Assembly: GCA_027382625.1 (NCBI GenBank)
Contig: JAJKFJ010022783.1
Location: 1-64,000 of the forward strand
From: Tetmemena sp. SeJ-2015
Lineage: Eukaryota; Ciliophora; Spirotrichea; Sporadotrichida; Oxytrichidae
Direction of reading: 5' to 3'
DNA: 64,000 bases
The notes under the pieces are model-generated. The model saw only the letters and a list, made by a program, of their open reading frames with translations. It ran no database searches and was not told the DNA's origin. Both the position numbers and the translations under genes were made by a program. How positions within the stretch are numbered: position 1 is the first letter of the stretch; the number at the start of each line of letters is the position of its first letter. Shown here one piece after another: positions 1 to 64,000 of this stretch.

Positions 1-3000
1 CCAAATTTTTTGCCTTGAAATCCAAAAAAGTTGGAGCAAAGTTGGCGAACTCTGAAAGTTTTGCCCTAGAGTGCCAAAATCTCCCAAGTTCCAAAGTTTT
101 TCCCAAAGGGTTGGAACCAAAGTTGAGATTCGTTTCCCAAATTCAAAACAAGTTTGAAAGTTTCAAGTAAAAGCTAAGTTGAAGGGTTAAAATCATGGTT
201 TCAAGTCTAAAATCGGCGACCGCAGCTCCTAAAACCAACTTTCACGAACTCAACTCCAACTTTGACGAAAGTTAGCTCAAAAAGTTCAGAACTCAACCCA
301 AAATCGTTCCACGGTGGCAAAAATGTTTGAAATCGTACTAAAAAGTTAGAAATCGGCAGTTCAGAGTCCAGGTTGGCCAAGAAAGTTGGCGAAGCCATAG
401 TTTTGATTTCAGTTTTAAGATTTAAGTTGCTTATTTTATAAATTTAGTCCAAGATCAATTATTATATATCACAATTTTTGATTTCGACCCCGATCTGAAC
501 CCGAATCGCTCGATTATTCTGAAAATCACGCCGAATTGATATAAATATAAATGATCCAGGGTATTTATTATGAAAATCACGATTTAGGTCAATAATTCTA
601 AAAATGGGAATAAGTTGGATCAGTCGTATTTATATTTTTAATTTCTATTTTTAACTAAATGTAATTGATCTTTAAATTTTTTGATTAATTTAACAATCTC
701 CTAATTTTCATTAAATTCCTACCTATAATACTTTCTTAGCATCTTGATTACTCTTGGCACCTTCATCATGACTTATAATAAAACTCATGTTTATTTATCT
801 TACAACAATTTTATGATAAGTAGACAAGTGTTTAGTTTGCTCCTACCTTTTATTTTCTGAGACTGATTTTGTACGAATATTTTGAGAGAGAATAGATTCA
901 TGAGAATTTTAGCCAGTTAGACTCTAAATTTACTATATTTTGAGTTTTTTAGATAACTCATGCTTGAGAGATTTTATACAACTAATTGCCTCTTTATCTT
1001 CTAATAATAAATGAGGCTACTCTGTGCTTATAAAAGTAAGTTTATTATATATTTTAAAATTTATTTGCTTATCTATTTAATGGAATACTGTGGTTGTGCA
1101 TCCTATCTAAATGAAATAATCCTTTCCTGACTATCATTCTCCTCTTGCAACTCATTCTAATCTAAACATTGAATAGCGAAGGCGCTTTTCTTGAGAGGCC
1201 TGCCTAGCTGAGAGTAACATTTCAGTTTAATATTTTGCTGCTGATTCTTGACACAATTCAAAGAATTTGAGGAGTTGGGTTTTGAGCTTAGTGGAGATGG
1301 AAAACTCAAAAGACTACTTGTGTGAGAAGACGAAGCAATAGTCTATATACTACTCTCTGTATTGAGGCCAGCAAAGTTTCCATCAGGGAAAATAAGAATA
1401 TTTTAAACTTAAAGGGCTAGAACTATAATTTAACTAATCTATAGCTGGGCTTATGTCCTAAAACTAGGCAGGATCAACTAAATGAAAGAGATAAGAATTG
1501 AAAAAATTAGGATCAGAAATATTCTTGGACCTTGAAGAATCGCTTCGAGTTCTAGGTATGGACATTAGTTTTCCGTAATAAAAGATTCTCAATTTATTTT
1601 TTTTAAGTTTTGCATGTTTATGCAAATTATCCTTATTTAATAGGCCCTCATGCTAGCTTGTTCAATTATTTTTAACTACAAAATTCACTTTTAAACACTT
1701 TTAAGCATATTTAAAGTTTTATTTAAAAACAACATTATTTGATTATGATTTTTCTATTTAAATATGTTCGAAAAGCAAATCTTCTGAGCGCTAAAAAATA
1801 AAAATTTCTCGGATTCTTGGATTGACTTTTGACTTTAGAAGTGTGATTTTATTTTCTTAACATTCAGCACTCTTAGAATACTTAAATATATTTTCTTCAA
1901 TTTTTAGATTTATACTTGCTAGCCATGTTATGGTTTAAATCGCAGAGTGTTTTTTATGAATTATCTGGAAAGTTTGTCTCATATTTACTATATTAATTCT
2001 ACTAATCCTATCTTTGGGCTGGCTCAAAGTTTTAGACTTCTTCGCTCTATTTTTAGACTCTCTCATTCATGAAATCTAATTTGCTATTCACACTAAGTTA
2101 AAAAATATTTTTCAGATTTAAATACTAGCGAAAGAGGTATTTTTGCGTTTAATTAGACTCAAATTGTCTTCTAGTTTATTATTTGTCTTAGTCCTATAGC
2201 TAAAATCAGAACTTTAACCACCTTCTTTCTATAAAGAGGAACAAAAAAATGTTTATAATATTTCGATAAGGGTGAGGGGTCCTCTAGAAAATGTTTATAA
2301 AGAAATTTGGTTCTATCTTTATAAATAAGTTACATCAAATTATTCAAATTCTTCCTGAGGAGAAAAATTGTTATTCTAAAAAATCTTAGAATAAGATGTG
2401 GTCGAGCTTCCCCAGCAAGACTCCTTGATTCAATTATCCAATTGCTAAGTAAAGGTGAAGGAGAAGCCGCTTGATTTCTTGGGCTCTGTATTTATTCTTT
2501 CTCTTCTCGGCAATTTATCAAACTCAGAAATTGATATGTCCAAACCCTCTTGTCTTTTACTCTACAAAAATATTATTTTACTCACTTAAGGAGTAAGAGA
2601 GTTTTGCATATCCATAGCAAGAATTTGTTCCTAAATTTTTATGTACTTGTCAATGAACTTAAGAGCAATTTTATTAAAACTTTTCTATGATAAAAAATAT
2701 TGGGAGGCTTCTGAACTTTTAGACTTTGTGGATTAAAATCTTTATTCTTTCTAGAGATAGTGATTTTCTTAGCTACCTTTTGCTCTGTAAAATCTTTTTA
2801 ACTTTAGAATTCTTTGTCTTTCAACTCCTCTTAACATTAAAGAAGTAAAATATAGCCCTCTTCTATATTTGGTCTGATGACGGCAACTCTTTGTCTCAAG
2901 TCTGCTAGAATATTTTCATATTTTTCCCTCTCTTATTATTACTTTCTTGAATCTATTGCTATCTACTCTTAAAGTTTTCGGTAGGTCTCATTTTTGAAGT

Positions 3001-4569
3001 CATCTACGACCTGCGCCCTTCGCTTTTTATTCTCTAAGTAAATAGACTTCTACCTCCGGAGCTTTGGCTCGATAAGTTTTACTTCTAAATGTGTAGTAGT
3101 GGCAGGTCTTTATTCACTTTCTTCAGCCATTGAGTTTATAAATCGTCAAATTATAGAGTATAATTGTAGTGAAAACTTGTCGAATATGAGGAGATGGACT
3201 TATAGAACCTAACCTCACCATATTTTTATTGACCTGTCTTTTTAAATCTGGGCTTTGAGGATTTAAAGGTGGAAGACATGCATTTGTAGGTGTAAGATTA
3301 GCGCTTGCTTCTATATATTTATTTGGAGGAAGCGGAGCTTTGAAATTCTTCTTTCGGTATATATTTGTTGTTCCATTTCTCTGTCCTTTTTCCTCAGCTT
3401 AATATTTGTCTCTCGAAAATAATACTCTTTAAAATATTATCTTATTTAGAAGTGAAGGTTTATGATGTTTGCACCACACTTGGGGAAATATCTTTGAACG
3501 AGTTCACACTAATCTGCTTTATTTGAGGTAATTAATGCTTAGATTAAATATAATGAAGATTAGTCGATGATTCTAGCTGGGGACTTTGAAAAAGGCCTAA
3601 ATATTTTCTTGAAGATTTCCATGGAGTTTTGTGTGTATATTTATAGTGGTTGTGAATTGCCGAGTATTATCAAGGTTTATCCTAAATATGGGGATAATTA
3701 GAGAGTAAAGAGTTTATTTATCGTGAATTATAGCAATTAGAAAATTATTTAGATAAACACGCTATCTAAATTAATACCTCCAAATCTAATCTAAAAGCAG
3801 AATTAGCTTTTAACTATTAAAATCTATCTCACTTTTATCTCGCAAAAATTTATTAATTAGAGCTCAATTAATTAAATTATGCATACTCTGTTCACATTTA
3901 TACTATTAGAATTTTATATAAATTGAACATTAATTTATATCATAATAACAATTATCTTATAATTTTAATCAGTATTCTATAACTTAAACATTATAATTAC
4001 TATGGATAAAAAAGCAAACCACAATTTTTATATGAAATAACAATTGATTTCAAGGATATAAGTGTTTAGTGTTTTAAAAGTGAATGCTCACTAATTTACT
4101 TGTAGTTATAGTATAATACTAGCTTTGAATGGTCAATTTTTTTTTAAAATTTTATATTTTTTTAAAAATTTTTTGAGTTTTAAAAAATAAATTTTTTGTT
4201 TAAATTTAAAAAAAAATTTTTTATGTATATAAGATGATCTTGTTCTTGTTCTATTTAAGAAGTGCTATTATATAAAACACTTTTGTATTTATGCATTAAC
4301 ATATTAATTTTAAATGATGAGATGTAATAATTGATATAAAAGGTTAAGAAATTGAAATGACGATTTTAATTTTAATATAAATTTGGCTTGTATTCGAGAT
4401 TAGTTACTATTTGTTAAAGGTTAATTTCTAGACAATGATTCATAACTATGAAGAGGAATGTCTTTTATTAAAGCTAGCAAATAAATAAAAAGGGAATTTA
4501 TGATGGAGTATTTTTCCTATAATGGACCTCGCTTAATCTACTTTAATTGCATTACTTTTTGCTTCTTTT
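1..4569. other. AT-rich germline stretch with few supported genes
   Basis: No recognisable gene family was found. The first ~420 bases have a different texture from the rest, with many degenerate AAAGTT/AAGTTGG words. A frame on the minus strand around 2425-2575 reads as plausible Gln/Ser/Lys-rich protein (DKLPRRERINTEPKK) with TAG as Gln, but it is short and has no homologue in the window. An almost pure A/T homopolymer block lies at about 4130-4230. No C4A4 telomeric repeat, transposase motif or tRNA was seen. Confidence 0.5.
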
Positions 4570-4893
4570 TCATTTTAGAGTAGCAATTATTCGACTCTTC
4601 TATCGAGTGAATCTTACTAGATATAAATTTCTCATTTTATGAAAAATTGATAGCTAATTTTACTACTTAAGAGGAGGAAGTTTATCTTTCTACGACTATG
4701 CTTCATTTAATAGGCTAGTCCCTATTTCCTGTAAATCAGAGCTTGAATTTGGAGTGTGAGAGGAATTTAAAGCCAGAGTGTTCTTCTTGCTGAGAGTCGA
4801 AGAGTGCTGAATTTTGAAAAGGTTAGTGGGTGGACGAGGCGGCTTTTCAAGAGTCTGCTAAGTTATCATCACCTTTGCAGAAGGAGAGCACTC
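4570..4893 (-). CDS. Hypothetical Ser/Gln-rich coding patch
   Basis: The minus strand is open with TAA/TAG as Gln and ends at TGA near 4570. It reads as a polar, proline- and serine-rich protein (LEKPPRPPTNLFKIQHSSTL, then SSHTPNSSSDLQEI), a composition more protein-like than the other frames. Just upstream (to ~5000) another frame looks coding (KTQVAPSQHSLLQ), so an IES or an indel probably separates two segments. No start is assigned and no family recognised. It sits in a run of similar minus-strand patches across the first 21 kb. The coding call is inference from composition only. Confidence 0.35.
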
Positions 4894-7815
4894 TATAATA
4901 GGGAGTGTTGAGAAGGAGCTACTTGTGTTTTGCCGCTTTGAGTTTTAACGAGAAATTGAGGTCTCTATTCTATCGTATTTCTAAAGTTTGGGAGAGACCT
5001 AGGTAAAGTTTAAAGTATTCTCTAGCATCCCCGGAGTAATCAAAAAATTATAAAGTATAGGACTCCAATTAGCTTTGAGACTAGGAGTACAGATTATGAG
5101 TTCTACTCTTTGGAGCTTTCATAATATGCAAATTAAGAGAGCAAATTTAATTTCGGACTTCTCACTTATTCAACATCTAGCTTTATGGAAGATATCTAAG
5201 GTGTTGAAGGTAGAATGAATCCTAGTTTATCCATCTTTTGCTTCTGGAATTGTAGCTCAGCACATATTTTGACTATCTTGTTGTTCAAGATAATCTTATT
5301 TTTATTCTGCTTGGCATGAGTGATTTTATCAGTGAGAGTCTTAATTTTATCTTTAATAATTTTGGAGTCGTTCAATTAATTAAAACCAAATTGGGGTTTG
5401 GTAAATATCGGGTTTAAAAATTTTCCCCCGCCTTTAATTTTTAATATTATACTTAATCATTAATTTTTTTTTAAAATAAATTTTTTAAATTGAAAGTTTA
5501 ATTCCCCCTTTTTCTTGTTTTAAACCTTTTTTTTAATTTAAATTTTCCCAACATAATTTACTTTTCTTAAAAAATTTTTTTTAAATTTATTTTTTGAAAT
5601 TTTCTTTGGGGAAACTGCGCTTTGGTTGGTGGAACTATTTCTGCTATTTATCTTAGAGATTACATCTAACCAAGGGGAAGGGGATAGATGAGAACTCAAA
5701 AATCACTAAATAGAAAGAGAAATAAACTTATCTTAAAAACTAGTTTGGTCTAAATAATTTGGAGTTAGGGAAGTTTTGCATTTATCGTCCAGTGCAGACT
5801 AAACTTATCTACTTCTCAGCTCCTCTTTCTAGTCAATATCAGTCTATAGCTATAAAATATAACTGCCCTACCTGGATAACGCATTTCTTCTTGATTGCCT
5901 ATTTGCTTTCTTGACGGTTTATTAGCTTTTAAAGAGTTGAGTTAATGCTGTTCAAATTGGCATTTTGATTTGCTGGTGTGGTTTTATTTAAGTTTGCGTG
6001 GAGCTAAGTCCTTTTAAAAAAAAAAATTTTTAGTTGAGGAAATAGTGTCAGGCGTGAGGTTTTTTCCATTTTTGAAATATTTTAAGCACCATCTTTATCT
6101 AACTCTTGCATTTTGATCCTCCTTAGTTAGGAAATCCTATTTTCTAACTGAGTTTGGAACTCCTATGTGATATAGGAGGATTATTTCTATATGGGGTGAT
6201 TTTAAATTTTCATTAAAAGGGCTCTCTATTTGGTCAAATTAATTTTTTATTTAAAAATGTCTTTTTTTTTTCGTAAATTTAAAAATTTTTTTAGATTATT
6301 TTCTAGGGGTTAAATTTAGATTGCTTAACTATACCTAAACTTTTTTAAAATGAAAGGGAAAAAAAAGGAATAACTATCATTAATTCAGATTGATTTCGTC
6401 AAGATGGGGTAAGATTTTTCCTCTTATTTAAATTTTGAAAAAAATTTTTTTAAAATTTCCTTTTTCAATTAAAAGTTAAAAATTAAATTTTTTTAAAATT
6501 TTTTTTAATAAATTTTAAAATTTTGGGTTTTGCTTATTTCAAAATATTTTTTGCTTTTTTTAAAAATGGTTTAATTTTAAAAAATTAATAAATGGAAGAT
6601 GCATCTGTGGAAATGGCGCTAACTATTAATTTTCTTGTTTGCTTTAGTTTCTTCTGTGTTGGCTGTCAAAATTAATTTTTTTCCCTTATTTCTCAAATTA
6701 TTCTATACCGCCATTATTTACTATGGATGGAGGAAAAATAAACTTTAGATTAAATGAGAGAGAAGATATATTTTAAACTCTAACCCACTAAATGAGATTA
6801 AATGATGGATTCTAGAATTAGGTGTGAGAAATTTCTACGCCCTGGTGTTGAATCTTATGGTTCACCTTTGAAGAGCTCCTCTTATAAACTTTTTACTCAG
6901 AGGTGTTGGCAATCAAGTTTCTTTACAAATTTGATCTCCGTTTTCCAGAGCCATTTTTTCCTGTTAAAAGTTTTTTAAAAAAATTTAAATATGCTTTATG
7001 CATTTAAGTGTTGAGAATTTAGTGATTTGGAGTTAAGGAGGGGTATTTGCTAATAGTCAATAATGGGGAAGTAAGTTGACTCTTTTTCTTAATGAAAGAC
7101 TAAGCTAAAAATAAGATTTTGGTATTTTTATAGACTAAATGGTGTCAGACTTATCAACTTTCATTAAAAAATGGCATTTATAAATCATGTTTTTTTTTCA
7201 TTCTCTTAAGTTTTGAGTCAACTTCTTATCTCTTAGCTTCGCTCATATATTTTGGCTAAACTGAGTTTTTCACTGAGTTTGAACTATCAGAGCAGAATGA
7301 TAACTCGCTTTCACTCCTTCCTCAATCACTTGGGATTGAGAATCCAAATTTTTTGGGGCCTTTAAAATTTTAAAAAGAAAAATTTTTATAAATTAAAATA
7401 ACTTTTAAATTTTTTTAAATTCCCCCTAAAAAAATTTTTTCCTTTATTAATTCAAGTTTTCAGTATCATTATCATAGATAAACTAGCAATTCTCAAATAA
7501 ACTCTACCAAGAAAAGCAAAAGGAAAATTTTAAAAGTGGAATTAACTCTTCCATCGCTTATTTTACTTCATTTTCTCCTAGATAAAAAAGATAAATAGTC
7601 GATATAAATTTTTTTAAAGATTAAGAAATGTTTGTTGAAGTGCTTGAGAGCTTTTATGTTCTTAGTTAAAATAAATAACACTAGTTACCTCTTCTCTCAG
7701 TTATTTGGTTCCCTTCTTCGTAGTCGCTAATTTTACCTTTTTGGGCTCATCTAACTGTTCAATATTCTAAGTTCCTTAATTCTCAAGTTTAAAAATCTTA
7801 CTTCATAAAAACTTT
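4894..7815. other. AT-rich stretch with homopolymer blocks
   Basis: Mostly unassigned. Blocks at about 5390-5610, 6230-6310, 6420-6570 and 7360-7450 consist of long A or T runs with occasional C/G runs. They look unlike the surrounding sequence and could be low-quality consensus. No supported gene. Confidence 0.4.
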
Positions 7816-8217
7816 TCATTTTTTTATAGATGGTTTCCTAGATTATAAAAGTGTAGTTGAGGAGGAGGAGTAAGACTATTAATTATAATTCATAAGTGCT
7901 GATGCTCCGAGTTCGACCTAGGTCTATTTCTTTGAAACTCCCATGGTTTTGAGTTGCTTTGCAATCGCCTAGTCTTCCTCCTCCTTCTTAATTTGACTTT
8001 GCATAAGCTACTGTTGTATAAGGAAGAGAGTTGAATTTTTAAGGTCTTCAGTGCGCTAAGGCTATGCGCTATTGCTTGAGATCCCAAATTGAATTTTTGC
8101 GGCCAATGTTATCATTTTTGGAAGCCTGAATATCAGGAGTCTACGAATAACCTCTTAGTCTATTTTGAACAAATGACCCTTTCCGAGACAAAATAATGCA
8201 TATATAATAAGTATAAT
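7816..8217 (-). CDS. Hypothetical Gln/Lys/Glu-rich C-terminal coding segment
   Basis: An open minus-strand frame between two TGA codons that uses several TAA/TAG as Gln. The downstream half reads as a helical charged segment (QLMQSQIKKEEEDQAIAKQL) followed by a serine-rich tail (NYNQQSYSSSSTTLLQS) and a lysine-containing end. The start is not defined: no ATG lies near the upstream TGA, and an MDS boundary may occur inside. No family recognised. Coding is supported by composition and by the sharp contrast with the other frames. Confidence 0.4.
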
Positions 8218-9399
8218 TCAATAACTATTTGTAATTAATAAATTATTTGAGATTGACTTTAAACCGGAGTCTGAGCCGGGTGAAGTTAGGTTACAAGAGG
8301 AGGGAAGAGTTGTAACTTGGAGGTTTAGGTTAATTCTAGTGCTTAACTTGCTAGCCCGGCTGCGGAGCTCATGGTATTTAACTCCATTTATTTCACTTGG
8401 TTAAGATTCCGCGTTACTATTTTTTCACTTACTCGATTATCAAATTAAAGCTCACCTTTTTAAATAAGCTTTTCCATATTAAAGATAACAACCTTCAGAA
8501 TTCAATTTCGTATTACTTTTTAGAAGAATTTTTATTTTTGAGGCTTTAATTTAAAGTGCATTTGGCTTTCCATCAAAATTTCTTAAAAATTTTGGGAAAA
8601 AATAAATTAGAATTTTGTTTAGTTAAAAATTTATTTTCTTTTTTTCTTTTCAAGATTTTTTTCACAAGTTTTTTGGAAAACAAGTCACCAAAAACCTTCA
8701 ATTTTTTTTGGAATTTTATGCGGGGAATTTTTTAAAACTCTTAAACTTAAAATGCAACCATAATATAAATATTTTTACATCTTATTTGTAAACTAATTAA
8801 GTGAGTATTTGGAAAAAGTTGGGGGTTGGGCCCTCTAGGTTTAAAAAAAGTTATAATTATTTATTCTAGTTTAAATATATGAATCAGACTAGCGTATAAT
8901 TAGAGCACTCTTTTAACCTTTGATGAGTGATCACGCAACCAGCAGTATATAAATAGAAATTATTAGAAAAAGAGAAAATAGGGGGCAGGATAATATTAAA
9001 TAACCAATTCATCTAAAATAAGCAAACAATATGCTAAGACTCTCAAAAATATTTGCTTCTACCCTCTCAAATCTTATAAACAAACCATCAAAAAATGTTA
9101 TGTTTTTAGTAAAACATATGGGATGCTAAAGGGGTAAACAAAAATTTAAATTCATTCTTTCGTCTGAGCTAAATATGAAATTAAAGTAGAAATTTTATTG
9201 TCAAATATGTTTGAAAATTTTATTTATCAACATCTTTTTTAAAAAATTTTTATTGGGAAATTAGTTTAAAAATTTTTTTTTAAAACTTTTGATTTTTATA
9301 TTTTGGAAAGCAATTTGTAAACTGTTTTAAATTCCTTAATGAAAATTGTTTTTGTTTCTCATCTTCTTTGATAATGATTTCATTGAGAAAGTTCTTCAT

Positions 9400-12300
9400 A
9401 CGAATCTCCGCAATAATCATTCATCAGTTTTCTCGTGTAATATTTTTTTAAAAGCGTACCTAGTTGAGCACTCAAGACTCAAAATTATATTCTTAAAAAA
9501 TAATCAAGAGCATTTTATTTTTGTTAATTTTAATCTTAGTCACTTAAAATAAACTTAATTTATTATAAGAACTTGCTTTTTCTATTTGTTTTGCCTCCCA
9601 ATATTTTGTGTATTGTGATTCTCATTTTACTGCTCCGCTCTTATTAAATTAGGCATTTCTCCTAATTTTCTCACATTTGTAACTTCGCTCTCTGTATTAT
9701 ACTATAAGAAGTGAAAAATAAAATTATTAAAGCAAAGCTTTTACAAAAGCTGTAATTGTTTTATTTTAAATTTACTAATCTCATGTCTTGCTAGAAGAAA
9801 TTTTTAAACTTTCTTTTCTCAACAAAATGATTTTTAATTTAAGATTAAGAGGTTTAAAATGTTATATAATTTATAAATACAATCACTTCTCTTCTGTTTT
9901 ACATTTGAATTCTCAATAAAGGAGCATTCATTTATATTTTGGCCTTTTAAATTTGATTCGATCTCTGCAGATTCCTTTTTTCCAGGTTGAATATTGTCAA
10001 TGTCCTCCATATTCTATGGTAGCTCTAATTTGATAAGTTTAATCTTCCTCTATGGTTATTGCTAATTTTTGTTAAAATAGAGTTAATTATCTCTATTTAA
10101 TTATTGCTATACTGCTGCTGTAAATCCAGAAGCTCTTATACATTTGGACTATGAGGGAAGGAAACCTTGGCAGTATTTTATTCTCTCAAAATGTTTTTGA
10201 AAAATCATTAAATTAAATTTAATTTAAATGAATCATTTTAAACTTAATTCGGAAATGTTTGAAGTGTTTGATAAAGCAAAAATTTCCGAAAATTGATTGC
10301 AAAAAATCGTATGCTTTTCAATTTAATTGAAAATAGAAGTCAGGTAAAATTAAAATTAATGGTGATGTAACTAAGGAGCAGTTAAAATATTTCATTTACC
10401 ATTTTATTACAGTCATACAATGCTGCAAATAAAATTATGATATGTATTGATTATTTAAAAAATAAAAGGTATGACACACCTCTCTCTTTATCTCAAATTT
10501 TAATTTTCAGTGTAATTATTTTACTAATTGATTCTACAAAAATAATTCCATAGATAAAAGCATAAAAAAGTGTTTCAAATGTTAGAAAAATTTATTTAAA
10601 TTTAAATAACTATCCTATTCACAATTTATGTTAATTTTTTTAAAGCTGAATTATATTATCCAATAATTTCTTTTCTATAGTGTGGTTATGTTTTTTAATC
10701 TTTTAACTTTATACTTTAAGCAGCTTCAGTGGAAAATTATCTCTTTTTAGAGTTAAAGGATCCATTATTTCTTTGTGGATGAATTGACTGGCTGAAGATT
10801 GACTTTTTAAATGCCGCTTATCAAAGCATAGTGTTGATAATTTCTCCTTTTTAATTTGCTCTCCCTCTGTAAGTTTTCTGATAGCTATGAACGAACTGTT
10901 ATAAAAACATATTCATATCTGAACTATGAGTTATTTTTTCGATGGATTTGTAGGTTATTCAATTATTAGAGTTTTTGATTTTCCAGAAAATTACTCTTGC
11001 TCAAATCACTTTGAAGACTAATTTAGTCCACTACTTTGTTTAACTTGCAAGCAGGCGGCTTTAGATTATTCAATTTTTGATAGGAAGGAGGAGAAAAATC
11101 GCCAGTCATATAATTCAATTCATGTTAATGCAAGTTTTGACAAGAGGTTGAACCAACAGTCATTTACTGTTAGGGAATGAGAAAAGTAGCAGACTCTACT
11201 CTATTTAATTGATTATCGTCACTTATTTGCTTTTTTTATTTTTCAACAGAAATTCCGTCCTCTTTTAAAAAAAAAGAACCCTTTAAAATTTTTAAAAACA
11301 TTATCATAGCAAGAAAATTTTAAAATTTAAAAAAAAGTATGGGCATAAGTTTAAACAAGTATTTAAAAGCAAATTTTAATGAAGTAATAAACACATTTTG
11401 AATTTAAAATGAATAAATTGTAATTTATAAAAAATGGGAAATTTATGTCTGAGTTACGGTTTCTAAACTAAGCCCAGAGTTTTATTTAAGCAAATTTTAA
11501 ACTATTTGCCCTAGCTTGAAGGCTCAGATATTTGCTTCTCACTTAGCCTTAGCAATGGAGAGCTTGATGAATCAGTAGTTAATTATTACTGCCTTAAATT
11601 TACAGAAGAGAGTTTTCCTTAGGATGAAGTTATCTATATTTTTGGCAGAGGAGACATCGTTCTTTTTATTATAGATAAATCGCCCAAAGGAAATTTAGGG
11701 TTTGAACAAGAATTAAACTTCTCAATTTGAACAATTTAAAAATCTGTTATATATATGAAGAGTGGAGAGACTCTGAAAACCTTATCCCTATTTCCTATTA
11801 CCAGGGCCACTCAAGGTACTCTTATTTGATGTATCAACAGTAAGAATATTAAATGAATCTGCTAAGAATTAATTTTAAGATGGGCATCTTAATTGGACTA
11901 GAATCTTTGATCTTGAGCGTGAACATTTTTTTCTAGTTTCTTCTTCATACATTTGATCAACTTCTAAACTCTGGCTTCATTTTATCGCTCCACTTCAGTC
12001 TTTGTTATTGTGATCTAGCTCTGCAAATCTTGCAAAATATCTCGTTACTACTCTTATCCCTCTTCAGAAATATTTTGAGTGTCTTGCTTGAGTAAACTGT
12101 GAATTTTTTAGAGTGTTTACTCCCTGATTAGGGCAACAGTCTATTCTCTTCTTTCCTTTCTCTCAGCGTATATAGATTTTTGAGTCATGAAAAATAAATT
12201 AAGAGACTCAAGAAAGTTGGGAGCTCGATAAATTTAATGGAAATTTTTTTCTCTCGATAGCTTCCTTAGTTGGGTTACTGTTTTTCCTCACTAGAGCGAT

Positions 12301-12769
12301 ATTCTATTCGTTTGACGTGAACTGGAGAGGGCTCTCGATGGGCATCAGCGACATTTGCTTTTTGATATTCTTCTTTTGGAAAAATGCCTGCACTGCTTAC
12401 GCCTCACTATTCTATCTTTGCATTTCAGGGTCTTCCTCAGCAGTTAATTGCTCTATGAGAATAGTTGGCTTGGCAATATTTTGAAGCATAGTCTTTTTCT
12501 TTCTGTAAAAATTGGTGCTTCCATGAGATCCTATTCTCAAGAGAGGGCTTTTAAAATAAGTTTGAGCTTGTAGGTTCTAAATCCCTACTCATCTACTTTT
12601 CATACCCAGTTTAAGCTGTAATTGAAGGTAATTATATAATTGCAACATAGATTGCTATTCAATTGAATAATTTGATGCCTGAGGGAGTAAGTGCCTACTC
12701 TTTTGGTGGCTCTTGAAATTTACTTGGTGAGACCAAGTACGAATTAGTTTTCTGCTTTAATATACTCAT
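9400..12769 (-). CDS. Hypothetical Gln-rich protein, copy 1 of duplicated unit (interrupted)
   Basis: Starts at an ATG near 12769 with MSILKQKTNSYLVS and aligns over its length with a second copy about 3,965 bp downstream. Shared protein blocks include GSTN-YRKKKT, KPTILI, RQNSEAQAVQAFF, ERREQT-ALIREQ and further on DKRH--SQ-SA-QF. Conservation lies in one minus-strand frame that uses TAA/TAG as Gln, so the pair was coding when it diverged. Copy 1 carries small indels that shift frame around 12,560-12,600, and other breaks may be IESs or decay. Composition is Gln/Ser/Asn/Lys-rich with coiled-coil-like stretches. Family and function are unknown. It could be a rapidly evolving macronuclear gene or a germline-limited gene. 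Confidence 0.5.
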
Positions 12770-13269
12770 CAATTTAAATGGGCTTAGTGGAGGAGGAAGA
12801 CTATAATCTATTTATAAAATTCTATTCAAAAATAAAACAAGAATTACTAACATAGACTAAACCAGATATTTTCTTAATTTTGCAAATCTGAAATCTATTA
12901 TCATCAGAGGATTTTCTTAAAATCTTAATACAAATCTTACGTAATATTTTAATAATAAATTTCTTAAATCATTTTAAATAATTTAAGTTGTTGATATTAA
13001 ATTGTAAATAAACTAATAATTTTGAAAACTTTATTCTACATACTTTCTGTGTGCATCTATCTTGGCAAAAATTTTAATAAGAAAATAAGCTAGTAGTTTG
13101 ATTTTCCTTTAGTGATTTTAGAATATTTTTAACTTTGGAACGCAATTAAGTAACTTTGTTAAAGACTGTCTCTTAAAAATTTTTTTGATATATTTTCTTC
13201 TTTTTTATAGCTATTTTTAAAATTTTGCTAGAGTCCCCTTCTCAGGAATAATATTTTAGTAACTATCTC

Positions 13270-16200
13270 GTGTAATACTCTTTCAAAATTGAGCCTAGTT
13301 AAATACTCAAGACTCAAAATTATATTCCTAAAATTAATCATATTCAAGAGCATTTTATTTTTGTTGATCTTAAACTTAGTCACTTAAATATATAATATAA
13401 GCAATTGCACTTTCTTTTTCTGATTGCCTTGTTTCTTAAGATTTTAAGTGTCGGAATTCTCCTTCGACTACTCTGCTATATGGAAATCACGCATCTTATT
13501 TTATTTGATATTGGACAAAAAGAATTTATATTAAATTAGTCGATCAATCAGCTGATATAAAATCTTAAATTTGAAATGTTAATAAACTAGTGCGTTTACT
13601 TTTATTAATTTGGTAGTATAATTTGTTGAAATATCTTACTTTCCAAATTTGTTAACTATATTTTAAAGCAAAAAATTAAAAAAATAGTCTAATTCATAAA
13701 TAGAATCTGTCTATTATGTGTTACTATTTTCAAAAAAGGAGAATCTTTTTTGGTTAAGTTTATTTGAATCTCTCAATAGCTGATAATCCCTCTCTTTAGA
13801 ATTATTTTCCGCAGGCTAGATATTATTTATTTGTGTGTCTTGCAAGAGTTGTTCACATTTGATAAGCTTAATCTTGCTTTGAAATTATTGTCTAATTTAA
13901 AATAGAAATGCCAACAGTCAATTGATAGTAATTTAAGTTTCACACTAAATATAGAAATCCCTTTATAAGTATAAATAGTTTGAAGAATTAATCGAAAATC
14001 CTTTTTGCTTTTCTAAAGTGTAAGTAAGCTTTTACAGATTTTGCGGTTTATAGAATTATTAATATAATTTATAAGAGAACTAATTAATCCTAAGTTAGTC
14101 TCTGGTTTAATTTTATTTATATTAAGAATCTAGTTGCCCTTTTATAGAAATTTCACTGGTCATGTTTTTTTTTTTAAAAAAAATTAAAATGGCATATTTT
14201 AGAGAAGATATTCAAGCTTTAAACATAATTAAGAAAAATATGTTTGAAGTACTAAATGGAGCAGAGATCTCCAAAATTTAGCAGGAAGAACTCCTATAGT
14301 ACATTAAAAAGGTGCCTAGTTAAAAAATTAAAAAAGTGAAGTATAAAAATTGTCAGTTAAAATAAAAAAATGTTATCGACTTGAGCTTAAATTAAATAAT
14401 CATAAATTAAGTAGGATTTTAAAATTTAATTAGAGCAATAGAATTGCTTAATAGGGTTTTGGTTAGCATATTCTACTTCGTATCTAATTTCTTAAATATC
14501 TTGACTTATGATTTATCATTTAGCGGAGCCTCTAACAATAAAATTTTAAGGATATTAAATTCGAAGTTTAAAGGTCTCCAAAATGATTAAATAATATGAG
14601 GTACATACGCTCCAAATTCTTTAATAAATTTAATTTCAACTATCCAATTAAATCTTGCTATAGTTTGATTAAGATTCTACTTCTCGTTTAAATTTTAAAT
14701 TTTGGGCAGCAGAGTAAAATTATCTTTATTGAGAGGAAAAGGATCAATAACTTCAGGTTTAAGGAATTAATTGGCTGATTTTTGACTGTTTTAATGCCTC
14801 TTATCAAAATATATGGATTATATTCCCTAGCTACTATGGGAATAAAATCCTTCCCCCACTTGTATTTTACTTGTAGCTTGTATGGAACTGTTATAAATAA
14901 ATTGAAAATTAGCATTCTCAGTTGTTTTTACTCTGAGTTTGTAGGTTACCCAGCTCTTGAATTCCTGGGCTCCCACTCTAATTACTTTTACATTTATTAA
15001 TTCAAAGTTTATCTTGGCCAGCTCTTTTTGATAGCTTGCAAGCTGGTGGCTTCTAGTTACTCAATTTTATAGGAAGAGGAGAAGTGGCCTCGCTAGCCAT
15101 AATATTATAGTATTTTGGTTCACTTTATTTCAAATTCTATCTTGAATCCATTTTTATTTAGTTTTAGGGACTGACTTGAGTTACAGACTTAATTCTAAGT
15201 AGATTTCTCTCATCATTAAATTGCTTATGTGGGTTTTACACTGAATTTTCCTGTCCCTAATTTCCCAAAGAAATATGAATTATTCAAATAATATAAATTT
15301 TTTTTATAATTCATTCTTTACTAAATTAGTGGTAGATAAATCTAAAGAAAATTTGGTCCATAAATTTTATTGCATATTTATTTAAAAAAGATATGAGTGA
15401 GTTATGGCGTTTAAAATATCCCCAAAGTTTTATTTTTTTATATCTTAAACTTTTAGCTTTTGCACGAAGCCTCAGATATTTGCTAATTTATCTCGCTTAT
15501 CCTTTATTGAGGGGAGATTGAAGAATCAGTGCTAAGATGCTAATTGAATTGGAGAGTTGAAAACTGCCCTTAAGAAGAGGTTATCTATATTTTTGGGAGA
15601 GGTGATATTGCTTTTTTACTTTTTGATAAGTCACCTACTAATTCAGGAGGGTTCGAACTAGAATTATTATATTTCTCTATTTGAACAAAAATATTATAAT
15701 ATATTCTTTGAAGAGTAGTGAAACTTTTAAAATTTTATAGTTTCTTTCTATCACCAGTGCCGCCACCTAAAGAACTCCTGTTTTACTTATCAACCACAAG
15801 AATAATAAATTGTATCTTAGTTATAATAATAATGATGATTATTATAATGATATAAAAGACTATCATCTTCAGCAATAAAGTCTTTTTAATTTAGAGTAAG
15901 GTGTTTAATTTTAATTTTAGATTTGACAAGTCCGGCCTCATTTTATCGGTGGTGTACTTCAGTTTATGCTATTATGGCCTAGCGCTCCAAGCCTTGCAAA
16001 ATATCACGATTCTCATTTTATCCCACTTAGGAAGAAATATTTTCTTTCAGGAGTAAACTGTTAATTTTTTAGAGTGCTTGTTCCCTGATGAGTGCTAATG
16101 TCTACTCTCTTCTTTCAATTTTTTCGTCGTGAAAAATTATTTAACAATACCAATATATATATTTGTGTTATGAATTCTGGAAGTTCTATAAATGAAATAG

Positions 16201-16734
16201 AAAAAGAATTTCGAGAGAGTCATCAGTTTGATTACTATTTTTCCTTGGAGGGATGCTATTTTCACTTGGCGAGAACTGACGTTGGCTAGCAATTGGTAAC
16301 AACAATGTTTGTTTTTTGGTAAGTTTCCTTTCAAAAAATGCTTGCACTGCTTGTGCTTCACTATTTTATCTGAGAATTTCAGGGTCCTCCTGCACGGCTT
16401 ATTGGTTTATGAGAATAGTTGGCTTCTCAATAGTTAGAAATTAAGTCTTTTTCTTTCTGTAAAGATTGGTGCTGCCAAGAGCACCCACCCTCAATAAGGG
16501 GCGATAAATAATTATTTATTGGCTTGTGAGCTCAAGATACTTGCTCTTTTGTTTTTCATATCCCGCTTAAGTGGAAAGAGTGGATAATTAAACGAAAAAA
16601 TAAAGTTAACAATATATTTTAGCAAATAATTTTAAGCCTTATGAGGGAGTAAGTGTTTAGACCTTTGGTGTATCTTGATACTAATTTGAAGAGACCAAGA
16701 AAGAGGAGTTAGCTTTCTGCTTTAATATGCTCAT
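13270..16734 (-). CDS. Hypothetical Gln-rich protein, copy 2 of duplicated unit (interrupted)
   Basis: Starts at ATG 16734 (MSILKQKANSSFLVSS) and stays open to a TGA near 15790, over 300 codons with many TAA/TAG Gln codons. Coding then resumes in another frame (for example SSLGGGTGDRKKLQ), which implies an IES or indel near 15790. The N-terminal region, the APIFTERK-encoding stretch in its true frame (YRKKKTQF) and the RQNSEAQAVQAFFERK block match copy 1. The downstream part includes IYFDKRHQNSQKSANQFL, again matching copy 1. No domain recognised. The better-preserved copy of the pair; its extent downstream of ~14,650 is inferred from nucleotide similarity. Confidence 0.5.
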
Positions 16735-17962
16735 CAACTTATTTAAATTAAGAGAATGAATCTATATTCTATTGAGGATTCAATCTAAAATTACTAACTA
16801 AGGTTAAGTCATACTTATCATTTAGATTCAATCAAATCGTGGCATGTACTCCCTGTAATTCTAGGTATATTTGATGGTTCAATCTATAACTTAATCAGTT
16901 TCTCAAATTGCTAATTCTCAAAAAGAGGAATAAGATTATCACTAAATGAGTTAAGTTAGAGAAATTTAAGAGAATACTAAATAAAAGACCTCCCATCGGA
17001 TTCATTTAAGCCGAGTGAAGGGCCATATTTGTGTTATTATTCCTAATATATTCCTAATATAATAATCTAATTGATAAAAATAGCTTTCCATCTCTCACTA
17101 TTGAACTCTTATTCCCCTCTTTTTATGAAAAGAACCCTTTGTTGAGAAAGGCTTAAACTCTAAATCATTTTAAGGTGGCCTTGGAGGCCTTATAGAAGCC
17201 TAAGACATATTGCCAGAATCTCTATAAAAGCCCTTACTCTATTTTTCTATGGCTTCTTCTTTAGTTTATTGGCTGATATCAAATGAACTTTCACGTGACT
17301 CTCTCTAGAATTTATTGACCTTCAATGTTTTATAAGAGACTTCTTTTTATTTTAAATAGACTAATTGAATATGCTATTCATCTTTTTTGGCAATATCTTA
17401 TGTGTTTTAAGCTTCACTATCTTTAAGATATTTATTTACACTAAGTGCTCTCTATTGCTAGGCCATTTAACTCTCGCACACTTTATCAGTTGTAAATATT
17501 GGTTTGTCTCTATTCATATTTCTACTGGCACTATTTTAATTCTGAGGAGTCTAACTCAATTTGATACGCTTAATTAGTTTGCTTTGAAATTAGGCCTGTT
17601 CTGGATTCACACTACTTGTGTTTAACTTGCAAAAAAAATATCATAATCATTTTGCAGTGTGGTGCCTTTGAGCTGCTACTTTCATATTATTCTCAATTTC
17701 ATATCAAACAAGTGAAATTAAATTTTTTAAAAAACCTTTAAGAATAATTAGAATTAACTTAAAGTTAAACATACAGAAACAATTAAAAACGATAATTATA
17801 TTCTGATTTATTTTACCCATGTATATCATTTTAGAAACCAAAATCATTTTCGAATATTATGACTCAAAGTTTGAAACTTTATATGGTGATCTAAATTATT
17901 CAGCTTGACTTCGGTTTCTTTAAATTTAGGAATCCGCTCCTTGATTTTAGATAACTCCTTCT
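16735..17962. other. AT-rich stretch, no supported gene
   Basis: No family recognised. A short segment near 17540-17580 resembles the 13850-13890 part of the duplicated unit (protein KA-L-LSN), which suggests a remnant of a third copy, but the similarity does not extend. Confidence 0.35.
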
Positions 17963-18340
17963 TCAATTCGTGAATCCTAAAAATAAGAAATTTAAAAACA
18001 AATTATTTTAAAACCTAAGGAGCCTTCTCTATTTAATTAAAATAGCACTAATTTAGATGGAGAAATTCTTCCTATGCTTTTAGAAAGTGGACACTTTTCC
18101 CTGGTCTGGGCTTTGGTTTTAAGTAGGCGGTGACTGCTGCTCAGCACTTCCGGAGCTCTTTTTGAAAAGACTTTTTAGAATAATTTTTTTCTAATTAATG
18201 GCCACTCCCTACTTAGACTAGTCAAGCAGCTGATCAGATAAAGGAGAGATCTATTACGAGGCTGATCCAGCTAGAGATGATTTTAGGTTGAAAGTATTCA
18301 CTTTAAGTGATTTCAGGAGCTGAAGTTGCTTTTCTCTCAT
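17963..18340 (-). CDS. Hypothetical Ser/Gln/Lys-rich protein or segment
   Basis: A 125-codon minus-strand frame from ATG 18340 (MREKQLQLLKSLKVNTF) to TGA 17963, with several in-frame TAA/TAG as Gln. It contains a leucine-rich helical start, SDQLLDQSKQG, then a basic and polar stretch (KSLFKKSSGSAEQQ, TQNQSPDQGKV). The last ~40 codons are AT-rich and may be IES. No family recognised; it may be an exon or MDS of a larger gene. Composition argues for coding. Confidence 0.4.
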
Positions 18341-19499
18341 CTATTTAAATAATTAAAAAAGTGTGAAAACATTCATTAAAGTAGATGCTGAGATAGTAGT
18401 AGTGAGATCAATATTGGAAGTGGTATGACTTAAACTTATAGAACTCTGACTATTTTAAGTCCTAACTATCACTCAAATTAAGCTTTACTTCATTTAAATC
18501 ATATCAAAGATAGAGATAAATCAAAATAAATGCAAGTTTTTGGATGAAAACTCCTCTATCATTTAATAAATTATAATTGCAAGATAAACTTGATAATTTT
18601 CTTTACATTAAATTTATTTTTAGTTGTTATTGTTGAATATTTCCCTAGCCTTTTCTATTAAACCAATCGCTAAGCTTATTGAATAAAATATAAGAGAAGT
18701 TAATTTATAGATCTGATGTTGGATTTTTTGTCAATGGAGGACTGCGATGAGTTCTTAGAAAGTGTCTCTGAAAGCCCATTTGAGTACTACTTACTTGACG
18801 AATATTGTTTAAATAGTGACTATTATTACTGCTGGTCTTATAAGTTTTAAGAAAATTTTAAAAAGTAATAAAATATTAAAAAGTCTTACGGCAGTTATGA
18901 ATGTGAATTTTTGAAATGGTTACTTTTACCTTGTGAGTGACTAATTTATAAAATAGGAGGGGCAGCCAAGATTATGCCGATGTCATGAGAAGAAGAAGCG
19001 GTTGTGGTTTCCCTTGATAGAGGATCTACTAACTTGGTTATTGATTTGTTGGGACTTATCTAGCTTTTCTAAAACTTCATTTAAGGACTCTGTAGAGTAT
19101 AATAAATACCTTAAAGGAATAATTCATGAATTATTTTCTATCTTTAATAATACAAATTATTTCTTTGTTTCCTAATATCCTACAATGATTTAACTTTATC
19201 CATTCAAAATGATTATTAATTATGAGAGAATAAATATGAATTATTTTAGGGGATAAAATATTGAAATTCTTTTCTATTACAAAGTTGATATCTATGATAA
19301 TTAAGATTATAAAAAAAATAATATCTCTTTTTATTTTAAACAAATTTACAGAGTAAGAGGATATTTGTCATAGGCCTGATCTTGATTATTTAATATATTT
19401 CGAGATTATTATTCCTCTATTTATCTAGGAGATGGTTTATGGCTAGCAAACTTCTGAGACTCCCCTGCTCTAATTTCTCTAAATTCCTCATAATAAAAG

Positions 19500-21400
19500 T
19501 ATTATAATACATTACTAACTCTATTTTTTTTTAATTTCAGATAGGGTATTCTAATGGATTGGTTTGATTCTATATGCAGTCTCTAAGTTTAATCCTTGAT
19601 CTCTGTCTTATTATGCGAATTCCCTCTTTAGAGTGGTCTGCTCTTTAAATTCATCCATATTACAGTTCATGTTACGAGTAGGTTATTTATTCTGAGGAGA
19701 GAAGCCATTATGATGAAACTTATCCTATAATTTGCGACTTGGAGTTTTAAGCTATACTTTTTCCTCAAAACCCTCTTCAATATCTGATATGTACTCTGGG
19801 ATAAACTGACTACGCTCAAATTTATCATTATAAACAATAAAGTGTGCGATTATTGAATTAGCTTTTTAGGTTTGTTTGAGATTTTTGTCCCCTATTCGAT
19901 AGTTAATCTTTGATGGAAAAAATTCAAAATGAAAAACATCATAAATCTTAATTATCTATAATTAGTTTGATGGCCAGGTATTATACCAAATGCTTAGATG
20001 CTGCATATTAATCGAATGAAAATAAAATTTTCATTTGTGCTCTATTAGAAGGTGATTATGCGATTACTTATAACTCTTTGAGAGTTGCCCTCTTTTTTAA
20101 AAAGTCGTTCTTTAAATATTGGCCCTCCTCGCTCTCTTCCAATTCCTCCTTCATGCTTATATCTAACTACCTTTTAATTTTAACTTATATCGAGGGATGT
20201 GTCAACTGCAAGTGCGGGTGTTTGAAGACCATTTATCATTGAAATAATTTTGTCCTTCTCTGCCTACTATCGTAACTCACTCTCTTGCATCTTCTGCTGA
20301 ATAATTTAGAGAGTCTATTGCGCGAAGCTCATTTGCCTTTCTTATCTACTAAAAGCTCTCGCCTCTAGCAGTGAACCGTTCCTCATATCCCCGGGTGGGC
20401 TACTCTCAGGATCTTGGTAAAAGAACCTACGAGACTATTAAAATATATTTGCTTTAGGCCCTGAACAGAGGAGCATAATTTAAATAGTGAGCAATCATAT
20501 TGTATTTTATCTTTACAAATTAATAAGTAAATTTGAGGAGTGAGGGATACTTATGCCCTTTAATAGTCAATCAGTTGAGTATCGCTTCCTTTTTAAATTT
20601 TATGAGATATTAATAAATTGTTACATAAGGATGTTCATCTTTTCCTGAACTAATGCAAGCCAATAGGGCGACAGAGCTGAGATCGCTATGTGATTTCTAG
20701 TAAAATAAAAGTTAAAGACTTTAAGTATCAAGGGACAAAACATTTCAGGTTTGACCTTTGGCACTTTTTGCATAATTCCATATTAAGTTATTGCCTATAA
20801 CTAAAAATAAGCAAAATTTATTAAAGCTGCAATTAAGGTTTCACCAGGATAATGAGAAACATTAAATGCTGCAAGAAAGATTTTTAAATATGCTGCTGAT
20901 AGTATCAGAAAGTTTATTTCTGAGCGCATAATATCCTAATTCCTTATCTGGTTGAGTGGTCCCTATCAATTATCTATTGTCCTAAGTTGACACGAGTGAG
21001 CGAGTGGGTGGTAGCTCAAAATATAAATGTGCTTAATTATGGTATATAACTTTTTATTTACTCACTTTAAATTTGAAGAGCAGACGTAAATGAAGAATCA
21101 TCGCCACCTTTGGTTTGTAACTCTTAGATGAATCTCGCCTTGTTTCTGTAGTAAGTGTTGCATCTCTCATTTTTGGACTGAGCCAATCCAGCCTTCGTAC
21201 CTCGTAAGCTCTTTAATAAACTTATCTACGAATTGATTTAAAACTTTGTTCGAGGAGGTTTTTGCTGATCTTCACACTTTTTAAAGCTTAGAAATTATTT
21301 AAGAACTTTGTCGGCTCTGCTGTCTCTTCTGGATTTTTCCTCTATTTGGATCTCGATAGAGACCTGATCAAGCTTTTTACTATGTTCAAATAAGACAATT
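19500..21400 (-). CDS. Hypothetical charged, Gln-rich protein (interrupted)
   Basis: Three consecutive minus-strand patches read as protein with TAA/TAG as Gln. About 21,400-21,070 gives LDQVSIEIQIEEKSRRDSR and later KGGDDSSFTSALQIQ. About 20,400-20,050 gives FSRQERQMSFAQQTLQIIQQ, GLQTPALAV and GGIGRERGGP. About 19,840-19,520 gives FERSQFIPEYISDIEEGF and KREFAQQDRDQGLNLETAYR. The AT-rich intervals between them are probable IESs. Start, stop and pointers are not resolved, and no domain was recognised. Treating it as one gene is inference from order, strand and similar composition. Confidence 0.4.
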
Positions 21401-21889
21401 TAACTCTAAGATGTTCATCTCTGGTTGAATTTTTGACTGAGCGAGTATTAAATTAGCAGAATATTTTACTACTACTATTTATAAATAGATTTATTAAATT
21501 AGGAAAAGAGTTCTCTCCACTAAAATATTCACAGCGTAATAATCTCTCAATAAATGTAGAAGAGGACTTTTTTCAAATAAATGTAATAAGGAGGTCGAAA
21601 GAATAATTAATTTAATGAAAAATAATTTGAAAATTTTAATTAAGCTGAAACTTAAGCAAATATTCTTGCACTATATTATAATCAGTTACTTTTGAAGGTT
21701 TATTCACCCAGCTTGCTATCAATTCATTAAAGTTTCACGATTTTCATCAATTTATAGATATAGAAAATGAAAGGGAAAATATATTTGAAGAAATCTGACT
21801 ATTAACTTTTTTCATTTAAAATGCAAAGTTATGCATTTTAAGTTGAGAATTAGAATAAAATAAAGGGTGTGCTTTAAAGAGTAAAGATA

Positions 21890-22690
21890 TGCTCAGGATG
21901 AGAAAACCATGCAAGTCATGGTGTTGTAGCCTGCATGAGGACCTGATGCGCAACCCATCTTGTGGAAACCCTTTGTGAATATGTTATCACGATGCCCTCT
22001 TGACGCAACACCGTCGTCAACAACTAGTGAAGCTACAACACTCACAGCGTTGTCCTCTCCGAAGGAAAGATTCTCGCCCAAAGAACCGTTCAAGGGCTTG
22101 TGAGTAATAGCACTTATATCATTATTTAAATGAAGAGTCTGCTTCTCAACTTTCTCTGAGAGACTCTCACCAGTTGAACTTTCGTGTTGGCATAGGCCCT
22201 TAGGTCCGATATCGTCCACGTGGCTCTTGCATGCGGCAGCTAGGTGCTGGTCCCAAGTAAGCCCTCCGATTGGTAAAGCGTTCTTTACGAAGTCTATGGC
22301 TTCTCTTACGGCGGCAGGGCCCTCATTAGTTTGAATTCCACAGTGTGGGTCCAAGTACATCACATTTCCTCTGAATGAAGCTAGGAGCTTTTCTAAGTGA
22401 GGTAGAAGTGCCAAAGGATATATAAATATCATCAGGATTTACAATAATCATATCATTTTATAATTAGAATAGTGAGAGTGATTAAGGTGGCAAAATTGTT
22501 TATAAATGAAAAGAATGTAATTTAAATAAACAAATAATTCTTAATTGAGTAAAGGTGCAGGATTTGTATGGGTGATCATTTTTAATTTCATAAAAATATG
22601 CATACTTATTCTCCTTAGCTCATAATATAAAAAGATTTTGTCTGACTTCTGAGGTGAAAGCATGTATTTCTTTGTCTAGTTAAATTAAAA
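21890..22690 (-). CDS. CAP/SCP-domain protein, copy 1
   Basis: A CAP (SCP/PR-1) domain protein. In order on the minus strand: EIHAFTSEVRQN near 22660-22640, then (after an IES of ~217 bp) PLALLPHLEKLLASF, EGPAAVREAIDF, GLTWDQHLAAACKSHVDD, IGPKGLCQHES, GENLSFGED, DDGVASRGHRDNIF and GCASGPH, ending at TGA 21890. The CAP hallmarks are visible: the LxWDxxLxxAA helix, the H in RGHRxNIF, and GxHxxY near the C-terminus. No clear N-terminal signal peptide is seen, but the true start lies upstream of 22690 and is not resolved. First of three neighbouring paralogues on the same strand. Biochemical role unknown. Confidence 0.75.
22417..22633. other. IES in CAP copy 1, pointer GAT
   Basis: Removing 217 bp between two GAT copies joins SEVRQN to PLALLPHLE, giving the RxNP motif expected in CAP proteins. 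The same result is obtained with two adjacent IESs split by a very small MDS (repeats GATTT and AGGAT), so the exact boundary is uncertain. Confidence 0.55.
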
Positions 22691-22999
22691 TGATATTAAA
22701 AGTCTATTTATAGTTGAGATGTGGATTCCATATGGTATATGCTGTAGATATGTTTTTGATGAACTTAGTTTGTTAAACTTTTAATTATAAATCTTTTGCA
22801 CATTCAAGGTTTATATAGAGCTATAGAATATTTCGAAGTTCTTTAATTTGAAACCCCCATATCTTTTCGAACCTATTCGACTGATTAATCCTTCTGTCGA
22901 TAATAATATACACTCCTCTATTTATTTCTTCTCTCTCTCTCTTTTAGAAAAATGGATGATAAACATTGTATCTTGATATTGCTGACTATAGATTTTACT

Positions 23000-23680
23000 G
23001 AATTATCACTAAGTTTGATAGAGAATAAAAGTCATGGTTTGATTTGTGAGATGATAGCCAGTGTAGCAGCCGAAGCACCTCACCTGGTCAAAGAATAAAT
23101 TCAATCTGTCTTGCCTTGTTTCCTCCCCGTCACTAATTGTCAGGATTGCTAAGATGTCCAAAGGATGAGTCTAACCTAAGACTATACTCGCCAAAAGCTA
23201 AGGCTTTGAATCATCTTATGAGTCCACTTGTTTCTTTTCAAGAGTTAATTAAAAGAAAATAAAATAACCTCAAAGTCAAATATGAATTTATATATAATAT
23301 AAAGAGCAATCTGTTCTACAACTTGGGTGAAGTCTCTGCCGTCTTTAGTCTCAAGTTGATAGAGTCCAGTTGGCCCAAGATCCTCTACCATAACTTTGCA
23401 GGCCTCGCTCAGAACTTCAGACCATTGAAGCTCTTTAACTCCACTGATGGGCTTCATCATTTATTACAGTTTTAGGAAATCTACTGCCTCTTCAATAGCT
23501 GAAGCTCCTTCAAGCATGCCCTCGGCTGAGTCCTGATAGTCTACAATTCCATCTTCAAAGGATTGGCGCAAAGTTTCAAGATGCGGGATCAGAGAAGCAG
23601 GGTTTACTCTTATTGTGTTTACTGCGTTAAGCAATAGGATTCAAATATAAGTAAAGATGATTGCTTTTGAATCTGAGTGA
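23000..23680 (-). CDS. Divergent CAP/SCP-domain protein, copy 2
   Basis: Minus-strand reading gives LNAVNTIRVNPASLIPHLE, EGASAIEEAVDFL, GVKELQWSEVLSEACKVMVE, DLGPTGLYQLETKDG. After an interruption near 23,250 it continues with ILAILTISDGEETRQDRLNL and QVRCFGCYTGYHLT. Spacing and order match CAP copies 1 and 3, but the usual GHR--NIF motif is replaced by RQDRLNLF, so the metal-site-region histidine is missing. An IES in the middle is likely. It may be a diverged paralogue or a decaying one; indels prevent a decision. Confidence 0.55.
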
Positions 23681-24004
23681 CTTTATTTTCTCACTTCTTA
23701 AGATACAGAAAGAGTGCTGCTCTGATCTATATTCTGAACTTCATTTGCCCTTTAAACCTCTTCAGTTTATTGAACTGGATTAGTGTTATTTTGAGGCTGT
23801 ATTGATTCCATTAAGTTTATAATTTAATCTTCTAAATTTAAATCTCTATAAATATAATACTCTTAAAGAAGATGCTATTTTCGTTTATGAATATCATTCT
23901 CTATGAATACAACAGCTGTCCACTGAAAAGAACAAGAATTTAATAACTTGAAGGAATATAAATAGATTTACATTTGAGCATTGTTGAAATAGCCAGTTAA
24001 AGAT

Positions 24005-24971
24005 TAGTAAATGATTGAATCTCAAGCACCAAAGTAGATTTATCAGTAGGTTTTAGAGATTAAATATTTTAAAATTCTCTGAAATGTAGGTGAATTCCTT
24101 GGTGAGAGTCTTTGAAATGACCTTTTCACTGCCGTCCTTGAGGATGCAAGTGCGAGTGATAGTCTTGCTGGCGATATTGCCCTTCACATGCACCTTGGTG
24201 TTCTGTTTCCAGCTCCTCACATCAGGTGGCATCTCCAACTCAACTGTAGTTCATTTAAACTTAAAAGGATTAAAGATATTACTGTCTCTCTGAGGTAGGC
24301 ATCCATCTGCTTCTCAATTGGATCAGGATCGCCTTTCTTCACAAAACCGCCACAGAAGTCCAAGCAGCTCATGTGGTCGAAGTCTCGGTGGGGGCCACTA
24401 TAACACCCAAACACTTTGAACTCCTTGTTAAAGATGTTCTCTCTGTGTCCTCGCTCCACAACCCCGTCATCGACGATCAACTGGGCTACAATTTCTTGAG
24501 CATCATCGCAAGCGAAAGATAGGTTCTCACCGTAGAAAATTAAAGAGAAATTCTTGATTGCTTATATATTGTAGCATTGAATGATTTTTCCAAGAGAGGA
24601 GAGTCTCTCCTTCACGGTTGCTCCTTCAGTGGACTCATGCTGCATCAAACCCTTTGGGCCAACTTCCTCAACGTGAATCTTGCAACAGAGGGCCAGTTCC
24701 TCTTACCATTTAAGCTGTGGTAGATTCTTCTCTGCTCTGTTCAGGTAATCGATGGCCTCTCTAATTGCCTTTGCTCCCTCATTAGTTATTATAATACTCT
24801 TAAATAAAATAATGCTTTAGTTCTGATGTTAGTCTTGCCCTCTCGCTTGAGAACATCCCCATCCAAGTTCTGAAGCATACGCTCCAAGACTGGTACGATT
24901 GATTTGGGGTCCTACCTCACCTAATTGATGAGAGCGTGGATTTCTTTGTCGATTTTTGTTGCCTTTTCCAT
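24005..24971 (-). CDS. CAP/SCP-domain protein, copy 3
   Basis: Starts at ATG 24971 (MEKATKIDKEIHALINQVRQ, TAG/TAA as Gln). After removal of three IESs the protein runs through DPKSIVPVLERML, TNEGAKAIREAIDYL, LKWQEELALCCKIHVEEVG, PKGLMQHEST, CYGENLSFACDD, DDGVVERGHRENIF, GCYSGPHRDF and a further domain with ELEMPPDVRSW and KTITRTCILKDGSEKVIS. The CAP core is complete, with the His of RGHREN. The extra ~60-residue C-terminal region resembles nothing I can name. The end is uncertain: the frame continues past 24,005 into AT-rich DNA that is probably IES. Confidence 0.75.
24243..24280. other. IES in CAP copy 3, pointer ACTGT
   Basis: 38 bp between ACTGT copies (24243 and 24281). Removal joins YLRETV to ELEMPPDV in frame. 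Confidence 0.7.
24532..24570. other. IES in CAP copy 3, pointer GTAG
   Basis: 39 bp between GTAG copies (24532 and 24571). Removal gives the CAP motif YGENLSF. Confidence 0.7.
24782..24816. other. IES in CAP copy 3, pointer TTAGTT
   Basis: 35 bp between TTAGTT copies (24782 and 24817). Removal gives RTNEGAKAIREA, which matches TNEGPAAVREA in copy 1. Confidence 0.8.
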
Positions 24972-25434
24972 GAAATTTATTCTTAAAATATTTTTAAAAG
25001 CTATTTCACTTTAAATTTGTAGTGAACTTTTGAAATATCTGTGTGTGTTAGTTGTTTCGATTGAGTCTAGTTAAAATTAACCCTTTTATTTAATTTATAA
25101 TTTGAACTTAAAATACTCTAAAATATGCCCTAAGAAAATTCACCACTCTAAAGATAGGGAATGTATTTGGTTAGAGGAATCTAAGATATTTCTAATTGCT
25201 TACTATCTGATAAATTACATAGCCTAGATTGATTGGCTCCTCTGAATTTAACAGGAGAGGATATTTTGAATTGCATATCTTAAATGAGTGGGCGTCCCTC
25301 AGTGTTTTAATAATATAACAAAAAACCTACTTAAGCTCAGGCAGACATATCAGTCGAAGTTTACGAACTAATAATTCACTTCATCATTCTTATTAGATTC
25401 AATTTTAGATGAACCACGCCAAAGATAAGTAGAG

Positions 25435-28173
25435 ATGTCTAACGATATCATAAGAATACCACCCTATCACTACATTCACGTGTAGGATAGGAATGCCAAC
25501 GTTACTAGGCTAGTCCAAGGACCCTAGAACTTCTCTAAGCAAGATCATGAGCTGATCTCCACCGGAAAATCATCAATCTCATTATTCATGTGTATTACTA
25601 TAATCACCAGTTCCATTCGTGTACTTGCAACCATACCACTACTGCCTCATTAAAGATCCAGTGGTCAGAGACCCAGACACCAAGCATCTCGTCATTGATA
25701 AGCACGGCTAGATCAAGATCAATATTGGAGACTCAGAGATCCGTACTCAGCTAGACTACTCTGAGCCTTTCCCTCTCTATCCAGGAGAAACTGTCCAATT
25801 AGTGGAGAAAATTCCAGTCGTCCCAAGAGACTGCGCCATTAAACTCCAAGCTGAAAGAGATTTCATTGATCACACAGCTGAGGAGGGTAAAGGAAAGAAG
25901 AGAGTGGCTGGAGACGAGTGGATTGAGTTCGGACCAAAGCTCTACATCCCAAGAGTAGAGGTGAAAGTGGTGAGAATCCTTAAGCCAGTTACAATCGGCT
26001 CTAACCAAGCACTAAAGGTGCGAGCTCTGAGAGAGACTCTTGATCACCTTGGTAACAAACGCCAAGCAGGAGAAGAGTGGCTTATCAGAGAGAGAGGCTT
26101 TTACATCCCAGCTATTGATGAGGAAAACGCCGGCTTCGTTGAAGGGTACATCATCAACTACACTCAAGCTCTTCTAATAGAGGCAAGACAAACTTTCACG
26201 GACGTCTATGGAAAACTTAGAAAGGCTGGAGATCAGTGGCTAGTCACAAGTGAAATGTCCACTACTCACATTGTCGATGTCCATGAGATTTAGATTATCA
26301 TTAAATGAATACTTATCGTTTTTATGCTTGTAATTTTCAAGGAAACCAAGTTTAGAACTATCTTGAGAGATGATGAGTTCTGCTACGTGCTGAACCCCGT
26401 TGATGATAAGGGTCAGAATCAATTAGGGTAAGAAAATCCTAAAGACAGGTCCTCAATCTTTCTTCGTGCAACCTGGTGAAGAGATAGTAGGCGGTATCTA
26501 AAAGGTGTATCTTTTGGGAGAAGATGAAGCCCTACTTGTGAGGGCTGAAGAGACTCACAAAGATGCTGACGGCCAGAACAGAAACGCTGTAGACAGATGG
26601 ATGATCTTCGGTCCCTGTAGATACGTACCTCCCGTCGAGGTGTTTATCATCCAAGCTAGAAAGAGTATCCCCCTAGATACTAATGAAGGAATCTATGTCA
26701 GGGACAACAGAGAGGGTTCCATTCATTCTAAGTTAAGTATTATGATGCTTTAGGTTAAGTGGTTACATTGGATTAGATCCATAACTGGCAAGACTTATAT
26801 GCTTCAAGAGCATGAGGAAGAGCTCTGGTCCATGCCCCTCGATGATATGGTAGAGCAACTCCTTGGCTACAGCAACACTAACAGAAGAGAGAAGAACAGA
26901 CTAGTTACCTACAGGTGCTCTTTTTAAAAATTAATTATTTGCCCATATAACACTGCCGTTCAAGTCTATGACTACAAGCGCAAGCAATCCAGAGTGATCT
27001 ATGGTCCAGACCTCGTCAAACTAGAGCCTGATGAATAGTTCACGGTGGTTTATCTCTCAGGAGGAAAGCCCAAGAAACCAGGCGTTATTAAGACCCTCTC
27101 AATTGGACTTGGCCCTGACTTCTTCTCAGATATCTTTTAAGTGGAGTCTAGTGACCACGCTCGTCTCTCACTGCAGCTTTCCTATAACTGGCAGTTCCGT
27201 TTCGACCCGGAGAAGCAAGAGTCCCTCATCAAGCTCTTCAACGTTAAGGATTTCGTCGGAGATGCTTGTAGCGCCATCGCTTCCAAAGTCAGAGGACTGG
27301 TTGCAGGTCTCAACTTTGAGCAGTTCCATAAGCTATCCGCTCGCCACATTAGAAAGGCCATCTTCGGACTCGATGCAAACGGAAAGATTTAGGACTTAAA
27401 TAACTAACCTTCACCTGATATCTGCTTATTCATTTTAAGACGAGTTGGAGTTCCTTGAACAACAACTTGATCATAAACAACGTGGATATCCAGAAAGTGG
27501 AACCAGTTGATGAGAAGACCAAGCAGTCTCTGCAAAAGTTAGTTACTCTTGCCATTGAAATCACCACCAAGATGCAAGAGGCTGAGGCTAAGAAGCTTGC
27601 AGACCAAAATGAGTAAGAGGCAAAGGCTCAGCTACAGAAGAGAAAGATTGAGGATGAGGCTCTTGCTGAGAAGGAGAGGAAAGGATCTCTATAATCTACA
27701 AGCAGAGTGCGAGAGTATCAGAACTACCGGACAAGCTAAAGCTGAAGCCAAGGCACTCGCTTTGCAGTTAGAGACTGAGGGTTCAGCTCAAGTGCAAATC
27801 GCTGAGCTTAAATCCAAGGCAAGAAAGATTCTTGAACAGAGCAAGCTCAAGTACGATAAGGAGTTGCATTTAAAAGTCTTTGATGTAATCTTTCTTGCAG
27901 ATCCTAGAATTGGAGAGACTCAGACGCATCAAAGAGCTCGAAATCAGAAAGGCATCAGTGCTTGGAGAAATCGAGGGAAGCAAGTTCAAGTCATATGTGG
28001 ATTGCTTGGGCAGACAGACTCTGGTTGAACTATCTAGAGCTGGTCCAGATCTTTAAGCTGAGATACTTAACAGTCTTGGTTTGAAGGGATACATGATTAT
28101 GGACGCTAATAATCCCATCAATCTATTCTAGTCAGCCAACGGTATAATGAACTCTCTTCCTGTTCATAAGTGA
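25435..28173 (+). CDS. MVP: Major vault protein
   Basis: Subunit of the vault ribonucleoprotein shell in the cytoplasm. Starts at ATG 25435 ([16 protein letters not shown], the usual vault start) and ends at TGA 28173. After removal of six IESs (218 bp) it predicts about 840 residues, close to the family length. Visible in order: repeated vault domains with [30 protein letters not shown] and [14 protein letters not shown]; the shoulder domain with [19 protein letters not shown] and [13 protein letters not shown]; then the cap helix ([14 protein letters not shown]) and a C-terminal region ending SLPVHK. Four apparent +1 frameshifts (about 26427, 26780, 27454, 27678) each vanish if one base of a GG, GGG or CC run is removed, so they look like consensus errors. 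Many Gln are TAA/TAG. Confidence 0.95.
25568..25601. other. IES in MVP, pointer AATCA
   Basis: 34 bp; pointer copies at 25568 and 25602. Removal joins ISTGKS to [13 protein letters not shown] in frame. Confidence 0.85.
26288..26332. other. IES in MVP, pointer ATTT
   Basis: 45 bp with an in-frame TGA; pointer copies at 26288 and 26333. Removal joins VDVHEI to [10 protein letters not shown]. Confidence 0.8.
26715..26752. other. IES in MVP, pointer GGTT
   Basis: 38 bp; pointer copies at 26715 and 26753. Removal joins DNREG to QVVTLD. Confidence 0.75.
26916..26939. other. IES in MVP, pointer TGC
   Basis: 24 bp; pointer copies at 26916 and 26940. Removal gives [15 protein letters not shown], the conserved vault shoulder sequence. 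Confidence 0.8.
27393..27438. other. IES in MVP, pointer GAC
   Basis: 46 bp; pointer copies at 27393 and 27439. Removal joins ANGKIQD to ELEF. Confidence 0.75.
27864..27894. other. IES in MVP, pointer TTGCA
   Basis: 31 bp; pointer copies at 27864 and 27895. Removal joins YDKELQ to [15 protein letters not shown]. Confidence 0.85.
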
Positions 28174-28375
28174 GTGGAATCAGGAATGAGAATTAATCTC
28201 CTTCTAGCAAATGGAATGAGTAAGAGCATTGATTTGTTCATTTTTCTGAGAAAGGAAAGATTTCTTTCATCACCGAAATTTGACAGAACTCTCTTGCTTC
28301 TTACGATACCACCAATTTATATTTCTTTATTCAAATCCTTCACATCATATTTGTCTTATGAATCTTAGAAATACT

Positions 28376-30432
28376 AATCTCACTATCCTTGGACTCTATT
28401 TCTTAATCCATTCCTTCCATTTTCTGTATCAGCAACTTACAGTCTTGCTCAAATTCCTTTCTCATTTTCTTTTCCTTGACGACCCTTTCAACTCTAAGCT
28501 TCTCTTCTCACTTCTTTGATTTCTCAACATCTCTCGTCAACTCCATTATCCTCTCCTCCTTTTCTTTTCTTTCTTTTTCCCATTCAACTTCACCCTACCT
28601 CAGTCCATCAATTGAATTAGAGAGCTCCACATTTTGCTGCTTGAGCTTTTAAAGTTTCTTTTCCTGAGTAGCCATGAGTTAATCAGCCTCTTCTAAGAAT
28701 AATTTATGGTCAGATTCCGTTTTAGCGAGCAAGCCTTCATAGTAATCTCTAAGCTAAGAGACCACCTACTCTTGAAACTGCTTTGCTTGCTCCCCACTCA
28801 TTACAGATGATTAATTTAAAGACTTTTAATAAAAAAATATTGAAAGATGAAGAAGAAGTCTTGGTCTTAGAATTCAATTTGAGCATCTCTAGCTCCTTCT
28901 GAGTGAGATCAAGCTTCTCAAGAACCTGGAAATACTTTATCTGCAGCTATGTTAATTTATCATTGGTCTCATCAAGGTCGCTTTGAAGTTGCACATTCAA
29001 AAGTCTATAGTCAACCTTCTTGTTGATAACTGGTCAAAGAAATTAAAAATACTATAAGCAAATTTCTAAGACTGGAATGTTTTCCACTTTCATAGCCCTC
29101 TAGGCAAACGATTTAAGCTTAAAATTAATCTATTAGGAATAGTTAAACTAAAGGGACATGATAGTCTCCTCTGCGTGCTCATTTGAAGGTCCGATCGTCA
29201 CCACTAGAGCTGTCTTACTGTTACCTCCCAAAGAATCAGAGAGAATCCTGGTCAGCTTAGAATCTCTAAAAGGCACATGCACATTCCCTCCTTTGGTTTT
29301 GTCTCTGCTCTCAGTTAAGGCATGGATACAATTGCCTAGTGCAGCCAAAGAGAAGTTAATCTTCTTCGCTTCATCTAATCTAGAATGAGAGACTAAAGAC
29401 TTCTTTACCCGTTCACTTCCAGCCAGATCAACTAGGTAAAGCATACTTGAAGTCATCTGCTCAGCTTTTCCAGAGCCTAATTGGTCGTCGAAGTGCTCTA
29501 GGTCAAATTCTCTTCTCTTTTCAATTTTAACCATGAAGACAGCATGACTCCTGCTTGAGGTTGCATTCAGCTTCGTAAATTAAGATAACCTTGAATATAT
29601 TTAGCACTTATAAATGAAGTTGCTCGATTCTTTTCTCCCCTAGCAAAGACCTACATGCCTTTTCTAGTTGAGGAGATTGGAACCCAGTTTAAGCCTGAAA
29701 TAAACACTCCTTGCATCGGATCCTCTCTTATTCTAATGTCGCCACTGCTTTCAGGTTCAAGCAAATCCTGAATCTAAACCAAATAATTATAAAGACGATT
29801 AATTCTTACCATTTCCATGTATATTTGTATGAAGGCAACTGAGATTTCAAATGTGTACTTGTTCTTTGTGTTTTCGGACTTCAACTCATTGGATTGCTGA
29901 AAAATATATTCTAACGCTCTTGGGATGATTCCTCTCTACTCATTTTCTAGAGGCATGTATTGGCCCACCATAGTGTGAGTTTTGCCAGTACCAGTCTGTC
30001 CATAGGTAAAAATAGTCCCATTGAATCCATCCATCACACTCTAATAAAATGTAAATGAGAAGGGCCGTTTCTTACGTTAATTACAGGAGTTGCTACTTGC
30101 TAAAAAACTTGTTACTGTGAGATGTATGGATCCATCAAAGAATCAAGTTAAAAAGTTTTCCTCTCTCCCCCAGAGTCTTTTCTGATTTATATGCATCTTC
30201 GCTATGGATCGAATACTTCTACTGAGCTTTACTTTTCTTCAGAAGTTGGAGGTCGAAGTCTATATTCTCATAATTATTGTTAAACTATTACTTACCTGAG
30301 GTGTACAATTACCTTCTCGTGTTTTGCTTAGGATTTTTAATTGGCAATGCTCCCTGTTTAAGTTCTTAAAGAAGTGGCAGTAGAGGTCGACCCACTAAAG
30401 CTCATGTTTGAAGTGCTCAAAGCCTTCTTCAT
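28376..30432 (-). CDS. Kinesin-like protein, 5' part of scrambled gene (motor domain)
   Basis: Microtubule motor. ATG at 30432, short Ser/Thr/Gln-rich N-terminus, then the motor: [31 protein letters not shown] (P-loop), NATSSRSH (switch I), [11 protein letters not shown] (switch II), [15 protein letters not shown] and [20 protein letters not shown], followed by coiled coil. Three GT-AG introns occur at 30260-30295 (36 nt), 30041-30075 (35 nt) and 29774-29809 (36 nt), and three IESs are resolved. One more interruption lies near 28,800-28,870, and a one-base shift near 28508 creates a false TGA. The segment ends at pointer TAGTGAGATT (28376-28385). The same 10 bases begin the coiled-coil tail at 33199, so the downstream half of the gene lies upstream. 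Kinesin subfamily not assigned. Confidence 0.9.
29029..29070. other. IES in kinesin, pointer ACTGG
   Basis: 42 bp; pointer copies at 29029 and 29071. Removal joins VENIPV to [11 protein letters not shown]. Confidence 0.8.
29106..29144. other. IES in kinesin, pointer AAAC
   Basis: 39 bp; pointer copies at 29106 and 29145. Removal gives [18 protein letters not shown], the end of the motor and the neck. Confidence 0.8.
29576..29610. other. IES in kinesin motor, pointer TAAAT
   Basis: 35 bp; pointer copies at 29576 and 29611. Removal gives [16 protein letters not shown], restoring switch I. Confidence 0.85.
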
Positions 30433-30509
30433 TTTGAAATTTATTAACCCTTTAGAATTTAAAAAATAAACACTAAGCAAAATTGGCTGTTTTAAATGAT
30501 TCTAATCAA

Positions 30510-33199
30510 TCAGTATTTATACGAAGTTTACGCATTTTTAGCTTCAATCGCAAATTTATCAAACATTTAGTTTTGGCCTGTTTAGATTCTCTAAGTCTAA
30601 GGTGTGAAAGACTTGTCTCTTTTTTCATTATCAATATTGCTCTAACTAAAATGATAACTGTCAGAGCAAGTATAAGATTATCCCCCATAGCTCTCACTAT
30701 CAGCCTCTTCTACTTTATCTAACTCTGGAAACTTGGCCATCCTTTCAATTTGTTTATCATTGTAATTCAAAGCAGTCTTTCCTCCAAAATATCCTAATCT
30801 TTCTGGCTGATTCCCTCTGACCTTACCTCCTTCAGTGTTCTTAAGTTATCCTTAAATTTTATCACTTCCAGTTTGAGAATTTTAGCCTTTAGCAAATGGC
30901 ACTTTGAAATTTTTGACAAGCAGTGGTATGGTGCTACCATCCGATTTATTTTCTTATTTAAATTCTTTCAAAAGCCTTTTCATTACTTCATTTACCTCTC
31001 GAAGAGACTCTCTTATCATGAATCTGCCAATCTGGATTTGATTAGCATGAAGTTAGTCAGCTGCTTCCCTTCTGCTTATAGCTTTTGCAGTATAAACTTC
31101 TTAGTTACCTATCTATTGTCTTTTATGTATCTTTTCTCTCTTTAGGCCCTCCACACCCTTTGAATCACTCTTACAGCTTGATCAAGTTTCTAGCTGAATT
31201 TTTCTTTCTACTGCGTGCTCTTCTTATACTATTCAAAAGCCTTTAAGCGTTTGTAGTAACCTCTTCTTGAGAAATAATTCTATAATGAGCTCTAAACAGA
31301 AAATAAATGCTAATGAGCTTGGATTGAGCCTTCTTATCTTTTTAACTTTGCACTTTGAAGTTCTAAATGACAAAAAGTAGCATTTGAACTAAAGATATCA
31401 AAGACTATTGGTACTCTTGAACTTTAGAGAAATGCTAAGTCAGAAGATTTTAAAGGGTGGGTAGAGTTGGAATGCCTCCTCTTCCATTTGGAATTTAAAA
31501 TAGAGGCTAAGATTATTCTATCTTCTCTTTTATCAAATGCTCTATCTAAAGCAGCTACACTTCGCTTAAGCTTGAGCTCACCTCAATTAAGCCTCTTTGC
31601 CTTTGATGATCAGGAGTATAGAACCGATTAGAGCTTATATTTTCTTAATCCTTTGAGGATTTTAAAGGCGGAAGCAGCCCCTTAGATCTTCCACTTGAAG
31701 TAGTTTTCAAATTTTTTGGAGTTGAGAAAAATTACTAGGTATCTACTGGCTTGATTAGTTGATTCTTTAGCACATATTTATCCAAGTAAGTCATCGTAGT
31801 ATCTGCTTGGCATAATTATGAAGTTTGGAGGAGCATAGTTTGTCCAAGGAGAGTTTAGTCCTTAAATCCACTTAATTCCAACGGATTGAATAAATTCTGT
31901 GAGATGCTCTAACAATCAGATTCTATTTCAATCACAAGAAGAATGTGCTCTAAAGTTTACTTAACTTCATTCTCTATGTCTTATTTGCCTCTTGTCTTAA
32001 CTTTTGACTTTTAATCTAAGTTCGAAATCACTTGGGTGGAAAAATTAATGCTCGCCTCTCTCTTTTACTTAAGCTACAGTTCTAGTATTCTCAATCTCTC
32101 TTAGAGTTTCTTAAACTCGATCTATGAGATAGTGTAATCCATAATATAAGAGCTGAGACTAGTGACGACATCATCATATTGAAGTTTTAGTGCTTGTAAC
32201 TAACTTATGAAGTCGCTTGAATTTGATCTCTCTTCTATAAACTAAACATTTTATTTGAAAAATGTTTTCAATCTTAAGAATGAAGAGTTTAAAATAAGTT
32301 AGTACAAGAAATTTTACTTGCTGCTTTAAAGTATTAGTCTAAGCTTCATAGTTAGTCAAGGCCTTTAGTAATTAATCTTAATCTTCTGTTATATCTTTTA
32401 TTTGATTTTCATATTAGGATGATTGCTTAATGAGGTTATCTTTTTCTTCTTAGAATTGTAAACTTCTTAATTGAAACTGCTCTTTGAGTTCCCTTATTTG
32501 ATTTCTATAAACTCGGCTTTAGTCTTGCTGTTGATTTATAGTCGCTATCATATCTTCAGTCTCGGATTAATAATTTTTGAGAAGTTGCTTTTATTCCTAT
32601 TGATCAGATTCAACTTTATTCTTCTCTTCTGTTAATGTTTGGAGCTTGCTCACCAAAGTAGCTTATTATTGTTATAAGGAAACGATTTACTGGTCTTTAT
32701 TTTGGATTGAGCAAAGTACAAAAATTAATAATTTATTTTGTAAAGTAACTCTTCAATTTATTATTCCAAGTGTATTTCCTTCTCTTGACTATGCTCTAAT
32801 TGTCTCTTTATTTCTTCTCTCTGAAACTCTAAATCTTAAGCTCTTTGACTTTGCTTGAGAAGGCTTTCATTCTCTGTATTTATATGATTTTGCATGTCAT
32901 TTAATTTATGTTGTAGTTCACTTATCTTAGTTTAATTGAGCAAGATCTTCTCTTCTTTAGACTTGATTATCTCAGCTTGCTGCTTGAGTTTGCTATCCAG
33001 ATCAGCTAAGAGTTAATTTTACTCTTGCTTGCTCTCATTTTAAGCTAATTCCATATTACTCAAAAGCTCTTCCTTTTCCTTTTGCAGTAAAGCAATTGCT
33101 TGGTTTCTCTGTAGCTCAAACGACTTAAAGCATTCATCTCTTATAGTTTGCATGTCAGCTGATTACTGCAGCTATCTCTTCAAATCCTCAATCTCACTA
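30510..33199 (-). CDS. Kinesin-like protein, 3' part of scrambled gene (coiled-coil tail)
   Basis: Begins at the second copy of pointer TAGTGAGATT (33190-33199) in the frame that continues the motor half (join KDSEIEDLKRQLQQ). Long heptad-like, Gln/Glu/Lys-rich coiled coil: QKEKEELLSNMELAQNES, KLKQQAEIIKSKEEKI, QDLEFQREEIKRQLEHSQ. Frame changes near 32,640-32,720 and 32,240-32,330 mark further unresolved IESs. It ends with a non-coiled C-terminus (FGGKTALNYNDKQIERMAKF, then GQNQMFDKFAIEAKNAQ) and TGA at 30510. That stop is only 77 bp from the ATG of the motor half. No start codon lies near 33.2 kb, which supports its being a tail rather than a separate gene. Confidence 0.75.
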
Positions 33200-33396
33200 A
33201 ACACATATCAATTAACTCACGAAACTATATTAAATACGTCGGAATAGCATTAAATGACGTGTATAAAAGTCAAATGTAAATCTTGGTCCTTATTTCAGTT
33301 GAATCTATTAAATTCCAACCTAATTTCGAACCAAAGTAAGATCATCAATATAAGTAAAAGGCTAGTAGAATTATTTACAACTAACTAAATTATAAA

Positions 33397-35439
33397 ATGG
33401 GCCAGTGCGTCTCAAATACCAATAAACCTAAACATACCAAGGAAGGTCAAACTAAAGGCCAAGACAAGTTCAAACCTGAAAAGAAAAAAATTGAGCAATA
33501 GGTTGATAGCTAAGGAAACGTTCTATCCTAAGGGTATCAGCAACTTGGAGAAGAGCAAGTCACAGAGAAAAATTAGACGACTTAAATGCGTAAAGTCCAG
33601 AGCACGAATCCTTATAATGATGATCAATCTCCTGCTGCGTCACCTTTCAGAAAAGCTGAAGAGTAAGATAAATTATTCAAATAATTGCTTGTGCCTTAGG
33701 AGAGAAGGTAAAAGTGTCAGTGATTTCAATTAGAACAAAGGCAATCTATCATCTAGAGGTCAAATGTCAAGGCAATCTCAGTATTAGGGACTCGTGCCTA
33801 AAGGTTTCTTGAACAGCTATTCAACTTTAATTCGAATGATATGTTTTATGTTCCAATATCAGGTTTATTGTAAGCTAAATTAAAATTTAAGTAGATCGAA
33901 TTGACTTTCTTCAATAGTAAAGACGAGCTCAGAGCTAGAAGGAAAAAAATCTCTGCACCAAAGGCTAATCAATCAGAGAAAGAATCTTCCCCTTTTGCCA
34001 GAAATGTAAAAGGCAGTGCTAATAGATGCTTGCATAAACGGGGATTTAAAGACAGTGAAAGATCTTGTAGATAAGTATCAATTTGATGCCAAATAAGTAG
34101 CTGGAAAGATGGATCAGGTTCAAGTTGGATATTTTTTATTATAGTAAATATAAAATGGAAACCGAACCATATAGTCCGAGAGTTTAAACTTGATTCACTT
34201 AACAGTTTATTACAATCAATTTGAAATCTTGCGCTATCTCTGTGAAAACATTCCAGAACTAGATCTGGTCTAAGCTGGCAAGATTCCTTCTAGCTCAGGA
34301 CTTGCAAACCAATCAGAGATTTCTCTTTCAGCTTCCATGGATGAAGATTTCAGAAATAATTAAGCACAGAGGGGTAATGATTACATTCGCTAAAGGAATG
34401 AAAGTAAAATCCTCATCAGAGAGTTGCAGGAGCCCTCTAGGGAGAATCATGCTGAGCTCTACGGCAAGTACTTGTAATCTGACAGAGAAGAAATTATTGA
34501 AGTCTACTCAAGTTTTGTTTTCATACTTTAATCACAAACTTAAAGTAGAATTTAAGAGACCAGTCAAGTAAAGAATAAGAAACTTGACTTTGATATTCTC
34601 AATGATAGACTTCTTCCACCTGAGAAACTAGTTAATATAAAAAATTAGAACAGTGTGCGAAGTCTGATACTCTTCTGGGCTATTGACAGACTAGACTATT
34701 CTTTGCTATCCTACTTGTGGACTTTTGATCATTTTGGAGAGACAAACTGGGGCATGAAGAACCTGGAGTTCATGCTGATTCTTGCCAATGATTTGAGAGA
34801 TCCTTAGATCTTTGATATCTTGCTTGAACCTAAACCTATTGCAAAGGCTTTAAAGAGCTTGAGTTTTGTAGAAACTATGGATTTCCTTGAGGATCATGTA
34901 GTGAAGAGTGGCTTTGTGAGTGAGGAGTAGAAGTTGCGGCTGATGTACTCACAAGAGATGTCTTCTTACTCTTTCATAGGAGCTTTCATTCACTACTCAA
35001 TAGTGGCTGAGGAACTAGAGTATAATAACAAATAGAATGAGCAATAGAAAATCAGAGACAACCAAGCTTCTTCTCTATTATAGTATGTGTTATATTTAAG
35101 ATTTCTCCACCTTCTCGTGCATAGAAAGGACCAGAGCACTTGAGTTCCACAGAATGGGATAGACAAGTGGATGAATGCGAAGAAGACATAGAGATAGAGG
35201 AATTGCTAGATCTCTATCACAAGCTTTCTGAGGAAGACATATAGCGCATTATTTACTTTCATTATTTAAATACTTTAATGATAATTTTTTTATAGATTGT
35301 GTCCAGTTAAGAGATCATGGATAAGATTAGAGAGCTTGGAGAAAATTTTAAGGATTATGGGCGGGCTGTTGCCAAGGAATATAAGGCAGTCATCAATCAA
35401 ATAATTGCCTTCATATAAGGCTATTCTGAGAGTAAATGA
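33397..35439 (+). CDS. Hypothetical protein with putative N-myristoylation start
   Basis: ATG 33397 gives MGQCVSNTNKPKH, with Gly2 and a nearby Ser/Cys as in N-myristoylated or palmitoylated proteins. A Gln-rich region follows. Around 33,720-34,000 the frame changes repeatedly and IESs are likely. From ~34,010 a long frame is open: VLIDACINGDLKTVKDLVDK and NLIHLTVYYNQFEILRYLCE resemble degenerate ankyrin repeats. Later come YSLLSYLWTFDHFG, NWGMKNLEFMLILANDL and DIEIEELLDLYHKLSEED. A one-base shift near 35128 and an IES at 35248 precede the end (IRELGENFKDYGRAVAKEYK, TGA 35437-35439). Membrane-anchored scaffold is one guess; function is unknown. Confidence 0.6.
35248..35295. other. IES, pointer ATT
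   Basis: 48 bp AT-rich insert; pointer copies at 35248 and 35296. Removal joins SEEDIQRI to VSSQEIMDKIREL in frame. The pointer is short, so moderate confidence. Confidence 0.6.
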
Positions 35440-35729
35440 AGAATTTTGACTGATACATCTAAGTATAAAAAAATCAAGCAAATAAAAAAGTTGTAATATT
35501 ACAAATTTTCAAGACTTACAGTGTTCAAAGTATCCACTCCTATAAATGAAATGGAAGGAATAGAGAAGCATTAATTTAAATAGAGATATAATTATCACAA
35601 CCGCACTGTGAGATGCTTCAATGCGATAGTAATGACGTATTGTCTGCATTTATTTATATTGAACGTGATACCCTCATTGCTATTTCTCATCCTTGGAGCT
35701 TTATTTCTAAGTCTGCACTTGTCTCAACT

Positions 35730-36607
35730 TCAGTGCTTTGGTTGTTGGCTTTTCCGTTCCTACCTGCTCCTCTGGCTATTAAAGGCCTCTCCTTCTTATT
35801 TATTTACATCTTCAGCTAGAGTGTTTGCTGCGTTTTTAGCATCTTCTTCATCCTTGGTATTTCTGTCTCTGAGTTCCTCAAGGTACTCTCTAACAGTCTC
35901 CTTCAGTGGGTAAGGTCTGTCCCCCGAGTATTCTCACTAAGTCGGGCAAAGTTATGGATTCCTTACTCAGCAACTCCTCAGCAAGCCTATATTAGAAAAT
36001 TGAGTGAAGATAAAGTAAAGTTACTGATGAATGAGCTCTCGCTTTGACTCTAGCAAGTTGCTTTGTCTTGTCATAGCATTCCATCACGATTTTGCGCATT
36101 TCATCATCTATGACTTCGTTGGTTCCCTCTGAGTAAGGCTTCATCTGCTGCTCTTGTGAGTGGTAGCCAACTAGGCCGATCTTATCATTCATTCCGTAGA
36201 CAGTGACCATACCACCTACCATCTGAGTTACTTTCTTGATGTCGTCTGAGGCGCCTGTGGTGATCTTGTTGAAGAATATCTCCTCAGCTATGCGTCCACC
36301 CAAGCTGGTGCAGACCATATCGTAAATGGCTTCCTTGGAGTACAAAGAAATTTCCTCAGGTAGATACTGAGCAAATCCTAATGATCCCTTTGAGCGAGGA
36401 ATGAAATATCATTATAGCATGAAGTATATGAATGATGGTAACCTTGAGAAGTGGGTTAGCGTGCTCGAGGAACCAGCCAGCAACTGCATGACCAGCTTCG
36501 TGGTAGGCGATAACCTTCTGCTCGCTCTTACTCATAACAGTCTTCTTCTCCAGACCTCCAATAACTCTCTCGATAGCCTTGTTCAAACTCCTTAATACCA
36601 ACTGAGT
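35730..36607 (-). CDS. m-AAA/FtsH metalloprotease, 3' half of scrambled gene
   Basis: Carries the peptidase domain of a mitochondrial m-AAA protease (FtsH/AFG3L2/Yta12 family). Begins at pointer AATACCAACTGAGT (plus-strand reading, 36594-36607), then [12 protein letters not shown], the zinc-binding [67 protein letters not shown] and [14 protein letters not shown], ending with a charged tail at TGA 35730. One IES (pointer GAATGA) is resolved; an unresolved insert lies near 35,985-36,025. Extra bases in the GG near 36575 and the C5 run at 35921-35925 shift frame by +1. The AAA domain is absent here and lies inverted at 37.9-39.9 kb. Confidence 0.92.
36399..36429. other. IES in FtsH 3' half, pointer GAATGA
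   Basis: 31 bp; pointer copies at 36399 and 36430. Removal restores [17 protein letters not shown], a conserved FtsH stretch. Confidence 0.85.
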
Positions 36608-36675
36608 AAGTTTAGATTAAATGAATTAGGAAAAATTGAAAATGTTAGAAGTTTAAAATTAATTACTAGCTGCGT

Positions 36676-37683
36676 TCAATTATTTTTAGATTTGGTTCTC
36701 CCTCTTTGGCCTTATCGACAAATCCAGATTTAGAGAACATCACTGATGAACCTAGTGAGGAACTTCCTGTGGAAGTCACTCCTAACTGTATCGTTGACAA
36801 ATGCCTTCTTAAGCTTGGGCTCTGTTCTAGCCTAATTCTTGAAAATAGTTTCCTCATACCACTTCTTTCTTGAGGGAATAGGCACTTGCCATCTCCTCCT
36901 TTTCCTCCTAGTTTAGTAAAGGGTTACCTCTCAGCACCTCTTCCAACTGTCTCTTCTTCAACTCCTCCACCTTCTACATTTCCTTCTTTTCCTCTGTTCC
37001 TCCTCCCTCTCTCGCTTTATCTTTTGCATACTTCTCTCATCAATTCCAACTTATCCTCATCATCATCTGAATCATCATCATCAGAGTCTACCATCAGAGT
37101 CTGAGTTCTGAATCGCTATCTCTGTTATTCTTGGACTTTTATTTCTTCTCCTCTCCATCACTATCTCCCTCGCTGTTCATCCTCTGAGGAGGAGCTTTCA
37201 TTAAATTAGCATCAGCATCCTGAGGAAAAGGAGTTTGCAATTTGGGCCTCACACCAGCCGAAGCTCCACTCTCGTTGAGTCTGAGTCGCTTGACCGCTAT
37301 TGGTTCTTTGAAAGCCTTGCCATCTCTCTTCAACTCCTTCTTCCTCCTCCTTCTCTTCCTTGCTCTTAAGTAAATTCTGAGAAACGGTGGAAGGCTTTAA
37401 GTTAAAAAGGAGAAGAAGTATTATTAGCTTTGATAGCACTTTTGGGAAGTGAGCCTCCTTGCTTTTGAAGCTAGATCATCTACTCCTGGAAAAGCAGCTG
37501 CTGTCTGAAATCAATCTCCTTCTACTCTTGGACATTACCCTGTCCATCATGACGAGTCTTCAGTTTAAGATGAGCGGGCATGTCCTTAGCTGAGTACTGG
37601 CGGGAAGGCTTAACTAAAATGTTGCCTCCCTGTTCTGAACCACCTTTAGCTGAGTTCCAAGTAGGTCTGTGAGCTGTAGTCAT
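36676..37683 (-). CDS. CWC15: Spliceosome factor CWC15
   Basis: CWC15 (AD002) is a component of the Prp19-associated spliceosome complex in the nucleus. Start ATG 37683 gives MTTAHRPTWNSAKGGSEQGG and SRQYSAKDMPAHLKLK, the diagnostic N-terminus. A low-complexity acidic middle (runs of Asp/Ser near 37,050-37,100) follows, then the C-terminal signature: RGNPLLNQ, YEETIFKNQARTEPKLKK, AFVNDTVRSDFHRKFL. TGA at 36676-36678 follows a short extra tail. Frame breaks occur in the middle (a near-duplicate CATCAGAGTCT spaced 13 bp, near 37,080) and near 36,865 (one extra base in an AAA run). The gene lies wholly between the two halves of the scrambled FtsH gene. Confidence 0.85.
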
Positions 37684-37877
37684 TACGATCGATCGATTGA
37701 GTAATTATAATTAACTTCCTTTCCTCTTTATAATATCTCTGAATAATTAAACAAAAGTGAAAGATTTTGACAGAATCGAGAAAGCTGAATCAACACTCGT
37801 GATAAGTCTATGGTTATTAAAATAATATGGTCGACTGAGTTTATAAAATTTGATTAAATTAAATCACAGCAGCAAAC
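37684..37877. promoter_or_regulatory. Divergent intergenic region between CWC15 and FtsH 5' half
   Basis: 194 bp between two divergent ATGs. It must hold the 5' ends of two macronuclear chromosomes or a shared promoter region. No specific motif was recognised beyond the palindromic GATCGATCGA near 37,688. Confidence 0.4.
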
Positions 37878-39921
<2,044 letters not shown>

Positions 39922-40209
39922 TTGCTCCTTATTACTTATGCAACACATATTTTTGGATTTATGAAAAGAGTTTTAAGGAAATCACTAATACAAATAGTTG
40001 GATATTGTGGCATAATTATATGGCCTGCTTTTGATAGCTTCTTCAATATTTTCTTTTCTAGTGTCCCTTAGTTTTATGATATTTTAATGTTGTTAAATTT
40101 GATAAGAATATTATTGTGCATTTATGTCTTGATATAGGTAATTAATTGAAGAGTTGGTGATAAGACTCTAATTATATTGAAAATAAATTAAATTCCTCAA
40201 TCGGGTAAA
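39922..40209. other. Intergenic germline DNA
   Basis: AT-rich, between the end of the FtsH 5' half and the probable start of the kinase gene. Nothing recognised. It is expected to be eliminated or to hold chromosome-end regions. Confidence 0.5.
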
Positions 40210-42667
40210 ATGAATCAGAGCTCACTGCTCACACCCACTCATAAGAGGATTAACACCAAACTAAATTTGTCATTCACTCCTCGGACTTAAAATAATATTC
40301 TTAAAAACTATTTTTAAGACACACTGTAAATCAACCACTAAATAAAAGCAGCCAGACTTCAGAAGCCACCCACTTCAAACTCTAGCTACAAGTCAGACTA
40401 TCAGCAGAAGCAGGACTAACACCCAATATCTTATTTCACTATAATATATCGAGCGAGAGCCACACACCGATCCTGAGCTAGGAATCTTAACAACACCAGA
40501 TCCAACCGTCTAGTTTAATTTATTGCCTTCAATTTAGTAAAGCTATAAAAAGCATCCATTCACAATCAAAGATCAAATTTGTATCATTGTATAATTGTTA
40601 AGGGGTAATAATTTTGATCAGTTAAATAAACGGTAAACTTAAGATTAGCTAAGCACCCTCATATTAAAGCTCTGCTAGCCAGACACCACTGTAACTCAAG
40701 AGTGTTAATTAGTCACCAATGCCGGATCAGAGGGATCTCAAACATGCTAATTAAACACTTACTTCCTCCAGTTCTCAATATTAATCCTCTTATTTTGTTA
40801 TTATTGACAATTTAAGAATGTATTGCTGCAATAAATTCAAAACGGCACAATTTTAAATGATAGAGTAAAAAACATGTAGAAGTTCGACTGGCAATAAGTC
40901 AAGGGAATAGCGGCAGCTGCTTCATCTCAAGGAAAGCAGACCAAAGCACTTTCGAATACACTGACTCAACAGTTCACAAATTTCTTTTAAAAAGTTATTA
41001 TACCTTTTAATTAGAGAGGAAGTTAAAGTGAGAGCAGCTAACTCATGGAAGATAGGGGAGACACTTGTGAGGACATCACCAAAATCCTCGAAAATCAAAA
41101 TCTTCACAAAATATGCACTCATACATTTTAATATCTCGCTGATGCCACTTAGAGAGAGATCTTACAACAAAGCATTACAAATGCTAGTTCTCCCAATAAA
41201 TATATTGTGTTTCCAAGTTTTCTTACTAAATAAACTTCTTCGAAGCAGTAAAAACTCTTCTAAATAAAATTCTAGCGCTAAGAAACAACATATCTTATAA
41301 CAATAATCTAAAAGCAGAGCCTAGCATGGATTCGTTCAAGTTCTATCCCGGGAATCTTCACTTTAAAAACGGGGCAAGATAAGAAGGGTGAGTATTTTCT
41401 TTGGTGCGAATAGAGAATTCTTGCAAGTGATTGAATGGTTTGAGAATGAATGCAACACTTCAGGTTGGCTATTAAGTGAATTCATTCGAAGAACTGAAAG
41501 TGATCCTTTTCTCAATTTGCATTTACTTTTAAGAATTCATTACTTTTTGATTTAAGTTCTCAATGAGAGCTTAAATGAGGCAAAATAAAATACTAGGAGG
41601 AAAGGAAACAAATAAATTCCTACCTCTCCTCTATCACCTCTCTCTCCCTCATATTAAACCAGAAAATCAACTTTTCAATGTTCCTGTCAAAACAGCAGCA
41701 ATAATAATAACCAGTCTCAAACAACAGAAACATTAAAGACTTCAAAGCTTTGAGTTTATTTTTATTGATTTTCATCATTATTCACATAAGCTCTAGCGGA
41801 TACCTTAACTTGTAAGATCGCCTAAGAATTAAATTCAAGGCAAGAAACCTCAAAACCTTATTAAGGGTACAAACAATAACTTCAGCCTAGCACCAAATTA
41901 GTAAAATACTTAGGGAATTTTGCGTGATCAAAAATCGATCATCTATAGTCCCGAGAGAAGGGACAATAGAGATAATAGCAAAACTTCGAAGCTCGGCTTT
42001 TTTTCTCCAACTAATAAGAATAAGAATTAAAAGATACCTTAAGAATTTGAAGGCAGCATAGAACTTCAATGTCTTTGCCAGAAGCATGCTCAGAAATACG
42101 TAACGCTCTCACTCAGATCTTTAAACGGGAAATTCCTCTCATTAAAAGCTTCTTATTATTTTCGTATATTCTTCTCACTAGACTTTCATTTGTCTCTCGC
42201 CGACCAGCCTTTGAAATCCTTGGAGCACGATGAGCAACTGGAAGCAGTATAAATTTTGAAGTAGGATTATTAACTGCTCCAGAAATTAAAAAAGTAAAAT
42301 GCCAAGCAGCCCCTTCAAAGAGAGAAAGACTCCTTCAGAGACTTGGCAGCTGCAGCAGCTTTGAACCCCTAAAGACCTTAAGAACTAGACACAATCGACT
42401 GCTACTTCATAGAAAAATGCATTGCTAATATCTTAGCAAGTTTTTGAGCTCTTCTTATATTGAATTAAATTGGTAAGGGTGGATTTTCGAAAGTTTTCCA
42501 AGTAAGGAAGAAACTGAGCGGGCAGATGTATGCGATGAAGATCTTAAGGAAAGATAAGATAAAACTGGATAATAAAGTTGAGCAGATTATGACAGAGCGA
42601 AGGATCCTGGAACGAGTCAACCACCCATTCATTATAAAGATGCACTCTGCTTTTGTGTCCGTAAGAA
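40210..42667 (+). CDS. AGC-type protein kinase, 5' part of scrambled gene (N-lobe)
   Basis: ATG 40210 (MNQSSLLTPTHKRINTKLNL) opens a long Gln/Ser-rich N-terminal region that changes frame several times (near 40,310, 40,460, 41,440 and 42,230), so several IESs are unresolved. It includes QHQIQPSSL, SLYNCQG and DTCEDITKILENQNLHKI. From 42,470 the kinase N-lobe is clear: IGKGGFSKVFQVRKKLSG (Gly loop), YAMKILRKDKI (catalytic Lys), TERRILERVNHPFIIKMHSA. It ends FVS at a splice donor GTAAGAA (42661-42667), after which no C-lobe follows on this strand. The same GTAAGAA, inverted, starts the intron before the C-lobe at 55805. That the N-terminal region from 40210 belongs to this gene is inference. 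Confidence 0.75.
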
Positions 42668-43001
42668 AACATGCAAAAAGAAATAAGCGCTAATTCTTAT
42701 TTGCAAGTGTGGAATATATGGATTTTCATAGCGAATTGTTAATAAATTAAATCGGTATATTTCTTCAAATGAATTATAATGAACTCAATTGAACTAGTAG
42801 ACGGGAATAAAATATAAATGATACTTGACTTTACTTCTATAAAACATATGGTCACTGATTATGACCTGAACAGTGCCAAGAGCTTTTGGCTTAAGTCGCC
42901 TCAATTATCTTTGTCGTATTAACTTTTATACAATTACAAGTCATCTTAAAATTAATTTGAATTTTTTTAATTACAGGAGTAAATCTTATGATCATAAAGA
43001 C
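42668..43001. other. AT-rich non-coding stretch
   Basis: No supported gene. It follows the kinase N-lobe directly, where the C-lobe would lie if the gene were unscrambled. Confidence 0.5.
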
Positions 43002-44451
43002 TTAATAAATATGATATCCTTAATAGTTTAGGCAATGGAACCAACTTTGCTCGCAAGTTACTATAATGAATAATTAATAAATAAGATAACGAGGGAGTGT
43101 TGCCGATAATGAAATTAGGAAGTAGTTGGTGTTACAAGAGTAGAAGTAGTTGATTCTTTTTTAAAAACTTCTTTACTTACCCTTAAGACTTGCTTATCCA
43201 GCTTGCTTCCACCAGGGCTTTGAAGCGCCTTCTTTAGCATTTAGTTTTTGCTGATAGGAGTTTAACTTAGCAAGTTAAGTTACGACCCGTTGATAGCGTC
43301 TTCCCTCCATTCTTTGTTAATGTACTTTTGCACCTTTTCTTGACATAGCTTACAAAAAAGGCTGCTACAACTTTTTGGATCTTCTCTTGAAATATTTACT
43401 ATGGCAAAATAAAAAGTGAAGTTGGAAATAGTTTGGCCTATAGAATATTGAGATCCTCCAATTAGTGTCGGGAGACAATAAGCCACGTCTTATTCGATAA
43501 AGTTCAAAATCTCATCGGTTTTCATCAATTCACTCGGCAAATCAAGAAAATATTATAAAATTGCTTATTTAAATCAGGTTCTTAAGCATTTCTCGAAGGA
43601 TAAATATCAAAATTTATACATATGAGTATTACGAAGGAGCTTTTAATGCATCTAATTTGATAGGTTCATTGCAAGCTTAGAGTTTGATTTTAATAAGAGA
43701 TTTCTTTGTTAGAGACTTGAAAATATTTTCCTCTAGCTTTTAATCATGTTACTTTAACTTAATACAATAATCTATATTGGGCACTTTTTTAAAGGCGCTG
43801 AGACGTCGAAGTCATCTATCTTTTCCTCTTATTCCTAATGAATTTCTTCATTTTCCTCAGTGATTACGCCGTCACCAAAATGCTAACTTATGTCTTAAAT
43901 GATAACAACTAATTATTTGTATTTAAATGAGCTAATGCATTTCAGAATCTCTCTGTGCTACCTCCAAGTCTCCAAGCTTCACTATCTTCCTTCCAACTAA
44001 TACAATAAGTTTGATACATTTTTTGAACTACCCCACTCTGATTTTATTTTTAATCTTGCTTGTGGAAGCTAGATTTTTAAGTCCTTTTTAATTGTGTACT
44101 TTCTTAAAGTGCAGGATTTGTTTAGGGCTTGCTTTGAGAAGGCGAGACGCTCGAATTTCTCTTTATTAAGTAGCCGAATAAAGTGGGATTTGTACCTTCT
44201 CTGGGAGTAGATATCTCATCTTTTTGGCTTAGAAAAAAAATACTTACATACTTCCTTCCCCTGACTACTTCACATATTTATATTCTGTCTAAAAAAGTAA
44301 ATTTTTTGATAAACTAAGGAGTTGAAAATTGAGAAGGAGAGTTATTATTAATAATCTTAGATTGTTTAGAAGTTGGAGTGATGCCTGAGTAGTAGAGATT
44401 CCTTTGATCTCTCATGCTCATTCTATGTTAGCCATAGTGCGAGAGCTCCAT
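43002..44451 (-). CDS. Hypothetical protein, possible PH-like region
   Basis: ATG 44451 (MELSHYGQHRMSMRDQ) on the minus strand. A probable short intron starting GTAAGTATTT lies near 44,250. Then NPTLFGYLIKRNSSVSPSQS, where GYLIKR resembles the start of a PH domain, and IVLVGRKIVKLGDLEVAQRD. An acidic segment follows near 43,800 (HFGDGVITEENEEIHQEQEE), then FIEQDVAYCLPTLIGGSQYS, FYFAIVNISREDPKSCSSLF and YINKEWREDAINGS. Frame changes mark at least two IESs. TGA at 43002. It lies inside the interval between the two halves of the scrambled kinase. Function unknown; the PH assignment is tentative. Confidence 0.5.
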
Positions 44452-45281
44452 AGTTTTGGATTGTGGAATCCCCTCACTTTTTTCTAACTTTATTTAGAGC
44501 ATTCCAGAGTTTGGAAAAGCTGGTGCGTTATCTTCTATTCTCCATCCAACTTCCTTTAAGAATATACATATGTGTTTTAGAGCAAATTTAATCCTCTTGG
44601 TGCTAATTTTTGTGCTTTTCAGTGTCGCCAGACTGAGTTTGGGTGGTAAGACCCTCAACTTTTAAGCTTTGTGTGTCTTTTTCCTTAATTTACTGGTGAG
44701 AGAAAAGTGACTCTAGTTTATTTAAGTCCCAAGAGTCCTTCAAAGTCGTCTAATGCTTTTGTATTGGCTTTGATTCCCTCTAGTTAGTATATTCTTTTGG
44801 TTTCACTTAGTGATTTTTGGGTTGTAGAGTTGTGTAAATGCCAATCTCATGCCCGTTGGCTAAATGAATATCAATAAAATATGAGAAAGATATTTGGCTT
44901 TGAGATGACTCCTCTCATCCAAGAACTCTTGCAACAAGCTATCTAAATCCATCGAGTACGCTTAAATAAAAGTAATAATTATTCTTTTTTCTTTAAATTA
45001 TAGCATTAAACACTTTAAGATATTTCTCACATTTCAAGAAAATATCATAAAGAAAATTATTAAACCTTGCTTCAAAAAATCATTTCCCATACTTCTAAGT
45101 TTTGTGAATCATTCTTTCATAAGAATTGTATTTTATTCTATTTATTGGAGATTAGCTTAGAATTGCATGAATTATTCAATTTAAATTAGGGAGAGTGTGA
45201 TGATGAAGTTGTGAGTATAAAGATTATAATTACATTACACGAGTGAGCGAGTGATTGCAGGCTTATTTTATCAGTAATCTC
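44452..45281. other. Intergenic germline DNA
   Basis: AT-rich. Holds the 17-bp word ACACGAGTGAGCGAGTG at 45237-45253, also found at 20990-21006, 29 bp before the next start codon. Nothing else recognised. Confidence 0.45.
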
Positions 45282-48200
45282 ATGGGGAATTCATCAGTTT
45301 GCATTAAGCAATAAATCAAATCTACCAACCCTTCTAACAATCCAAGCACCTTACTAAGTGGCATATCGGGAACAGATGCACTCGCGCAGAGCGGCGGAGG
45401 TCACTCTCGCCAGAGAAGCAGACGCATTACCAAAGATGTCATGTAAGTTAAACACCTCCAGAGCCAAATATTTATTACTCTGAGCGACAGGGATGGAGAA
45501 CCAAATTATTCTTATATTTCTGAGAGTCATCAGTCTAAATTTAACTCTATATGAATCTGATTCACCTCACCTTCAGATTTATACCTCAATTTCATTGCTC
45601 TAATTATTATTCATTCAAAGATATTGCAATATAGAGAATAATAATTAAATTAGAAGATTATTCTTCTGAGATAATTTTATTATTAATTTTTTTTATAAGA
45701 AAGCGATAAATTGTACTCAATAAAGATTTTCGACATAAATTTATGTATGAATATAAGACAAAAAGTTAAATTGCTCTCTTTTGTAATATAAATAAAAGGT
45801 TCTTACTTCCATTTATCTGAGGAGAAAATCAAAAAATGATAAATTATACAATAGAAGAGTTTTACAAATTAAAATGCCTCCCAAAAACCTTCTATAAAAT
45901 AACTATCTACGATAAGGGAGGACGCAGTTTTTAACATTTTATTAGAGAGTCATAGATGAGCAAGGAGTTCCTGAATAATAGCACGCTAAGAAGAAGTCAA
46001 AACGATAATTTCAATCACTTTAATATCATATATACTTTTCATATTTCTCCAATGAGCTAGGGAATGTGTCTGGAGATTAGAGCATTTTGCAAAACACTTC
46101 AAACATTACAAAACACGACAGCACGTCAAAGAAAAACCAAAGAGACTCTTCAACAAATTTTACTATTGCTTGAATATATTTAATGAGTTCTTCATTTGCA
46201 TTTTCATTTATTGGAGCAATAACTATCCTGATGACCAGACGAATATGTACCATATACAATTTTGAGATTTAATTAATTTATAAATGATACCCTAAGCAGA
46301 GTTGCTCATAACACTCCAACAGAAGTCAGTTAACCCACTCTCGAAATCCAAGTGGAGGGGCTAGTAACAATAGCAAACAAGTTCCGGCCTCATATAAGCC
46401 AAGCAGTGGAAACGCAATGATGCAAATGATTATGGACCATGGGAGCAGCTCCATGAAAAATAATGCGCTTGAGAAACGTTTGATAGCGACAGCAGATTTT
46501 GGACACTACAATAATCTCACGCAGGACAGAAAATAAGAAAGCTACGTCAGCAATAGCCGCTTCATACCCACGGGTCAAAGTCTAAACCTCAATAACTTCG
46601 AGGAGTCTCTTTTAGTTGGTGATAACAATCTCGCTCAAGCTCTTGAATATAAGTCGGTATTTGTTATTTGAGTTTATTGAAGACCATAATTAGGATAACC
46701 ATTATAGCTATCTGCCCACTTCTTACCTTGGAGGAAACCTGAATGACGATACAGACTCGCTTACTCAATCCTACAACCAAAAGGTGAAGGAGGACACAAA
46801 CTTCTTTTTCTTCTTTTCTTAGCCAAGTAAAGAGACTTATATGATGAAGATGACGATGTGCATCAGAGCTTCAAAGAAAAGAGACGAAACGATTCAGATG
46901 CTTATAATTTTAAATCAAACATAATCACTCTATTGAAGCAATAATTTAAGTCATCGCTAGTCTTATGCGGTCATGGTTAACGGGCAGGCATAAAAAATAT
47001 CGTACTCTACTTAGCATAAGAAGTCCTACGAATTAGAGCTTTTCGAGTCTCAGGAATTTGTTCCCAAAGATTACCATGACAGTGATCAAGAAAGTGCTCA
47101 TGCTTCAGTCTCAATCCAATATGATCAAAATGCATTAAATCTGCTGAATGGAGCAGCATTATTTTTTTTAATTTATGTATAGTGAAAGCAAATACTGAAA
47201 TACTTAAAGTTCAAAAGATTATACAAAAGATCAACTCTATAGGAGGAGTCAGGAAACTATTCTACATTTATCATTAGATCATTAATATAATTGAAGCTTA
47301 AATTTTCAAGCAGCATCGCAGAGACTTGCTTAATAAGAAGAAAAGAGAGTTTTGTGAGGAGTATCAATAGCTCTGCAATGATTTTATCGAAAAGTTAGAG
47401 GTACAGAGAGAAAGGAACCTAGATTATTTGCTAAGAAGAATCAGTGAGAGCTCTTCCCAAGCCTTTCCAAGGCAGATTTTCACTCAACTGTCGGCCAAAG
47501 TAGACAAGGATTATCATGCTATGTCATAGAATAATTATAGCAGCTTAAAATGAGTATTCTGCTATGATCGGTTTGAGTAGAAGAGTAGAGATTCCTCTTG
47601 GCCTTGAAGTTGAAAGAGCAAAAGAATTAAAGTTAGCTCTCTAAGAAAGAGTGATGGAGCTATGGAACGTTCACCAAGAGCAGATGAGTAGAATCTTTGA
47701 CATGGAACGTCTTCTCTCTATTCTTAATACTTCATTTTTTCATCCTTATCATTCTTAAATTTTTCTTGAATGCTTCGCGGAGGATGAGCTGTTCTTTGAG
47801 AATGAAATAGAAATAGAGCAAATCGAGAAACTGATAAGCACAGAGCACTTTTAGCAACTATCGACTATAAGCCAGCACTAATCCAACAATACTGCCAACT
47901 AGAATCATATTATCATCATTAGCTTATATCATATGAGCACGAGTGGTCTTTTCTAAAATGAGGAATCATTGAGGAGCACTGAGTCTTAGCAAAACCTCGG
48001 TTAAGAGCTTGACCAAGCGATGAGGACTTCCTCCTCTGGGTAACCATTTTAAATTAATATAAATCATTATAAATTGAATGCTTTATGTAACCAGACTACT
48101 CTTAGGTAATTTAAGCATTTACCAATTAATTTAAGATATAGGTTTAGCAACTTCTGGAACAACTGAATTCCCCTGCCAAGATGAAAAATACCTTCTAGCG

Positions 48201-48522
48201 GATGTCGATCAAGAACGCAGTAAGGATGAGCATCTTCACCATCGCAGAGGAGGAAGAAGATGATGCAATAAATTCACTTATTAAGGAGTAGTAAATGTAT
48301 TGTATGCTCAAAATGAGTATTGATGATCAATAGAAAGAAGGAGGAGGAATATAGAATAATAAAACGGAGAAACTCTTCCAAGCTAAGGTTGAAGACTTTA
48401 TGTCTCTCATAAATTATAGCCTATTAAATTAGATATACAACAACAACACTCATAGATAAATATTGTGGATTTCATTCTTTCTTTTTAACTTGGTGATTAT
48501 GTATTCATAGAACTTGATTTGA
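45282..48522 (+). CDS. Hypothetical protein with putative N-myristoylation start
   Basis: ATG 45282 gives MGNSSVCIKQQIKS, a good N-myristoylation context. A Ser/Gly/Arg-rich segment (LAQSGGGHSRQRSRRITKD) ends near 45,437. Coding resumes at ~46,285 (SRVAHNTPTEV), which implies an IES of about 850 bp, possibly with pointer GAT. Downstream patches include KRLIATADFGHYNNLTQD, NSRFIPTGQSLNLNNFEE, YDEDDDVHQSFKEKRRND, FKQHRRDLLNKKKREFCEEY, FIEKLEVQRERNLDYLLRRI and LEVERAKELKLALQERVMEL, separated by frame changes. It ends at TGA 48520-48522. The helical middle could be a coiled-coil or SPX-like region, but no signature is firm. Lies between the two halves of the scrambled kinase. Confidence 0.55.
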
Positions 48523-49077
48523 AAGTAAAGTCAAACCACAGCAGCAGCCTTTGAAAGGAAGCTGGGATTTTAAAATTAAAGCCTTAAGTAATTATAGATA
48601 GCTAAGTAGGTCTAAGAGTGATTAAATAATTCCCCTATTTATATATTTAAGAAGGAAGAGGAAAGTGAGGTTAAAAAAGAAGAGATTCTATTTGGCCTTG
48701 TTCTCATATAATGTAAATTTCAATCTGAGTATTAACTAATAGCTTATTTGGTATTGCTAAAAAAACTCATTAGAGAAATTTGGAGAAATGTAAAAAAGAG
48801 GATTTTTTTTTATCAATATTGGCTTATCTTTTTAAATAATTTGGCAATAAGGTGTAAATTTTAGCTCATCTATTCCAAAATAAGAGTGAGGAAAAAGTTC
48901 AAAACTTATATTTTTAAAGTTGAATTTGAGTATAAGAATTTTCATAAATTACAGGCTTCAAAACTCAATACAGATAAACTGCTTTTAGATTACCCTACTT
49001 TGAAGTCTTACTAATGTATATATTCCATACTAGAAAATTGTTAATATCTAAAAGAGAAGGTTTTATTATCTCAACCT
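48523..49077. other. AT-rich intergenic stretch
   Basis: Between two converging genes. Nothing recognised; several A/T runs. Confidence 0.45.
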
Positions 49078-52000
49078 TCAGGATCTCGCATTTTTGGAAG
49101 TGACTTGCTTAGATTGGCGACCTGGCGAGGTGTTTACTTATATCTCAACTCTGAGTTGATTATATAATTGGTCTGCTAACTTTTATTTGAAGTCACTTTG
49201 GCTTTTCCTTGTTGGCCCTGCACCAGATTCGACTTCTTTGATCTCTATAAATCTACCCATGTCACTTTCTAGTTTCTTCTCCATTTATTGCTATTGTTGA
49301 ATTTCTTAAATCTGTTACTACAACAAGTCCACTCTTACTGATTGGATAGGTAGCTGAATGCTTCGAGGAGAGTAAATCGAGTTGGAGGATTAGTCATTCT
49401 TATACACATCAAGTTTTTCTATAGCTTCTCCTGCGTTTGTCTGATTGAAGTGATCTGCTTAGTTATAGTTTTATTGATATATGTTTTGTAGAGCTGATGC
49501 GTGGAACTGCAGATTTTAGTAATGCAAGGAGCCAGGGTTTATTTTAGACTAGGGGGTATGATTATACTATGAGTGAGTAGGTATGTTATGATAGTGCTAA
49601 TGAATGTTATTCAATTAAGAAATACCCAGTCCTCTACTTCATAATTTAAAATTGAGTAATCACTCAATGAAAAGACAAGATTTATTTCCTATTGAAATTC
49701 TATGAATGAATTTTATCTACTTAGCATTGGGCTTTAACTTCTATCATTCGCTTTAACAACATCTATATAAAGATATACAAATAAGTATTGCGCCTTATCT
49801 ACTGAAGAGTTTTTAGCACTTATTTGGTAAAGAGATGCAGTGGATTTGTGCAATATCTTGCTTTGGATCTCTCTCACTCGATCATTGATAAGCTTCTGCA
49901 CTAGCTAGTTTCTTGGAGAATTACCGACGCTCTTCTCAACAGATTAGTTATAGACTGAGCCACTGCTACTCGGATTCTTCTAAGTTTCGTTTAAGCTCTC
50001 GTCATTAAACTAAATCTTAGAAATATTAGGAGAAATAAGTGATTAGACTTGAGAGATTTGGCATTTGCATTTCTCTAGATCTTCTGTGAGATTTACTAAG
50101 ATGAGGACGAGGGTGTTGCACCAAGATCTTTCTAATGCTTATTAGGAACCTGCCGCTTAGGAATTCGCTTACTAGCCTGAAAAGTGTTAGTGGAGGTGTG
50201 AGGGGTCCCGCTCGATATGGGCTTTAAGTTATTTTGTGATCTGTTAACACTTCCCTAGTTTGACCCAGCGTTACTTGTATTTAACTATAATTTAGAGATA
50301 TGTATCACCGCCGTTTGAATACTGGCTTGTACTTTACTCCTACTTGTGATTTCCAAAATCCTTGCCAGTTTAAATCATCTACCTCTTAGATCTCTGGCTG
50401 TTCTTGTTAGACCCATTTAAAATGAGAAAAAAAAAGATTTGAGGATGCATTAGAATTCTTCCTGTTTTCAAATGCATTTCTTTGGCTTGTTTTCCCGTCA
50501 AGTGAGCCTTGATTGCTACTTGAGCTGATTTGCCTTCCACCGAAACCTAAACCAAGGCTAGTCACGATACCTGTCTAATTGCTTCCGAGAGCGGTATAAT
50601 TTCCAATTGAGGAGACTCCCTGTAATTTAGAAGCTGAACGACGTTGCTATTCGAATAAATTGGGAGATGCCGCTCCTTTAGTCTACTATTCATAAAAATG
50701 CTTAAATTGCTTTAACTACTTCCCAGAAGGTCTCTAATACATAGAAGGGGGCTTTCCTGAAACTATAGGAGGCTTCGGAGTACTAGATGCATTCACCGCC
50801 TCAGACTTCATAATTTAAGTCAGGTCTGTCTAGGGGTGCACTTATCGTGTACTCATGCTTTCTTATTTGATGTAGGTAGCTGGAGTAATTTATGAGATAA
50901 CCACGTTGATCAAATTACAAAATGTCAATATAAATATAATGATCTGTTTCTATTCAGCCTTAGAAAAATTTCCATTCTTTGTCTTGACGTTTCTTAGAAT
51001 TGATACACCTACTAACTCAGCATTTGATAAATCTGGAGCAACTTAATCTTGACCTTTGTGAGAATGGACGTCTGACATCAACTTTGAATCATTAACTGTA
51101 TCACTCTCTTCTTCTAATCTATGAAGAGGACTTTGATGCAAATTTGTAGAAGAGTTCATCTATTGATAGTCTAAATAAAGTTTATGCACATGTTAAAAGA
51201 CATCTTTTATTAATTAGTCCATCCTAATAGGACTTGAGTCCTCGTATCTGAACTAAGGACTCTCAGCTGACATTTCCTAAATAGATACAGTTTGACTCAG
51301 CTAACTCGAAGTGATCTAGCCTTTTTACTGTCTGTAAACAGCCCTTGCGAAACTGAGACTAATCTGCCATTTAATTCGAGTTCTTATTCCCTAAAATATC
51401 AATATTAAAGTTTATCTCTAGTCTAAATCTTTTAAGCCCAAATTAATCAATAACTCTCAAAATATATTGCTTGACCTCAATAATATACTTAATCTATAAC
51501 GCATAGTTAGTGAGTTGATTCTTAAGAGAGACCTTCTCTTTTTACTCAGTCAGGTTAATCTTCCTTACTTTTGAGGAATTGATGTTGAAAGAGTCATATT
51601 ATGTTTGAGGGCTTGTGGGCTAGTATACCACATTCTAAATCTTTTGCTTTCCTTGGGATCTCTTAGTGTTAGTTTAGGCATCTCCTTGATATCTAAAGTG
51701 TATATTAGATTATGAATATTATTAAAAATGATATTTGAGCATTTGAGTTAAAGGAGAGGAGAAATTCTACCCTGTTTAATTAAGATCTTAAAAAGAGGAC
51801 TCGAGAAGAGGAGATTAAACGCCTGTCAGGTCTATCTGGTAGTCATTTGTCTTCATTTCATCTGTTTTAAACTAAAAAGAATATGAGTTTTCATGATTGA
51901 AGGCGAAATAGTTTGGACATTTCTTTGGTTTATACTCATTGAAGTTTATCTTAATCTATAAGAAATGAAGAATAAGGATATTCATTATAAGTTGGATTGT

Positions 52001-55000
52001 ATATCTTCTAGTTTGAGAAGGATTCATTAGAAGGAAGTTGCATAAAGGCTTTTTCGTTGCTCTAGAGCTTTTTAATTTGAGTATTCTTGCCAAGGGAGAA
52101 ACTGTTCTAGGTGCTCTTCCAATTGAATACCCCACTTGAAAAACTGTTTTTCATTTGCTAAGATTGAACCTTGCTCATCCCTGCTTGGCTATTTGACTAG
52201 CCACTTATAGATAGAAGTATAAAGAAATTTCCATAATCATGACTTATTTATAGAGTCTTAATGAGCCTTGTGCTAGATGTGATTAAGAGCCTAGCTAGTG
52301 AAACTTTGAGTGGAGCCTGCATTATGCGAATTCTTGGATTGGTTCCTTGGGTGATACTTTGACTTATTGATTGGCGTGTTTGACACACTTTGCTTCCTCT
52401 TTCTTTCGCTAATTACATTCCCGAATACTTGCTTTAAAATACTAATCTAAAATTTGAAATCCTAAATACCTCATTATACTTTCTCTTCAAAATCACGTTG
52501 TAGACATTTGTAAAAGTTAAAAAATATAAGAGAGAGTATGCTAATAAATTCATTTGGAGCTTCTTTCTAAATTCTTGCCAGACTTTCTCCAGCAGTATGT
52601 CTGTGAACAGTGGCTCGACTAGTCATAGAAGAAAGAGAACTCTTTTTCTCTTAAATGTTGGAAGAAGGAATCTTTTCGTCAAACTAATAAAAATTCACTA
52701 TGCTAAAATTCATATTTTAAATAAGTAGGGCTTCTCATGCCACTACTTGCCTGCTGATTCTTGAACATTATTTGGGATTAGACTACATAGCTAGTTTGTT
52801 TTGAGGAGCCTCTATATCCCGAATAGACATTAAACATGTTCTCCTGTTGCTCTTAGTCTCTGCTGAATTAATTCTATCTAGCTTTTAGACTTGGCGATAC
52901 CACCCCTGAAGAGAGCTGAGTTTGCTTTTCCTGCTCTATCTCTGTCATATAAGCTGACTACTGGTGCAAATTATGATTAATTGATGCGAGCTAAGATGGG
53001 TTATAGACAGGATTATGAGAGAATTTCTTCTTCGGAAGTCCGCTCTTAGATTTCGAATTCTCTTCCTCGACTAGAACTTGAGAGGCTGAGACTTGGTATC
53101 TTGAGTTGGTTGGAGAGCTGATTATATTCTAGTCTTTCTTCAAGTTCGGTACAACATTTTAACCTCTTTACACTACTAGATCTCTCCCGTAGGTTAAAGG
53201 ACTCATCTCTCTCGACTTTGAAAGACTCTCTTGTCTCTAGTTGTTAGCTCCCTTCTGCATGTACGCAAACTCAAAAAAGGTATTTGAGAAAGAGATAGGG
53301 CTTATTCAATTTGAAACTAGTTGTAGAACTATTTGATATTCTCCTCATATCTTTTCTTCATTTGCTTGGTGGGAGTCATTGAGATGCATCTATTAGACAT
53401 AGCTTTATGGTTATGGCCTTTACTCTTTTACTTATTGAAGTAGGGCACTCTGTCTGCGCCTGAGCCATTTACTCCTAATGTCCTTATTGCTTGCTTGAGG
53501 GGAAGATACTTCACTCCCTACTCATTCTTCTTATTGAAAGGGACTTAGGGGCTCATGCATTTCTCATCAAACTCTTATTCTTTTAGAAGAAAATTGGATG
53601 GTATGTATTTATCAAAGATTGAAGAGTCGTAAGCATGCTCTGCCTGTGGTTTAAGGTTTCCCTCATCTAATTTTGTATTGAAGTAGTTAATCACTTGATC
53701 CTCAGTTGGCATGCTTTCATTAAAGCTTAGATATAAAAGTATTCGTATAAGTCTCCACAGTTTTTACTGCTCTGCTTGTTTGATGACATTCATCAAACAT
53801 TTAATATGATGATGACTCTATCACAACTTGATACTTATTGTCAGTTCTATCAGGCGTTCGTTTGCTCTCTAAACTAGGACTGTAGAACTTTCTTTCTTCA
53901 GAAACAGCTTCATCCTCTTGACTGAGTCCATGCTCGTCCAAGTCTTGCAACTCTTCTTCGTCCTGCTCAGTTCTTTAATCCCTAACTTAAGGCTGCCCCG
54001 ACCCAAGTGGATTCCTAAAGTTTGACCTTATCATCTCAACTTTACTAAGATAAATATACACTCACTTTATTATACTTTATAGTTAGAGTATTAGCTTTGA
54101 TCTCTGCTTGTGTTTGGCGATCCATTCAGGTTTTGAGACTCGACGCTTATTTGTTGCATGTTAAGAGAAAGAGATTCCTGCTCATTCTTACTGCTGTGTT
54201 CGTTATAGTTCGAGTCTCCACTCTGAATTGCTTGCTTGACTGTCGATCGCTTGACAAGGTTGACTTTAGAGTTTTCTTGTGGAGGAATGCCAATTTATAT
54301 GAATGTAGGGGAGTAGTTCTCACTTCCTTCATCCTGCTCACTTTATAAGTCCTCACATTCAATTATATCGTTCTCTGTGTCCGGACTATTTAGCAGGATC
54401 TTTTGCTTCGCATATTCTAAAGCAGCAAAGTTGTCTTAAAATAGAAAAATACGGAATGTAACTTGTGAAATCTTGTTCAGTGTGCTTGCTGTTAAGTAAC
54501 TCCTTTTGAGTGAGATCAGATTGTGAGATTACCTGTCCAAGTTTGTTGATATTCTGAAGAGACGGACTGATGGCTAATAGCTAAGGATGCAGTTACGAAT
54601 TTTGCTGCTTTAACATTTGAGGAGGTTGTGGAACTTGCAATTCCTAAAGTTTGGTTATGGAGTTATCTTGATACTCTTCTAATAAGAATAGGAAGTTTAA
54701 TTTTGAAAACTTTATGGTACTAAGTTTTGACTGTTGGTGGGCATCAATAACTCAGACTTGGATCTGAACAGTTTTAAGGACCCTTGAGCTGGCATAGTCA
54801 CGCAGCTCGCAGTTTTTTCATCTCTATGCACTTCAAATTCCACAATCTGCTCTTCGCTTTCACTCATAATTAGGAGACTCTCTTTCATTTACTGCATCTC
54901 AACAACCACAGGCTGCTCAAATTATTCCTAAGTTAAATCGGATTCATTCAAAGTTAGTCTTGGAGTTTGGTTTATGTACTCTGGGTCAAAGTTTACTATC

Positions 55001-55805
55001 CTTAGTTTAAAAGGAATATATCGAATGCTTATTTGAATGTTAGCATATTGCCAGTGATTCCTTATTAAGAGAGGAGATAGTTCTATGGACAGGGTATTTT
55101 CTTCTTCATAAGCAAATGATATGAAATTACATTAAGGGTTTAAATTTAGCAAAGTCCAGTCTATTCCCTCGCAGAACTCACTCTGCTTGATTTCTTCTAC
55201 TCCATATCTGCAGCCAAGTCTCCTTGCAGGATCTTTGGTTAGTAGCCCCTTCAGAAGTATAATGCTTTCTCTAGATAGGTAACTTGGGAAAGTAATCTCC
55301 TTGTGAACTATATCAGAGTACATTTGCTCTCGCTCACTCGAGTAGAGGGGAGGGAGTCCTGTAAGCATCTCGTACAAGAGAGCACCCAGAGAGTAGAAAT
55401 CTACCATTCATAAAATGAGAAAATATTTATGACGTGCTTTATTCTTGTGTGGTAGTCCTAAGACAACATCTCAGGGGACATGTATTCAGGAGAGCCGCAA
55501 AAGGAAGTGGCTCTCGACCTTTAGCTGAAGTTATCTTTAGAGAGTCCGAAGTCAGTAATCCGAACGTTGCCCTCGTGATCTAGTAGAATATTTTCCGGTT
55601 TAAGATCTCGGTACATGATGTTATTCTGGTGTAAGTACTCAATTCCAAGAATTATTTGGCAGAAGTAAAATTTGGCTACGCTCTCACTGAATCTTCTGCA
55701 CTTCTGCAAAAGGAAGAACAACTCTCCTCCTGGACAAAACTCGAGTACTAAATGCAGATAGTGTTTCTATAGATGTGTTAGCAAAGTTTGTAATTCAATT
55801 CTTAC
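49078..55805 (-). CDS. AGC-type protein kinase, 3' part of scrambled gene (C-lobe and long tail)
   Basis: Starts at pointer GTAAGAA (55799-55805), which is also the donor of a 39-nt intron ending in TATAG at 55767. Then [36 protein letters not shown] (catalytic loop, YRD as usual in AGC kinases), [24 protein letters not shown] (activation loop) and [36 protein letters not shown], then an AGC-tail-like segment ([20 protein letters not shown]). A Gln/Ser/Asn-rich region follows, with many frame changes where IESs lie. One resolved IES (54039) ties the patches above and below 54.05 kb together. Patches such as [15 protein letters not shown] (about 53.5 kb) continue in the same style to TGA 49078. 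That all of it is one gene is inference below ~53.8 kb. Confidence 0.7.
54039..54073. other. IES in kinase tail, pointer ACTTTA
   Basis: 35 bp; pointer copies at 54039 and 54074. Removal joins QYSNYK to [15 protein letters not shown] in frame. Confidence 0.65.
55406..55440. other. IES in kinase C-lobe, pointer ATTC
   Basis: 35 bp; pointer copies at 55406 and 55441. Removal gives [18 protein letters not shown], restoring the subdomain IX region. Confidence 0.85.
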
Positions 55806-56005
55806 AGACATAAAATGAAAGAGATTGAAATAAATGCATTGAATAATAAATTGAGATAATTAAATTAAAATATTAGCAATCAGTTATCAATAATTCTAGT
55901 TGAATGCAATTTAAGAGCTTCTTGACTTAAAGTAATTTTTCTCTTAATAAATTTCCTCTCTATGATTATAACCTATTAAAACTAGGTACTTCCTTATAAT
56001 TCCTC

Positions 56006-58280
56006 TCAAAATATGAGGCAATTCTATTCGCAGCTATTGCAAGCCCCTGCTTGTTAGTCAAGCTTCTTGGACCTTCTAGTCTGCATTTTCCTTTGAATTC
56101 TATTAAGTTTTTCACTACTCTCCATCTTAATTCCACCCATTCCTAGACTTGGGAATTCACGAATGTCACCTCCATCGGTCATCAAAGTGTTCCTTTGAAC
56201 GGGATCATACTACTATTTAGTGGTCATTCGCTTCATAAACCATCTACAAAATATACTTACTTATTCTTTTCATTAAATCAACTTTACTCTCAGATCTTGA
56301 GAGGAGATCGTAGTTAATTTCAGTTTGCATATCGTATTAAGTTGAGAGAACTCGAATTCCTCCCCTTTGCCCTTCTTTCTTAGACTCATCTTGTTCCAGA
56401 GCTTCATATGAGCTGACTCTTTCTATGGCATGCTACTGCTTGGAACATCGTTATTAAATTATGATTCATATATTAGTCTAATTAAGAGTTTTCATAGACT
56501 TCTTCAAATTCAATGGGGCTTTCCTCATCCCCAATTTAATATTCTTAGTAAGTGACTTCAGAGGCATTTATATTGGCTTTGTTATAGCCTCGATCATCAG
56601 GACTCCTCGTTCTTCCTCTCTAGCTCTGAGTTACAATAGAAGTTGGGCGAGTGCTCTCTTCCTGATTAGTTTAGCTTTTGGTTGAAAATCTATATAAAAT
56701 GCTTAGGACGATATTGACTCTTACAGTGCTACGCTTCTGAGTTTTCATGATCTCCTCATACTTGTTGAGGCAAAAGTGCACCTCACAATCAACTGATTCA
56801 AACTACTCAGCTTTCTCTCTCAAAGTTTTCTCACTATTTCAAGGGTTAAGAGAAATATGGATTAGACTTACTATCGAGTGATATCCTGGTACAGCTACTC
56901 GACCTTAGTTCTCTTATTCTCAAATTCCTGCTGTTACGTTTGCATTTTATTGACATAGTACTCTTTTTCTCGTCTGAGTGCATCTATCTCTTTCTCTATT
57001 CGCTCCTCCTCGTATCTGCAGTCTGTTTTTGCTCGCTTAAACTCCAAACTCGTGTTTAACTTAAGTTCATGTAGCTCTGATAGATCCTTCATTAGCCGTG
57101 TGTATAGAGCTTCCTCTCGGTCTAGTTCTTCTTTTTGAGAGAGCGTGATACCCTCCTTCATGTCTAACTTGATAGCAAACTCGTGCATTGCCTAAAGCAA
57201 ACTCTAATTTAAAGAGGACTATTTGCTTACGTCACGGTAGAGAAACTTCTTGTTGCAAACTATGCAGATCTGACCCCTTTTTGCTTTGGAAGGATTGTTC
57301 AGAGGGAAAGGCCTCGTTTTAAACAAACAGCTCGAGCAATTTTAATGACCACAGAAATCACTATAATGATAATTTAAGGTGCCAAAAGATTATACCAGTT
57401 CTTTTAGCTTGGAAGTTGGTTTAAGACAGCGTTGCATTCCTCTCCATAGTTTATCGCTTCAGATGCTTCCACGCTATTTTCAAGATAAAAAATTGGATCC
57501 TCCTCATCGTATCTCACCCAGATTTTCTCATTAACTTTGATGTCATTTATTCTTTGGTGAGATCTCTTGTAATCTTCTTCAAGCTGCTCTCTTCTGGGAT
57601 CAATCAACACCTCAAATTCCTTGAACTTTTCATTTCCTAAAGTAAACTTATATTGAAAGCTTGAATACTTACTTAGACCGAGCAAATCCGATATGGACAT
57701 TAGTCTCTCTTTGGGCTTCAAGAAGGAAGCTTGATTCTCAGAGCAGAGGAAAGAACTCATCAGATCTGAATTTGAAACAATTGATTCCTCCGCTTAAATG
57801 TAAAACTTAAATACTATCTTTGTGTAATTAGGGTTACGGAATCTAAGATTTCTGAAATCTAAGATTTACCTCCTCATTTATACTACTGAACCTGCTTGCC
57901 ACTTCTATCTCCAGCTCTTCTTATGAAGCTTACTATTTTCCTTCTCTGTACTTTTTAGTTCTCTCTTCATCGCTTCTCTCTAAGAAATCTAGCTGCTGTT
58001 GCTAATCCTCATTTCTTTAGTTAATATTCCTGGAATCTTAAAATATTTTGCCTTCACTCTTATCTCCTTTCTATGATAATTATACAACTCTATTTAAATT
58101 CTCTTGAATTAAAAATGCTTGGAGGTCTTGTTTGGATTGATTACTCTTTTTATTCTTCTTGCTTTGGCTTTAACTATTGGTGTCCTCTACGTACTACCTG
58201 GATTAGTCAAAAGCTTGCTTCAGAAAGTTCTTAGAGGAGGCAGTGCTTGTATTCAGTGCCTCTTACTGACTTGAGAACAT
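56006..58280 (-). CDS. Zinc-finger / coiled-coil protein
   Basis: Minus-strand gene from about ATG 58280 (MFSSQQEALNTSTASSKNFL) to TGA 56006. In order: a Gln/Ser/Lys-rich N-terminus, a charged helix (LDFLERSDEERTKKYRE), then ERLMSISDLLGLSKYSSFQY and FEVLIDPRREQLEEDYKRSH. Next is a Cys/His cluster at about 57,350-57,230 (DFCGHQNCSSCLFKTRPFP, then GQICIVCNKKFLYRD) resembling the second half of a FYVE- or RING-type zinc finger, with C-x-H-x2-C-x2-C and C-x2-C. A coiled coil follows (QKEELDREEALYTRLMKDL), then an acidic and polar C-terminus (DDRGYNKANINASEV; REFPSLGMGGIKMESSEKL). Several frame changes mark unresolved IESs. The finger class is uncertain because the first Cys pair was not located. 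Possibly a membrane-trafficking protein. Confidence 0.55.
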
Positions 58281-59079
58281 TTACTCTCGCTCATTGGCTT
58301 GGGAGTTAACTGGTTTATTTTGTTGCTACATCACTCGATCAGCAAATATTTGATCCTCTTGAAATTGCTTATTATATCTCAACTTAAGTTTATAAGGGAA
58401 GATAAGAAGATTGTATACACAAAGCAAATTAACTTCTCTGAGATAGTGACTGATGGATTCTTAAACTGTTGCTTATTAGAATCGGTTTGATAGACTTGCG
58501 TCTTATTTATGACTGCATCTTATGGAAGTGGCTAGGGAAGAAGGGAGTTGTGAGTGAGACTCATAATTTGAGACATATTTAAGGATTTGAAGTTTGCGTC
58601 CTCCCTGCTTTCATTGTTGCCAATATTTGCAAGGCTCTCTTCGTTATGAATTTACTAAACAACAACAAAATTGTTAATTATGGTTTGAGAAGCTTGGCTA
58701 CTCGTTCTCCATTTGGTCATTTGATGTGAATCTAGGTCTTTATGCAAACGATGGCGAGGCTTCCTCATTCGGAGGCACATGAGTAAAATGTATTTTATGA
58801 ATCATGATGGTTGGGAGACTAATTTTGAAACATTTTATTTTTTGACTAATAATAATCTTGGTTCAGTGAGTGAGAATCTGTGTGCGAGTAATGGAGAGAG
58901 ATTACTGTTTGAATTATTATATTAATCTGGATATATTTATAATACAGTTGCACACACACACAGAATTGAATGACAAGTAGTTGGGATATAAGATTTGAAG
59001 AAAGTGAAATAAATAGGAGGTAATGCTCTCTCCTTATAATATAAATTCAAATTTAAATTCTACTTGCACAGCTTTAGAA
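58281..59079. other. Intergenic germline DNA
   Basis: AT-rich, with a short CA dinucleotide run near 58,950. No supported gene; it lies between divergent genes. Confidence 0.5.
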
Positions 59080-59630
59080 ATGACTTCCTACCAAAAGAGA
59101 CCCAACCAAATCGCCAAGCCCAAGCGCCGCACTGAGCTCACTGAGGAGCAAAAGCAGGAGATCAAGGAGGCCTTCGACCTCTTCGACACTGACGGTTCAG
59201 GCACCATCGACGCCAAGGAACTCAAGGTCGCCATGAGAGCCCTCGGCTTCGAGCCCAAGAAGGAGGAGATCCGTAAGATGATCGCCGACGTTGACAAGGA
59301 TGGCTCTGGAGTTATTGACTTCACCGAGTTCCTCGACATGATCAAATAGTGAACACCACCATTCATCATAGTTTATAGTTGGTAATGATGACTGTGAAGA
59401 TGGCTGAGAGAGACCCCCGCGAGGAGATGCTGAAGGCCTTCAGACTTTTCGACGACGACGAGACTGGAAAGATCTCCTTCAAGAACCTGAAGCGCGTAGC
59501 CAAGGAACTCGGCGAGAACATGACCGACGAGGAGATCCAGGAGATGATCGACGAGGCTGACAGAGACGGCGACGGAGAAATCTGCGAAGAGGAGTTCATG
59601 CGCATCATGAAGAAGACCAACCTCTTCTGA
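59080..59630 (+). CDS. Centrin
   Basis: EF-hand protein of basal bodies and contractile fibres. ATG 59080 gives [17 protein letters not shown], then [20 protein letters not shown] and four EF-hand loops: [36 protein letters not shown] and [12 protein letters not shown]. Loops 1, 2 and 4 keep the usual acidic ligands; loop 3 has Thr/Gly/Ser at inner positions and may bind weakly. One 47-bp IES separates loops 2 and 3; its removal restores [13 protein letters not shown], a centrin signature. About 168 residues after removal, the family length; TGA 59628-59630. The codons are strikingly GC-rich in the third position compared with every neighbour, as expected for a highly expressed conserved gene. 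Confidence 0.96.
59338..59384. other. IES in centrin, pointer ATGAT
   Basis: 47 bp containing in-frame TAG-TGA; pointer copies at 59338 and 59385. Removal gives [11 protein letters not shown]. Confidence 0.92.
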
Positions 59631-60353
59631 GCGCCACCGCCTCCCTCTCCATTAACAGTTTGAGAGACAATCATAAATATTAATGCAGTTTACATTGTTA
59701 GTGTATTAATGAGAGGATGAGAAAGAATAAAGTATATAAAATTAAGAAAGAGAGTGAAGAGAAGCCTCCTCCACCCACAGCAATGCCCGGGAGGTTATAA
59801 ATGATTCAAATTCTAGCCAGCCAAGTTCAGAGAGCTTCAATCGATCACAGTGAGCAGACTAGCAAAGACTTTAAGTAGTTAGGGAAAATGTAGCAGCATC
59901 AGAACAGGATCACAGCTCGTTTAGTTTTTAGGGGTGCCCTCGTTCCTAGCACTGAGGTCGTAGCACCCTCAGTGGACTAGTGGCGGCGCAAACCAGCTCT
60001 CTTGAATCTATGTGTTGCTTTATAAATTTAAATTTATTAAACTCTTTTTCATAAGTTCCTTCTTTTACTCACTTCTCATTGTGCCATAATATTTGGGTGC
60101 AAATCTTTGAAGAAGTTCATGTGGATAAATGAAAGATATAAATAGACTATTTGCTTGCAGAGATAGCAAGCAATTTATAATCAATAAAATACTTAACTCT
60201 AAATTTCAAGAGAATCACCTCCTCAACTCAAAACACTACTAATTACTTAGCCATATCTGTAAGCACAATAATATAGCAAGTTCTTAGTCAAATTTTACAA
60301 AAATACTAAGCTTAATTACTCTTTCTCTTATTAAGCTAAGATTTAGAATAAAA
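59631..60353. other. Intergenic germline DNA
   Basis: No supported gene. The 59,760-60,000 part has higher GC than typical spacer but no convincing reading frame. Confidence 0.45.
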
Positions 60354-61996
60354 ATGGGATGCTCAAACGAAAAAATGAGTGTGCAGACACAAGGTTTAAA
60401 ATTTTAATTTTATTCATTATATATATCTCTATCACTCGTTTAGAAGGTATGTATACTAATATTTGACCAAATTAAAATTCCACAAGCTTTCGAATGTAGT
60501 TTTTAACCATATCTTATATAGTAGGCGCAATCAGACTTAAAGATCCAAACTCAAATCAGGCCACTCCCGCCTTTAGTACCTAGCAATCACCTCATGCAAA
60601 TTCATCACCATCATTGCCTGCTCAAAATAAGAAAGTGACTGAGGCAGAGGCGAGAGAGTATCACAAGAATCCTCAGCCAGGAAAGTTTAAGGTAGTCCCT
60701 ACAAAGGCAATGGCAAATCAGAGAGATCTCTCGCTCGCTTATTCTCCAGGAGTGGCTTTTCCATGCTTAGATATCGCAAAGGATCCTGCGCTTGCTTACG
60801 ACTACACTGTTAAAGGAAATATGGTAGCCGTCATATCAAATGGCACTGCTGTCCTCGGCCTTGGAAATCTAGGAGCACTGGCAGGCAAGCCGGTCATGGA
60901 AGGAAAATCAGTACTCTTCAATAAATTTGCTGGGATTCAATCCATAGACGTTTGCGTTGATTATTCAATTAAGGATACATTTAAATAACTGATGCTTACA
61001 CAAATGATGAATTTGTGAACTGCGTGAAATTTCTTGGCCCTTCTTTTGGAGGTATAAACTTGGAAGACATTAAAGGCCCTGAGTGCTTTGAAATTGAAGA
61101 AAGACTCAAAGCTTTGATGCAAATAGTGCATCTCTTATCTATTTTAATGATGAAGATTCCAGTGTTCCACGATGATCAGCACGGCACAGCTATTATCTGC
61201 TTAGCTGGATTGATAAACGCGGTGCACCTCTCTGGCAAGAAAGTCGCAGATATCAAGCTAGTCTGTAATGGAGCGGGTGCTGCTGGAATTGCCTGTATCA
61301 AGCTAGTACAAAATTATGGAGTTAAGAAGGAGAACTGCTTAATGGTAGACACTAAGGGAGTAATCTACAAGGGGAGAACAGATGGCATGAATGCTTTCAA
61401 AGAGTAGTTTGCAGTTCACACTGATGCAAGAACACTAGCAGATGCAGTGAAGGATGCAGATGTGTTTGTTGGAGTGTCTGCAAAGGGAGCTTTGACTCAA
61501 GCAATGGTGAAAACTATGGCCAGAGACCCAATCATATTCGCCCTAGCCAATCCAGACCCTGAAATCACTCCAGAGGAAGCCAGAGAAGCAAGGTCTGATG
61601 CAATAGTTGCTACTGGCAGATCGGATTACCCTAATCAGATCAACAACGTTCTCTGCTTCCCATTCATTTTCAGAGGAACACTCGACACTAGATCTCCTCA
61701 GATTATTCTGAACATTTTTATTTTTCTGAAGATTAACGAGCAGATGAAGATGGCTGCAGCAGAGGCAATCGCTAAGCTTGCAAGAGAAGCAGTGCCAGAG
61801 GAGGTTGTGAAGATCTACAACAGACCTTTGATTTTCGGAAAGGAGTATATCATCCCCACTCCTTTCGATCCACGCCTAATCTACGTAGTTTCAAAAGGCC
61901 GTGGCAAAAGCAGCTATGGACTCTGGAATTGCTACTAAGCAGATAACAGACTGGGATGCTTATGAAAAAGAACTAGCTCATAGAATTGGCAAATGA
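60354..61996 (+). CDS. Malic enzyme, bacterial (MaeB) type
   Basis: Oxidative decarboxylation of malate to pyruvate with NAD(P). The core starts at [20 protein letters not shown], and the catalytic and cofactor regions are clear: [101 protein letters not shown] and [19 protein letters not shown]. These match prokaryotic MaeB-type enzymes rather than the usual eukaryotic form. Four IESs are proposed, three firm. If the first is real, the protein starts [14 protein letters not shown] at ATG 60354; otherwise the start is unresolved, because no ATG directly precedes the core. One extra A in the AAAA run at ~61893 shifts the last part; corrected, it ends [17 protein letters not shown] and HRIGK at TGA 61994-61996. 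The phosphotransacetylase-like domain of long MaeB is absent. Confidence 0.92.
60364..60545. other. Candidate IES at start of malic enzyme gene, pointer CAAAC
   Basis: 182 bp AT-rich; pointer copies at 60364 and 60546. Removal joins MGCSN to [12 protein letters not shown] and keeps the malic enzyme frame open. There is no homologue to test the N-terminus, so this is tentative. Confidence 0.5.
60974..60990. other. IES in malic enzyme, pointer GAT
   Basis: 17 bp, very short; pointer copies at 60974 and 60991. Removal gives [19 protein letters not shown]. Confidence 0.85.
61115..61147. other. IES in malic enzyme, pointer TGATG
   Basis: 33 bp, frame-neutral; pointer copies at 61115 and 61148. 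Removal gives [18 protein letters not shown]. Confidence 0.92.
61700..61729. other. IES in malic enzyme, pointer AGATTA
   Basis: 30 bp, frame-neutral; pointer copies at 61700 and 61730. Removal gives [18 protein letters not shown]. Confidence 0.9.
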
Positions 61997-62392
61997 AAGA
62001 ATTGTAGTCAATGAAAGAGAAAATTTGTAATTAGAACACATAAGAAGAATTTTTTCTAAAGAATTTATTCTAGTATAAAACATAAGAAGTGAATATATAT
62101 TTGACCAAAGAATTTAGTCAAAATTAAGGTTTTAAAAAATTGTTAGCACATAATAAGAAATTCTGAAGCTCATTTTTCTTATGGGCTATGTAAAAATTAA
62201 GAAATTCATAAAATTCATGGTATTTAAGCACGTAATTAAATGAGCAAGTAGTTTATTATTCAAATAAAACTAAAAACTATCTTGCACTATCTTTTCAACT
62301 CTAGAATTGTAAGTAGTCCCTTTCTCAAGCCCCACTGGCTATGACTATCTTGACTGAACTAATTCGAGACTTATAATAATTGTAGTTCGAAT
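61997..62392. other. Intergenic germline DNA
   Basis: AT-rich spacer. Nothing recognised. Confidence 0.5.
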
Positions 62393-64000
62393 ATGGGATG
62401 CACAGGAAGTAAAGCCGCTCAGAGTATTATCCAACCCAACGCAGTAAAGATGACTAACAGACAAGCCACTGATTCTGGAAATGATCTCAAGTCTAATATT
62501 TAACCTCTCAGTAAGGCTTAATAAAAATTTTACTAATCCATAATTATATATTTTAAGGAGCCCATTTGGTCAAAAATAAGTACTTCACAACTATTATTAG
62601 GTAGCAAAAAGCAGACTGAAAATGTAAAAACCATTAGCACAAAGAGTACAGTTAAAACTGCAGTTGGCTCTCAGACCAAGCAAAATAAGCCTTCATTTGT
62701 TGCTAATTATTTGTTAATAAGGGAATACCTATGTATCTAGTATGAAAGCCATAATAGAACTGCAGCTGGAATCTTTTATCTTATAAACTAAGAACACATT
62801 AAGGTGAGAGAGCAAGACCTATAAATAGTTTTTCTCCTTTGCTCAAACTCATTACAATTTTATCGAAGTCAATAATTATTAATTTATCTAATCTAATCAT
62901 ATCAATCAATTTAGCCTCTAATGCAATGATGAATAAGGAATTTGAAATTCAAAAAATTTAATTGATTTAGATTTTACTTATCAGATTTAAATGGAGAGTG
63001 TCGAAAACTTAGAGAGCGGCGTATCTGGCTTAGATATTGATAAATAAGTGGACTTTCAATCTGCAGAAACCAATGAAAATCAAGCGGCATTAGAAGAAGA
63101 GACTTCTATTCTTTAGGACTCTTCAAACATTGTCAAAACTTAAAATCAAGCAGCAAAGTCTAAGCAAGGATCTCAAATTTAAGACTCAGGAATCGAAAAA
63201 TAGGTACAAGGGGTAAAATCTTAAGCCACTGTGAATAAATAAAAAACTGCTATTGAAAAGAAAGTGTCTAGTAACATGTAGAGAAATGGGAAAATTATTT
63301 ATTTTAAGTAGAGAGGACAAAGCAAAGATCGACAGGCCAGCTGCCCCTTTAAAAACATAGAAAACCCTACCTCAAAAGAAAGCAACCAATCAGATTCCTT
63401 AAACATAGCCAGATCAGCAAATAAACCCTACCAAAAGCAAAGATTAAGCCAATTAGAAATAATCGAAGCCATCATCTTAGTAAAATGTAAAATAAGCTCC
63501 TCAAAAGACTAATTAAATGGTCTAAGCAATTGCCTAAAAAACTTAAAAGCAGCTTTATATTATCTATTTAAATTAAATAGCTGTCAGATCATTTTAAGAA
63601 GCTGGAGGAGAAGAAATATCAAGATAATGCCTTAAGAGAACTTGAAAGAAAGAGATTTGGGGAAGCAAAAGCTCGACTAAGAAACTATATAGTCTTCCAT
63701 TCATACCTTTTTAATAGTTTAAGATATATATTTTGTTACCCAACTAGAGCAAATTATAGATGCAATGTAAGACCTATTTGGAATAGATTTAGATGAATAT
63801 GAAGAGGGGAAGAGATTGAAAGAGTGAGGTTACTAAACTATTTCAAGCACAGATACAACACTTTCATAGCGATCCTCAAGGAAAGTTTAAGGGCAAGAAA
63901 GGTTACTGATATGAAGAAGGTTAAGATTAATGACACTATATTACTAGGGTACAATAAAAATTCGTCAGAGGAAGAGGAGAAAAAGGAGGTTAAAATATTC
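62393..64000 (+). CDS. Hypothetical Gln/Ser/Lys-rich protein with MGC start (runs off the window)
   Basis: ATG 62393 gives MGCTGSKAAQSIIQPNAVKM, a start suited to N-myristoylation plus palmitoylation (Gly2, Cys3, Ser6). The rest is low-complexity: TNRQATDSGNDLKS, then (from 62,991) MESVENLESGVSGLDIDKQV, ENQAALEEETSILQDSS, KSKQGSQIQDSG and SNMQRNGK, dense in TAA/TAG Gln codons. Near the end a helical basic stretch (NYFKHRYNTFIAILKESLRA) and an acidic run (SSEEEEKKEVKIF) reach the edge without a stop. AT-rich inserts near 62,520-62,570 and 62,830-62,990 are probable IESs. No domain recognised. Confidence 0.55.

Follow-up and report, generated by a model that had tools for sequence, protein, structure and literature searches.

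The window analysed here, bases 1–64,000 of contig C3419 (64,746 bp) in an assembly of 146.2 Mb and 5213 contigs, holds the two halves of one protein kinase domain on opposite strands, about 13 kb apart. The N-lobe half lies on the plus strand, where the frame LNQIGKGGFSKV...MHSAFVS runs to position 42660 and is followed by GTAAGAA at 42661–42667; the C-lobe half, whose frame includes YRDLKPEN and DFGLSK, lies on the minus strand from 55766, with a 39-nt GT...AG stretch ahead of it. Both placements had been proposed in the initial annotation and were recovered, and the kinase frame is open across the conserved motifs once TAA and TAG are read as Gln (code 6). The flanks are also covered by three haplotigs, on the N side by C1002 (33080–45450) and C4143 (26049–45450) and on the C side by C4692 (51508–64004). 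Over 26049–45450 the window is a mosaic of haplotypes, 97.6% and 97.1% identical to its two haplotigs, which are 94.4% identical to each other. Within the AT-rich first third, 11444–12776 and 15392–16741 are direct stretches of ~1.35 kb with 67% identity. The features of the locus are as follows:

42456..42667, plus strand: end of an MDS that encodes the kinase N-lobe, with Gly loop and AMK Lys; the exon ends at 42660, the pointer copy is included, and the left edge is the preferred one of several solutions
42656..42667, plus strand: candidate pointer copy 1, TGTCCGTAAGAA in the window and TGTCTGTAAGAA in haplotype C4143; donor GT at 42661–42662
42668..55798, no strand: intervening 13.1 kb, ORF-rich, presumed to be removed or used elsewhere
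54940..55409, minus strand: remaining C-lobe and beginning of the AGC C-tail (FDPEY-type); possible further in-frame insert
55410..55444, minus strand: ordinary IES-like insert, 35 nt, pointer GAAT; its removal, read against paralogs, restores the normal kinase sequence
55445..55766, minus strand: C-lobe coding sequence as far as the next insert
55767..55805, minus strand: predicted GT-AG intron, 39 nt, opening the C-lobe segment; same site as the 28-nt C2626 and 52-nt C2894 introns
55799..55810, minus strand: second copy of the candidate pointer, TGTCTGTAAGAA, in the opposite orientation to the first

A tblastn search with the joined kinase (E up to 1) found exactly two matches in the window, the two halves, so neither a plus-strand C-lobe nor a minus-strand N-lobe, the kinds of match that had been named as evidence against the reading, was seen there. 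A profile search of the open reading frames placed a Pfam Pkinase match (1.9e-08) at 54034–55407. The two unrelated genes that the initial annotation had put between the halves were not borne out, as none of nine chosen ORFs (42.8–53.4 kb) reaches the Pfam cut-off, two of them having weak matches below it. At the left edge of the N-lobe segment, a very short frame-breaking insert precedes the Gly loop (42429–42459), 2 nt longer than in C4143, and several excisions mend the frame. A reading of this edge in which FEL is placed before the N-lobe by an 8-nt drop was given up; it is present in the query proteins of the N-lobe genome search, the protein search and the tree described below. Excision of 27 nt (42429–42455, pointer TAT; 25 nt in C4143) looked better and was preferred because it gives one identical protein in both haplotypes, as do eight other products, making it one of nine that do so.

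When joined, the halves form a 169-residue stretch that scores 192.5 bits against Pfam Pkinase (the halves alone score 55.2 and 123.5), profile positions 5–67 coming from the N side and 71–169 from the C side. The best PDB chain for the joined protein is ribosomal S6 kinase alpha-6 (E 2e-50), and all three PDB alignments examined, all to ribosomal S6 kinases, cross the junction without a gap. The best 60 of the 2651 matching PDB sequences are RSK, AKT, SGK, PKA and PKC chains. The protein is thus closest to AGC kinases, has the Lys, YRD and DFG motifs intact and is continuous when joined, which agrees with the initial annotation of an AGC kinase in two parts. Among the best 120 proteins listed in the protein search (identity ≤59%) there is no orthologue of this gene. 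That these 120 also include no somatic product, and that the C-lobe of a paralogous copy on C3129 has frame-breaking differences, could mean that the N-lobe or the C-lobe is a decaying relic outside any working gene; the haplotypes, however, differ at four positions of the N-lobe over 42460–42660, all of them synonymous, and the catalytic motifs named above are intact, and we see very little chance of such decay.

The 39-nt stretch ahead of the C-lobe is predicted from sequence to be a GT-AG intron, as initially annotated; it is in phase 0 and its position is shared with paralogs. Short introns (28–52 nt) occupy the same site in C2626 and C2894, where the lobes are contiguous, and C244 and C3163 have one there too, in the C segment.

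According to the established spirotrich scheme, macronuclear development links segments at their pointers and retains one of the two pointer copies (accessible text of PMC9797194). The initial annotation had taken GTAAGAA, found once directly and once inverted at the two boundaries, for such a pointer. The positions are right, but the heptamer is not informative on its own, with 13 copies in the window against 16.3 expected, and as evidence by itself it was rejected. The haplotypes extend the match. Near the N-lobe the window tracks C1002, with one mismatch in 41000–42660, and C4692 is identical to the window over 55350–55950. At 42660, in the last Ser codon, C4143 has T for the window's C and so reads TGTCTGTAAGAA, which agrees with the C side at all 12 positions. 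The repeat is therefore 12 nt long in the C4143 haplotype and 7 nt in the window/C1002 haplotype, with the C side known from one haplotype only. The 12 nt are five exon and seven intron bases spanning the splice donor; segment n closes and segment n+1 opens with a matching short repeat, as a pointer requires. With at most one mismatch, TGTCTGTAAGAA occurs twice in the window, exactly at both boundaries, where 0.67 occurrences are expected; at least two occurred in 17 of 100 shuffles. A common string of at least 12 nt between the C4143 N side (65 nt) and random 110-mers from the window was found in 6 of 1500 draws. On the minus strand at ~55841–55829, upstream of the second pointer copy, there are 13 nt, TTTCAATCTCTTT, that equal the 3' end of the C3163 N-lobe and are either a relic of a paralogous segment or a chance match.

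Across the whole assembly the exact C4A4 word, taken as three units, has 21 overlapping matches confined to 3 contigs, so the assembly does not consist of telomere-capped somatic nanochromosomes. Reading of TAR as Gln, scrambled genes and IES-like inserts are features pointing toward a stichotrich (hypotrich) ciliate germline, and this code together with few C4A4-capped contigs is compatible with a germline assembly of a stichotrich-type ciliate. For the window itself, the open code-6 frame, the scarcity of C4A4 caps and the 35-nt GAAT insert point to germline (micronuclear) DNA.

Is the opposite orientation of the halves a property of the genome or of the contig? In C3419 the N-lobe is on the plus strand and the C-lobe on the minus strand, as first annotated, so that segments of one protein occupy both strands as in a scrambled gene, provided that the contig is right, and the ~13 kb inversion is known from this one contig. 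Both N-side haplotigs stop exactly at 45450, no second contig covers 45450–51354, 51355–51509 has a copy in C2869, and C4692 diverges from the window at 51508 into a repeat present in 38 other contigs (40 matches scored). Misassembly between the halves had been named in the initial annotation as a refutation, and the joints at 45450 and 51355–51509 look doubtful; the split of the gene is unaffected by them and its orientation depends on them. These joints are what one would expect if a single gene had its halves far apart, as a long split or at two loci, and the contig were misjoined within 45450–51509. The common end at 45450, however, would also fit the merging of two haplotype branches, the break at 51508 would fit a TA insertion in one haplotype, and the kinases on C4007 and C3129 show, each on its own contig and over ~1 kb, an inversion at this site independently of the window joints. 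We therefore regard a misjoined contig as rather unlikely.

Some further observations concern these joints. The 155 bp of 51355–51509 are identical to C2869:39891–40045 and have unrelated flanks on both sides, and the right end of this copy coincides, at a TA, with the departure of C4692 from the window. The C4692 tail (L016, C4692:12609–12733) is a repeat often found at contig starts; it looks like an insertion at TA, window position 51508, in one haplotype.

We consider it likely, judging from the sequences, that the locus is a scrambled AGC-type kinase gene in the germline with one inverted segment, joined at a 12-nt pointer across the donor. We infer the joining, the splicing and the order of events as follows. 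Segment n would end with the N-lobe, and segment n+1, on the opposite strand, would start with the 39-nt intron and the C-lobe. During formation of the somatic nucleus the segments would be joined with inversion at the 12-nt pointer, and the retained pointer copy would contribute five bases to the end of the exon and seven to the beginning of the intron; splicing would then remove the 39-nt intron from the transcript, which would encode a continuous kinase. Among paralogs, whose segments lie elsewhere, the junction would drift about the conserved intron.

Genome searches gave 156 matches with the joined kinase and 130 with the N-lobe alone. Each search scored its best 150 candidates and the paralogs were picked by eye; the list of split kinases is therefore not exhaustive. 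Strings shared by the N and C sides of several kinases split at this intron are listed here with positions numbered from the donor G (0), so that the exon ends at −1; the windows for these longest-common-string tests were placed around exon ends already seen.

Window (C4143 haplotype): TGTCTGTAAGAA, offsets −5 to +6, joined intron 39 nt
C4057 with C244: TTTTCAATCAGTAA, 14 nt, offsets −10 to +3, joined intron 31 nt
C2414: TCTATCTTTCTTA, 13 nt, offsets +7 to +19, joined intron 29 nt
C3163: TTTCAATC, 8 nt, offsets −9 to −2, joined intron 33 nt
C4007: AAGTTTT, 7 nt, offsets +13 to +19, intron 105 nt

The candidate pointer is wholly exonic in C3163, across the donor in C4057 with C244, and within the intron in C2414; the N side of C3163 has no GT, so its donor would come from the C segment. 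The pointer strings are kept in the N-side near-copies C4748, C3272 and C1597. The layouts also differ. In C4007 and its near-copy C3129 the lobes are on opposite strands, with exon ends 1.0 kb apart in C4007. C2414 and C3163 have both lobes on one strand with the C-lobe first and the N-lobe 6.6 and 9.3 kb further downstream, respectively, and the halves are on separate contigs where the N-lobe is on C4057 (and C3272) and the C-lobe on C244, no N-lobe on C244 being among the matches listed in the N-lobe search (best 150 candidates scored). In C3021 the lobes are 33 kb apart on the same strand, and a convincing pointer was not found between them. Contiguous lobes with an intron at the same place are present in C2626 (28 nt) and C2894 (52 nt), and C2872 and several others have continuous lobes without an intron. 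In C3837 (L066, L074) the lobes are in order and 378 bp apart (45007 to 45386) at the same intron site, a gap that could be a long intron or an intron plus an IES. The frame-breaking differences in the C3129 C-lobe (L029) reflect either a decaying copy or sequence errors.

Common strings of at least 12 nt arose in none of 1500 random draws for C2414 and in none of 1500 for C4057/C244. The 8 nt of C3163 (305 of 1500 draws) and the 7 nt of C4007 (601 of 1500) are both within chance; the C3163 C side was 25 nt long in this test, and the string comparison was repeated with 110 nt. Because family members conserve the exon end and the donor, homology accounts for part of the pointer matching. The total of 54 nt was reached by 3 of 120 pairings, the assumed one among them. 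The C4057 N side has 14 nt in common with the C244 C side and 13 nt with that of C3163; its pairing with C244 is based on the 14 nt and on exclusion, and a swap of partners with C3163 gives the same total, 22 nt.

The conserved exon end and donor could by themselves account for the shared TGTCTGTAAGAA if the window halves came from two different genes. TCT/GTAAG recurs at paralog exon ends, 13 nt were common to 2 of 20 non-cognate N/C pairs, and orphan halves exist elsewhere (C4057, C244). We nonetheless hold an origin from two genes to be improbable: the window exon ends in GTG TCT where CAA TCT is usual, and the C side bears the same departure (TGTCT), which it has no coding reason to retain. 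Among the matches scored, moreover, there is no other N-lobe like that of the window, the next best having 55% identity.

A metagenomic protein of 300 residues (P0003) is continuous through the split site, is similar to both halves of C2414 and C3163, and groups with them at 99/99 in the tree; it supports, independently of the pointer strings, the N/C pairing deduced from sequence in these two kinases. The 25-row tree places the five split kinases with C3202, the C3021 C-lobe and P0003 at a support of 80/79 (drawn open), and C3202, on a long branch, is contiguous and has no intron. A single origin of the split across the group is not shown by this tree, on which the split label needs four changes and the starred branches force at least two.

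The initial annotation had also proposed that the pointer doubles as a 5' splice site. The overlap stands, with 12 nt rather than 7 in the C4143 haplotype, but a special device it probably is not: candidate pointers of paralogs lie before, across or behind the donor, so the overlap looks contingent. In the C segments an entire intron is still present next to the DNA junction; the two thus occur together, and no IES was found in place of the intron at this site, as intron–IES conversion would have it. Small errors would be better tolerated at a junction within the intron than at one across the donor; that introns buffer junction errors is speculation. With near-interchangeable pointers at one conserved donor, scattered N- and C-lobe cassettes might be put together during development into several kinases from the same parts, with inexact joins taken up by the intron, in a DNA-level domain shuffling guarded by splicing; we think this idea quite improbable.

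As a protein, the window kinase is like the AGC kinases in PDB (S6K/RSK, AKT and PKA chains) in sequence, catalytic motifs and FDPEY-type C-tail, and it is unusual only in its germline layout. In that layout it resembles the scrambled genes described for the spirotrichs Oxytricha, Tetmemena and Euplotes woodruffi in the accessible text of PMC9797194, which have disordered or inverted germline segments and junction pointers, longer pointers at scrambled junctions and an association with paralogy. It differs from them in that the candidate pointer overlaps a donor site of its own gene, and in that several paralogs are split at one intron with other layouts and pointer offsets. Intron–IES conversion, as presented in the accessible text of PMC9797194 and PMC1805493 (citing Mollenbeck 2006 and Chang 2005), is similar in that introns coincide with rearrangement junctions and short repeats overlap splice sites; there, however, an intron in one species is set against an IES in another, or the conversion is a hypothesis, whereas here an intron and a scrambled junction, not a simple excision, occur together in one gene. 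The paralogy model of combinatorial segments (Gao 2015 via PMC9797194; Chilodonella, PMC5760741; both as accessible) likewise has large families rich in scrambled members, whose paralogous segments might be exchanged, but in the present family the analysis found near-identical pointers in different paralogs and no alternative product.

Between-species coincidence of introns and junctions, repeats at splice sites, larger paralog groups of scrambled genes and scrambled kinases have all been described (accessible portions of PMC9797194, PMC1805493, PMC10901763, PMC5760741, PMC5940158 and PMC7858049). In the open-access literature, leaving aside subscription papers and supplements, we found no report of a pointer across the donor of its own gene with paralogs at other offsets. 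What appears to be new, in that we have seen no report of it, is the within-genome series, a kinase family split repeatedly at one intron. The Chilodonella study discarded segment boundaries resembling GT-YAG intron ends (accessible text of PMC5760741), a rule that would lose junctions like that of the window and so serves as a warning. The coincidence of introns with rearrangement junctions in ciliates is an open question studied mainly by comparison of species, as far as the accessible literature goes. The present genome contains, at one and the same intron, a graded series that runs from contiguous lobes to candidate pointers ahead of the donor, over it and within the intron, in differing orders and on differing strands; with it one can test within a single genome whether rearrangement junctions find shelter in introns and in what way pointers drift.
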